A stretch of DNA of 64,000 nucleotides from Cladocopium goreaui (taxonomy: Eukaryota > Sar > Dinophyceae > Suessiales > Symbiodiniaceae). The DNA is taken from assembly GCA_947184155.2 (NCBI GenBank), contig CAMXCT020006575.1, forward strand, positions 124,001-188,000, written 5' to 3'. Shown in pieces: positions 1 through 64,000 of this stretch. The notes beneath the pieces were generated by a model. The model saw nothing but the letters and a program-made list of their open reading frames with translations, ran no database searches and was not told the origin of the DNA. A program made the position numbers and the translations under genes. Position 1 is the stretch's first letter; each line of letters opens with the position of its first letter.

Positions 1-3000
1 GCCTGGCCTATCTGTGTCCACAACCAATGCAAATCATCACGCATCAAAGATACCCATTCAGTATCCTCTTGAAGGAGTCCCCAGTGCGCATGGTTTTTAC
101 AATTGTGGATGGTACCAAAATACCGCAGTCTTGTTCTACGGAGCAGCTCAGTCGGGTCAGGCATTTCAGTAGCAACCAAAACATCAAGGTCTGTCAGGTG
201 GGCATCATGGGACGCACCCAAGAGCCTGCGATAAAGCTTCATGATACCCTTGTGAATCTGGCTGCGCATTTGTTGAGATTTGAAGGTCCAACTCTCTAAA
301 CCATACAGAAATTTACTCAGGACAAGCGTATTGAAAATGTCACATCGGATTTTCCAGTCAACATTTTTGTTTCTATATAGAACACGACGATGCTGTTGGA
401 AAGCCTGATTTGCAATCGCAAGTCTGCGTTTAATTTCTTGCTTGGTAATGTCTCTGTGATGGATTAAGCCCCCGAGATGAAGGTATCTAGGGACAACCGA
501 AATTTCAAAAGTTTGACGTTCACAAACAATTGGCACGCAAGCTTTATCACTGAAATACTTTCGTCTGAAATCCCGTGATTGAGGGCCTTTGAAGGTGAAC
601 ATAACTTCAGTTTTTCCTTTTTTGAGATTCGGTTCCATTTGAAAATCCAAACAAGAATCAAGTAAATAACTGATGGCAATTTGTGTCTTTGAAATGAGCT
701 CTGCATTGGTGGGTGCAGTGATCAGGACGCTCAGATCGTCCATCCACGTAGGACCGAGTAGCGGTATCCTCGGTGCTGCCGCATGATCAGGAAATGAAAA
801 AGGAGTCGGATACTCAATGTCAGGGATGTATTCGAGGATTCCTTGTGCCACCAGGCGTTTTTCCAATTTTTGCAATAGCTTGGCCCACGGCAGGCCGAAC
901 ACTACGTCCGCAAAACTGTCTCCTGGCCTCGAACCGATTTCAGTTCGGACGATGTCTGTCTGTTGACCGAGTTTAAACCAAGTGTCCGTGTGAATGGCCT
1001 GCAACATTCTTTGGACGTGTCTTGGCGCCTTAGCTTCCGCAAGTGCTGATGGTTCTTGAAGCAATCGGCATAAATCTTGGAAAGCATCGGACTCGAGACC
1101 AAGCTTGTGGCACATCAGGCTGATACAATGATCGGAACAAGTTCCACCAACAGCTAATGGCCTCAGTGTCCTATAAAAGGCTTCAGTCAAGTCGAGAAAG
1201 ACAACTGCCGTGGGTCTGTTTTCCTGTTGTTTCCATCTAAGGAGTGACCGATGTGTCTGGCAATCACGGACATCGCCTCTTCGTTTCCATGCAATTGCTA
1301 ATTGGCCACCTTTATGCTCATGAGCCTCTTGTCCATAGACTGCCGCTTTGAGCAAAAGAGGGTAACAAATCTTTGCAAGTTGTGCCGGACAGAAATGGCA
1401 AAGTTCCGGTGGCACTTCATCCATTCCGATGGCTTTACCAACAGGCACACGTCTGAATGCTGCTTCCAATTCACACAATGTGGGCATTTCTTGAACTTGC
1501 AAGTGAATGTCAACCTCCTTCAAGAACCCCTGCAGGTTATCAATCCACAGGTCTCTGGCCTCACTGTGGGTCATTCTTTGTCCACCTTCTATGGCTTGGA
1601 AGAACTCAATCCATCTGTTTTGCGCAGCAAGAGGAGTAGCGCAAATGGTTCCATCGCTTTGTCTTACGATAGGGAGACTCGCTTGCTTCTGCTTCTTGGG
1701 ATTCGTGGAACCGATGAAAGGCTTTAACACATGCAAAAGAGCTCCTGCCGACGCTTGTGAGCCAGAGTCAGCGATGACAGCTTGAAGCGCATTCGTTTTG
1801 AGCTTTTGCAAGCGTTGCTTGAGCTGTTTTGAGCATCTCCAGTATTCACAGGAAAGCTTCAACGTTCCACATAGAACTGTAGTTTCATGATGGACAAAAG
1901 GTGTCACATCTTGATTTGTTCCTCTCCAGATCTGGAAGAGTTTGCTGAGCAAGTCAAATCTACTCTGTCTTTTGGCATGTTGTAGTCTCTTACGCAGCCC
2001 AAGCTTGGTGGCACGCAATTGCCACGTTTGGTCATCAATGAAAGATTTCTTGGGTTGTGTTTTAATGAGTGGACATGCCTCTTGAAGTGCACTGTGAAAG
2101 GATGTGTTCATTTTCTGCACCTGGGTCTCAATGTCACACATCCATTCTTCGGCAGTGAAGTTGCTAAAATCGAGTTTATCCCAACAATGTTGAATCTTGC
2201 TACGGTCGTGATTCAATCTCTTAGGCGCTCGATGTGAAGCAGAAATGGTCTCAGTCCATGTCAACTGAATAGCCGTCGCTGTGTGATCTGAAGAGACATG
2301 TCCAGTGTCGAGCGTGGACACAATGCCCGACCAAGTGCATCGGGGCAGCATTTCTTGTGGGATGGTAACATAATCAATACGATGTTCATTGAGGCCATCC
2401 GGTGTGGTCCAGGTGTGCTGCGATCCTTCATGGATTGTGCTGGTGCACGGCAGACAATGTCCCAGGCTGTCCAAAAACTCAATGAGAAAAGGCGTGTTGC
2501 TCGATGTCTGATCATCATGATTGAAGACAATGGGTGGCTGCATCGGACCAGTCTTTGCATTCGCATCCATCAGGATATACAAGGGATGTCCATCACAGAA
2601 GCAGTGGAGAATATTTCCAGTCTCCTCCCACCAAAGTCTGCGTTCTTGCAAGGGTCTCCCACTTTGTGGTCCATGGAGCACGGCCACAAAACAGTTCATG
2701 TTGCAACAAACGATCCTTGCAAGAATTCTTCGTGGATCATGATGCACAAGTTGGACGTCTGAGCGTTTGATACATCGTTTGTCACGGGTCCCAGTTGTAA
2801 TTGGTTGTGTCAAGGAGACCCACAATTCAACTCCAAGCTGACCATTCTGCGATCCTCCTGCAATACGCAATACTCCATCCACAGTGCTCAAGCCAGGTGA
2901 ACTTCTAGCTTCTTGGATGCCAATGAGATGGATTGCATGGGACTGCATTTGCTGACGCAGGTAGGATAGCTTTCCACTAAAGCCATCTGGTGACAAGTAC

Positions 3001-6000
3001 AGCGAACCAACATTAAGGGATGCCAGGCACAGTTGAAAGGTTCTATCATGTGGATGCATCTCAACTTTGTTGGTGGGAGCAACATCGGCTTGTCTTCTAG
3101 GCAAGCTGGGAGGGCAAATGTTGAAACCATGCTGCGTGAACTGTGGAAGGCCAGCCTTGGTGTCCAAGATCATCCATAGATACGGCAGGACTGGGCCGAT
3201 TGCATGAAGGTCGATCTGTTGCCTCCTCAGATGATGCCCTTTCATTGCTTCACTCTTTGCCAGATTGTCTGCTAGTTCATTCCAAATGTCACCCGCATGT
3301 CCTTTAACATGTGCAACTACAAGGTCATCTTTTTCCATGCCTGCATCAAGGGCCTGATAGATACCTCGCAACATGTCAATCGTGGCATGCGGAATACTAA
3401 AACCAGCACGTCCAGTCGCCTGATCAGCAGTGGTGTTGGAGTCAGTTCTGAAAAATGTGGGGACAGTAGAATTCAAAGCAAGGCGCCACAACCCTGCAAA
3501 GATCATTGCTTCACGTTCAGCATATTCAGCTCCGATCTGGTTGGTGCCTGTAAAGGCGGTGCTGTCCTGTTCATACATGATCTGTTGCGCATGCCATCCA
3601 AGGAATGTCAGTGAACCCGATCGGCCTGTCTTTGGGTACATTTCTCCAAGGACAACAAAAGACCATGCATCAGGTAAGTCAGTTTCAGCAACATATAAGG
3701 GAGCTTTGCGCCGGTTGTGAGCTTTAGATGATCCGTCAGTGTAGATAACCAAACGGTCAAAATTCCTGGGGTCGAAAACTTGCCCTTCTGTGCTGACTAG
3801 CTGATCAATACCCAGTTTGACAAAGTCTGGTAACTCCAAATGGCTATACCAAGGACAGAGTACATCGTCCGCTGAGTGAAAAAAGGATCGAATGGTCTCA
3901 AAATCAAGTCCAATGTCCAAACATGATGAGGGTCTGTCTGGACTAATGTTTTGGAAGTCAATCATGGACACAGGCGAGCGCTGTTGCTGTGGTTCTGGCC
4001 AGGGCGTACGCACGGCTGGTGTAACCTGTTTGGACTCCAATTCAGGTATGTTGTTGTGATACTGGACAATGATAAGATTCCATCTCTTGGTGTTGATGTG
4101 AACAATGACAGCTCTCAGGAAACCCTGGGCATGTAAGTAACGCATGTGATCGATTTCAGAAAGTGGATCATGCGATGAGTGCATCAAAATCTCTCCTTCA
4201 TCCGTGTCATGAGTCGGATAAAAAATGTAATGATGCATTTTCTTCTCTGGGTTCCAATTGGTAGGAACAGTGACAAACTTGCCCGTTCCTTCTAATTGAT
4301 AAACATGACGAGAATGTCCCATGAAGGCAAGTTCCTGTTCAACCTCATGTTCAGAACATCCATCTCTAAGAAAAACCGTGTCTGGCAGTTGCGGAAGAAA
4401 ATCCATGTGGAGGAGTCCAAAGGGGATCGTTTCAGTCTCAAGCTGTTGGACCTCCAGCAAGTCTTCAAGGATCAAAACCGACACTGCAGGCTTGGCAGTT
4501 TGTAAGAGGGCATTGTGATCCATTTCGAGGTCTTGGAGTCTGACAACTTGCCTGTTGATTTGGACAGTGATAGCATGTCCTGAACGACCCGGCCACCGAG
4601 TTCCTTCCACAAGTTCATGCCCATCAATCCAAAATCGACTATGCAAGACCGGGTCTAGCCTGCCATCAATGAGCTCATAACCACAATGGCTGATTACTTG
4701 CTCAACACGGATGTGTTCATCGGTGGTGACAACAAGTCTGCGCATGTTTTGTTCTCTGTGGCTAATGAAACTGTCAAAGACCGTGACAAGACTAGACACC
4801 CATGTATCTGCCGGTGACTGAATGATAATGATGTGCCCAATGATACCTGGCTCCAGATTGGGTGGCTGCATTGTGACAAGGTGCAATTCCTGTGTGGATT
4901 GTGGGTCAATGACTTCATTCCAAGCCGCTTTCAGCTTGGTTTCCCATGCATCAAAATCATTGGTCAACGTCACAACTCGTCCCGCAATGCAATTCGGATA
5001 TAAAAGGCGATGATCCACAAACCATGTCATGAAAGTGGCAGCTGGTGAGTCAGGATCCCACAAATAGGCAACAGTAGCCCACAAGGATGTCAAATCTTGA
5101 AGAAATTCACTCTGCTCCGCATGTGCAACTCTACCCGGTTGGAAGGGTTGAGCGGCTGCGTTGAGTTGAAATACTAAGTCAAAATTCGAGCATTCAGTGT
5201 CATTGGGCGGCATGTCAATTGCCTGTCCGATGGGAGCTTGTTGCATTAGGTGTACCTGGTCAGGTTCCCATGTCTCATCATGTGGCACAAGAGGTAGCTG
5301 TCGGTCACCTCTGGAAATATGCACTCTAATGCTGAAACCCGACGTCACCTCAGTCGCAAGGACAATGTTGACTAGGTCGCGGAAATGCAAAACCGTGCAT
5401 TGATGATCATCGCAAATAGTGTTGAGCTCCAAGATGTCAATGACATCTTGTTTGCGGATATGTCTGCTCATGGCAAAAGCTCCTTGGGTGGAGCCATCCG
5501 TTTGTGTCTCTAAGTTCAAGGCTGTCAGGATACCAGCTGCACGTCCGATAGGTCTGCGTTGTTCAATCAGAAGATGGCAATTGAACGCTTGCCACCTTGA
5601 CTGTGGTGGTCTGGGCTTCACAACATGGATGGAAAACGGTATGCTCGGATCCAAAAGGTCACGCCAGAGGTACCGGCATTCTTCAATCCACATGACCCAG
5701 TTTTGGTCAAGGCGCAGCGTTCTTGGCACTCGGCAGGTGTCATGTCTCTCATGGTCAATGAACCATGTTTGGACGTAAATGTATGAATCACCATCGATCA
5801 CTTCTTGTGTGGCTTGCGCAGAAAATATAGATCCCAAGTCCCAAAACCATTGTTCCGATCCATCATGAAAAGGTCTGGGTCTTCGAGGAAGACGTGTTGT
5901 CTGGCGTCTTGACAGCATAGGCACATCAATGTCATCTTGTACTTCCGTGCCTTTGAGGCATTGGCCTCTACTCAGGTTGTTTTCAGGATTGATCAAAGAC

Positions 6001-8908
6001 AATTCGTTCGCACTTGTGGCTGCATTACCTTGTAGGAGGCTCACACTGTCATCACTTCTTTCGTTCACAGGATCAGTTTCAGGCCAAACCGTCACCTGTA
6101 TTCCCAGTCCTTGTCGAGTTTGAAAAACTTGATCATCAAAGAGTAGGACTGGGTGTTCCCAAACAATACGGTTGAGAGAATGCAACGCGTATAATGGGAC
6201 AGCTTCAGACACATGCTGTGCAGTGCAAGATTTCGGTAGTACAACTGCAAACCTAATGATAACATCAGGAGGCATCTCTCCTTTGAAATTCATGGAAAGC
6301 AGGACAGACCGGTCAGCTGATTGTCGTTGGGTGATGATGATATGTGCGATATGTTCTTCAATGTCAGATCTCTGTACATGTGGCTGCACAATGTCAAGGA
6401 AGATTGGTTGATCATCTTGGATCTGAAATCTCCACGGATGTAGGATATCTTCATACCATTCCGTTGGATCTCCACCCAAGATTGCAATCTTGGGTGTATT
6501 GCAAAGGCGTTGGGTTTGATGATCCACAAGCCAGGTGTATACAGAAACAATGAACTCCGCATCTGGATCGTGTGGACAAATGTTCTCATGATGTTGTACA
6601 ATTCGTTGTAAATCAATGATCCAATCCTCTGGTATGATATCTGAGCTTCCATGACTGGTAGCATTCAAATCAATGATGTCTTCGATGTTCGAAATGCGGG
6701 GAAGGTCATGTTGCATGAAGGAAATGGCATCAATGGCATCTTGATCATTTATCTCATGGTGATCCACATCCAAAGTGGGTGGGCAGGCCGCAATGGACTG
6801 ATGTGGAACTGATGGTTCAAGATTGCTTGATGGACCCTGCATGATGTCAAATGCAATTTGACCAGCATAATGGGGATCAAAAAGTTCAAAAGCATCATGG
6901 AAAACTTGCAAGGCACGACCAATATCCCAATTGCTTTCAGGCGGTGATGGTATAATGACTCTAATGTACATGCCATGCTCAATGCGTTTTGGATTCAAAT
7001 CTTGTTGAGGCCATAGTGCATTGTTGAGGAGCACGATGCAATCAAGCGGGTGCCAATCACAGTATCCAGCAGTATGCGTGAGAAGCAGGATGTGTCTGCG
7101 AACCAGATTTGGTACTGTGCGATGAACTTGACGCAAAACTGGTGGCGCACGCGGTACAGTGTCATGTCTGTGTGCCTGATGCATTTCAACATCAATCAAA
7201 ATAAGTTTCTCTGTGGAACCATCTGGTATGTCACTGACGTGTTGCAGAATAATTCCTTCTTCATTGATATGTTGATCCGGAGGTGCAACCTGAAGATGAT
7301 GGAAGGTTCTCAAATCATCAACTGGTATGTTGAAAATTCTTGCAACATCACTCAGGACATGGTCAATAGTGTCCCATCTAATTTTGACATGTCTTTGGCG
7401 GTGTCCAAGACGGTGAATATGTACACCGGATTGTTGATCTGCACTTGTCGCAAGGCTCTGCGATGGCATGTCCGAGTCGCCTTCAGGATCAAAGGGATCA
7501 TCATAGGATTCAGATCCTCCATGTGGTTCATTGTTTCCACTTTCTCCTGCAGGAACGGAGGATGATTCAGCTCTGCTGGCAACCGCAACAACGAAAGAAT
7601 CACCATCCTGTGTATTATGCACTGGTGCCATGGTGAATGGAATGCGATACCATCCATGCCGTATGGAACATTGATAAATCTGGCAACCAAAAAGATACTC
7701 AGCGCTTTGAACAATCTGGTAGCCACTGGTCTGTTCCGGTAGCGAGGCCGCAACTGCGTAAGCTGCTCTTGCTTCACGGTCATCTTTCTGTAGGATGGTC
7801 ACAAGTCCAGCACGTCTAGGCAGGTCAATGCCTTGCGAAATGATCAAATCAAGAAGAATCTCCTGATGAGCTTCTGTTCTCGGTGGGTTAGGCCGCACAA
7901 TGTCAAAAATGACTTGTTCCAATGGCAAGATCTTATCTCTCCAACTGTCAATGATGTCTTGAAACCACAATCTCCAATGACCATTGATTTCAATGATTCT
8001 GGAGTGGAAACACTGCTGCATATGGGTATGGTGAACAAACCAGGATCGAAGGAAGACACTGTCACGGATTCTTGGTCCTTCAACAACTCCCTCTGTTTGA
8101 AGTGCATCGAAAAGGTATTGAACAGATTCGGGCGCTTCATGTAGGAAATGGTTGGCATCTTCTGGATCCTCCCTGGCTTCTTCAGGGGGTTGATTTCGAT
8201 CTCTGGACCAAGTAGATGGCACATCGTGATATGCATCTGTGGTGCGCAGTGTATCGGGTGATATATCTTGTCCATGTTTGGATGACTTCTCTGCTTTGTT
8301 TGGTCTTTTTGACCATGGTTTGTCAAGCCAACTGGATAATTCATCATGCTGCATGAAACTGGAAGACATCATGATTTCATCTTCAATTCCAATTAACACG
8401 CAGACTCCAGAGTGAAAACGAACATTCCTACTGGAATTACCACGAGAGTTGGAGATGCTGGCTGATTCCGGAGCAACGCAACGGTTTCTCTTTTTGATGC
8501 AACTACGGAGCTCACCAAGCAAAACTTGCGGAGCTGCAACGTCAGGTGCAAAACTAGAAATCAAACTCATCGGCACGGTGTTAGGTTGATCATTCATACA
8601 TGCATCTTCATTGTGGTCACTTCGTAAATTTGCAATCACATCACAAAACTGTGCACTCAGGACATCCCATCGTGCAATCAAGGCAGAGAGGACCGCAGTG
8701 AATGGATTTTGATATTTTGGGCTTTGTTGGATCGAATGCTTCCAGTGCAGGAAACGATCATAATCAAAACTGGTAAGCCTTTCAGTGCATGCTGCATGCG
8801 GAAAAGTTGGTTCCCTTGTCAATTCCACATAGGCCTCAACACTTTGGGCTTGAAACTCGGCGTCATGCAAGCTATTGCAAAGAACTAACTGTGCACCGCC
8901 TGAGCTCA
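1..8908 (-). CDS. Retrotransposon ORF2: repeat region, RNase H, AP-type endonuclease, reverse transcriptase (C-terminus beyond window)
   Basis: The frame whose codons occupy plus-strand triplets starting at multiples of 3 has no stop from 10,001 to position 1. That is over 3,300 open codons, about 2,970 of them downstream of the ORF1 stop. Counting residue 1 at 8,909: residues 1-280 are unassigned; residues 281-1,366 hold four copies of a Trp-rich repeat; RNase H spans about 1,720-1,885; the endonuclease about 1,955-2,215; the RT about 2,490-2,730; then an RT connection/thumb-like region with a YGLESW motif. The start is unclear. The frame stays open through ORF1, and the first AUG after the ORF1 stop is at 8,597, so translation by frameshift or reinitiation is possible. 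The size is unusual for a LINE ORF2, which usually has 1,000-1,500 residues. Confidence 0.88.
640..1500 (-). other. Reverse transcriptase domain of ORF2
   Basis: Motifs in order are GKAIGMDEVPPEL (fingers), AVVFLDLTEAFY (motif A, Asp codon at 1191-1193), SRPGDSFADVVFG (motif B) and TWMDDLSV (motif C, Asp pair at 735-740). Motif C uses W-M-D-D where most RTs have [FY]-x-D-D. A connection region with a YGLESW motif follows toward the window edge. All three catalytic Asp residues are present, so the enzyme may be active. Confidence 0.9.
2250..3060 (-). other. AP-type (exo/endo/phosphatase) endonuclease domain of ORF2
   Basis: The endonuclease nicks target DNA to prime reverse transcription. In order I see LASLNVGS (metal-site Asn), LIGIQEAR (catalytic Glu codon at 2910-2912), YILMDANA (D-x-N), HRIDYV, and VSSDHTA (final Asp-His pair). 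This is the complete signature of the apurinic-endonuclease-like LINE endonuclease family, at normal length of about 250 residues. Confidence 0.88.
3240..3760 (-). other. RNase H domain of ORF2
   Basis: An RNase HI-type domain would degrade the RNA strand of the RNA-DNA hybrid during reverse transcription. Visible motifs are IYTDGS (first Asp codon at 3735-3737), EYAEREA (Glu), FRTDSN (Asp at 3441-3443), and HVKGHAGDIWNELADNLA with the His region and final Asp at 3267-3269. The catalytic set looks complete. It lies N-terminal to the endonuclease, whereas RNase H in I/R1-type LINEs normally follows the RT. Confidence 0.85.
4812..8069 (-). other. Four-copy Trp-rich repeat in the N-terminal half of ORF2 (unknown domain)
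   Basis: Four divergent copies of a roughly 79-residue unit lie at 7833-8069, 6321-6557, 5553-5789 and 4812-5048. Each begins with a W-[FL]-[VI]-[HD]-H box (WFVHH, WLVDH, WFIDH, WFVDH). Then come a Cys about 7-9 residues later, two or three spaced Trp residues, a V-x-P or Q-P-P box, and a hydrophobic stretch ending in Gln. Weaker similarity seems to continue about 80 residues past each core. Copies 2-4 are spaced about 250 residues apart; copies 1 and 2 are about 500 apart. I do not recognise the fold or a function. It could be a nucleic-acid or protein binding module of this retroelement lineage. Confidence 0.7.
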
Positions 8909-10068
8909 CTGTTTGGGTGTAGATGATGGCAAAGCATCTTGCCCACCACCTGCAAATGGTTCCATTGCACGGGGTCGTTTCTTGTTCTTGTCGGTATTGT
9001 CTACACTGTCGTCTTCGATCCCCTGCGCTTGTCCTGTATTCACTCCTTTCGCTTCCATGCCAAGGGAGGCGGCACAACTCTGCAGAACATTCTGGAGGTG
9101 TTGTTGTGCTGTCTCTGCATCTTGGTCGTCGTCCAGTGTCAGATCTTCCGACTCGGCACTGATGGGAGTGATCGGTGGCATTGAGGCCAATGTCGCTGTG
9201 GTGGCTTTTGCCGAAAGTGTCTGAATCGCACTCCGTGCAAATTCTATGTCCGCTCTGGCTTTGGCCGCCACTTCCTGGAAGGAAGCCTGTTGCTGTCTGT
9301 ACTCGTGCAATTGGGTTTCCCATGTTTTCGCAGCATCCGTGATATGCTTGGTCCAGCGTACACGGTGAGCTCTCCTGGCCTCTAATGTCTCCGTGAGGAC
9401 TTTTTGGGCTTTGCCCAAAGATTTCGTTGCAGTGTGCAAATTTTTTGTTGTTGCCTTTGAGTTCTCTTTTTCTAATCTTTCCACATCCTTCTCCATCTTC
9501 TCGATGAGCTCCTTTGTCTCTGATGGTGCAGTGGAATTGTCTGGATATGCATTCTTCAATGCCTGTATCACTTCTCGTTTCTGTGCAACTGTCTCTATGA
9601 TCTGCTGTGTCGTTGGTGATGTCCCCGATGGCAGCAGGGTAGACACTGCAGTGTCTTGGGTAGGCCATGGCGGAAGTTGCGAAGCAAGTGGGCTGAAAGG
9701 GGATGAGCTCAGTGGAGTGGTTCCGCTCGTTCCCTTGCTTTCTTTTCCACCCTTGACCTTTTTCTTCCCCTTGCCCTTGCCACGTTTGCCCATAGTGGCA
9801 TGGGTTTGGGATTTGGCACTGTGACTGCTGTGAGTGCTCGATCTCGAATGGGATCTCGATGGTTGGTTGTCCCATTGCCATGAGGGATGCCGCTCTTCCC
9901 AAAATTGGGGCCAGTCCTCCCAACCATGGTCTTCGTTCTTTGTCTTGGTTCGGTATGGTGCTTTGACCCGCTGCTCCAATGCGCATAGCAAATCGCGCAT
10001 TTTAATGCAGTCTTTTTGTTGATTCGTTGGCAATGGTTGCACTTCCAAGGCCAAATTTCGTCTGACAT
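8906..10068 (-). CDS. Retrotransposon ORF1: RanBP2-like zinc finger, basic Ser-rich linker, coiled coil (apparent frame switch)
   Basis: ORF1 proteins of LINEs bind element RNA. The probable start is the Met at 10,066-10,068, followed by W-x-C-x2-C-x3-N-x6-C-x2-C, a RanBP2-type zinc finger. The natural continuation (PSWQWDNQPSRSHSRSS, a KGKGKKK tract, a Pro/Ser linker, then about 120 charged helical residues and an acidic tail ending at 8,906) is in the next frame. A switch equivalent to -1 is therefore needed at about 9,950-9,980. It could be a mutation, an assembly indel or a programmed shift. The alternative start at 10,318 adds a hydrophobic stretch and would lose the zinc finger, so I do not favour it. 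Confidence 0.7.
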
Positions 10069-10318
10069 GATGATTTGTTTCTGGATACGATTGATCAAAT
10101 GTTTGTCCCTGGAATGGTGAGCCGCAAGAGTGTGCAGCAGTCTCCGCAAAGCAGGTGGTGTCAAATGAATGAAACCCTTGCAATGTAAGAACCACGTTCT
10201 TCGTGCCGCTGCCCTTTGTCTGCGCTGTCTTCTGCGCAATGTGCCAGTCTGGAACAGAGTCGTTGATCAAATCGAAAATCACAATCAAAAGCAAAAATGC
10301 CAAAATAAATGAACACAT

Positions 10319-10865
10319 AAATTGTCCAATGTAGTGCGTAGTTCAATACCAAAGCACCAGGGCGAAAACCAGTTGAGTGCAATGAATGTATCGCCAGCAG
10401 AACAAAGGTGGAAAATATAAAAAGTAGCTAGTACCAGGGTAAGAACCAGTTCAGTACTAAATATTGTCACCCGAAATGTAAATAATCCGGTGTGGGCCAC
10501 CGCAGAGCCAGAAATAGAGCACAGGTTCTGGAAAATTGAAACCAATGAGCCGCAAATCTGTTCAATGCAAGGTGGAAGATGACGGTTGTAGGCCACCGCA
10601 GAGCCAGGAAATGCAATACAAAACCAATGTGAGACCAGTAAACCAGGAAAAACACCAGTGAAGGTCAAGACAGATAATGTATAGTTCCACGATCAGAGTT
10701 TTTAGGATGACCCCAAACCTAGAAAAGGCCAGCGATGCAGAAAGAAGTCCTTGGCGAAGAAATCGATCAGCAGATAGTATGGCCCGCGGGTAAACCACCC
10801 GCTAAGGATGCGCGGTTGACACAACGACAAGGGGGCAAGTCGGAGTTTGAACCGAGATCCTTAGG
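10319..10865 (-). other. Likely 5' leader of the retrotransposon with degenerate internal repeats
   Basis: No convincing coding sequence. A 17-bp direct repeat (GGCCACCGCAGAGCCAG) occurs at 10,495-10,511 and 10,591-10,607. A degenerate ACCAGGG-x-ACCAGTT module recurs near 10,360 and 10,433. Tandem leader repeats are common in LINE 5' UTRs and can act as internal promoters; that role is inference here. Confidence 0.4.
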
Positions 10866-10907
10866 GTATATATATATATATAATATATATATAATATATA
10901 TATATGA
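10866..10907. repeat. (TA)n microsatellite
   Basis: About 40 bp of nearly pure alternating T and A, with two AA/TT phase breaks. Confidence 0.95.
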
Positions 10908-11515
10908 TGATCATTGATCATGTCGTTTTGAGCTTCAGACTTTGGGCTTAAAAGGAACTTGAGGAACCACCACCCCACAGTAGTCCTGGCTGCACAGGGG
11001 ATGGTCCGGCGGCTTGCGGGAGACTTTTGTGCTGCAAAGCATCGCAGTTTTGCCCATCGAGTGCCGAGGGATGCGGAGATTCGGGGAGAGCTGTCATGAC
11101 CGGCATTTTCGATAGCTGGCATAGCTGGCATAGCTGGCTAATAGCTGTCATGGGGGACCCAGGCTTTCTTGTTGATTCGAAGGGCCTGAATCTGGTGTGC
11201 GGTTCTTGGGGGATTGTTCGCGTAGACCAGAGAAGTTCGACGCACGGGTGATTGATTTTGTTTTTTTTTGGATGTTTTTGGAACATGGCTGTGGATAGCC
11301 CCTGTGGGGTTGTGGGAACAGTGCCAATTCAGCTTTTACTGTGCAGGTGGCGTGATGCAGTGGCACCCGTGCTGGCCAAAGCGTATCTCCAACTCGCTTT
11401 GCCGAAAAGTGAGATGATTCTCAGTGCAAAGCGTCGACCCGAATGGACAGGGAGCCTCAGGCGACAGATCTGGCGTTGACGAAGTGCTTCAACGTCACTT
11501 TTTTTTTTGGTGACT
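10908..11515. other. Gene-poor stretch
   Basis: No coding region I can support. There is a short tandem of the 9-mer CATAGCTGG near 11,110-11,140 and a T-rich run near 11,260. Confidence 0.5.
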
Positions 11516-11619
11516 TACCCTCTGGTAATTTAACATAGCTATTGAAAATGACCATTTATAGTGGATTTTCCCATTAAAAATGGTGATTTTCCATAGCTAT
11601 GTTAGTTTACCAGAGGGTA
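11516..11619 (+). mobile_element. MITE-like foldback element, copy 1
   Basis: A 104-bp element bounded by TACCCTCTGGTAA and its inverse TTACCAGAGGGTA. The arms continue imperfectly inward, so nearly the whole element can fold into a hairpin. A second copy lies in the opposite orientation at 47,195-47,300, about 36 kb away. It has no coding capacity. This fits a non-autonomous DNA transposon, but I could not establish the target-site duplication. Confidence 0.75.
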
Positions 11620-12870
11620 TTGTTCACTTGATTCTGGAAGAAATTTCACAGTTCAGGCCACAGGAGTCACATTTGAGATGTGGGTACGGTAGAGTCCTGG
11701 TTCATGCTCAGCCTTCAGGAGAAAATCAGAGACCGACTCTTGTGACAGCCTGTTACATGAAAGGCTGATTTTTTGTGCAGGTGGCTTGCAAAATATGCTG
11801 GTGTCACCGACTGGGAACTGAAATGGGGAAGCAGCTACCCTGCTGATGTTGGAACCTCGCTCTGCACTGCGCCCATTCCTGTTCTCAGCTGTTGGCATTT
11901 GCGAGATCTTACTTCTACATGGGAATAATATCAACACATGATTTGTCAATTTGTCTGGCCTCAGGGCCTGCGGGGATCAATTCGTTGCCAGCGTTCAGGA
12001 TGTTTTGTTGATGGTCCTGCAGTGTCTGGTGGTGGATCAATCCGTGCCAAGAAAAGCACTTCCCTGGGAAAGAAGATGGAGAACAGTGAGGTGGATTCCA
12101 GTGCCTCGCAGAAGTTCCGACCTCTAGGGCACGGCAAAAATTCGATTCTGGTGGATGCGGAGGATGTAGAAGTGGGCGAGTTTCAAGTTTAGTGCATATG
12201 CATGCCCAACGTAAGCACGTAAGCTCAGCATTACATGCAGTATTCACTATTCAAATGCACCTGGAACATTCATTACATGCAGTATTCAGCATTCATCTTC
12301 AGTATTACATCCAGTATTCAATGGATTGTGATGAACATGCACCTGGAAATCCTGGAACATGAGATGTTTGATCAGCCCAGGTGATGGTGGGATTATTTCT
12401 GAAGGCACAGAAGATGACAACACCCGAGACACGGTTGACGAAGAAGCGGAGAATCGCAAATTGTGCCGAAGAATCGCCAGGCTGAGACCTGAGACCTGAG
12501 ACATTCTCAGTGCCGAAGGGAAAAGATGTGCTGATTGGGACGACAGGAATCAACTAAACCAGGTGTCTTTTGAAAGGTTTGGAAACCAATTTGAGCAATG
12601 GTCTGGATTTGAGCACTTGGTCAACATGTTTCTGTCTTCGCCTCTTCGCCACCGAAGTTGGCTGCAGTGTCGGTTGAAACGGTGAAACCAGATTGGTTGC
12701 GTGAAAGAGCGATTGAGTATTGCAACATATTGCAACTCGGCCAGGAACAAAGGCGTAAAGTTCCAAGACGTTGATCCAGTCACGCGAAAGTGGCTGAAGC
12801 AGCCGGTGAGCGCAGTCTTCCGCTCCTTGCAGCAGCGAAGTTGCACTAAAAATCTTGGCAACATGTTTCC
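11620..12870. other. Non-coding stretch with short direct repeats
   Basis: No supported gene. Between 12,225 and 12,360 a CATTACATGCAGTATTCA-type phrase recurs two to three times and ATGCACCTGGAA recurs twice, suggesting a degenerate local duplication. Confidence 0.4.
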
Positions 12871-12891
12871 AGATCTGGAGCTTTCCGTTTT

Positions 12892-12917
12892 GAAAACTGG
12901 GGGTACCCCCAGTTTTC
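12892..12917. repeat. 26-bp perfect palindrome
   Basis: Each arm is 13 bp (GAAAACTGGGGGT and its complement), meeting at a GGTACC centre with no spacer. Related text (GGGGTACCC, then CCCCCAGATCT) appears inverted at 12,988-13,020 while CCAGATCTGG occurs at 12,869-12,878. The palindrome may thus be one end of a larger foldback element of about 150 bp. Confidence 0.85.
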
Positions 12918-13188
12918 ATCACATTTTGGTAGGATTTTCCATTATAAATTATAAACATTTATAAATAAACCATCCAGCGATTTTAATGGGGTACCCAAAT
13001 TTATGGAAACCCCCAGATCTCTAGAGGAGTCGAGTGCTCAGAGTTCCACCCATTAGCTCCTCTTTTCAGGCAGACAGTGCAAGGCGCCGTGAGACGATTG
13101 GCAGATGATTTATACAGCGGGGAGGCGCCGGAGATGTGTCCATGGATGGGCATTCCATAGAGGTTCTTGGCGCTGAGATATGGGTATG

Positions 13189-13297
13189 GATCAATACCTA
13201 TGAAAATACCATTTTTTGGGGGATGAACATCCATTTTAACCCAGCTATTTTGATGTGAACAGAAGGGGTACTATTGGTTTTGACACACTGCCGTATC
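13189..13297 (+). repeat. Dispersed ~105-bp repeat, copy 1
   Basis: The segment from TCAATACCTAT to TTTTGACACACTGCC is repeated in the same orientation at 46,961-47,062 with substitutions and small indels. It contains a shared GGATGAACATCCATT core, itself an inverted repeat. There is no coding frame in common. Confidence 0.75.
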
Positions 13298-16200
13298 ATT
13301 GGCACGCATTTGTGCCCCAAGTTGAATAGAATTGTGTCTTTGATCCTCTCACTTTGCAATCGGCATAAAGATACTGCAATTGTTGTTTGGCACCTTGTAA
13401 GCAGTGTCTTTGTGCTGATTGCAAGGTGCATTTCATGTTGGAGCTCTTGCAGAACGCAGATGATTGTGATTTCGCAGAAAATGTGCTGCCAAGCCTCAAG
13501 GTCACTTTTGAGCCGCTTAGCAAAACAAACTGTGCTCCTTACCTTCATGGTTACCGAAATTGACCCCCCTTATACATATTGGGAACAAGTGCGAATTGGT
13601 GCTAGGTCGACAGTGTACCCCAATTGGCTTCATGGTACATGATTTTTTGCCAGTTTTGCTGTTGCTTGTTGACGTGCAGCGAGTCAACTGCGTTCTTTTC
13701 ACCATATCTCAATTTATAATACTGGTACTCAAAGGACATAGATATATGATGATATATGGAATGCAAACATTCTCAATTCAAATCTGGCAAGTGTCCAGGA
13801 CTGATCCAGAGAAGTTTGCCCAATGGACGACCTTCGAACCTGCAAAGCCGGCAGTTGCTTTCCTGATCCTCGTTTGACTAGCACATACTTGGACTGCTGG
13901 ATTATTTTAAGGAAGTCTATTTCGGTGTTTTTCGCTGTTCTCATCTCCTGGTTGTGTGCGTTTTGAGAGGGGGTTGTGTCCTAGGATTGTTGAGCACAAT
14001 GAAACCGGTTTTCGCCACTTGGCAGAACACAGTTGTTCAAGCAGTTCAGGCAACAAAATTTAATGTCCTGAGATGATGGCGCCCCTGTCAGTCTGAATTG
14101 TTGCTGAGTTTTCAACACCGACAATGTCACATGGAGTCACATGCCAAGTTTATCCATAGTTTATCCATAGTTTATCCATAGCTTACCTTTGTTTTCAGTT
14201 CACAAGGCGATGTATTGAGGTCGTGAAAACTGATGGCATGTTTTGAGGCGACTTCAATCTGAAAGCTTTGTGTGACATTGCGCAGTCGACAAAGGCAGGC
14301 AGTGCCCTGGCAGCACTGAGGTGCCATATGATTTTCAAAGCTTCTTGCGCTGTGGCCACTGAGGTGCCCGAAAGTTTATCGGAGCAAAAGGCATTGGCTT
14401 CAAATCGGTCTTCTGTGCAACTTCCACTCCCATTTTGCACTCTGGGCAGTACCATTGCCATTTCGACTCTGAGGAGCCAGCCGAAAAAGTCGACATGTCG
14501 TCTGCGCCTACGATCCCTTTTGCATGTTTTTACCAAGGTCTGTAGAATCATGTATGGTTGGAGCATTGTTTGCATGCTCATCATGCTCCAGGTTTCGTTT
14601 TGACTCAATGGTTGGCAGTTGCCATTTGCCAGTGATCTCAAGTGACCTTTTTTGGAGGCCTTGGATGGCCTTGGCTATTTGATCCCATTTCCGTTGCGGC
14701 GTCCACACGATTTTCAATTTGGCACACGGCTGGTTCTGCCTTTGTATGATCAAACCACTGTCGACAAGTGCCGACGAGTGGTAGAGGCTGGAGCTTGAGG
14801 ATGAGGGTCAAGGGCCTTCAAACCAATTCTCACTCTCTACATGTATAGATAGTAATGCCGTTTTATCCGGTACATCAACTTTGTCAGATATCTCTTTCGG
14901 TGCCTATTTACATGTAGCTTCACTCAGCGTATTTGCCCAAATCTGGAAGTGGAAAAAACGTTGCCAAGGCCAGGGCCAACCTGCCTTCCCATGGCCACGC
15001 CAGGATTTGAGACCTGAACTTTTGCTCTTCCTCAGGAAGCTGGACAAGATCACCATCATGGAAACTTGGGCGTTACGAATCGGCCATCCAGGCCATATGT
15101 TTCCGCTGCCTCTGCGTCATCCTAAGGGCAAGAAAAATCCATGAGAAACAATGGTGAAACATGGTGAAACAACACCTGAGATAACTCTTCGAATTGCGCT
15201 GACCCAGGGGAACACCCTGTGCAAAGTGCGCCAAGGATCAGGTGCACAGTATACAGAAAGAGATCCAAAAGACCAATTATGACGCTTGGCTGCACGTCCA
15301 AGCAATGCAGCAAACGCAGTTTCACACTCAAGCAATGGTCTAAGCTACTTCAGCTTCAGTTCCCAAATTTTGCCTTTTCAGTTGCTGTTTTTCTGTGTTC
15401 TCAGTTTTCTACTGCATTTCTGCATTTCATTTGCCTTTTTAGAGGTCACACGCATCACCGACTTTAAAGTGCACATCATTTCTCCTGCCATAACTGTTTT
15501 CGTATGCTTTTGTATGCTTTGTGTGTTCAGATGTTCCGCAAGTCGCATGGCTGAAAGCAACAGAACTTCAGGATGAGACTGGCGAAGTTGTAAAGTTACA
15601 AACATCAGTCAAAACAACGTCGCCTGGCAATCTCTGCGAGGACATGAGTATTAGTAGATCAAATGTTGTGCATTTCCGTGGGTGACTCCGTGTTTTGCAG
15701 GTGATACATTTTTTGTGGGTAGTGCTATTACTCTTGATAATCTCTTGGTACAACATGCTGGGGATGTTGTGATGAATGGTAATTGCTTGAGTGTAGATGC
15801 TAATACTGTAATAGCCTGGTGAGTTTCAACAGATAGTAGACTTAGCAGACATACGCATTCTGTTTTATCTGTTTTATTGTCATAGCACATGTCTTAGCAT
15901 GGCTTGGCATGTCAGTTTCCCTGCCAGGAGACTTCCCAAGTCCTATGGCGGGCACCTTGACAGTTTTTTTTGTCAGATCGGATCTCCCCTTTTCGAATCG
16001 TTTTTGCGCAGTAGCGGAATCGCAGTGAACCGAACTGTTAGTAACTTTTTGAGGTTCGCAAAACAGTTCGCAAAACAGTTCGCAACACATTTCGCAAAGA
16101 TGATGAGGATAGTAAACATATGTAAACATATGTAAACATAACATCAGTTGATGTAGCAATGATAATGGGAAAATCTCTTTGCAAACTCGGATCTTCGATG

Positions 16201-16940
16201 TTCCACAGATTCCACAGACTCGCTTCAGTAGAGGAAAAAAACCCGAAAACCCTACTTTTGACACTGCAGAATCACTGGTTCCAAAGAAACTTTCGGCGTG
16301 TTGTCTTGGTTCTACTTGACTTGACTTTTGAAGTTTGCTTCTATTCACTTGTTTCCAGACTTAACTTGACTTAACAAGCTGCTAAGGTCCATCGTCATTC
16401 GGTGCCGTTGCCAATGCCATCCATGCCATCCATGTTGCGGGATGCCCAAAACGTTGAATTGCAGATCGCATTCCCCCGAACAACTTCAAAGCAACTGCAC
16501 CATCTGGAACAACTTCCAGCTTTTGCTTGGCTGCCTTTGAGATCCTACGGCTTTAGATTCATCCTTCAAGCTGATTGGGCAGTACCTTCTTCGCGAGAAG
16601 CGATCTTGGCTGAGAACCCGATGAATCAATGCCTTCGTGCTGCACTTCCGGATGCATTCTGTCACTCGGTCCTTCAACCTTTGCACTGACAGGTTTTTGA
16701 CTGCAGGATTGGAGAGTCGCATTTGCCAATTTCACAGGTCGATTTTGCTAAGAATCCAACGATTTTCAGAAGGGCCGAAGGGCCCGTAGAATGCCATAGA
16801 AGCACAGCTGTTCAGGACATGTTCACGCAGCGATTGTTTCTATGAGGTGACCTGATTGAAGGTCTGGCAAACCGTGCGCTGGCAAGTTCCGATGAAGCAG
16901 AGCGAGAGCCTTCGTTTCAAAAAAATCTGACATGATTTAT
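13298..16940. other. Gene-poor stretch with short tandem repeats
   Basis: I see no convincing gene. Small features are three copies of the 14-mer AGTTTATCCATAGT at 14,150-14,190, three copies of a CAGTTCGCAAAA-like unit near 16,055-16,090, and an ATATGTAAAC tandem at 16,115-16,140. Scattered open frames are short and lack domain signatures. Confidence 0.4.
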
Positions 16941-17169
16941 GGCGGTGTGGATATTTTGGAGTCATGGACCTCTGGAGTTCTCAAGTGTCAATCGTATCGG
17001 GATGTCAATCGAATGGGCTAGCGCCCTGGTGCCGCCGACTCCCCCTATTTGGGGACTCCTGTATATGGCTCTGAAGGGAGGAGCGTGGGTCCGCCGTTGT
17101 GCGCCCGGGGCGCCCCGTGCATGGGGGAGCCGCGGGATCAGGAGGCGTAGCGGACCGAGGTTACAGGAG

Positions 17170-19350
17170 GGCGTGGTGGAAGCTGCCGCGAGGGATTCGG
17201 AGCATTTTAAGGGTTTTTTTAAAGGTTTTAAGGGTTTTAAGCGTTTAAAGGCTGGCAAACGGCAGGCTTGAACGCCCTAACAACAGAGTGCTATGTGCAG
17301 GCAAACAGCAGGCTGCAAGCTATGCAGGCAAACGGCAGGCTGCAACACTGGAACAGGAGAGGCTTACAGCAGGGCTTGGTGGAAGGAGCATTTTAGGGGT
17401 TTTAAGGGTTTTAAGGGTTTGAAGGCTGGCAACGGAGCATTTTAAGGGTTTTAGGGGTTTTAAGCGTTTGAAGGCTGGCAAACGGCAGGCTTGAACGCCC
17501 TAACAACAGAGTGCTATGTGCAGGCAAACAGCAGGCTGCAAGCTATGCAGGCAAACGGCAGGCTGCAACACTGGAACAGGAGAGGCTTACAGCAGGGCTT
17601 GGTGGAAGGAGCATTTTAGGGGTTTTAAGGGTTTTAAGGGTTTGAAGGCTGGCAACGGAGCATTTTAAGGGTTTTAGGGGTTTTAAGCGTTTGAAGGCTG
17701 GCAAACGGCAGGCTTGAACGCCCTAACAACAGAGTGCTATGTGCAGGCAAACAGCAGGCTGCAAGCTATGCAGGCAAACAGCAGGCTGCAACACTGGAAC
17801 AGGAGAGGCTTACAGCAGGGCTTGGTGGAAGGAGCATTTTAGGGGTTTTAAGGGTTTTAAGGGTTTGAAGGCTGGCAACGGAGCATTTTAAGGGTTTTAG
17901 GGGTTTTAAGCGTTTGAAGGCTGGCAAACGGCAGGCTTGAACGTCCTAACAACAGAGGGGCATGTGCAGGCAAACGGCAGGCTGCAACGCTGGAACAGCA
18001 AAGGCTTACAGGAGGGCTTGATGAAAGCTGCCGCGAGGGATTCGGAGCATTCTAGGGGTTTGAATGGTTTTCAGGGTTTTAAGAAGGCTTACAGCAGGGC
18101 TTGGTGGAAGGTACCGCCAGGGATTCGGAGCATTTTAAGTATTTTTTTAAAGGTTTTAAGGGTTTTAAGCGTTTGAAGGCTGGCAAACGGCAGGCTTGAA
18201 CGCCCTAACAACAGAGTGCTATGTGCAGGCAAACAGCAGGCTGCAAGCTATGCAGGCAAACGGCAGGCTGCAACACTGGAACAGGAGAGGCTTACAGCAG
18301 GGCTTGGTGGAAGGAGCATTTTAGGGGTTTTAAGGGTTTTAAGGGTTTGAAGGCTGGCAACAGAGCATTTTAAGGGTTTTAGGGGTTTTAAGCGTTTGAA
18401 GGCTGGCAAACGGTAGGCTTGAATGTCCTAACAACAGAGGGGCATGTGCAGGCAAACGGCAGGCTGCAACGCTGGAACAGCAAAGGCTTACAGGAGGGCT
18501 TGGTGAAAGCTGCAGCGAGGGATTCGGAGCATTCTAGGGGTTTGAATGGTTTTCAGGGTTTTAAGAAGGCTTACAGCAGGGCTTGGTGGAAGGTACCGCC
18601 AGGCATTCGGAGCATTCTAAGTGTTTTTTTAAAGGTTTTAAGGGTTTTAAGCGTTTGAAGGCTGGCAAACGGCAGGCTTGAACGTCCTAACAACAGAGGG
18701 GCATGTGCAGGCAAGCGGCAGGCTGCAACGCTGGAACAGCAAAGGCTTACAGGAGGGCTTGATGAAAGCTGCCGAGAGGGATTCGGAGCATTCTAGGGGT
18801 TTGAATGGTTTTAAGGGTTTTAAGAAGGCTTACAGCAGGGCTTGGTGGAAGGTACCGCCAGGGATCCGGAGCATTTTAAGGGTTTTAGAGGTTTTAAGGG
18901 TTTGAAGGCAGGCAAACGGCAGGCTTGAACGCCCTAACAACAGAGTGCTATGTGCAGGCAAACGGCAGGCTGCAACGCTGGAACAGCAAAGGCTTACAGG
19001 AGGGCTTGGTGGAAGCTGCCGCGAGGGATTCGGAGCATTCTAGGGGTTTGAATGGTTTTCAGGGTTTTAAGAAGGCTTACAGCAGGGCTTGGTGGAAGGT
19101 ACCGCCAGGGATTCGGAGCATTTTAAGTATTTTTTTAAAGGTTTTAAGGGTTTTAAGCGTTTGAAGGCTGGCAAACGGCAGGCTTGATTGCCTTAACAAC
19201 AGAGGGGTATGTGCAGGCAAACAGCAGGCTGCAGGCTATGCAGGCAAACGGCAGGCTGCAACACTGGAACAGCAGAAGCTTACAGCAGGGCTTGGTGAGG
19301 GAGCATTTTAGGGGTTTTAAGGGTTTTAAGGGTTTGAAGGCTGGCGCAAC
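17170..19350 (+). repeat. Satellite array with two alternating unit types (223 and 259 bp)
   Basis: Taking GGCTTGAACGCCC as marker, successive units start near 17,270, 17,493, 17,716, 17,939, 18,198, 18,421, 18,680, 18,927 and 19,186. Spacings are 223, 223, 223, 259, 223, 259, 247 and 259 bp. Both types share GCAGGCAAACGGCAGGCTGC blocks and runs of TTTTAAGGG/TTTTAGGGG. The longer type adds a segment with GGATTCGGAGCATT. Unit lengths are not multiples of 3, so open frames inside are not genes. Confidence 0.92.
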
Positions 19351-19431
19351 TGTCAATGGTATCGGGATGTCTAGGCGGCTGTCAATGCATATGGGAACCA
19401 TGAGGGCCAATCCATAGGAGCCACCTAAGCT

Positions 19432-20489
19432 ATGCCAATTTTCATAGCTTTGAATCCATGGATTGCATTGATTGGGTCTGCCCAGGCAGAAGAGTTTCGC
19501 CGCCTCTATCAGATCATCCCTTTGCCTGGTGAAGCCGCTGAGTTCTTCGTGGACAGTCCACGACAAATCCTGGCAGGTTTGGCAAAGAGGAAGTTCATCC
19601 TGGTGCAGAAAGGCAGTGGCAGCTGCTGTGTGACACCAGCAGAAGTGGTTCGCAGTGAGCTACGGAACAGCACCCAGGCGGACCTTGGGTCAAAGCCTGT
19701 GGCATCATGTAGAGAATTTATGTTGAACCTTGCAAGCCATGAGGTTTATAGAAATTGAGATTTCAACAAAAATTCTTTAAAAAATGATTAGAACAACTGC
19801 TTCAGAGTTCTACTGAAACTATTCTGTTGTGACAGCCACGAAAAGTAGCTGTTGATCAAACCTTTGAGTGTCAAGAACCCGGAGGCCGGTCCAATGACCT
19901 CCGATCCCGATGTCCAAAGAGTTCTGGAAACTTGGCCTTTTCTGTGCTGATGACGACTTCTCCCAGTCCGAATGTGCTGAGCATCTCCTGCCATCCAAGT
20001 CATCCAATGATGTCAAATGTTCATGTAAATTGAGTGCTCTAGTTGATTCAACATTTGGAATTTCTGTTGGTTGCATGTTCATTGCAAGACAGTGACGCTT
20101 TGTGATCACTTGCCTGAGCTTGCCCCAAGGAGGATGTTTTGAACGGGTGCAATCTTTTCTTCGAGAAAGGTTTGATTTCAAAGAATTTGGCAAATGAGCT
20201 ACATATCTCCGAACTCAATGGTTCCATTGCCTACAAATGCCTGGAGTCCTTGTCCCAGAGAGAGGAACAAATGACCCGGGTCCTGCCTCAAAGCGTCATT
20301 TCGGAGGAGTTAAAGTTGATCCACTTTCTGCTGCAGATCTTGGCCACTGCCAACATTTCCCAGTCGGACGTCGACCAGCTTCGCCGGCTCCGGATCATTC
20401 CTACAGAGAGCGGAAAATTGTCGTCGCTGGATCAGAAGGTCTACATGGTTGACGAGAGGATGGCGAGCACGTTGCAAGGTGCTCACTAA
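19432..20489 (+). CDS. Exon segments of a sacsin/NO VEIN-like protein, N-proximal part (tentative)
   Basis: Two plus-strand coding-like segments, 19,432-19,758 and 20,139-20,489, with a probable intron between. The first contains RRLYQIIPLPGEAAEFF and RKFILV..G-x-WV/CCVTP-like text. The second contains LRRLRIIPTESGKLSSL. The pattern of 'short path to a loss-of-position, IPTESG, then surface strand' repeats recalls the scaffold of sacsin/NO VEIN (DUF3684-like) proteins, which in plants act in membrane trafficking and cell polarity. The family call is by pattern memory only. A LINE or other gene family cannot be excluded without a profile search. No start codon can be fixed. Confidence 0.4.
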
Positions 20490-20827
20490 TTAGCAACGGG
20501 TCATAGTTTTCGTATGTTTTCAGGAAGTTCATGCAAGGTTAGGTGATCAGTGGTACCCACGTAGGAAGCATGACATGGTTTTGGCCATGTACAATGCCCC
20601 ATTCCTGAGTCCGAAAACAGAAATTTGAACCAGTAAAAATGCTTGCTTGGAAATTGTTTGTCTTCATCCGCTCTGGGTCTAAGCCAGAACCGATTGTAGC
20701 TTTTATTTTGCATCGATTGTGATTCGGCCTTTGCAGATTCGGCTTCTCAAATCGGATCCACTTTGGATGTTCCATCGAGCTAGCAGATAGAATTCACATC
20801 ACGATTTCCGTGTCCTCATTACAGGCT

Positions 20828-21295
20828 ACGCAGAAGGTCTGAGCCTGAAGTTCAAGCAAATGATGAGCAAGGAAGTTGAACTATTTTTGACCAGAAGATT
20901 AGGGGTACAGCAGACGGACAGCGTTCGTTTCTTGAACGATGCTTGCTCGGCAAGACGTGTTTTCTTGAATATCGCCCGGAGAAGTTCCTTAGCAAGAAGC
21001 TCTCAAAGGAGGCCAAGGGGCCGAACGAATGGATATAGGTTGAACATCTCATACATTTGGCACCATTGTTGCTAGTGCTGGTTAAATGGGTGTTGCCGGC
21101 GCTTAAAGAAGGCAATTTTTATGTCATGCGAGATAGTGCCGAAAAGGCATCTACCACTCTACCTTACCTCAATGGCAGCACTGTGATCGCTTTTCTAAGG
21201 ACATCCTGGTGCCAATGTTGACATCGGATGAAGCCCTGGACAGTGAACAGTTGATTGCTGCCACGCAGAGAGCCCGTTGCTCGATCTGACTTCAG
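20828..21295 (+). CDS. Further exon segments of the same sacsin/NO VEIN-like gene (tentative)
   Basis: At 20,828-20,945 a frame reads LSLKFKQMMSKEVELFL followed by TRRLGVQ, the 'helix then L-G-V' phrase that recurs in this repeat family. At 21,050-21,200 and 21,165-21,290 two overlapping frames read WVLPALKEGNFY and FSKDILVPMLTSDEALDSEQ. Moving between them needs a splice or a frameshift. Poor continuity could mean a decayed copy. Confidence 0.33.
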
Positions 21296-21719
21296 AAGCA
21301 TCAGGAGCTACCCTAAATCATCCATTATTCATGGGTTTCATGGGTCCTTTAGTGAGCCCAGAGACCTTCAACATGAAGCACCCATGAATCAACTTCGACC
21401 ACTATGAGTCCGAGTAAAAACTCTAAGTAAAAGTTTGGCGCCTGTCGCATGCCTACAGCCTAAACTCCGAGGTTACTGCTTGGGGCTGGTGAAGCCTGAC
21501 CAACGGAGCACTTTCCTTGCCGAGCTCCGGAAAAAAATGTGGGTTGTGATTGATGAATCTGATGGATTCTGGGCTTAATTGGTGGCATGCCATTCTTTTT
21601 GCTTTTTTTGTTGATTTTTGGGGAGCAGGTTTTTGGCAGCGTTGCTTCGGGGTGTATCACGCAATTGGGAGTTGATTTCAGAGTTTTTCCAGCAAACCAA
21701 GGAAGGAACATGCGTACTC

Positions 21720-23074
21720 TGCCTGATCCGGTTCAGCTGTCGGAGGCTGTTGTGCATGTTGTTGGACTGCCCCCAAAGATCAAAGCAGCTTGGAAAGGCC
21801 CACCGAGACACAACGTCTCATACCTCTACAAGTTGAACAGTGAGCCACACTCCTTGCCGTGGGAGACATTTTGGCAGGAACTGGGTTGTTGGCCAGTCGT
21901 AAGTCTTCAACCATGTGACAATTTGCCACTTTGGCAGAGTGAAAGCGATGACTTTGCACACATCGTTCGTGCTCTAAGCCACATGACTTCTGCTCATGAC
22001 GCAGCAAGGGAGATGGTGCAATGGCTGGCGCCACATGGCTCTTTCTATGCCAAATACTTTCCAGATCCAGCCAGTCGAAGTCAAGCACAAGTCCCCCAGA
22101 ACTCTTTCGCATATCTCTTTTGCAACGCAGATTGGATGCCTTCATTCCACAAGACTCAATTACTTTCGCCGATGAAGGGATGGATTCTGAGCAACAACTG
22201 CAGGCGATATCGTGAGTATTCATCCAACCACTTCCTGTCCAGCCATTGCTTCGATCAGAGCGTTCACGAGCTTGCCAGACGTTGGACATGCTTGAACTGG
22301 GTCATGGACAAGCCGACGTCAAAGATTCTGTGTGAAACGTTGAAGGCTCGGAATGGAACTCGTTTGCCGATGAGCCATGATCATGCAATCCAACTGTATG
22401 ATGCTTTGCGCAAGGCGCTGGAGCGGGAACATATCAAACCAGACCAAGGAGAGGAAGATCCAGATGCAGAAGTGTGCCAGGAAGTGCGGGAAGTGCGTGC
22501 TTTTTTGAAGAATGAGGCTTGGATCTTTCTCCCAGACACTTCGAGCAGAAAACACGCATTTGAAAATCATTGGGAGCCCCATCAAGGAACTTTCTTTGCA
22601 ACTTCAAGCCTCGCCGTCAATGATCAATCGTCTCTCTTCTTGAAGACGAGTGATTATGTGACAGAGGACATGGCGAGACTCGCAGCAGAAGCTGCAGGAG
22701 CTCAAGCCCTCAATGCATACTACTGGGACTACCGTCTTATCAAACACTTGTTTCAGGATTGGGGAGTTCTACCTACTGTTGGGTGGGGCACATATTTGGA
22801 AGTCCTGCGACTTGTGGACAGCAAGGTTGGTTCGATGGACCCGGACCATTCATGGGAGGACGGAAATGTGTATTCACAGGTGGTGAGGCAAATTATGCTT
22901 GTCTTGGGTTATTTGGAGAAGGAGATGCCAGGCAGGGTGACGTTTGTTTGGAGCAAAACTCACTGTCTCCCAGTGTCGAGATCATTCTCTGTATCAGATT
23001 ATCCAGCATGTCAGAATGTCAACATCCAAACATGGAAGGCGACAGCTAGCAACACAACCGAAGAAGAGCGTTGA
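21720..23074 (+). CDS. Large exon of the sacsin/NO VEIN-like gene (tentative)
   Basis: The open stretch begins at 21,587, but coding-like sequence seems to start near 21,720; it ends at 23,074. Readable blocks include WFQELGCWPVV-like text, AFLKNEAWIFLPDTSSRK, DQSSLF, YYWDYRLIKHLFQDWGV followed by LPTVGWGTYLEVLRLV, and RVTFVWSKTHCLPVS near the end. The succession 'exposed-strand, factory W, G-V-LPT, Y-L-x-L' matches the late repeats of NO VEIN-like proteins as I remember them. No membrane segment or catalytic motif is visible. The exon is roughly 450 codons, long for this locus. Confidence 0.5.
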
Positions 23075-23252
23075 AATTCCACCAAGACGGAAATTAGCCA
23101 AAGCTCATTGGAGTCAACCAGATGCTCAATTTTGCCCCCGTGTGATCGTTAGGGTTCTTGATGGTCTCTGAAGTCACACTAAATGCTTAGCCTATAATTG
23201 CTTGTCTCTTTTGCCACGGCTGCTGAAAACGGAGCTTGTTTAGGGAATCCTT

Positions 23253-24547
23253 TTGAAGGCATTCCGTGTTCACAAAATTTCGGAAATTGAAGCGCGTTGG
23301 GCTAAAAACCCTGACGACGTTGTGTGGAACATCGGGCAACTGAGACTAAGTTGGGCGAAATCTCTAAGAGGCAAAAGAGTTTCATCATGTCAGCCTTCAC
23401 AGCCCATAGGCATGCATCGTTTTGCGCCAATCGACAGGAAGACATATGCACGGAGACTATGAAGAGGAAGAGGCTGAAGAGGACCCAAGTGTCAAGTAGT
23501 TGTGCTCCGAGCAGCTTCCAACACACACACAAAGTTATTATAAATCACATTAATCACATTGTTTTTCATGAAAGTCAGCCTTTCATCGCATTTGATGCAT
23601 TTTTCACCAGGACGTACCTGGTCGAAGTCGAGAAGACTTGAAGAAATTCATGTCTGAAGTGAAGCACCTTCGAATCATCTTGACAGAGCGCCTGCATTTT
23701 CGAAAGCCAGTGACCTGCCTGGAATGGCGGTAGGGCATTGTGGATTGTGGCATCATGAACCACTTGTGGATCTTGCCAAATCACGCCGGGAAAATGCACA
23801 GCTTTTGAATTACTATAATTTCTAGATAAACCATGATGCGTTGAAGCTAAGTAAGTAGCGGACAAAGCTCAAATCTTGTGCCACAACTCCTGTCCAGGTT
23901 GAGGTGGTCTACATCGCTGACGTGTCCGATTGGTTGGAGGAAGCCAAGGACTTTGTTGCGAGGTTGTCGTCAAGGATGAGCGGCAAAGTGAGCGGCAAAG
24001 TGACCAAGGGAGTTGAGAACTTGGGTCTAGCAAGTGTGGGCCTCAGAGGGACAGTTCACACGCGCTTTGTGCCACAACTTTCGTCATTATGCGCAGCTTC
24101 GTTCCTAATATCGAGCCCAGGCTGGAATGAAACAGATGCAGATTTAAGGGGCCTTTTGCCAGAGTCTTTGCCTTCAGATGAGCGAGAAACACACCTCGCA
24201 CGGGCGATTTTTCTTGCCAGCGTGCTCAGCTTAATTGTGAAGAGCTGCTACCCGTTAAAGGGTTGCATACTTCCAAGGATTGCATTGTAAAAGCACAATA
24301 AAGCATCGGGCAGGAAACGCAGATGATGGTGCTACCGTTTGATGCAACAGAAATTGCACCACCTATGTTTCACCTCCAGATTAACAGCAAACTCTTGCCC
24401 CTTCGGCTCCAGGTCAGATCAATCTTTCTGAGTCATGGCTCCAAAGAATTGAAGATCGCTGCTTGGCATTTGGCGGTTGCCATGAACTTCTGCGTCGTCA
24501 GAGGTCAGGAGCACGATGAAGAAAGCAAGTTGCAGGCAAGCGAGTGA
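23253..24547 (+). CDS. Downstream exon candidates, probably of the same gene
   Basis: Short coding-like segments follow: KAFRVHKISEIEARWAKNP at 23,253-23,385, a charged piece near 23,380-23,490, VEVVYIADVSDWLEEAKDF at 23,899-24,290 (preceded by a CCAG), and ATEIAPPMFHLQINSKLLPL at 24,320-24,547. They are collinear with the preceding exon and on the same strand. The function of this tail is not visible. Confidence 0.33.
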
Positions 24548-24756
24548 TAGCGTGTGATAGTTCATGAAGCTTTCACAATGAGTCACAGGCTATCTCAGGC
24601 TGGTTCAAAGTGCCTGAAGAGGCTGTGCTTAGATGTGTTTGGTGCACTTGGACTATTGATCTCCTTGCTACATTAAGAACGTGGGAAACAGTTACATTTG
24701 CACCGCATGGACTATAGCTACTATAGCTATATAGATGCATTACACCCGGTGGACAG

Positions 24757-25116
24757 GTGCAACCGGTTGTGCTCCGACCACGCGATAGCCTGTCGTCTGC
24801 CTCTTGTGAGCTTCAAGCACCACCTGGTCATCTATGCTTGACCACTTCGCGGGAGCAGTGCCCGGTTGCTCCAATCAAACGACTCAAATACTCGGACTTT
24901 TTGGCTGGATATATGAACACTGGGCGCCTTGACATGCAACATTCATGTAGATTCATGGGATTACTTTTCAAAGTAATGGTCCCTTCAGTGGCTAAAGGAT
25001 ACACATTTACATCAAAACAGAGAAAAGTACCACTTAATTCAGACTCAAAAGTCTCCGAGGTTGCCCAAAACTCGAAGCCACAAAAATGCCGTTTGGTTGG
25101 GAATTTACGGCCTTGA
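24757..25116 (+). CDS. Unassigned exon candidate
   Basis: Follows a CAGGTG acceptor-like site. The frame reads VVLRPRDSLSSASCELQAPP and continues to a stop at 25,116. The first ~50 codons look coding, the rest less so. I do not recognise a domain. Confidence 0.25.
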   Translation: MQPVVLRPRDSLSSASCELQAPPGHLCLTTSREQCPVAPIKRLKYSDFLAGYMNTGRLDMQHSCRFMGLLFKVMVPSVAKGYTFTSKQRKVPLNSDSKVSEVAQNSKPQKCRLVGNLRP

Positions 25117-25457
25117 GTTGGTGATTGCAGGACAAATGGTTCGATGGAACAGACAAGGGTAATCAACCCACTACTCAATGCAATCATTTCTTTTACTTTT
25201 ATTTGACATTTTGTTTGGTTGGCAGCCAGGTGGCATGATTTTGTGGATGCAAACCAAAGATCAAAACCATCTCAAAGCCATGAGGTTGCTGTGATCCTGA
25301 GGTCCAAAGTTTCCACTGATGAAATGATGGCTCCATGTTTTCTGCACAAAAAGCGGAATAGAAGTAGAAATGTTACGACCCCATTGCCCCCACTGTATAG
25401 TCTACATATAGTTCACCATTTGCGGTAGTAACTATAGCTATGAGACCAACCCTCTGA

Positions 25458-26654
25458 CAAAAAATAATTGCTTTACTTCGTGTGATCCCCACCATGACAT
25501 TTATACATTTTCTTACTGGAAAATCTTCTGGCATTCTATCTGACATATCTTCTGGCATTCTATCTGGCATATCTTCTGGCATATCTTCTGGCATATGTTC
25601 TGGCACATCTTCTGGCATTCTATCTGGCAAATCTTCTGGCATTCTATCTGACATATCTTCTGGCATTCTATCTGGCATTCTATCTGGCATCTTCTGGCAT
25701 CTGGCATATCTATTCTGACATATCTTCTGGCATTCTATCTGGCATCTGGCATATCTGGCATATCTTCTGGCATTCTATCTGGCAGATCTCATGGCATTCT
25801 ATCTGGCATTCTATCTGGCATATCTCATGGCATTCTATCTGGCATATCTCATGGCATTCTATCTGGCATATCTTCTGGCATATATTCTGACATATCTTCT
25901 GGCATTCTATCTGGCATTCTATCTGGCATATCTTCTGGCATTCTATCTGACATATCTTCTGGCATTCTATCTGGCATATCTTCTGGCATATCTTCTGGCA
26001 TTCTATCTGGCATATCTTCTGGCATTCTATCTGGCATATCTCATGGCATTTTATCTGGCATATCTTCTGGCATTCTATCTGACATTCCATCTGGCATATC
26101 TTCTGGCATTCTATCTGGCCGTTGAGGTCCAGCGGTGCACACTGAGCTGGGCAGGTCCCAGGTTGAGGTCCAGCGGTGCACACTGAGCTGGGCAGGTCCC
26201 AGGTTGAGGTCCAGCGGTGCACACTGAGCTGGGAAGGTCCCCGGTTGAGGTCCAGCGGTGCACACTGAGCTGGGCAGGTCCCAGGTTGAGGCACTGAGCT
26301 GGGCAGCTCGCAGGTTGAGGTCCAGCGGTGCACACTGAGCTGGGCAGGTCCCCGGTTGAGGTCCAGCGGTGCACACTGAGCTGGGCAGCTCGCAGGTTGA
26401 GGTGCAGCTCGCAGGTTGAGGTCCAGCGGTGCACACTGAGCTGGGCAGCTCGCAGGTTGAGGTCCAGCAGTGCGCACTGAGCTGGGAAGTTGGCGAAGAG
26501 CTTGGCGACGAGTTGGCAAGGTTGGCAAGGCGGAAGTGGAGGTGGAAGAGGCGGAGGCGAGGAGGAGAGCGAGGAGGACAGCTAGTCGAGGAGGAGGAGG
26601 AGGAGGAGCATGCGCTCTGATAAAATCTAACAACCCTCACCTGGCAGGTGGGGA
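25458..26654 (+). repeat. Composite minisatellite element, copy 1 (full)
   Basis: Five parts in order: a unique left end (AATAATTGCTTTACTTCG, then TGATCCCCACCATGACAT); a 12-bp minisatellite of TCTGGCATATCT-type monomers to about 26,118; a 41-bp minisatellite starting GGTTGAGGTCCAGCGG to about 26,490; a GA-rich GAGGAG tract; and a right end AATCTAACAACCCTCACCTG to about 26,654. The same order recurs at 42,382-43,451, with partial copies at 29,291-29,376 and 44,045-44,248. Open frames inside (Met-Pro-Asp-Arg repeats) are by-products of a 12-bp period. Confidence 0.85.
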
Positions 26655-26809
26655 ATAAACGAAGCTGTCAAGACCAGAATCAATCGCTCGAAACGAGCAA
26701 AAAAACTGCTGGCAGCTTGAAAAAAATGAAAGAGCAGTAACTTGTGTGCTTTTGGGAGGTGCAGGTATGCAGCTGCTTCATATGGCGCGACCCCGGAATG
26801 TTAAGCCAG

Positions 26810-27098
26810 GTCAGAGGATAGACGCCAACCAGCCATTGCTTTGTGCGTTTTCGAAGCCCGGACCTCTCGGAAAGTGGAGTACTATGCGCAGTCCATTTCT
26901 CGACATTTTTTTACGGAGCTATCTGAGTTTTGGGATGGAGGCAAACTCCGAAAGCTTCAGCAGGACGTGGAAGAAAACATCCGATTCATTGCCAAGACTT
27001 TCTCCAACCGGACGAACTCTTCCTTGCCTGAACGATTCAATGTCATTCACGAAGTGCAGGTCGATCTTGCGGAAGATAAGACAACAAATGTTACATAG
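26810..27098 (+). CDS. Unassigned exon candidate
   Basis: After a CCAGG acceptor-like site the frame reads ALCVFEARTSRKVEYYAQSI and then a helical charged segment to ERFNVIHEVQVDLAEDKT. Composition is protein-like and the strand matches the NO VEIN-like exons upstream, so it may be a later exon of that gene with the composite repeat in the intervening intron. No motif identifies it. Confidence 0.35.
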
Positions 27099-27163
27099 TT
27101 ACATATAGTTACTAAGACCATGCACGTCCCTAGAAACCCGCAATACAACATGCATATCTGTGA

Positions 27164-28078
27164 TATGGGGGGGGAAGGGTGGGGTGGGGTGGGGCAATAA
27201 CGTTCATGTCAAGTGGCACACGCACGTCATGTTGCTACGCATCTTCTCTTGCACTTCACGTCATGCTACGCTCTGGGGCACTTGCACACACACGTCATGC
27301 TACGCTCTGGGATCTTCTCTTGCACTTGCACACACACGTCATGCTACGCTCTGGGATCTTCTCTTGCACTTGCACACACACGTCATGCTACGCTCTGGGA
27401 TCTTCTCTTGCACTTGCACACACACACACACACACGCACACGTCATGCTACGCTCTGGGATCTTCTCTTGCACTGCACACACACGTCATGCTACGCTCTG
27501 GGATCTTCTCTTGCACTTGCACACACACGTCATGCTACGCTCTGGGATCTTCTCTTGCACTTGCACACGCGCGTCATGCTACGCTCTGGGATCTTCTCTT
27601 GCACTTGCACACACACACACACGTCATGCTACGCTCTGGGATGTTCTTTAGCACTTTCACATACACGTCATGCTACGCTCTGGGATCTTCTCTTGCACTT
27701 GCACACACACACACGTCATGCTACGCTCTGGGATCTTCTCTTGCACTTGCACACACACACACACACGTCATGCTACGCTCTGGGATCTTCTCTTGCACTT
27801 GCACACACACGTCATGCTACGCTCTGGGATCTTCTCTTGCACTTGCACACGCACACGCACGTCATGCTACGCTCTGGGATCTTCTCTTGCACTTGCACGC
27901 ACACGTCATGCTACGCTCTGGGATCTTCTCTTGCACTTGCGCACACACGTCATGCTACGCTCTGGGATCTTCTCTTGCACTTGCACACACACACACGTCA
28001 TGCTACGCTCTGGGATCTTCTCTTGCACTCGCACACACACGTCATGCTACGCTCTGAGATCTTCTTTTGCACTTGCAA
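27164..28078 (+). repeat. G-rich head plus 44-bp minisatellite (~18 units)
   Basis: A G/T-rich leader (GGGGTGGGGTGGGG) is followed by AATAACGTTCATG and then about 18 units of 44 bp. Each unit has a variable (CA)n block, GTCATGCTACGCTCTGGG and ATCTTCTCTTGCACTTG. Related heads occur at 37,660-37,900 (same strand) and 48,690-48,850 (opposite strand). The three open plus frames through it are repeat artefacts. Confidence 0.92.
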
Positions 28079-28592
28079 TACATGAAATTTCCTGTCCCGA
28101 TGTCGAAATTTAATGTGCCAAGTCATACACGAAACGCAATGAAAAACATGTGTTTTTGTCATCCCAAGTTAGTTTCAGACGCTGTCATCTTCAACACTGA
28201 AATGAATGAATGATATGTTAACAATGAATCCATGATGATCTGTCAAAAAACCAACATGAAAGTGCAACCATCTGCAAAACCTTAGATCCAAGTTCAACAA
28301 AAACGTCATGCTCACCTGGCAGCAAAAGACGCGCGGGTTTCTATGGACGTGCAGCCTAAGAATGCTGGTTGAAATTCGTGAGTATTTTTGGCAGGCTTTG
28401 GATGTCGCTACACACGAGGTTTGGTTTCGAATTTTCGCCGTGTGTGCAAACATGAGTTTAGATTGGAGGCACCTGCAGGTACAAGGTTGTTTCATGTTAT
28501 TTCTAGATACACCGTAGGAATTTGAGTGTGATTCCTGTATGAACAAATTGATGTCCAGCTAAACCAAGTTTCCACTTTGTTGTGACCTTTCG
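28079..28592. other. Intergenic or intronic stretch
   Basis: A short open segment at 28,308-28,500 reads RMLVEIREYFWQALDVATHE and could be a small exon. Otherwise nothing recognisable. Confidence 0.25.
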
Positions 28593-29280
28593 GAGGTGGC
28601 AGCTCAAAGAGCAGGGTGTCAAAATGCCAGAGTGCAGAAGAAACATTGGATTTGGCATTTGGAGACAGTGCTCCCAATTGACCCGAGAGAAGCTTGGCGT
28701 CGACTGCTCTCGGGGGAAGAGCTATGTCCGGAACCGCGTGCAGAAGTGGCTGATGAAGCCAGGCAGACTGAGGCAGAGCCAGCAGAGGACTCAAGGCAAA
28801 CTGACAGCGCTGACGTGCGCAGAGCGATGGAGACCCAGGAGCCGCAGCCAATGCAATGGGCAAGCGACAGCGACAATGAGGAGGTGGGGAACGGGAACAA
28901 CGCTCTCGGTAGTTTTGTTCAACGGCAGCTGGATGCCTGTTTGCGACATCTTCAGGATTTTTCTTCGGTGTACGCTTTTGAATCAGCTATTCTCCCTTTT
29001 CGACTTCACCAAATCTTCAAAACGCACCTTCAAATGATTTGAAGAACATTTCAAAAATGGAAACATGATGAAATATGAAAGGTCTTCATATCACGTGGCT
29101 GAGGATCGCGAGAAAGAAATCAAGCGGCCCACAGTTCGACCCGTCTCAGTCTTCACATCCTTCATGCCACATGGTGCCCCTCTCGGTGAGGGAGAGGGCG
29201 CCACAGGCACATGGGCAGGACGTTACCGACCACATGTGGCTACCACTGATCTGTCAGCCGCAAGTGCAGGAACAAAATTA
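28593..29280 (+). CDS. Unassigned acidic exon candidates
   Basis: From 28,593 (after a CAG-type acceptor) a frame reads IDPREAWRRLLSGEELCPEP and then a Glu/Ala/Asp-rich low-complexity region ending near DSDNEE (about 28,890). A second piece at 29,110-29,280 has FDPSQSSHP and QPQVQEQN. It looks like the disordered acidic region of a larger protein. No domain is recognised. Confidence 0.33.
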
Positions 29281-29290
29281 GTTATATGAA

Positions 29291-29376
29291 TTTACTTTAC
29301 TTCGAGTTATCCCCACCATGACATTTATACATTTTGTTACTGGCAAATCTTCTGGCATTCTATCTGACATACCTTC
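29291..29376 (+). repeat. Composite minisatellite element, partial copy (left end only)
   Basis: Matches the left end of the composite element (TTTACTTCG, CCCCACCATGACATTTATAC) plus about two 12-bp monomers, then stops abruptly at about 29,376. Confidence 0.8.
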
Positions 29377-29409
29377 TTAGTGGACATTATTAGTGGAAAA
29401 TAGTGATTT

Positions 29410-30340
29410 GCTGCGCGTGATGCCACATGTCATGCAGGACAAGCGGGACAAGATGCCAAAGGAGACAAAGGGCCAATTGATCCGTCCATTGGCAAGCATG
29501 GCTGGCATGGGTATAGAACCGGTGCTGGAAACGATGGCTGCTTGATAGCACTTGAGGTGGCTTTGTACCAATTTCCATGGTTTTTTGGGCAATTTTAGTG
29601 CCGAGTCAATCCCGATTGACTTCATGGCCTCGTATGCTGAACCTCTTGATTTAAAGCTACATCAACAACAAGTCCTTTGAGTGATTCAGCTTGTGATTTG
29701 TCAATGTTTCACATAAGCCTGTGCTACTCTCCTGGCCTTGTAAGGAATGTTTGAAAAATAGAAACTTGAGGTTTGCATAAGTGAAAGGGTGGTGTCATGC
29801 AGGAGCTGATGGCCAAGATGCTGAAGATCAGCCAACTGATCCATGCAGCGGCAAGCGCTGGCATGGGCATGGCAGTGGCAGAAATCATGGCTGCTTGATG
29901 GCAATGAGAAACGACGTTCCTTTCGTTCCTTTCCAATGTTGACGGTTTCAGACAACGTGAGCGGGCTGACTTCCAGCATCGAGGTGAAATTCCAATGAAT
30001 TCGGTGGCTGCATTTGCTGAACCTATCTGAACCTCTTGATTTCAATCTACTTGAGTGATTCAACTTCTGTTTTTCGCAGGCAAGGATGGTTCCAAAGCCA
30101 ACCATTGGGGGCAAAGTGGACGCTCTGACGGGAACATGCCAGACGGAGGTGATGACGCCGTTCGCTGGCATGTCAACTGGACGAATGGCGCCGCCAATGG
30201 CGCCGCCAATGGCGCCGCCAATGGCCACGATGGCCATGACGCAAACGGGCAGCCAAGTTCCACATCTAAGTCCAACAGATGGCAGGGGCGCTCTCGGGAG
30301 GCGTGGAGCGGAGTCACATCATGACATGAAAGTCGTTTGA
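29410..30340 (+). CDS. Duplicated Met-rich exon cassette plus a Gly/Asn/Ala-rich exon
   Basis: Two similar cassettes, near 29,425-29,545 and 29,792-29,897, encode VMQDKRDKMPKE...SMAGMGIEPV and VMQELMAKMLKI...SAGMGMAVAE. Both end in ATGGCTGCTTGAT. Downstream intron-like text (CTGAACCTCTTGATTT, then TTGAGTGATTCA) is also shared, so exon and intron were duplicated together with a period of about 370 bp. A third exon candidate at 30,079-30,340 contains three copies of ATGGCGCCGCCA, giving Met-Ala-Pro-Pro or Asn-Gly-Ala-Ala repeats depending on frame. The function is unknown. Confidence 0.35.
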
Positions 30341-32231
30341 TGGCAAAAAGCATTGAAGAGACAATCGTCAGACCTCCAGTTGCATCCATTTGCTATTACT
30401 ATGGATGTTAGTTGCTTTGGGAGGGGCCTGGTGGGACCAACGTTGAGCGCAACGGAAATCAGACAGGCATCGGCTGGATCTGTGGGTGTCAGCAACATTT
30501 TTGTCACTTCTTTTGGTGATTTTGCACTGCGACTATTTACATCGACGCTTGCCTTTGTTGCATTGTCTCCTCACAGTTTGTTCACCTATGAGCAGATTTC
30601 AATGAAGGGAGAGCAGAGCCGTCAAACGACTAGCAATGGAAATTTGGAAGTTTGTGTAAAATGCAGCAGTTCATTGCATATTTGGGGCCGGAACAGTCAC
30701 TATTTCGGGAAAATCCTCATCTAGAAAGTGCGCCACACCGCCACTTGCAGAGACATTGAAGTAACTTATTGTAGATGAATGTATTGCACTTAAAGATCAT
30801 TTCGAGAAGCAGTTCAGAGTGATAGCAAGAACCAGTGTACTCTGCCAGACTTGTTCGCCACCTTGCAGGGTCCATGGGGCTTTCGGGGACTTTAAAAACG
30901 GGGCGCTCGGCCGCTCCTGGCCGCAGCTTGAGCGCACCAGCAGAAGTGATGAGGCGAGGAGCTAAGTGTGATGAGTACTGCAAGTTTGATGATGATTTCA
31001 TATGATTTCAGTACTTTTTTGCTGTTTGATTTGTCTGTAGTGTTTTGTGATGTTTTGCGGGTCAGAATTCAGATCATGACAGGTATGACAGGTCATAGCA
31101 GTCTTCAATTTTTTTTGCAACATTTGGGCAGGAATGCAGCAGCATGTCGGCACAAAAAATTCTCCTTGTGTCTTTTGGCCGCTGAATGTATACTGGATGA
31201 GTGAAGAGGAGACCCAACAAGTTGGCACTTCCACTTGCTGATGCTCATGGTGTTCCTCATGGTGTTTCTGCACAGGCCGACTTTGCTGAAATAATTTGAA
31301 TTTGAAACAGCTGCCTCATGTGTCAGTTTGATCAGCTGCCTCTTGTTTGATTTGCGTTGTTTCTACGGGAGATTGTAGTTTAACAATTTTCATTGCTGCG
31401 CATGTGCTCTCGCAGACTTTTTGCAGGTCCGTGCCAGTATCATCGAATCTATGCTGGAGCCTTTCGCAAGCCATTTGAAGACTGACCCTGCGGTCATGGA
31501 GATTTTGTGGCGCCACTTGGTTCCAGTTTTCAGATGTTTTCAGCAGAGTATGGAGACTCTTCGTCCTTTGTTCAACTTCTTGCCTTGATCCAGTAGATCC
31601 ACCTCTCAGGAATTTTCTATGAGAATAGAGGGCCACAAGATGCTTAGCTGAACTGCATTCTTTCGACACAGCTGTGAAACAACAATTCTGCTTTGGCCGC
31701 TGGAAATGGTTGAAAGATGTTGAAAGCTCAAGATTTCCCTCAGGTCCTTTATTCACCCGATCTTCCTGAAAAGCAGATGCCCTATGATGATTGGGCTTGG
31801 CTCTTAGACGGCTTTGGACACCCTTTGGACACCCTTTATCACGGTGCTAGGTTGGATTTCCACATGTTTGTACGAAGGTGTTCATCGACACAATCTTCTA
31901 CACCCACGAAAACATCGCCACCACGCAGCCCGGACAAGACATTCATCGGCTTCGCAAATTGCCTATTACACGGTTGCCCCTGCGCCAATCACAGGACTTT
32001 CATCGGCCTGATGTTGGTACCGATGGATTCGTATCGTACAAATGATGATGATGAATGTGTCAACATGCTGCAGTGGGACACTATAACTAAATCGCTAAAT
32101 CGCAGATGGTAAAACCGTCAACATCTTGTCGCGCAACGTTAAGGTTCTCCCATGGATCGTATTCTGGCCACGACATCCAAAGCTTGGCGGAGGACTCACG
32201 GCTTTGTTTTCGATGTTTTTTGTGTTTTTTT
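30341..32231. other. Stretch with one weak exon candidate
   Basis: No clear gene. At 31,741-31,900 a frame after CAG reads YSPDLPEKQMPYDDWAWLLD and may be an exon. The rest shows no domain, RNA gene or strong repeat. Confidence 0.25.
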
Positions 32232-35200
32232 TTCCCCTGCCAGGTGAGGATCTCAACTTCTGATATCACAGGTGCAACTCCCAAAGGTGCCAAGTCATGG
32301 CGAGCTTCAGCTCCGGGCTGAACACAAACAGGTTTACCTGTATGGGGTTCTTACTCCTTTCAAAGGGTTGCGGGTGTCTTGGGCCGCATGAGTTTACACT
32401 TGTCTCCCACTTGTCTCCCACACTTGTTTCCCACACTTGTCTCCCACTCTGGATGCCTTGGGCCGCATGAGTTTACACTTGTCTCCTACACTTGTCTTCC
32501 ACACCTTGTCTCCCACTCTGGGTGTCTTGGGCCGCATGAGTTTACACTTGTCTCCCACTTGTCTCCCACACTTGTTTCCCACACTTGTCTCGCACTCTGG
32601 GTGCCTTGGGCCGCATGAGTTTACACTTGTCTCCCACTTGTCTCTCCCACTTGTCTGGCACTCTGGGTGCCTTGGGCCGCATGAGTCTACACTTGTCTTC
32701 CATTTGTCTCCCACACTTGTCTCCCACTCTGGGTGTCTTGGGCCGCATGAGTTTACACTTGTCTCCCACTTGTCTCCCACTCTGGGTGCCTTGGGCCGCA
32801 TGAGTTTACACTTGTCTCCCACACTTGTCTCCCACACTTGTCTTCCACACTTGTCTCCCGCTTGGTTACCTTGGGCCGCGTGAGTTTACACTTGTCTCCC
32901 ACACTTGTCTCCCACACTTATCTCCCACACTTGTCTCCCACTCTGGGTGCCTTGGGCCGCATGAGTTTACACTTGTCTTCCACTTCTCTCCCACACTTGT
33001 CTCCCACTCTGGTGGCCTTGGGCCGCATGAGTTTACACTTGTCTCCCACTTGTCTCCCACTCTGGGTGCCTTGGGCCGCATGAGTTTACACTTGTCTCCT
33101 ACACTTGTCTTCCACGCTTGTCTCCCACTCTGGGTGTCTTGGGCCGCATCATTTTACACTTGTCTCCCAATTGTCCCTCACACTTGGGTGCCTTGGGCCG
33201 CATGAGTTTGCACTTGTCTTCCACTTGTCTCCCACACTTGTCTTTCACTCTGGGTGTCTTGGGCCGCATGAGTTTACACTTGTCTCCCACACTTGTCTCC
33301 CACACTTGTCTCCCACACTTATCTCCCACACATGTCTCCCACTCTGGTTGCCTTGGGCTGCATGAGTGTTGTCTCCCACTTGTCTCCCACACTTGTCTCG
33401 CACTCTGGGTGCCTTGGGCCGCATGAGTTTACACTTGTCTTCCATTTGTCTCCCACACGTGTCTCCCACTCAAGGTGCCTTGGGCCGCATGAGTTTACAC
33501 TTGTCTCCCACTTGTCTTCCGCACTTGTCTCCCACTCTGGGTGCCTTGGGCCGAATGATTTTACACTTGTCTCTCACTTGTCCGTTACACTTGGGTGCCT
33601 TGGGCCGCATGAGTTTACACTTGTCTTCCACTTGTCTCCCACACTTGTCTCCCACACTTGTCTCCCACTCTGGTGGCCTTGGGCCGCATGAGTTTACATT
33701 TGTCTCCTACACTTGTCTTCCACACTTGTCTCCCGCTCTGGGTGTCTTGGGCCGCATGAGTCAGTTTACACTTGTCTCCCACTTGTCTTCCACACTTGTT
33801 TCCCACACTTGTCTCGCACTCTGGGTGCCTTGGGCCGCATGAGTTTACACTTGTCTCCCACACTTATCTTCCACACTTGTCTCCCACTCTGGGTGCCTTG
33901 GGCCGCATGAGTTTACACTTCTCTCCCACTTTTGTCTCCCACACTTATCTCCCACACTTGTCTCCCACTCTGGGTGCCTTGGGCCGCATGAGTTTACACT
34001 TGTCTTCCACTTGTCTTCCGCACTTGTCTCCCACTCTGGGTGCCTTGGGCCGCATCATTTTACACTTGTCTCCCGCTTGTCCCTCACACTCTGGTTTCCT
34101 TGGGCTGCATGAGTTTACACTTGTCTTCCACTTGTCTCCCAACACTTGTCTTTCACTCTGGGTGCCTTGGGCCGCATGAGTTTACACTTGTCTCCCACAC
34201 TTGTCTTCCACACTTGTCTCCCACTCTGGTTACCTTGGGCCGCATGAGTTTACACTTGTCTCCCACACATGTCTCCCACAGTTATCTCCCACACTTGTCT
34301 CCCACTCTGGGTGCCTTGGGCCGCATGAGTTTACACTTGTCTTCCACTTCTCTCCCACACTTGTCTCCCACTCTGGGTGCCTTGGGCCGCATGAGTTTAC
34401 ACTTGTCTCCCACTTGTCTCCCACTTGTGTCCCACTCTGGGTGCCTTGGGCCGCATGAGTTTACACTTGTCTCCTACACTTGTCTTCCACGCTTCTCTCC
34501 CACTCTGGGTGTCTTGGGCCGCATCATTTTACACTTGTCTCCCACTTGTCCCTCACACTTGGGTGCCTTGGGCCACATGAGTTTACACTTGTCTTCCACT
34601 TGTCTCCCACACTTGTCTCCCACACTTGTCTCCCACTCTGGGTGCCTTGGGCCGCATGAGTTTGCACTTGTCTCCCACTTGTTTCCCACTTGTCTCCCAC
34701 ACATGTCTCCCACTCTGGTGGCCTTGGGCCGCATGAGTTTACACTTGCCTCCCACACTTGTTTCCCACACTTGTCTCGCACTCTGGGTGCTTGGGCCGCA
34801 TGAGTTTACACTTGTCTTCCATTTGTCTCCCACGCGTGTCTCCCACTCAAGGTGCCTTGGGCCGCATGAGTTTACACTTGTCTCCCACTTGTCTTCCGCA
34901 CTTGTCTCCCACTCTGGGTGCCTTGGGCCGAATGATTTATAACACTTGTCCCTCACTTGTCCCTCACACTTGGGTGCCTTGGGCCGCATGAGTTTACACT
35001 TGTCTTCCACTTGGCTCCCACAGTTGTCTCCGACTCTGGGTGCCTTGGGCCGCATGAGTTTACACTTGTCTCCCACTTGTCCCTCACACTTGTCTCCCAC
35101 TCTGGGTGCCTTGGGCCACATGAGTTTACACTTGTCTCCTACACTTGTCTTCCACACTTGTCTGCCACTCTGGGTGTCTTGGGCCGCATGAGTTTACACT

Positions 35201-37070
35201 TGTCTCCCACTTGTCTCCCACACTTGTTTCCCACACTTGTCTCGCACTCTGGGCGCCTTGGGCCGCATGAGTTTACACTTGTCTCCCACACTTGTCTTCC
35301 ACACTTGTCTCCCACTCTGGGTGCCTTGGGCCGCATGAGTTTACACTTGTCTCCCACACATATGTCCCACACTTGTCTCCCACTCTGGGTGCCTTGGGCC
35401 GCATGAGTTTACACTTGTCTTCCACTTGTCTGCCGCACTTGTCTCCCACTCTGGGTGCCTTGGGCCGCATCATTTTACACTTGTCTCCCGCTTGTCCCTC
35501 ACACTCTGGTTTCCTTGGGCTGCATGAGTTTACACTTGTCTCCCACTTGTCTCCCACACTTGTCTTTCACTCTGGGTGCCTTGGGCCGCATGATTTTACA
35601 CTTGTCTCCCACTTGTCTCCCACACTTGTCTCCCACACTTGTCTCCCACTCTGGGTGCCTTGGGCCGCATGAGTTTGCACTTGTCTCCCACTTGTCTCCC
35701 ACACTTGTCTCCCACACTTGTCTCCCACTCTGGTGGCCTTGGGCCGCATGAGTTTACACTTGTCTCTCACTTGTCCCCCACACTTGTCTCCCACTCTGGG
35801 TTCTTTGGGCTGCATGAGCCTACACTTGTCTCCCACACTTGTCTTCCACACTTATCTCTCACTCTGGGTGCCTTGGGCCGCATGATTTTACTCTTGTCTT
35901 CCACCTGTCTCCCACACTTGTCTTTCACTCTGGGTGCCTTGGGCCGCATGATTTTACACTTGTCCCCCACTTGTCTTTCACACTTGTCTCGCACTCTGGG
36001 TGCCTTGGGCCACATGATTTTACACTTGTCTTCCACTTGTCTCCCACACTTGTCTTTCACTCTGGGTGTCTTGGGCCACATGAGTTTACACTTGTCTTCC
36101 ACTTATCTCTCACACTTGTCTCCCAGTCTGGGTGCCTTGGGCCGCATGAGTTTACACTTGTCTTCCACTTGTCTCCCACACTTGTCTTCCACTCCGGGTG
36201 TCTTGGGTTGTCTCCCACACTTGTCTCCCACTCTGGGTGCCTTGGGCCGCATGAGTTTACACTTGTCTTCCACTTGTCTCCCACACTTGTCTTTCACTCT
36301 GGGTGTCTTGGGTCGCATGATTTTCACACTTGTCTCCCGCTTGTCTCCAACACTTGTCTCTCACACTTGTCCCCCACTCTGGGTGCCTTGGGCCGCATGA
36401 GTTTACACTTGTCTTCCACTTGTCTCCCACACTTGTTTCCCACACTTGTGTTCCACACTTGTCTCCCACGCTTGTCTCCCACACTTGTCTGCCACTCTGG
36501 GTTTCTTGGGCCGCATGAGTTTACACTTGTCTCCCCCTTGTCTCCCACACTTCTCTCCCACTCTGGGTGCCTTGGGCCGCATGAGTTTACACTTGTCTCC
36601 CACTTGTCTCCCACACTTGTCTCCCACTCTGGGTGCCTTGGGCCGCATGAGTTTACACTTGTCCCTCACTTGTCCCTCACACTTGGGTGCCTTGGGCCGC
36701 ATGAGTTTACACTTGTCTTCCACTTGTCTCCCACACTTGTCTTTCACTCTGGGTGCCTTGGGCCGCATGATTTTACACTTGCCTCCCACTTGTTTCCCAC
36801 ACATGTCTCCCACTCTGGATGCCTTGGAGCGCATGAGTTTACACTTGTCTCCCACTTGTCTCCCTCACTTGTCTCCCACACTTGTCTTCCACACTTGTCT
36901 CCCACACTTGTCTCCCACACTTGTCTCCCACTCTGGGTTCCTTGGGCCGCATGAGTTTACACTTGTCTCCCCCTTGTCTCCCACACTTGTCTCCCACCCT
37001 GGGTTCCTTGATTCGCATGGACAGTATAATTTAAAATTTCTACATCTGTTTGGGGTCAACGCTGGTATAA
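32232..37070 (+). repeat. Satellite-bearing element, copy 1 (order X-L-array-R)
   Basis: Unique block X (32,232-32,326, CCCCTGCCAGGTGAGGATC to GGGCTGAACACA) abuts block L (32,329-32,371, CAGGTTTACCTGTATGGGG to AAGGGTTGC). Then comes the array (32,372-37,011) and block R (37,012-37,070, ATTCGCATGG to ACGCTGGTATAA). Array units have a 66-bp core (GTGCCTTGGGCCGCATGAG plus TTTACACTTGTCTCCCAC) expanded by extra ACTTGTCTCCCAC 13-mers to 79, 92 bp and more. Open frames on both strands (His/Pro/Leu/Ser-rich plus, Lys/Gly/Cys-rich minus) are repeat artefacts. Confidence 0.9.
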
Positions 37071-38480
37071 CATGTGATATCTCTTCAAAATTTCATGAAA
37101 TCTCTATGACTCTATGACTTTTGAGTCCGCCGGGTGCCGTTTGACCCTGACAAGTTCTTTTTTCCTTTATGTTGAGTGGATCATCCAAGTAGAGCCGTAG
37201 ACCACCAGCCTCCCAAGCACTGCTTGGGGCAGCCGGTTGAAGCATGGCAATAGTGGCCCACAGTGTTTCATCTCATCCCTTCTTATTTTAAGCACACCCT
37301 AAATGGATTGATATACCTTGATCACCTTGAAATGTTAGGCCAGTGGCTTCATGGATCAATGGAGTCTGCTCAGACCGTAGCATGTGGTGCCAGACAATGC
37401 AAACCATTCAAGAACACTGAAGAATGGCCACCAGTGAAGATTTGTCAATGGGACGAGATCAGCGAAACCTGCTGCAAGGAACCTGCTGAACCACCGAACA
37501 AAAGGCTGTCACAGGGAGCTTGGTTTGTGTTACGGGTGGATGTCCATAACATAGAAATCTGATGAAATATGATGAACTATGCAAGTGAGGTCGGCCTGTC
37601 CATGAATGCATCAATCGGAGAGAAACCGAGCTAGTGACTTGGGTCTACCCAAGGTGGTAGGGTAGGAGATGGGTGGGTGAGTGGGTGGGTGGGGGGGTTA
37701 TCAACGTTCATGTTCACATGGTCACATGCTTCATGTCTTGATTGATGCATCGTTGACAAGATCTTCTCCTGCACTTAGCTACATTGACAATATCTTCTTT
37801 TGCATTTGCTAACTATCTCGATGCTACGTCAACAAGATCATCTCGTGCACTTAGCTACGTCAACAAGATCTTCTCTTGCACTTAGGTAGGTATCTTGATG
37901 CTATGTTAACGGCCAGTCTGAGTTCCAAGTCACCACAAATTGAACCTGGGGAACGGAGATTCACGCACTCTCATGCCTCCAACCTTTTTTTAATTGCAGG
38001 AAACAAACTGAAGTGGCTGAGGTGAAGAAGTAAACAAGATTTCGCGCAAGTGCGAATGTCAAAAACTGAGGCGAAACAGCATGTTTCAATAAATGGCATG
38101 GTTTTTTTGACCCCCAAAATGTGATTTTTTTTCCGGAGAATTCACAGGCAAAATCCAGAACACACTGTACTTGCGTGCGTTTTTAGCTCTCCAAAATGTC
38201 TAAAATTCTGCAAATGCCACTTTTCCAAAGTTGATGAAGTCACAAAATCGCAACGACTACACGTTCAGTTCCCGACCCAGGGGGAAGTTTTTGCTAGACC
38301 CGTGCTATGAATTTTTTAGCGCAACCGATGGCAGACAGCAGACCTGTCCAAAACGGGTACTAAGGTAAATGTTGAATGACGGGCAAAAAGGCGATGTAAG
38401 TACGCGGTGGTGGTCCTTGACATGCGCACAATAGATCGTAGATGGTTAGAACCTTTGTCAGGATCCCTGAGAATGATGGT
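37071..38480. other. Mostly non-coding; partial G-rich repeat at 37,660-37,900
   Basis: At 37,660-37,900 a GGGTGGGTGAGTGGGTGGG head is followed by TCAACGTTCATG and three degenerate units ending GATCTTCTCTTGCACTTAG. This is a diverged relative of the 27.2-kb minisatellite. At 37,263-37,562 there is a possible exon containing EWPPVKICQWDEISETCCKE, not assignable. The rest shows nothing I can name. Confidence 0.4.
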
Positions 38481-38539
38481 AGTTGAAGGTTGTTTTGACG
38501 CTCACTTGTTCTGTTGCGCAAGGAGGCTCAATGGAACAT

Positions 38540-38875
38540 TTTTTGTTTTCCGTGGCCAAGATGAATGCATGCAATATTTGCTTTGGTGTGTCTTCTGATT
38601 GCGAGCTTGGTGTTCCGCAGTGTTGCACGCGTGAGAAAGTGGATTTCCGCATTTGCCAAAACTGCTTCGTGAAGGTGAGTTTGTGCATTGCGGCTGGAAG
38701 GTTCGGTGTTTGCTTGTTGTGTTTACCTAGGTTTTGAAATGCCGTGCAGAGGGGGTGTCTCTCAGTGCCCGCACTGCCGGAAGCGCTGGAACGCCCTTCC
38801 TGGGCGGCGGGCTGCAAGGAGGTTCACTGGCGACTTGGACGAGCTTTTAGCCGACCTTGTTGCCAGCCAGTGGAC
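38540..38875 (+). CDS. RING-finger-like protein, two exons (tentative)
   Basis: The first exon (to about 38,673) encodes KMNACNICFG, a CC pair and FRICQNCFVK, then GTGAGT. After about 56 bp ending CCTAG the next segment encodes PCRGGVSQCPHCRKRW and an Arg-rich helix ending near LDELLADL. Together these give C-x2-C, CC, C-x2-C and C-P-x-C with spacing like an atypical RING/zinc ribbon, which would suggest an E3 ubiquitin ligase or another zinc-binding role. Joining at the canonical GT/AG does not keep the C-P-x-C frame, so the border is shifted or irregular. Confidence 0.45.
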
Positions 38876-38879
38876 CGTT

Positions 38880-39015
38880 CTGCTGTTGCCTTTGCCTGTT
38901 GCTTGGCCTCTTGCTTGGTCTGTTGCTTGGCCTGTTGCTTGGCCTGTTTCTTGGCCTGTTCCTTGGCCTGTTGCTTGGCCAGTGGCTTTGCCAGTGGCTT
39001 TGCCTGTTGCCTGTT
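38880..39015 (+). repeat. 12-bp tandem repeat (CCTGTTGCTTGG)n
   Basis: About ten degenerate copies directly downstream of the RING-like exon, probably intronic. Confidence 0.85.
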
Positions 39016-39535
39016 TGGGTTTGGCACCTGTGGCGGTTGCTCTGGGTGTTGCTCTTGTTGTTCTGGTCCTTGGCTGCTGTTTGTTTGAGTTATTGGTGGA
39101 ATTTTTCTTGGCCAGGCAATTGCAGATGGTGGCCAGGATCAACGTGTTTGCTGCTGTTTTCTAAAGTTTATACATTTATACACCTTCGCGATTCCTTTCG
39201 CCAGGAACTCACCATGAAGAGGACTTGCCTGAGGACGCTGTCTGCGTTGATCAGGCGCGCTTGTGCATGAATTTGTTTGGTTGTCGCTCATCATTTGTTG
39301 TGCTGCGTTTATGAGAATCTTACAGCCACAGACCAAGACCGGACCGAGGATTTTTTCGTGTTGTTTTTCATGTTTTTTCCTGTTTTATATCATTCTCCGA
39401 TAATATGAGATTGTCATTTTCATTTCTTTCATTCTCCAATCATGTGCAAGTGTCATTCTGATTTGTTTATCGTGTTTCCTTCATGTGCAATTAAAATCAA
39501 TTAATTATCATGTTCATACTTGTTTTTTCCCCAAG
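39016..39535. other. AT-rich spacer
   Basis: Possible small exon text near 39,190-39,270; two related CATTCTCC-A-AT phrases near 39,390-39,440. Nothing else recognised. Confidence 0.3.
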
Positions 39536-42284
39536 CAGGTTTACCTGTATGGGGTTCTTACTCCTTTCAAAGGGTTGCATCCCTGGGCCGCATGATTTTG
39601 CCTCTGTCTCCGGGCTTGCATCCCACTCTGGGTGCCTTGGGCCGCATGAGTTTACACCTGTCTTCCACTTGTCTTTCACACTTGTCTGCCACTCTGGGTG
39701 CCTTGGGCCGCATGAGTTTACAGTTTACACTTGTATCCCACACCCGCCTCCCACACTTGTCTTTCACACTTGTATCGCACTCTGGGTGCCTTTGGCCGCA
39801 TGAGTTTACACTTGTCTCCCACTTGTCTCCCACACTTGTCTCCCACACTTGTCTCCCACACTTGTCTCCCACACTTGTCTCCCACTCTGGGTGCCTTGGG
39901 CCGCACACTTGTCTCCCGCACTTGTCTCCCACACTTGTCCCACTCTGGGTGCCTTGGGCCGCATGAGTTTACACTTGTCTCCTACTCTTGTCTTCCACAC
40001 TTGTCTCCCACTCTGGGTGTCTGGGGCCGCATGAGTTTACACTTGTCTCCCAGAGTTGTCTCCGACTCTGGTGCCTTGGGCCGCATGAGTTTACACTTGT
40101 CTTCCATTTGTCTCCCACACTTGTCTCCCACCCTGGCTGCCTTGGGCCGCATGAGTTTACACTTGTCTCCCACACTTGTCTCCCACACTTGTCTCCCACT
40201 CTGGATGTCTGGGTGCGCATGAGTTTGCACTTGTCTCCCACTTGTTTCCCACTTGTCTCCCACACTTGTCTCCCACTCCTGATGCCTTGGGCCGCATGAG
40301 TTTACACTTGTCTCCCACTTGTCTCCCACACTTGTCTCGCACTCTGGGTGCCTTGGACTGCATGAGTTTACACTTGTCTTCCATTTGTCTCCCACACTTG
40401 TCTCCCACTCAAGGTGCCTTGGGCCGCATGAGTTTACACTTGTCTCCCACTTGTCTTCCGCGCTTGTCTCCCACTCTGGGTGCCTTGGGCCGAATGATTT
40501 TACACTTGTCTCCCAGTTGTGCCTCACACTTGGATGCCTTGGGCCGCATGAGTTTACACTTGTCTTCCACTTGTCTCCCACACTTGTCTCCCACTCTGGG
40601 TGCCTTGGGCCGCATGAGTTTGCACTTGTCTCCCACTTGTCCCTTGGGCCGTATGAGTTTACACTTGTCTCCTACACTTGTCTTCCACACTTGTCTCCCA
40701 CTCTGGGTGCCTTGGGCCACATGAGTTTATACTTGTCTCCCCCTTGTCTCCCACACTTGTCTCACACTCGGGGTTTCTTGGGCTGCATGAGTTTACACTT
40801 GTCTTCCACTTGTCTCCCACACTTGTCTTTCACTCTGGGTGTCTTGGGCCGCATGAATTTAAACTTATCTCGCACTTGTCTCCCACACTTGTCTCCCACA
40901 CTTGTCTTCCACACTTGTCTCCCACACTTACCCTAGTCTCCCACACTTGTCTCCCACTCTGGGTGCCTTGGGCCGCATGAGTTTACACTTGTCTTCCACT
41001 TGTCTCCCCACTTGTCGCTCACTCTGGGTGCCTTGGGCCGCATGATTTTACACTTGTCTCCCACTTGTTTCCCACTTGTCTCCCACACTTGTCTCCCACT
41101 CCTGATGCCTTGGGCCGCATGAGTTTACACTTGTCTCCCACTTGTCTCCCACACTTGTCTCGCACTCTGGGTGCCTTGGACTGCATGAGTTTACACTTGT
41201 CTTCCATTTGTCTCCCACACTTGTCTCCCACTCAAGGTGCCTTGGGCCGCATGAGTTTACACTTGTCTCCCACTTGTCTTCCGCGCTTGTCTCCCACTCT
41301 GGGTGCCTTGGGCCGAATGATTTTACACTTGTCTCCCAGTTGTGCCTCACACTTGGATGCCTTGGGCCGCATGAGTTTACACTTGTCTTCCACTTGTCTC
41401 CCACACTTGTCTCCCACTCTGGGTGCCTTGGGCCGCATGAGTTTGCACTTGTCTCCCACTTGTCCCTTGGGCCGTATGAGTTTACACTTGTCTCCTACAC
41501 TTGTCTTCCACACTTGTCTCCCACTCTGGGTGCCTTGGGCCACATGAGTTTATACTTGTCTCCCCCTTGTCTCCCACACTTGTCTCACACTCGGGGTTTC
41601 TTGGGCTGCATGAGTTTACACTTGTCTTCCACTTGTCTCCCACACTTGTCTTTCACTCTGGGTGTCTTGGGCCGCATGAATTTAAACTTATCTCGCACTT
41701 GTCTCCCACACTTGTCTCCCACACTTGTCTTCCACACTTGTCTCCCACACTTACCCTAGTCTCCCACACTTGTCTCCCACTCTGGGTGCCTTGGGCCGCA
41801 TGAGTTTACACTTGTCTTCCACTTGTCTCCCCACTTGTCGCTCACTCTGGGTGCCTTGGGCCGCATGATTTTACACTTGTCTCCCACTTGTTTCCCACAC
41901 GTATCTCCCACTCTGGATGTCTTGGAGCGCATGAGTTTACACTTGTCTCCCACTTGTCTCCCACACTTGTCTCCCACTCTGGGTTCTTTGGGCTGAGTTT
42001 ACACTTGTCTCCCACTTGTCTCCCACACTTGTCTCCCACTCTGGGTTCTTTGGGCTGAATTTACACTTGTCTCCCATTTGTCTCCCACACTTGTCTCCCA
42101 CACTTGTCTCCCACTCTGGGTTCCTTGGTTCGCATGTACAATATAATTGAACATTTCTACATCTGTTTGGGGTCAACGCTGGTATAATTTTCCCCTGCCA
42201 GGTGAGGATCTCAACTTCTGATATCACAGGTGCAACTCCCAAAGGTGCGAACTCATGGCGAGCTTCAGCTCCGGGCTGAACACA
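39536..42284 (+). repeat. Satellite-bearing element, copy 2 (order L-array-R-X)
   Basis: Block L (39,536-39,578), the 66/79-bp-type array (39,579-42,128), block R (42,129-42,186) and, directly after R, block X (42,189-42,284). Blocks L, R and X are near-identical to those of copy 1, but X is on the other side. The array contains an 823-bp tandem duplication. Open frames are artefacts. Confidence 0.9.
40229..41874 (+). repeat. 823-bp tandem duplication inside the satellite array
   Basis: Sequence from about 40,229 to 41,051 is repeated at about 41,052 to 41,874 with an 823-bp offset. Variant units (CTCCTGATGCC, GGACTGCATGAG, TACCCTAGTCTCC) recur in the same order, and I saw no difference between copies. 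This is recent compared with the diverged units around it. Confidence 0.88.
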
Positions 42285-42381
42285 GAAATGCCAGAATAGA
42301 TGCCAAATAGACTGTTAGAATTGAGTTGTCCGGGGTGGCTACAGAAGGGTCTTCTACCAATATTTAAAAATACAAAAAAAA

Positions 42382-43451
42382 TACTTTACTTCGTGTGATC
42401 CCCACCATGACATTTATACATTTTCTTACTGGCAAATCTTCTGACATTCTATCTGACATATCTTCTGACATTCTATTTGACATTCTATCTGGCATATCTT
42501 CTGGCATATGATCTGGCATATCTTCTGGCATATCTTCTGGCATTCTATCTGGCAAATCTTCTGGCATTCTATCTGGCATATCTTCTGGCACTATCTGACA
42601 TATCTTCTGGCATTCTATCTGGCATATCTTCTGGCATATATTCTGACATATCTTCTGGCATTCTATCTGACATATCTTCTGGCATACATTCTGACATATC
42701 TTCTGGCATATCTTCTGGCATATCTTCTGGCATATCTTCTGACATATCTATCTGGCATATCTTCTGGCATATTTTCTGGCATTCTATCTGGCAAATCTTC
42801 TGGCATTCTATCTGGCAATCTATCTGGCATATCTTCTGGCATATTATCTGGCATTCTATCTGGCATATCTTCTGGCATATCTTCTGGCATATCTTCTGAC
42901 ATTCTTTCTGACATTCTTTCTAACTTTCTTCTGCACATTCTTTGTCCCATATCTTCCTACATGAGGTTCGGCAGGGAACACTTGGCGTGGATACTCGCGG
43001 TTGAGGTCCGGCAGGGAACACTGGGCGTGGATGGTCGTGGTTGAGGTCCGGCAGGGAACACTGGGCGAGGATGGTCGTGGTTGAGGTCCGGCAGGGAACA
43101 CTGGGCGTGGATGGTCGTGGTTGAGGTCCGGCAGGGAACACTGGGCGAGGATGGTCGTGGTTGAGGTCCGGCAGGCAACATTGGGCGTGGATGGTCGTGG
43201 TTGAGGTCCGGCAGGGAACACTGGGCGTGGATGGTCGTGGTTGAGGTCCGGCAGAGAACACTGTGGATCGCGGGTCGCAGTTGAGCAAGGACGACGAGGA
43301 CGACGAGGAGGACGAGGAGGAGGAGAGGGGGACGAGGCAGGAGGAGGCGGAGGAGGAGGAGGAGAAGGAGGAGGAGGAGGAGAAGGAGGAGAAGGAGGAG
43401 GAGGAGGCAACTGACATAAAATCTAACAACCCTCACCTGGCAGGTGGGGAA
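42382..43451 (+). repeat. Composite minisatellite element, copy 2 (full)
   Basis: Same five-part order as copy 1 at 25.5 kb: left end (TACTTTACTTCGTGTGATCC), 12-bp TCTGGCATATCT-type array to about 42,930, a 40-bp array starting GGTTGAGGTCCGGCAGGG to about 43,270, a GA-rich tract, and right end AATCTAACAACCCTCACCTG. The second minisatellite differs in sequence and length (40 versus 41 bp) but keeps GGTTGAGGTCC, so each copy amplified its own version. Confidence 0.87.
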
Positions 43452-43499
43452 ATACGAAAAAAATACAACCCAAAAATACAAAATCAGAACTGCAGGGTT

Positions 43500-43995
43500 T
43501 GGAAAATACAACTGGTTGGTTTTGTATTTTTTTTGTATTTTGGTTCCTGATTTCCAAAAGTGAACACGGGGTTGGCTCTCTCGCTTATTTTTGATTTTGT
43601 CTTTTCTTTGTATTTTGTATTTTTGAAATTTTGGGTTCGTATTTTTTTTGTTTTTTGTATTTTTGAAATTGTTGATTCGTATTTTTTTTGTATTTTGTAT
43701 TTTTGAGCAATTGCATTCGTATTTTTTTTGTATTTTTTTTGTATTTTTTTTGTATTTTTCCATTACGTCCAAAAAGGCAATTTGTATTTTTGTATTTTTT
43801 TTGTATTTTTCCAGTCCTTCACAGATTGCACTTTGTCCTTTTGTATTTTTTGCGTTCTTTAGACATGCCGTCAAAGAACAAAACCGCGAATCCATCAATG
43901 TATGTTGTATTTTCCTTTTGTTGATAATTTTGCCCTGCTCAGTGTTGTATTTTTTTTTGAAATTTGGAGTTGTATTTTTTTTTTGTATTTTTAAT
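43500..43995 (+). repeat. T-rich TTTTTTGTATTTT tandem region
   Basis: Irregular repeats of TTTTTTTGTATTTTTGAAATT-like units over about 500 bp, following the composite element directly. The complementary strand gives Lys/Asn/Tyr-rich open frames that are not genes. Confidence 0.85.
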
Positions 43996-44044
43996 GATTA
44001 CAGGGTTCACAGTCTGTAGCAGACTTGGGACAACTCAATGTTAG

Positions 44045-44248
44045 AATGTCATAATATAGCCCAGATAGAATGCCAGATAGAATGTCCGGTAGAATCTCAG
44101 ATAAAATGTCAGATCGAATGCCAAAATATATGTCAGACAGAACGTCAGATAGAATGCCAGATAGAACGTTAGATAGAATGCCAGAGAGAACGTCAAAATA
44201 CATGTCAGAATATGTTGGGGATCACTCGAAGAAAGTAATAATTGTTTT
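44045..44248 (-). repeat. Composite minisatellite element, partial inverted copy
   Basis: Inverted monomers (AGATAGAATGCC type) end in a block that is the reverse complement of the composite element's left end (GGGGATCACTCGAAGAAAGT, AATAATTG). Only the left end and first array are present. Confidence 0.8.
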
Positions 44249-44249
44249 T

Positions 44250-44640
44250 TGCTGTGGCTGATCGTTGCAAAATCAAGGAGCTGTACCATGGTAGAGTGCG
44301 TTTGGACGACCCAAGTCTGCGCTTGGAGGCAGCGGAATTTGAGGTCCTTGTCATTGTTGCTACCATGTTTCTGTTGTTATCACATGCTGCAACATCTCCA
44401 AAGGCAATAATTTTCAAACATGACATGTTGAAGCAACCCAAATAAGTCAAGATCTTTTGATGCGAAGATATGCGAAATACTTTTTTCACGTTCTGGAAGA
44501 TGTTTGACGAGCCCGTGTTTAACTCACATGAGGTTGTCAGATACGAGATGCGAGTGCATAGCCTCTGCAATCGTCGCTTGTATGTCCCCAAGCTGCAATC
44601 CCATGGAGTTTGGTCGCCAAAGCAACCCATAGCCTTGACC
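44250..44640 (+). CDS. Two unassigned exon candidates
   Basis: 44,250-44,370 reads CKIKELYHGRVRLDDPSLRL followed by EAAEFEV. 44,500-44,638 reads MFDEPVFNSHEVVRYEMRVH and LYVPKLQSHGVWSPK. Both are protein-like and on the plus strand. No family is recognised. Confidence 0.3.
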
Positions 44641-44989
44641 TGGCCTTAGGCTTTCAAATGCTACCAAGATCGCGTGCGACAAATCAGCCCAAAGGCAGGG
44701 AACTCAAATGCAAACACGTGTTCATGTCCTTGAGAGATGTTGTGAGTTCTGTTTTCTCCAGGCCCGCTTCCAAGTGCCCGTGCGATTTTGGCCCTTGGAC
44801 CCTGTTACGGCAAAGTCCCTTAGCGATCTTGGCTCAGGGTCTTCTTACATGGAGGCAGGCATAGCTATGGCATAACAAAATCTCAACAGTAAACAGTAAA
44901 CGTGCTATATTTGAATAGAAGTGTTGACAGACTGAAGTGCTGTGATATGTGCTATTTTGTGCTATATTGCTCTGATATTTACCATAAGA

Positions 44990-45363
44990 TGTCGGAAAAC
45001 TTCTTGTCCAGCTGCAGGTTCGTACTGGCTTACACCACGACCTGTAGGGGCTCGACCATTCAGCTTCGACCGGCTCAGCCGCAGTTGGGCAAGAACTTTG
45101 TTTGCACCTGATGTTTTGCAGATTGCAGTGTTGGAAGAACCTCCAATGGACACCTCCTTTGGTGTACTTTGGACATCTCCCCTGCAACATCCAAATATAT
45201 CCCCAGTCCACCTTTTTTCGACCACCGTCAGGAAACGACCAAGTCGAGCGACACCAGAAACGATCCCAGCTGATCGACCCGATCCGATCGGCCCAAGCGG
45301 CCCAATCGACCCATGGGCCGATGGAAATGATCCATGGTCTGCAGCCCATAGCGAAAGACCATG
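44990..45363 (+). pseudogene. Possible retroelement ORF1 remnant
   Basis: An open frame ends with a Pro/Asp-rich tail (RPDPIGPSGPIDP, then WADGNDPWSAA). Repeated D-P-W-x-x-x-D-P-W text is something I associate with LINE ORF1 tails in dinoflagellates, but this is weak. It may equally be an exon of an unknown gene. Confidence 0.25.
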
Positions 45364-46440
45364 ATCATCCGAGGCCAGCAGGCACCAGGTTGATGGTGGA
45401 TTGATGGAAGATTGATGATTGGCACCAGCTAGCTCTTTGGATATCATTGGATCTTTGTATCAACTACTTGGCTCAGTAAACCTTTGGGAATGATTGGGTT
45501 AAGCAAAAACCTTTTGGAATTGGTGAGAAGGTCTTCGATGTCTTTTTGATTTTGGATGATTTTGCCTTTTATGGTTGTATGTGAGGGCACAGGAGCATGG
45601 AAACCTTTGACCAGAAACACGTAACTGCTCTCAAGCAAGTTTTGTGAAAAAGGTTTCCGAGAACATAGGAGAAGGAAACATCAACGTGTTTGTTGCTTTT
45701 CTGCGCGCTTCCTGGTGCTTCACTTGCACTGACGTTCAACATCGTGGTTTCGACAAAAAATCCAGTGTTCGTGCCACGCATTTTCTCAATCCACAGGCAT
45801 TTAGATGCCAAACTGATGTGGTTCGATTCATCCTCTAAGCGTGCTGTTGCATCGTCCATGGATATTGCAATGGTCAAATCGGAGTCAAACCTTTTCACTT
45901 TTCACCTTGATGGATAGTGAAAATTGATAAATTGACAAACCAATCCCTGCAGAACGCTCCATGGCGGTCTCGATTTGAGCAAGACAAGCACAATTCCGTT
46001 GTTAGCGCCTCCATTTTGGAGGTACCTGCAGAAGTCAGGAAGTGCCCGTGCGGCATACAGTTTAGCGTTGTTGCAAAATGGAGCAGACAAGGTAGATTGA
46101 CGTAGATTGCTTTCACAGAGATGGTTGCAGGATGTTATAGGACATGATGGATAAAGAATGATAATATGTGCATGGTGTATGTTTGCACCCTTTATGCATC
46201 TGCATTTGTTTTTTGGGCCGGCCATTTTACTGGGCAAATTATGTTGGTCATTTTGCACCATCCCAACACTGCGGCCCCCCCTTGTTTGTTCAGCAAATGC
46301 TGCTTGTGTCGAGCCGCTTTGGTTCGAGTTTCTTTTGCGAGTTTCAGACAGAGGCAGGGAGAAGTTTGGACGCGTCATTTGGACCAGAAGAAGAAATATT
46401 TTTTCGCCATAGGATGTAGTATTGACATGTATTGACATAT
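45364..46440. other. Stretch with a weak exon candidate
   Basis: 45,700-45,917 has coding-like text (LTFNIVVSTKNPVFVPRIF, LDAKLMWFDSSSK). Otherwise nothing assignable. Confidence 0.28.
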
Positions 46441-46450
46441 ATTTGCAATG

Positions 46451-46563
46451 TTCATTGGATTGGTTTTGTTGGGAACAAATTTTAACCGGAACCTCCCAAA
46501 TATTTAATGGTCAAGTCACCATGGTTTCCGGTCAAGATTTTCCCAACAAAACCAATCTGATGA
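46451..46563. mobile_element. Foldback element with 18-bp perfect arms
   Basis: Arms at 46,458-46,475 (GATTGGTTTTGTTGGGAA) and 46,540-46,557 are perfect inverted repeats. Pairing continues imperfectly inside (AACCGGAA with TTTCCGGTC) and outside (TTCAT with ATGAA). The whole ~113 bp could form one hairpin. No second copy was seen in the window. Confidence 0.7.
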
Positions 46564-46960
46564 AAGTGTATTGGACATGCGTCCCATTGTTCACAGTTTT
46601 GTCGGTGAGTTCATGAATGAACTCACTCGATTTGAACTGAGAAAGAATCTGGAAGATATGTGAAGATATCAGACAAAAGATCTGCTATATATATATATTA
46701 TATGTCATATATCTGGAAGAATCTGTATGAAGATATCAAAAAATATGTTTCTTTTGTGTTCAAAAGGACACTTCCGCAGTGCTCTCGGCATCTGGAACAG
46801 CACTTTTGGAACAGCCAGCGTCTGGCGATAGATGCGATAGGCTACTGGGCAAGGCGATGCTTGCAGAGTTCACTCGCTGCATCTATCCAGGCATCCAGAT
46901 TCATCCAGACTTCTGAATGTAGTTTTGAAAGCGAAGAAAACCGTTTCAATATGGTTATGG

Positions 46961-47062
46961 GGTCAATACCTATTAATACCATTTTTAGTGGGATGAACAT
47001 CCATTTACCAGCTATTTTGGGGTTCACCAGGGGTACAAGGGTTTTGACACACTGCCATATCT
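46961..47062 (+). repeat. Dispersed ~105-bp repeat, copy 2
   Basis: Same-orientation match to 13,189-13,297. The MITE-like copy begins 130 bp downstream. Confidence 0.75.
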
Positions 47063-47194
47063 TGAAACCATTGCGACTCTCGGACGGAGTGGATGAAGGC
47101 GGCAGGATCTGTATGGGTTTCCAACATCCTTTAGCAGTCGGTGCCCGCACGGCCCGGACTTCTTCCGACCTGACATGACTCCATCTTGATGTTT

Positions 47195-47300
47195 TATCCT
47201 CTGGTAAACTAACATAACTATGGAAAATCACCATTTTCAATGGGAAAATCCATTATAAATGGCCATTTTCAATAGCTTTTTGTATGTTTACCAGAGGGTA
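47195..47300 (-). mobile_element. MITE-like foldback element, copy 2
   Basis: Reverse-complement match to 11,516-11,619 over the full length, with terminal TATCCTCTGGTAAAC and TTTACCAGAGGGTA. Differences are mostly substitutions and a small insertion near the right arm. Confidence 0.78.
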
Positions 47301-47317
47301 ACTCCACCTTGATGTTT

Positions 47318-47790
47318 TAAGCTTGACCAAGTTGCTGGAAACATCAATTGAAGATGTTCGACAGGTGGCTTCCAGCATCCAGCAGGTGGCAAATCGCTCA
47401 TTGCTTGACACCAGAGACGTTCGCACCTTGGAGCAGGAAAACGGCGAGGAGGCCAGCACAATCCAGCACAAAATGGGCTTCGCAATTCACATCCATCGAA
47501 ACAATGAAACATATCAAAACTACACAAAGAGTCCGGAGGCATGAAAAACTTCAACAATCCTCAAGCTGCACTCTAGTAACAAAAACATTCTGATGTAAGA
47601 AAAGGAACCGCGAAGCTTTGCTGCACGGAGGTACTTTTTTGTTTCTTTGTTCACAGTGAGGATGCCTAGGGAAATGAGGAACTATCTCAACCAGGCCACT
47701 AGGACTGAGAGTCAAGACATCAGCATAGGATTTGACATAGTCATTCCATCTATTTGTTCAATGGTTGCTAGATTCACGACATAGACGATG
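47318..47790 (+). CDS. Unassigned helical exon candidates
   Basis: 47,318-47,500 reads LTKLLETSIEDVRQVASSIQ and further heptad-like text (coiled-coil character). 47,655-47,780 reads MPREMRNYLNQATRTESQDI then SIGFDIVIPSI. Both look like real coding pieces on the plus strand. No family is recognised. Confidence 0.33.
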
Positions 47791-48154
47791 ATTGTTGAAT
47801 GGATCAGCGATTTGGAGTGCCAGGCGCTGAATGCGTCGATGCGCAGAAGCATTCATGCCTTTCGCGGAATTCTGTCAAGGAGACCGCAAAAAGCATTTCT
47901 GCCACACCTTTTTCAACATATTTCATTTGAAAGCGCTTAGGGAAGCTGATTCAACCTCCCCTAGCTTTCGTAACCTACCCCTGGCCTCAAGTGCGCAAGA
48001 TCATTTTTGGACTTAACTGAAGAACATTCCTGGTTGGTGGTTTGGAACATGAATTTTATGACTTTCCCATCATATTGGGAATGTCATTTCATCCCAACTG
48101 ACGGAACTCATATTTTTCAGAGGGGTAGGCTCAACCATCACTGGATTCGTTTAA

Positions 48155-48218
48155 GGGAAAATTTACAGGAAACCATGGTTTTTACCATCAAATATAGGGC
48201 TTTCCTGTAAATTTTCCC
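48155..48218. repeat. Inverted repeat with 18-bp arms
   Basis: GGGAAAATTTACAGGAAA at 48,155-48,172 and its exact reverse complement at 48,201-48,218, with a 28-bp loop. It resembles the MITE-like class but the sequence differs. Confidence 0.85.
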
Positions 48219-48689
48219 ATCATCCAATTCTATGAAACCACCAATCAGATTCTATTCAAGGATCACGGGGCCATGACGGTTCAGGTTCAACACGACTGTG
48301 ATGAGTGCCTGGCACGGTGCCTCCGACAACGCTTTTGAGGTGATTGCAGTGTCGCCAAGAGGTGTCCTATTTAGTTCCTATTTGGGTCTTGAAGACGGTG
48401 TTGCAGGATACTTGTTGAAAGTTTTTCCCAAGCTTATGTACATGATTTGTGTTCCACATCCGTTTCATGCCTGTCGGAGGTGAGTTTATACAGGTTTTGG
48501 TGACACCTGTTTCCAACAAGAATCCTAGTTCATTTTTGCATCCTGAGAAACCGGTCTTCAGGGCCCTTTGTTTACAGGCTCTGTTTCTTGACATTTTTAT
48601 GGCAAGAAATTGGCAAACAATGCATTTGAATGCATTTGATTTATTGAAGGAAAAAACATTTGGCAAGCGCCTTGATAAAAGAACAAGGT

Positions 48690-48850
48690 GACACGGATTT
48701 TCGCAACCATGCATAGCACGCAGTAACTGCGAAAGGGTGAGTGAACTTCAAACAGCGTAGCATTGAATGAGTGTGCAAGTGCAATGGGACGTTATTAGCC
48801 CCCCCCCCCCCCGCCCACCCCACCCCGCCCCACCCGACCCGCACTTTGAC
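48690..48850 (-). repeat. G-rich-head repeat, partial inverted copy
   Basis: On the minus strand, a G-run/GGGTGGGGCGGGGTGGGG head precedes CTAATAACGTCCCATTGCAC and AATGCTACGCTGT, resembling the head and first unit of the 27.2-kb array. Confidence 0.7.
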
Positions 48851-49502
48851 ACAGTTTTGAGAATACGTGACACCAAAACGAAAAATATTGCTACTGTTTT
48901 ATCTAGGAATAAAGGTGTTTGTTTAACTTCTACAGTGACCGCATAATTTATCATCGACTTTTTAGTGTGACGATGACAAGCACGTTTGTTTTTGTTTGTT
49001 TGCAACAGCAAAAACACTTGTTATATATATATATATATACAGAAGATTACAGAAGCATGTGTGTAGATTGTGTATAGTAGATTTTTCTTCTTAATTTAGT
49101 TGTGACCTGCCACAGGCCTGAATGACAGGTGCAAACTACTACCATAACAACAGCACTACGACATATTATTTCTTGGTAATTGTGATATTCACAGATTGGT
49201 TTGAGAGCGGTATTCATGCTCTGTTTTTTACGAAAGCCAGCCGGGAAGCTGGTTAGTTGTTATTTGCGAACGAAGTGAGAATAGGGGGTCTGGGGGGGGG
49301 GGTAGTTGCCAAACGGTCAAAAATGGCGGAAATAGGTGGTGTTTTAGTTCCGGGCAAAGTATGGTTTTGCAGGGTAATGTACCAGGCGGCAAAACAGTGA
49401 CGGTGGCTATCGATTCCCCCTAGGTCCGGTTTTCTGGGGTTTTCTGGGCTCAGTCAATGGACAGATAGATGGGCCAGCTAGTTAGAGGAGATTGGAGAGA
49501 GA
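48851..49502. other. Non-coding stretch with (TA)n and poly-G
   Basis: A (TA)n run at 49,022-49,039 and an 11-G run near 49,292. No gene seen. Confidence 0.5.
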
Positions 49503-51127
49503 AGGACATTGGGTGAAAAGTGTGTGCAAGAACTGGGTGAAGAGTCTCTGGGTGAAAAGTATATGGGTGAAAAGCATATGGGTCAAAAGTATGTACAAGA
49601 AGAGTTTCTGGGTGAAGAGTCTCTGGGTGAAAAGTGTATGGGTGAAAAGTATGTGCAAGAAGAGTTTCTGGGTGAAGAGTCTCTGGGTGAAAAGTCTGTG
49701 CAAAAAGAGTTTCTGGGTGAAGAGTCTCTGGGTGAAAAGTATATGGGTGAAAAGTATGTGCAAGAAGAGTTTCTGGGTGAAGAGTCTCTGGGTGAAAAGT
49801 ATATGGGTGAAAAGTATGTGCGAGAAGAGTTTCTGGGTGAAGATCTGGGTGAAAAGTATATGGGTGAAAAGTATGTGCAAGAAGAGTTTCTGGGTGAAGA
49901 GTCTCTGGATGAAAAGGGTGAAAAGTATGTGCAAGAAGAGTTTCTGGGTGAAGAGTCTCTGGGTGAAAAGTATATGGTTGAAAAGTCTGTGCAAGAAGAG
50001 TTTCTGGGTGAAGAGTCTCTGGGTGAAAAGTATATGGGTGAAAAGTATGTGCAAGAAGAGTTTCTGGGTGAAGAGTCTCTGGGTGAAAAGTATATGGGTG
50101 AAAAGTATGTGCAAGAAGAGTTTCTGGGTGAAGAGTCCCTGGGTGAAAAGTATATGGGTGAAAAATATGTGCAAGAAGAGTTTCTGGGTGAAGAGTCTCT
50201 GGGTGAAAAGTATATGGGTGAAAAGTATGTGCAAGAAGAGTTTCTGGGTGAAGAGTCTCTGGGTGAAAAGTATATGGGTGAAAAGCATGTGCAAGAAGAG
50301 TTTCTAGGTGAAAAGTATGTGCAAGAAGAGTTTCTGGGTGAAGCGTCTCTGGGTGAAAAGTATATGGGTGACAAGTATGTGCAAGAAGAGTTTCTGGGTG
50401 AAGAGTCTCTGGATGAAAAGTATATGGGTGAAAAGTATGTGCAAGAAGAGTTTCTGGGTGAAGAGTCTCTGGGTGAAAAGTGTATTGGTGAAAAGTCTGT
50501 GCAAGAAGAGTTTCTGGGTGAAGAGTCTCTGGGTGAAAAATCTGTGCAAAAAGAGTTTCTGGGTGAAGAGTCTCTGGGTGAAAAGTATATGGGTGAAAAG
50601 TATGTGCAAGAAGAGTTTCTGGGTGAAGAGTCTCTGGGTGAAAAGATGTGAAAAGTATATGGGTGAAAAGTATGTGCAAGAAGAGTCTCTAGGTGAAAAG
50701 TATATGGGTGAAAAGTATGTGCAAGAAGAGTTTCTGGGTGAAGAGTCTCTGGGTGAAAAGTATATGGGTGAAAAGTATGTGCAAGAAGAGTTTCTGGGTG
50801 AAGAGTCTCTGGGTAAAAAGTATATGGGTGAAAAGTATGTGCAAGAAGAGTCTCTGGGTGAAAAGTATATGGGTGAAAAGTATGTGCAAGAAGGATTTCT
50901 GGGTGAAGAGTCTTTGGGTGAAAAGTATATGGGTGAAAAGTATGTGCAAGAAGAGTTTCTGGGTGAAGAGTCTCTGGGTGAAAAGAATATGGGTGAAAAG
51001 TATGTGCAAGAAGAGTTTCTGGGTGAAAAGCAATAAGAGTTTCTGGGTGAAGAGGTGAAAAGTATATGGGTGAAAAGTATGTGCCAGAAGGGTTTCTGGG
51101 TGAAGAGTCTCTGGGTGAAACATATTA
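49503..51127 (+). repeat. 60-bp hierarchical minisatellite built from four 15-bp monomers (~27 units)
   Basis: The unit is GTTTCTGGGTGAAGA, GTCTCTGGGTGAAAA, GTATATGGGTGAAAA, GTATGTGCAAGAAGA. Some units lose or duplicate monomers, always in 15-bp steps at first, so frames stay open for hundreds of codons on both strands (up to 380 plus, 409 minus). Codon content is fixed by the repeat, and no flanking coding sequence or initiation context supports translation. Confidence 0.93.
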
Positions 51128-52860
51128 GGGAACATAGGGATAGATGGGATGCTGGCTTTCGTTCCCCCCTTCTCAGGTGTTGTTTTCGCTTCAACTTGAA
51201 ACACGTGACATGATTTTAGAGCGTGCTTCACGTCCAGCTGTGACTGAATTTTCAGATTGCCTGGCAGGCGCTGTTAGTCGGCGCACTGAGTTGGACTAGG
51301 CGCCGGCCCGAACGTTGAGAACGTCACGAAAAAAATTGGGTTTCCATAATTCTTGGGGGATGAGCTTTTCCTTGTTTTGCGCATGGGGAATGCCACTTGA
51401 ATCTAGAATTGCCTCAGTTCAGCTATTTCATTTGCATTTGGATTCGTTGCATTTTCTTCACGGGTAGGCTGCTCACTCCAGCCATTGGTTTCTTGTTATA
51501 GTCTTTGCAAGGAGAGTCCGGAAGCAGCATCCATGGTGAGGGTCAACGACAACTGCGACCGTCAACCAACAGATATCTGAAAATCAGATCGGCTATTGAT
51601 CCACCACCTAATTACAAGCTATCGAACTTTGCGACGTGAAGATAGGAGCGTGATGGAGCGTGACATGTGACATTGCGGGATCTCTCGGTCGGAACTTTGC
51701 AGGATTTATTCATCGTGAATCATGTCAGAGTCATCATGAAAACCATGGAATTGTTGCTTTCATCGTCAGCGACTGTTGGGCAATCTAGAAGATTCAGCGA
51801 TACTTTTATACAATTTTATCCCACGGTATGGCCGAATGATTGTGGAAAGGGCAGCTGTACGAAGCGAGACGAAACGCATTGCAATATATCCAAGCTGTAG
51901 GGATCTCTCAATTTGTCAAAACATGCCGGAAATTTCAGCTCCACGTCCTCAGATGGATTTCATCATGTGTTTTTTCCTGGATGAAAAACACATGTCAAGT
52001 CGGTTGCCAGGCGATGGAGCCAAGTTCAGCGAGGCAGCCGAAATCAGCCGAAGTGGAGTTGAAGAAAGACAATAGAAATACTGGCGTCAAGGGAGCATTT
52101 GCACGGAGGTTTCGGTTTTTCGTTGTTTTTGTGTGGTTTGACTTTGAGGCCTTTAAACAAGTTGAGAAAAAGTGATTGGAACTGGGTCCACTGGGTCCAC
52201 CTATGCAACATGTACCTGGTAGGTAGTCCAATTTGGTGATCGGAAATCCTTCTTTTGGAGCTGACTTTCCTGTACTGAAAATTGAGTTTTCATTGCCAGG
52301 TTTGATTGCTGGAGGGCATACTAAGAAGTTCAAAGTTCACTGTTTACCTTTTCACAGTGTGGTTTGAGTCGTGACACCACTTGTCCGTTGCCCCCACTTG
52401 GCGTTGCAACCTTGTCCGGTACCACCCGGCAGCATGGACAAGGTGCATCTTGCCACCATGATGCATGCCATCTGAGGACGCCACCTCGTTGTTGCACTAT
52501 GTTGGAACAGAGTTGTTAGAAGGATCCTTTAGGATCCTTTAGGGTTCGGCAAAACGAAGTTGATCCACGATATGCATTAGGCTTGATTTGGCTTGACAGC
52601 GGCAGGACTTCCCTGCAGAGGTCCTGGAAGCTCGGAAACCAAGAGTTGAGACGTGTGGGTCATGTTTACTGTGTTGGTTCTTTTGCAGGTGTTGCAGATT
52701 GTCTCCGCTTCTCAAGACGGACCTGTACCACAGCATTCGGTGACACTCACCTCGACATGAAACGGCCAGCCAAGCACATTGAGAACAAAGCAGCCAAATC
52801 TCATGTTGCGTAAGAGAAAGTGAGAAAGTATTTGATAAACCATGGACAAATCTGTGTATT
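51128..52860. other. Stretch upstream of the receptor gene with weak exon candidates
   Basis: 51,775-51,900 reads NLEDSAILLYNFIPRYGRMI then VERAAVRSETKRIA, coding-like. 52,680-52,805 reads DMKRPAKHIENKAAKSH. Both may be upstream exons of the receptor gene but show no domain. A GGATCCTTTA tandem lies near 52,520-52,545. Confidence 0.3.
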
Positions 52861-53648
52861 GTTACAGACTGCACTGAATTCGTGCCGCTGGACAGCGCAA
52901 AGGACTCGCTGCCTCATGTCGGTTTCTGTGGATGTTCCTGGACATGGCAATTTCGATATCGCACTGACTTCTTCGAGCACCGCTGCTGACATGATTTTTC
53001 TTCTACGTGAGCGTTTGCCAGACAGCCCATGGCATGGGAACAAGGTGCTTTCAAGTGGGGTCTGCCAGCTGCAGTGCGATGACATTGTGGAGGCAACCCA
53101 CCACAGCACCTTGGTCTTGGCAAACTACTCAGAGATCACCAACCAGGAGACACACCTGCCTCTTTGTTCCTTTTTTTTGGCAAAAAGGCGATATAACCCC
53201 AATAGGATCAAATAGAATAAAGAGAAAGTGTATTTAGAAGTCAATCTTTTGAATTTCAGAGATTGCAGGCCCATTATTCCACCTTCGCTACTGCATAATG
53301 CTTCAATTGAATTCCATTCCAATTTCATTTGCTGCATTTGTTGGTCGCCCCACACACGTCGAAGGAGACTTTCTGCATCAAAGATACTGCAGAGCGAGGC
53401 ATCACTCGCGAGCAATTGGCAAAGATCGTTGTTTTCATCTCCAAGATGGCTGACAGATGGTGCGAGACTTTCGGAGAACAGCGTGGGACAAGGCTGCAGT
53501 TTGAGACCTTCAATTTGTATCATGCGAATCATTGGATCATCAAACCAGCCACCGAAGCCTGGATTTGTTGATGATGTGACAACATTTTCCAATTTGAAGA
53601 ATCTACCGTTTTTCTTTTTTTAATTGGCAACATTATGCAGAATCCCAG

Positions 53649-54202
53649 GACGGCTATGCGAAAAAGGGCTGCAGCATGGTTGAGATCATGGCGATTCAAG
53701 TGCAGAGACCTCACTGGTTTGTGTCACATGCTTGGATTGAGCCTTGGATAGGCAAATTCTCAAGGTTGTTTGAGACCGTGCTATTGCATTGTCTGTCAGC
53801 AACAAGTTTCTTTTTCCGCTAATAATTCACATTCCCCTAGAAGCCTTGGTTGAGTTTTGGACTTGTTCATTTCGGACCCTCAATAGGATGCTGTATCAAA
53901 AAGAAATGAACATCGAGCGTAATGATAGATGAAAGTCAATCCATTGCTTTGAAGCACGTCCAATTTTGTGTTGGGCAGATCTGTGAGGAGCCTGTTTGTA
54001 AGTTTCTGGCCTGCTTGGAGCAGCATGCTCTGGTGCGAGAACTCTCAAGCAGTACATTCTATTGGGTCTGTGCATATGCCAATAACCAGCACTGCGTGGA
54101 AGAGGATATCAAAAGCAACCCACGCAGCACTTCATTCTACAGAGCTATGCAGATGTCTGAGGGAGTTCTTTTGGTGCTGGATTCAGCTGGAACGCCTTTC
54201 GA
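53649..54202 (+). CDS. TIR-like module, 5' part (two exons)
   Basis: Exon 53,649-53,741 encodes CSMVEIMAIQVQRPHWFVSH and AWIE. Exon 53,991-54,202 encodes PVCKFLACLEQHALVREL, YWVCAYANNQH, SFYRAM and GVLLVLDSAGTPF. TIR domains start with a buried F-[IV]-S box and end near a W-C-x2-E box holding the NADase Glu. Here FVSHAW serves as the first box, and W-C-C-F-E lies beyond the LINE at about 56,160. The intron between the exons (about 249 bp) is flanked by the direct repeat GAGCCT. TIR homology is inference from spacing and these boxes. Confidence 0.5.
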
Positions 54203-55961
54203 TCGCACCGGTTTTAAACGGCAGGAACCAAGGATTTCTTTGGCTATTTATTTGGACGATCGCACCATGTGGAAACAAGGTTGTCAAAGTTTTGAAGTGG
54301 TCATCAACGCCATGACTGCGGGAGCGCAAGCCGATGCTATTCTCGGCTTCGAACTTCACCCTGACAAATTGGCTAGCTTCGCCACCAAACCGCATCTGGT
54401 TGCCAAGGTGCGCAAGAAGAAAGATTTAGTAGGTGTACCTGCGGATACTTTCACACTGCTTGGCATTCAATACAATTTGTCACGCCCCAGTTCTTGTGTT
54501 GATGCGGATATTGTCAGTGACAACATTCAGCGACGATGTCTCAAAATTCGTTTGGCAGCACAGCACTTAGGCACTCGCATTGCATTGGTGCATAAGTTGG
54601 TGATATCTTTATTTGCTTGGTCCGGTGCTTTTCATCACTTCAGTGCAAGAACCATTCGAACATGGACATCTATGATCGAAACTGCACTTTGGGGTCGAAG
54701 GGCTCCTCCAGGTAGGAGCCGGCTGCTCTTTTGGAATTCTTTGGGTTCTGCAAGACTACATCCGATGTTTGCGCTCCAGTTCACCGCCGCCCGGGCGGAA
54801 TGGAATCGGCAATGCCGCCGTGCCCAAGGGTTGCCTGCAGCTACCTCGCCTGCTCCTCGCTGGAAAGCAGTGCTCAAAGATTGGAAATGGCGACTTGACG
54901 AGGGCCTGTGGCACACGCCTGCTGGGATTTTGAAACCTGGGTGGATGTCTTTGAAAAGCTTGCAAAAAGCCGCTATCCATTCATGGCTCGTTGGTTTGTG
55001 GACTAAAGACACCAAAACGGATGGTCGATGGCCAAACGGCAAGGAGCCGGTTTTCCTTTTTCAGGCAAATGCAGCTTTAGGCATGGATTACTACAGTCGC
55101 AGGGTTTTGACTGGTGCTGCAGTGGATGGCAGGGTCACAGAGCGCTTTGGTTCTGCTTTGAGTTGTGAATGTGGATTGCGGTCTCCTGATCGAGAACATC
55201 TCACTTTTCACTGCCAAGCGCAGCCATGGGATGGTGAGTTCAGGAGCGCTACTGAACGTCGTTTGCTGGTTCCACTTGTGGATGCTCCTCCTGTGTTGCC
55301 TTTTTCCAACATGGTTGCAGATCCTGCTTTGGTTACTTTTATTCAGCAATTCGATCCTCTTCAGCGACCCACCTTGGGTTTGGACGGCAGTTGTATCATA
55401 GCTACTTCCTGTGATCGATGGCAAAGAGCTAGCTGGGCGGTTTCGACACTTTCAGGCACCACTGTTCAAGGTGCCGTGACTGGTTTTGAGCAAACACCTG
55501 CTGCAGGTGAGCGTGCTGCTCTTCTGCAAGCTTGTTTAGCCTCTTCTGCAGCTAACAGACCGGTGATGCTCTTGATTGACAATCAGGCTTTGGTGCGGCG
55601 GCTTCAGCGAGGCATTAGCACTGGCCGTTGGGAGGGTGACTTGCCGCTTTTCTGGCAGCGGATCAGCGGCTTATTGATTCAGGGCACTGTTTGCACTTGG
55701 ATCCCTTCTCACAACAAGGTGCCTGACTGGACACCACCAGATGGTTGGATTGATGTTCATCTCTGCCGCGTTCTCAATGCGACAGCCGATGCTCAGGCAG
55801 GTGAGGTGTTGCGTGACTCACGCTCCATGATCGCTGCGGCTGTGCAGCGACATCAGCGAGCCGTGGCTTGGGCTGCAGCAGTTTGGCGTCTGCAGAGGCT
55901 ACGGACTTTACCTTTTTGGCAAGTCGTACTTGATCAACAAACATTCCTTGCGGAATGCTAG
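53922..55961 (+). CDS. Chimeric ORF: receptor exon fused in frame to LINE RT/RNase H
   Basis: An uninterrupted 679-codon frame. About the first 23 codons are intronic. Residues 24-93 are TIR-like host sequence, and the rest is LINE pol: motif C YLDD, connection, zinc-knuckle-like segment, and RNase H with GLDGS (Asp), AAGERAA (Glu), LLIDNQ (Asp), PSHNK (His) and ATADAQA (Asp). The RT lacks motifs A and B so cannot polymerise. The RNase H set looks complete. Fusion is in frame by chance or has been tolerated; expression is unknown. Confidence 0.7.
   Translation: MIDESQSIALKHVQFCVGQICEEPVCKFLACLEQHALVRELSSSTFYWVCAYANNQHCVEEDIKSNPRSTSFYRAMQMSEGVLLVLDSAGTPFDRTGFKRQEPRISLAIYLDDRTMWKQGCQSFEVVINAMTAGAQADAILGFELHPDKLASFATKPHLVAKVRKKKDLVGVPADTFTLLGIQYNLSRPSSCVDADIVSDNIQRRCLKIRLAAQHLGTRIALVHKLVISLFAWSGAFHHFSARTIRTWTSMIETALWGRRAPPGRSRLLFWNSLGSARLHPMFALQFTAARAEWNRQCRRAQGLPAATSPAPRWKAVLKDWKWRLDEGLWHTPAGILKPGWMSLKSLQKAAIHSWLVGLWTKDTKTDGRWPNGKEPVFLFQANAALGMDYYSRRVLTGAAVDGRVTERFGSALSCECGLRSPDREHLTFHCQAQPWDGEFRSATERRLLVPLVDAPPVLPFSNMVADPALVTFIQQFDPLQRPTLGLDGSCIIATSCDRWQRASWAVSTLSGTTVQGAVTGFEQTPAAGERAALLQACLASSAANRPVMLLIDNQALVRRLQRGISTGRWEGDLPLFWQRISGLLIQGTVCTWIPSHNKVPDWTPPDGWIDVHLCRVLNATADAQAGEVLRDSRSMIAAAVQRHQRAVAWAAAVWRLQRLRTLPFWQVVLDQQTFLAEC
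54190..54202 (+). repeat. Target-site duplication, left copy
   Basis: GAACGCCTTTCGA, identical to 56,141-56,153 on the other side of the LINE. Both copies are in the same codon phase of the host exon (…T-P-F…). Confidence 0.92.
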
Positions 55962-56140
55962 CTGGCGCACTGTGTTTACTTCTTTTTTTCAGGCAGGTTT
56001 CGCTTCCTTTGAGTTTTGCTTGGAGAAGTATGGGAACTTGATTCTCGCAGATGGCATACTATGGCGTCTTAACTACTTCACTTCGGTGAGGAGCAGGTTG
56101 ACGTCCGCTTACAACAACAACAACAACAACAACAACAACA
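54203..56140 (+). mobile_element. 5'-truncated LINE inserted in the receptor exon
   Basis: A 1,938-bp insert between 13-bp duplications. It begins just before RT motif C (IYLDD, Asp pair at 54,255-54,260), contains the RT thumb, a C-x-C-G…H…H-C zinc-knuckle-like motif (CECGLRSPDREHLTFHC) and a C-terminal RNase H, and stops at 55,961. A 150-bp 3' UTR and an (AAC)n tail (56,111-56,140, about ten copies) follow. Truncated 5' end, simple-repeat tail and target duplication are the signature of target-primed reverse transcription. It is a different lineage from the left-edge LINE, because its RNase H follows the RT. Confidence 0.93.
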
Positions 56141-56240
56141 GAACGCCTTTCGAAAGGATTTGGTGCTGCTTCGAGGAAGCCATGGCCACAGCCTTAGAAA
56201 TTCCTAGAAGTGCGAGAAAGCATCATAGAACGAGAAAAAG
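56141..56240 (+). CDS. TIR-like module, 3' part after the LINE
   Basis: Begins with the second target-site copy and resumes the host frame as TPFERIWCCFEEAMATALE. This holds the W-C-x2-E box expected to carry the catalytic Glu in an active TIR NADase. The exon probably ends soon after; the open frame stops at about 56,244. Confidence 0.5.
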
Positions 56241-56769
56241 GTGACATGAACGTGAGTTTTTTTCGTTTGTGAGTTCTGCCTGAAGGGACACGTTTTGATT
56301 TGTCCAGCTAGCAGCTAGCTTGTTTCAGTGCAAAATGCGATTTGCATACATGTGAATGGGGTATAACGAGCAGGAGCAACACCAGGTCATGTTCGTAAAG
56401 GCAGGCAATGCTTCAGTAGATAGTGGATCGAAGGAGACACTGGTGAAAACACACCGGTATTTTCACCCTAAAAGCGACGAAGGCGATCGAACATCGAGAG
56501 GGCAACTGGTCCAGACGACGTTTACTGCTTGATGTGGGAGCCACTGACGCATATGACAAAGCTACTCGACACAGAAGGGGTGGCCTTGTGTGGACATTTC
56601 CTTTGCGTGGTCTGCTCGAAAGGTTGAGACCATCACCTTTACCGTAACCACCATTTCTGCACCATTGTGAACCTTTTCACATCACCTTACTGTAAGCATC
56701 CCTTTCCATATATCTTTACAAAGAGGTGATAAGTGATAAGTGATGTTTTGACCCTTCCAAACTTGTTGA

Positions 56770-56916
56770 TCTCTGAGGCTCACGTGCTTACTGATGGACT
56801 TGCTGGAGCAGAAAGTCGAATGATTGGCATCATCGGGCTGCACCATAAAGCAGCTCGTGAGCGTCACTTTCCTCTTGGCCTTTTGGAAAAGGGCTTGAAG
56901 GTCAAAATTGAAGAAG
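56770..56916 (+). CDS. Linker exon of the receptor gene
   Basis: Encodes AHVLTDGLAGAES, then RERHFPLGLLEKGLKVKIEE. Its 3' end joins the next exon at GAAGCT, a 6-bp direct repeat bounding a ~235-bp intron (56,913-56,918 and 57,148-57,153). The joined text reads KIEEAHATQNIDKVRILNSI, which supports the splice. Confidence 0.5.
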
Positions 56917-57151
56917 CTTGGTGCGGGATTGCAAGAAACCTCTACTGTTTTGACGTTGTTTGGAGAACCATTTTATGAATTTGGACGATCGATTGAATGG
57001 ACAAGGTCCATGGTCCATTGTTCATATTGTTCCATTTTCATTGTATGTATGTCACCTCGCAAAAATGGCTCATTCTAATTTAAGTTCTCTCTTTTTCCAG
57101 AAGGTGTCCGAGCCATAATCGTGAGTTTGAATGTTGGACAGCTCAAGGAAG

Positions 57152-58705
57152 CTCATGCCACGCAGAACATCGACAAAGTTCGTATACTGAACAGCATAGC
57201 TCTTTCTCGTCTTGGAACTTGCGACTTTGAGCTTTTGCAGTCGTACCCCAAGGGGGATCCGAATTTCCAGCGAGTAGATGAAGCTCTTGCTTCGCACTTC
57301 GCCTTATCCAGCTGGTACGGATTTGTCCTTCAAGGAAGATGCACTGAACTCCTGGCCACAGCTCTAAAGGCAGACGTTGGTAGAAAGATAGTGCAGCTTT
57401 CACTGACTGGATGCCGGAATTTCTCTGACCATGAGCTTAATGTGCTGATCGAAAGCCTTCCTGCAGAGTTGCGTGTTTTGCGATTAGATCTGGGATTCTC
57501 GGGTCTTGAGACTCTGGACATGTTCACATCGACGGTGCAGTGTTTGAAGTCTTTGGTCCAGTTGAAGTTGCGCTTCACAGGTTCCTCGCACTTCAGGACT
57601 GCGGCAGGGCTTGGAGTTGCCCTGAGAGAGATGGAGAGCCTCATGTACTTGGAGCTATGGTGCGCTGAGTTGTGAAATTCAAGTCACATTTTTCTTCATC
57701 TTGAACCAGCAAAAAAATGTGATTTTCAGCATATTGTTTGCTGCGCTGACTGCGCTTTCTTTTTGTTTCCATGGAAATGATCGTGTTTTTTTTGATTTTT
57801 CTCAGCTGCCACGGTCCAGTGGCTGCAGGTTCATGAACTTGCCATGTTTGGAAGAATTCGGATGCTTCAGTTCTGCTTTGCAGTCTTCGCGAAACCTGGA
57901 GAGTATAGTTATTGATCTCAGTGGATGCGGCCAGGTGTCGATTGATGCGAGGATGGAACTCCACCAATCCATCAAGTCACTGAAATGGTTGCGAGGCAGC
58001 TTGGACACTTGGGTGAACATTGAAGGTTTACCAAATCGAAGCTGGTTCTCTCGATTTGCTCATGTTGATTTTGGCGGTGTTATCAAAGCGCGTTGCACCC
58101 GGGGCTTCCGTTTCATCTGGCAACGGATGCGACAACTCAGCAGTGCCCGCCACCTACCACATGTCAGCTCAGTGTACTTTGAGCCAACAAGGTTTGGCAG
58201 GTCCAGCGCCACAGATGAATCAGCTGCAGAAGATGCAGAGACAGAGACTCACAGCGCTCAACAGGAGATGTTTGATGAAGGCAAACCGTTCCCATGCAGC
58301 CATCCTTCGTGTCATTCTTTTCACTCTTCTGAGAGCGGTTATTGCGAAAGGCACCACTGGGTGGGCCTTGGCAAAAGGATTTGCGTTGCGGTAAATGGTT
58401 GGCGCCAGAATGTGGAGCTTAGTGTGCTGATTCTTGCACAAGCAGTGGCAGAGGTAGAGAGCCGATTTTTGTTGGTTCTACTGGTTCTCAGCCTGTTGCC
58501 CGTTGCAACTTATAGCTTTTCTCAGTCAACAGGAGTGTTTGGCACGGTGATTTTTATGATTGTTATCTCAATTGCAATTGTCAGCATTGTTTACACCACA
58601 GCTCGGCTCAACCGAATGCAAACACTGTCAAAGAAGCTTGAAGTTGAATCGGAAGCTTTGTATGCAAAGAATTTGCAGAATGACATGTCGAGGCTTTTTG
58701 GTGAT
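57152..58705 (+). CDS. LRR-like region and first two membrane segments of the receptor gene
   Basis: Exon 57,152-~57,670 encodes IDKVRILNSIALSR, then LRR-like phrases (IVQLSLTGCRNFSDHELNVL, LRVLRLDLGFSGLETL, LVQLKLRF, LMYLELW). After a short intron the frame resumes at about 57,807 with LPCLEEFGCF and LESIVIDLSGC. At 58,290-58,345 a C-x4-C-x2-F and C-E-R-H-H segment may bind metal. Two hydrophobic helices follow (FLLVLLVLSLLPVATYSF; VFGTVIFMIVISIAIVSIVY). Confidence 0.55.
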
Positions 58706-58708
58706 TAG
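58706..58708 (+). other. In-frame TAG within the receptor exon
   Basis: The frame open from before 57,807 meets TAG here and stays open in the same frame to 60,241 (about 510 further codons). That is best explained by a nonsense mutation in a decaying copy. Readthrough or a sequencing error are alternatives. A 29-nt GT-AG micro-intron at 58,701-58,729 would break the frame. Confidence 0.7.
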
Positions 58709-60296
58709 GGTAGAGCCGATATTGCCCAGCCTCAAGTCACAAGCTTGACGGAACACTTCGTAGAAGCCAGAAAGCATCTTGACCACTTTGACAGGAATCT
58801 GTGCCTCCCACTGCGAGAGTTCTTGGAGGAGCAGCCTGGTTCCATAGCCCGGCAAGATTTGCGGCCCATACTGATGACACTGCCTATGGCACAAGAGGCT
58901 ATCGTGCGAGAAGGTGAACCCGGTCGAATCTTTGATCTCTTGTATTGCGATGTAATCTTCGATGATTGGGAAAGAATGCTCAGTGCGTGGTGCTTCCTGC
59001 AAACGAGAGCAGGGTATGACGAGTTGAGAGAAATCGAGATTGTGCGTACCCGCGATTCTTTTGCTTCAGTCCATGCTGGTGTCAGATGTGCCGAGATGGT
59101 GGTCAAGATCAACGACTATTTAGCCACGATCCGTTTCCTTGAAGCCTCTTTGACAAAGCTGGAAAATCAAGTGGATGATGTGCACCACTTGGCAGAACAG
59201 GCGGGACTTCTGGCAGGCAGTTTGCAGGTAGATCCTTTGCTTATGTCTGGGCGACCAGTACAGCAATCACGATTGGTAGTCGTTGTTGTTGCTTTGCTTC
59301 GGATCAGCTCATTACTTGCAGCAGTGTACATTGGGGGGCAATACTTTGTGCGGTATAGTCCACCTTTCATCCGTTCCAAGCTTCCACAATTGATCCGAGA
59401 TGCATGTGCTCTCAAGCAGACAGTTGATTCTGGAGGATGGTTGGAGGAGAGCCTTTCGCAGCTGTTGCCTTCCATTCTTTTCTCTTTGCCATACCTGGCC
59501 TTGATCATCGTCCTCCTGAGCGACTTGCGCCGGTGTCGGTCAGCCAATCTTAGATTGAAACCGCTGAAGCCAACCCAGCTGCTCTACGAGGAGTATTTTG
59601 GCATTGAAGGCAAGCTCTACGGCTTCAAAGTTGCAATGCTGCAGTTATTCACAGTGATGCTACAGGCCTTTGGAAAGCTCCAAATTATGGGTGGCCTGGT
59701 GTCCTTTGCATTCCATTCAGCTCCGAAGCATTCAGATGCATTCGAAAGATGCTTTTGGACTTTTATGGGTTTCCTATGTTTGAACAGCATCTATCCAAGC
59801 GTTTTGTTGGCCTTCCCCTCGGTGAAGTGGGTGCGCCGGGCCGCTGCGATGATGGATGCGGTTCTTGATATTGCTTACACTACCACATACCTCATCATCA
59901 CCTTGCTGGCCATCTATGAGCTGCAGTTGGACGAAGTCATTTCAGGAAATTTTGGGGATGAGGCTTCGGTAAACTTCCAAGCAGAGTTGGACCCGGCATT
60001 TGCATTCCCAGCCGACTTTTTTGGTTTCTTTGCTGTCTACTATTCACTTGCACATGTTTGCACAGTTTGCCGTGCCCTGGAGCGAAGCGATCGTCTAAAA
60101 TACAAGAAACTGCAAAGCTTACCGAGCTCTTCTTCCCAGTCACTGCTGAGCCCATCGAGATTTTCTTTCTCAAAGAGATATCGGATTTGTTGCAAAGCGT
60201 TGCATTTTTGCTGCATTGGTTTCGTTTTATGTTGTTTCTGAAATTTTCAATCCATCGATCATCGCGGTTTCGCAACCGGTTGACACAGTTTGTCAT
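58709..60296 (+). CDS. Multi-pass membrane region of the receptor gene
   Basis: Starts with a helical linker (FVEARKHLDHFDRNLCLPLR) and then carries about seven membrane segments near 59,275, 59,465, 59,630, 59,760, 59,870, 60,005 and 60,200. The frame used to 60,150 ends shortly after. The natural continuation (FAALVSFYVVSEIFNPSIIA, ending at a canonical GTGAGT at 60,297) is in another frame, so a small intron or a frameshift lies near 60,130-60,170. No channel or transporter signature is recognised. Confidence 0.5.
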
Positions 60297-60799
60297 GTGA
60301 GTATCTCGAAGCCCCTCAACTTGTCAACATATTTGTACAGAGGAGGCGTCTTCTTGTTCTCAGCTTTACTGTACTTGCTGCACCCTTTTGTGCGTCCTAA
60401 AGCATACTAATACACCACTTCTTAAGTTGTTGTTCCCCAACAGCATCAACAGCTTTGCAATCTCAGCCAAGGGGGTTCCAGGGCTTGAGAAAGGGTTCCC
60501 ACTTCTTAGGAGTTTCACAGGTCCAGGATTCCGAGGTGCATTCCAAGTATTTCAGGAGTTCCAGGGATCCAGGATTCTACAGTTGCAAGGTGCTGTTGGT
60601 TGCAAGGTGCTGTCGGGTGGCATACTTCCAGGAGTCCCAGCAAAGGCACTCGAAGTAAAAAAAAATGGATACCTATATGATACCTACATTTTCAATGTCA
60701 ATCCCCTTGAGAGTTGGTTTCTGGAATGGCCCCCTTTCACAACATTGGGCTTTGATGGATGAACTCGAGTCTTTGTTTCTCCTTGCAACCATTGCTCAG
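60297..60799. other. Intron or degenerate spacer
   Basis: Contains a degenerate TTCCAGG-x-TCC tandem near 60,475-60,650. A GCTCAG acceptor-like site ends at 60,799. Confidence 0.4.
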
Positions 60800-62501
60800 G
60801 TATTCACCCTGTTTGCTTGTCACGATCATTGCCCTGCTGCTTTCGTCACACTTCTACCCGATTCACACGGCTGATTTCGGATGCTTTCCGTGCCGCTGTC
60901 ACCAAAAGGATCATGGTGCAAAGCACCTTGCGAGCTGCAGCCTTGTAGGTGTTCTGAGCCTCAAAGATGTGAGTTTGAGCGAACAAAACATCACAAGTGT
61001 TGCAGACGATGCCTTCGCTTCTTCAAGGTGCTTGCAACGGTTGTCGCTCTCTGCGAATAGGTTGCCTGTTTTGCCTAAGGAGCTGTTCGCTCCTTTGGAC
61101 AGCTTGCAATTGCTGGACTTGGGCCGCTTGGGTTTGAAGCAATTAGAGTTTGACACATTTGCTGGGTTGTCAAGTTTGAGAATCTTGTCCCTCAGCCAAA
61201 ATCATTTGAACGCATTGCCAAGAGATTTGCTGCACCCCATGCCAGCTCTGCAGCAATTGTTGCTGGGGGGTAAATCTGATGACAAGGGCCATCGCATCGT
61301 TGATGGAAACGAGCTGAGCGTGCTGTCTCAAGAGCTTTTGCAGCACAGCCCGCGGCTACAAGTTCTCGATCTGAGCGAAAACAAGTTGACCTCGCTGCCA
61401 AATCACATCTTTGATAAGACTCCTTTGCTGCAGGCGCTCGTCCTTGGTTCAAACAAGCTGACTGAGTTGCCGGGCGGAATCTTTTCAGGGCTCAACAACC
61501 TCCAGGAGCTGGACCTGGCTTGGAACAGACTCAGTGAGTTGCCTGCTGGAGTCTTTTCTGGGCTCAGCAGCTTGCAGGAGCTTGTCTTGCATTCCAACAA
61601 GCTCCGTGCGTTGCCTGCTGAAGTGTTTGCAGGGCTCAGCAACTTGCAGGAGCTCAACCTGGGCGAAAACAAGCTCAGCGATTTGCCTGCTAATGTCTTT
61701 TCAGGGCTCACCAACTTGCAGAAGCTTTACTTGTATCAAAACGAGCTCAGTGAGCTGCCTGCTGAAGTCTTTTCAGGACTCAGCAACTTGCAGGAGCTCA
61801 ACCTGGGCGAAAACAAGCTCAGTGAGCTGCCTGCTGAAGTCTTCTCAGGGCTCAGCAGCTTGCAGGAGCTTGTCTTGCATTCCAAGAAGCTCCGTGCATT
61901 GCCTGCTGAAGTGTTTGCAGGGCTCAGCAAATTGCAGAAGCTGTACTTATACTTGAGCCAAAACGCTCTCAGCGAGTTGCCTGCTGCTGCTAATGTCTTT
62001 TCAGGGCTCAGCAGCTTGCAGGAACTGCACCTGGCTCACAGCAAGCTCAGTAAGTTGCCTGCTGAAGTGTGGGCCCATCTCTTCGCAGGTCTTAGCAACT
62101 TGCTAGTTCTCGGCCTGGAGTCCAACAGGCTCGGCGAGTTGTCTTCTAAAGTCTGGTCCAAATCGTTTGCAGAGCTCAGCCACTTGCAGGTGCTTTACTT
62201 GGGCGGAAACGATCTCAGCAAGTTGCATGCTGAAGCCTTTTCCACGCTGGGCAACCTGCGAACACTTGTCCTCGATGGGTGCAGGCTGAACGAGTTGCCT
62301 CTGGAAGTCTGGGGTAGTCTGTTTGCAGCGCTTGACAACTTGCAGTTTCTCTTGCTGCGTGACAACAAACTCGGCGAGTTACCCGCTGAAGTCTGGGCCA
62401 ATATGCTGTCAGAACTCGGCCAGTTGCAGGAGCTTTGGCTGTCCGGCAATGGTCTCAGTGAGTTGCCAGCAATTTGTTCAAAAGTAAAGTGCCACAACTG
62501 A
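60800..62501 (+). CDS. Membrane segment, Cys cluster and LRR ectodomain of the receptor gene
   Basis: After the acceptor the frame encodes a hydrophobic helix (CLLVTIIALLLSSHFYPIH), a Cys cluster (FGCFPCRCH, then ASC), and about eighteen LRRs of mainly 24 residues with the consensus L-P-A-E-V-F-S-G-L-S-x-L-Q-E-L-x-L-x-x-N-K-L. Several repeats are near-identical at DNA level over 72-bp units, so the array has expanded recently. It ends at 62,501 with a short Cys tail. By analogy to Toll-like receptors this would be the ligand-binding ectodomain; that is inference. Confidence 0.75.
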
Positions 62502-64000
62502 GGTATCCTGCGGTTACGCGCTGTCTGTTTCTGTGAAAATGATGGGATGCTCTGCCTGGGGCTGGGATTTCGCAGTGATGAGGCGAAAAAAGAGCCTACG
62601 CAGTCAAGTGATTAGATTCCGATTCCCCATTTCAGTCCCTTTCAACATGTTTCAACGATTCCTTCCGACAAAGTAGTTTCATATTGGGTTCGCGAATTCT
62701 AATGTTTTTTCATGATATTGCGAGTCATTTTGGGAGCGCATGCATTGGGTGACCGAGGTCCAGTGTAGCCACTGCAGTGGCACCTGGCGCGCTGCAAATG
62801 GAGAGACGTTCTGAAAAGATCGAGGCAGCAGAATTCAGTCCAGTCGAAGTCGCCAACGTTTTCAAAGTCACCTTGAAACTTTCTGTTCCTGCTGTTGTGA
62901 TCTCTGGGTGGGGTTGTTGGCGTGGGATGTCTTCCCGGGTATTTGCGACTTGCCTCTGCTTGGAAACTCGTTTTCAGTCTTTGTAGGGTTCAAGATTGGG
63001 CCTCTTGTGGTGAAAGACTTCCACCGCCAAGAAAAAAGACAGAGTCTGAAGGGAGCAGAAGAGAAGTTGTTTCTTTGCAAAACGTGGGAAGAAGGCGCTG
63101 AGACAGGTGTAACCAATGTGTCGACCACATGAAGTGCTGAGTGCTGCCATCACGCTGCGCCTTGGACCACCAGTGGCTCCAACTGGGAACATCACGCCGA
63201 GAGTTTTTGAGTTTCGACAAGTTGTGGGTGTATGGCCATTCCTTTTTGAGAACATAACATCATACAACATAACACAACAATACACAATATAATATCATTT
63301 AAATCCAGAATCTGGCGGGGGTTCGATCCGCTGGGTCAAAATCCATGGCTTAGCTTGGAAAATGGTGCCTGGACTTGACCCTGAAAGATCTCAAATGTTT
63401 TGGATTGTCTTGGTGCATTATTTGAGGGAAGCTTTGCAGATAGTGACAATTGCCAGGGTTTCTACCATGGAGGATGATGCAGCAAGGGTTATGGTTTTTC
63501 CATATACACTTACACGCTTACAACATCTTATCAATGCCAGAACTTGTATGGAAGTTCAGCACCTTCAAGTTGAGATGGTTTCCATTGTTTGCGGTGTTTA
63601 CACCACTCAATGTGTGGACCGATGAAGGATAACCATGTGACTATTCCGCAAGCTGCTCCATATTACCGGCTTTTCGCATGTGTACACACCATTACACAAC
63701 TGTGGGGATTCGGATATTTAGACACCAGTTATCCTAAGGGCGCCTTATCCAAAAGTCCATAGTTTGCTGGGACTGTCCCCAGTGGAAATGGGCTTCGCAC
63801 GGGGAAAAAGATGAGGGCTTCATCCCAGCGCTGCAGGAAGTTCACTGCAGCGGCTCGAATGCCCAGCACTGCGCGATTGACGAGTTTCGAGAGTCGTGGG
63901 GTGAGGACATGGCCAGGGATTTAGAATGATTTAGAGTTGATACCAACTGACATACTACTAGTAACACGAGTTTTCATCATGAAAAACAACGAGATTATGA
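62502..64000. other. Right-end stretch with weak exon candidates
   Basis: 62,775-62,880 reads MERRSEKIEAAEFSPVEVAN. 62,990-63,131 reads GPLVVKDFHRQEKRQSLKGA. 63,362-63,625 is open and starts MVPGLDPERSQ. 63,775-63,925 is open on both strands (plus: WASHGEKDEGFIPALQE; minus: LVNRAVLGIRAAAVNFLQRW). None can be assigned. A short AACATAAC-type AT repeat lies near 63,250-63,300. Confidence 0.3.

Follow-up and report, generated by a model that had tools for sequence, protein, structure and literature searches.

The region analysed here very probably holds a decayed copy of a large tandem family of multi-pass receptor-like genes, in which the exon for a TIR-like module is the home of a target-specific LINE of the APE type. 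It lies at positions 52868-62501 on the + strand of the window, our name for the whole 64,000-nucleotide stretch (C5934:124001-188000).

Results

Gene model and paralogues

We searched a genome of 1.17 Gb (6202 contigs) for paralogues and found at least 84 matches to the membrane exon (84 scored of 168 candidates). At least 78 copies remain once one short fragment and five matches to the second piece of a split copy are set aside, and many of these copies share a strand on a small number of contigs. Twenty paralogues were taken as 10-kb stretches. An earlier sequence-only reading had proposed a series of open exons on the + strand, and our reading of the region bears out both the exons and their order (Table 1), which is kept, for the exons found, in all 20 paralogues of the same genome. 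E4b through E10 are present in 19 of them; the exception is L019, in which we did not find E4b-E6 and an antisense LINE interrupts E7. Upstream, E4a was found in 8 paralogues, E3 in 5, E2 in 4 and E1 in 2. Most of the stretches without E1-E4a start within a LINE and cannot show these exons, and the stretches of L009 and L017 have E4a, with E1-E3 not found. The exon set is complete in L012 and L027; L027, at C5889:328136-338135, has exons open throughout and an unsplit module.

Changes between the window and its paralogues are mainly synonymous, with dN/dS of 0.06-0.44 in every exon but E4b, whose 18-codon WCC piece gives 0.80 from few changes (n = 18). By eye, the E4a acceptor is likely near 53987. 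The window copy is a damaged, decayed receptor gene: in addition to the stop listed in Table 1, its E8 is without about 13 codons common to the paralogues. Two ORFs were rejected as parts of the gene. The one at 53910-55961 is mostly LINE sequence, and the piece at 60150-60407 has a dN/dS of 0.92 and stops in paralogues.

Table 1. Coordinates of the gene, the LINE and its target in the window
Feature	Position	Strand	Remarks
E1, N-terminal domain	52916..53135	+	41% identical to L054 residues 20-85, E=1.6e-10; dN/dS 0.34, n=2
E2 (ends approximate)	53344..53568	+	L054 residues 95-155, E=5e-14; dN/dS 0.08, n=4
E3, FVSHAW, first box of TIR-like module	53640..53742	+	dN/dS 0.08, n=5; aligns to L054
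E4 first part (E4a), ends ...LVLDSAGTPF	53979..54202	+	L054 E=4e-21; dN/dS 0.11, n=8
Left target-site duplication, GAACGCCTTTCGA	54190..54202	+	13 bp, family D9
5'-truncated LINE, (AAC)n tail	54203..56140	+	splits E4; empty site in L027
Right target-site duplication, GAACGCCTTTCGA	56141..56153	+	13 bp, family D9
E4 second part (E4b), TPFERIWCCFEEAMATALE	56141..56199	+	from comparison with paralogues and L054
WCC-coding motif, TGGTGCTGCT	56161..56170	+	within E4b
E5	56510..56575	+	dN/dS 0.08, n=19; weak L054 match (E=0.024 alone)
E6	56775..56918	+	dN/dS 0.06, n=19; L054 E=7e-10
E7, module family continued and inner LRR-like repeats	57118..57659	+	dN/dS 0.28, n=20; first 60 aa match L054-L057
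E8, end of inner LRRs, CxxxxC...CxxH knot, multi-pass core	57815..60238	+	dN/dS 0.36 and 0.27, n=20
In-frame stop in E8	58706..58708	+	private to the window among 21 copies; Trp in 20/20 paralogues
E10, membrane segment, Cys-rich cap, outer LRR array	60800..62501	+	Pfam LRR_8 E=4e-87; dN/dS 0.44, n=20; acceptor conserved

Four single-ORF relatives (L054-L057) align with E1 through the start of E7 in the same order. In L054 the E1-E7 pieces fall in order on residues 20-85, 95-155, 161-184, 183-255, 255-268, 286-303, 302-349 and 348-397; as a control for these alignments, 240 shuffled queries gave 3 matches at E<0.01. Since the stretch from E1 into the start of E7 is matched within single ORFs, the module can be assigned to the same protein as the inner LRR exon without recourse to transcripts. 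It is improbable that the module exons and the membrane/LRR exons are instead two adjacent genes. A division of this kind would fit the lack of a transcript, a donor from E8 to E10 that was not resolved, and an in-frame ATG before E10 in the window, L020 and L023. Against it, E7 begins as part of the module family and passes into LRRs that go on in E8, the ATG is absent before E10 in 16 of 19 copies, and order and strand are the same in the fetched paralogues. The link of E10 to the upstream exons is supported by collinearity, a conserved AG|GTATTC acceptor and the confinement of the ATG to 3 of 19 copies.

Protein architecture

The predicted protein has, in order, an N-terminal piece, the TIR-like module, inner LRRs, a CxxxxC...CxxH knot, hydrophobic segments, a Cys-rich cap and outer LRRs. 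About ten membrane segments had been expected. The core is predicted to be multi-pass; simple hydropathy counts about 7-8 hydrophobic segments, the last of which opens E10. Pfam gave nothing above cut-off on the exons except LRR models, leaving the membrane core without a match, and no match on the single-ORF relatives. A ubiquitin-like domain suggested for E1 found no support, as Pfam had no match, the PDB sequence search returned 0 matches and the structural model has a pLDDT below 50 there.

The outer LRRs are closest in the PDB to IGFALS, LRRC15 and LGR4/5, with TLR3 lower. Among 21 copies, the outer LRR ORF is complete in 15 (550-1009 aa), stops early in 4 and runs off the stretch in 2; the complete copies carry arrays of 15-32 LRRs by regular-expression count.

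The TIR-like module

The sequence-only reading had called for a structural check of the FVSHAW...WCC module as a TIR domain, and the outcome is divided. For two predicted models of the module, TIR domains top both structural rankings, though no Foldseek E falls below 0.001, and the TIR families of Pfam match 0 of 31 modules at E<=10. Module profiles returned 0 matches in a PDB sequence search, and hhalign of the module against two bacterial-looking TIRs gave a probability below 1%. Across this genome, PF01582 matches contig C1 alone. That contig (>6.4 Mb) itself looks bacterial, with the TIR gene next to an integrase-type ORF. A 13-row module alignment shows no variation in the W and E of W-x-x-x-E; the Glu is absent from the 90% list of a 31-row alignment. 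This position may correspond to the one at which TIR NADases carry their catalytic Glu.

We tentatively entertain, at somewhat less than even chances, that the module is a true TIR, acting as NADase or scaffold, and that the members of the family are Toll-like immune receptors forming an innate-sensing repertoire in an alga. The two structural rankings, the invariant W and E in the 13-row alignment and the resemblance of the outer LRRs to IGFALS, LRRC15, LGR4/5 and TLR3 all point this way. A second reading, which we hold to be rather unlikely, is that the module is another Rossmann-like alpha/beta domain, TIR-like in two boxes alone, in a receptor for, e.g., cell-cell or mating recognition. 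The single-ORF relatives L054-L057 have a further module of divergent sequence (FMSWSWQ...RRVWTIYEQY); that of L054 shares 24% identity with the first module (E=2e-5).

The LINE in exon E4

The insert in E4 is a non-LTR retrotransposon, with a LINE-type reverse transcriptase and endonuclease, a truncated 5' end, a simple 3' tail and a target-site duplication. Its positions 5711-7627 map to 54216-56131 of the window and are 99.9% identical to the full-length copy, which lies in L058 and measures 7627 bp between duplications. ORF2 encodes an APE endonuclease and a reverse transcriptase (RVT_1, E=1e-18; Exo_endo_phos, E=2e-10; LINE-1 ORF2, E=6e-10 in the reverse transcriptase), and ORF1 carries an OTU-like domain. 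An RNase H-like assignment for the C-terminal ORF found no database match and comes from reading the sequence. In L058, the frame of the host module is open into LINE ORF1 (1297 aa).

Insertions at the WCC codons

In a sample of the best 40 LINE 3' ends of 245 candidates, 28 adjoin TGGTGYTGYT, 15 of them at the family target and 13 more, among which L030, L035 and L052 are not clearly readable as modules. Five further ends are followed by the target duplication and then another LINE 5' end, two (L039, L048) by the target duplication and then other LINE sequence, and one (L040) by another LINE 5' end with GAA alone between. The remaining 4 of the 40 lie elsewhere, L029 at another point within a module and L031, L043 and L053. 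With 28 of 40 ends at the motif and 7 in tandem behind a target duplication, the element is target-specific. Genome-wide, 85 places read as a LINE end, 15-45 nt and TGGTGYTGYT, while a looser pattern counts 158 LINE ends; the reversed pattern gave 0, and chance predicts about 0.002 per end. Among 15 junctions measured, 13 have the motif 18-23 nt beyond the tail of the LINE. A LINE end lies no more than 5.5 kb upstream in 55 of the 78 membrane-exon copies; another 17 have the module unsplit, and 6 show neither.

These insertions are independent events, since they differ in length and in their left junctions. Left-flank pairing used 63 of the 85 LINE ends and paired 50, of which 15 are full length (about 7.6 kb), 5 longer and 30 truncated. 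The truncated ones fall into 26 length classes (15-bp bins), and LINE start positions at the target differ in seven loci (window, L010, L012, L013, L017, L020 and L058). A single LINE insertion spread by tandem gene duplication might be expected from a family that is tandem and LINE copies that are nearly identical. We rejected it as extremely improbable, given 26 length classes and seven different left junctions at one site, and the same site is also occupied in subfamilies only 63-66% identical. Paralogue LINE copies are 97.6-99.9% identical to the full-length L058 copy, whereas gene dS is 0.11-0.25 in E1-E3 and E6-E8 and 0.45 in E10, and falls to 0.03-0.06 in E4-E5, by the site.

Targets in other subfamilies read TPFTRIWCCFEESIAA in L075 and L076; L071-L074 are not clearly modules. 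Paralogue identity is 0.99 just upstream of the target (53940-54200, n = 6) and 0.95-0.98 in the next intron (56206-56505), with 0.82-0.87 in a comparison intron (56926-57105, n = 18). This peak may reflect gene conversion after cutting, or constraint.

Three copies depart from the usual arrangement. The antisense LINE of L019 (1-3171, oriented) has its 5' end inside E7, off the usual target. In L009, at about 1735-1990 (oriented), a different short (AAC)n-tailed insert occupies the same target, which may be used by a second family of elements as well. In L015 a full copy of the module precedes the LINE, which would correspond to a target duplication of about 130 bp, judged by eye.

Discussion

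A probable harbour in a coding exon

We consider it probable, with some reserve, that this LINE lineage homes to the WCC codons of the TIR-like module in a hyper-expanded family, much as R2 does to 28S rDNA, that its insertions silence receptor copies, that its cuts drive gene conversion keeping the target uniform, and that full-length insertions put LINE ORF1 in frame with the receptor N-terminus. Judging from the insertion pattern, the endonuclease would cut about 19 bp upstream of TGGTGYTGYT, and reverse transcription would be primed at the target from the (AAC)n end, leaving a short target duplication. The target would be the W-C-C codons, which the host presumably cannot easily change. 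High copy number and constrained WCC codons would make the family an rDNA-like harbour for the LINE, at the likely cost of a module split in most copies. On the receptor side, the outer variable LRR array of each intact member most likely lies outside the cell, where it would bind a surface ligand, and the membrane core would relay the signal to the N-terminal module in the cytosol.

Relation to known systems

Target-specific LINEs are thought to persist by inserting into RNA genes that are repeated, into other repeats or into telomeres (PMC4640811), and the sites of target-specific elements are described as repetitive sequences (PMC5035012). Going by the excerpts of these two papers, our LINE resembles R1, R2 and other target-specific non-LTR retrotransposons in its fixed point in a multicopy conserved gene, its target duplications and 5' truncation, and in having occupied and empty target copies side by side; its endonuclease is of the APE type, as in the R1 and Tx1 clades. 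In contrast to these elements, whose targets are RNA genes, transposons, microsatellites or telomeres, it inserts into an exon that codes for a family of proteins, and its ORF1 has an OTU-like domain. It is also young, unlike the Symbiodiniaceae LINEs, which an excerpt of PMC8045281 describes as old. In the titles and abstract openings of the literature we searched, we found neither a LINE targeting a coding exon nor a receptor of this type, and a mobile element with a family of protein-coding genes as its home would be a new finding. If the LINE does home to domain codons, such a harbour can be provided by a coding gene family of sufficient size, and the element would supply a natural endonuclease with a coding-sequence target.

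The Toll-receptor-like logic put forward at first survives in part. As in Toll and Toll-like receptors, a typical LRR array and a TIR-like module are joined in one predicted membrane protein. Those receptors are single-pass with N-terminal LRRs and a C-terminal TIR, whereas here the order is reversed, the core has about 7-8 segments and there are extra inner LRRs. LGRs have N-terminal LRRs and a GPCR core. LGR4/5, which are among the best LRR matches, likewise set an LRR array on a multi-pass core, but the LRRs here are C-terminal and the core is without a Pfam match above cut-off. With its 78 or more copies, in which the core is uniform and the outer array, where complete, has 15-32 LRRs, the family looks like a diversified recognition system in a host that is probably a single-celled alga.

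Other features of the window

The ORF at 21563-23074 (503 aa) drew no significant match in Pfam, the best being Methyltransf_11 (E=0.083, below cut-off). Long low-complexity tandem repeats at 25600-28100, 32400-42000 and 49450-51200 give spurious long ORFs on both strands.
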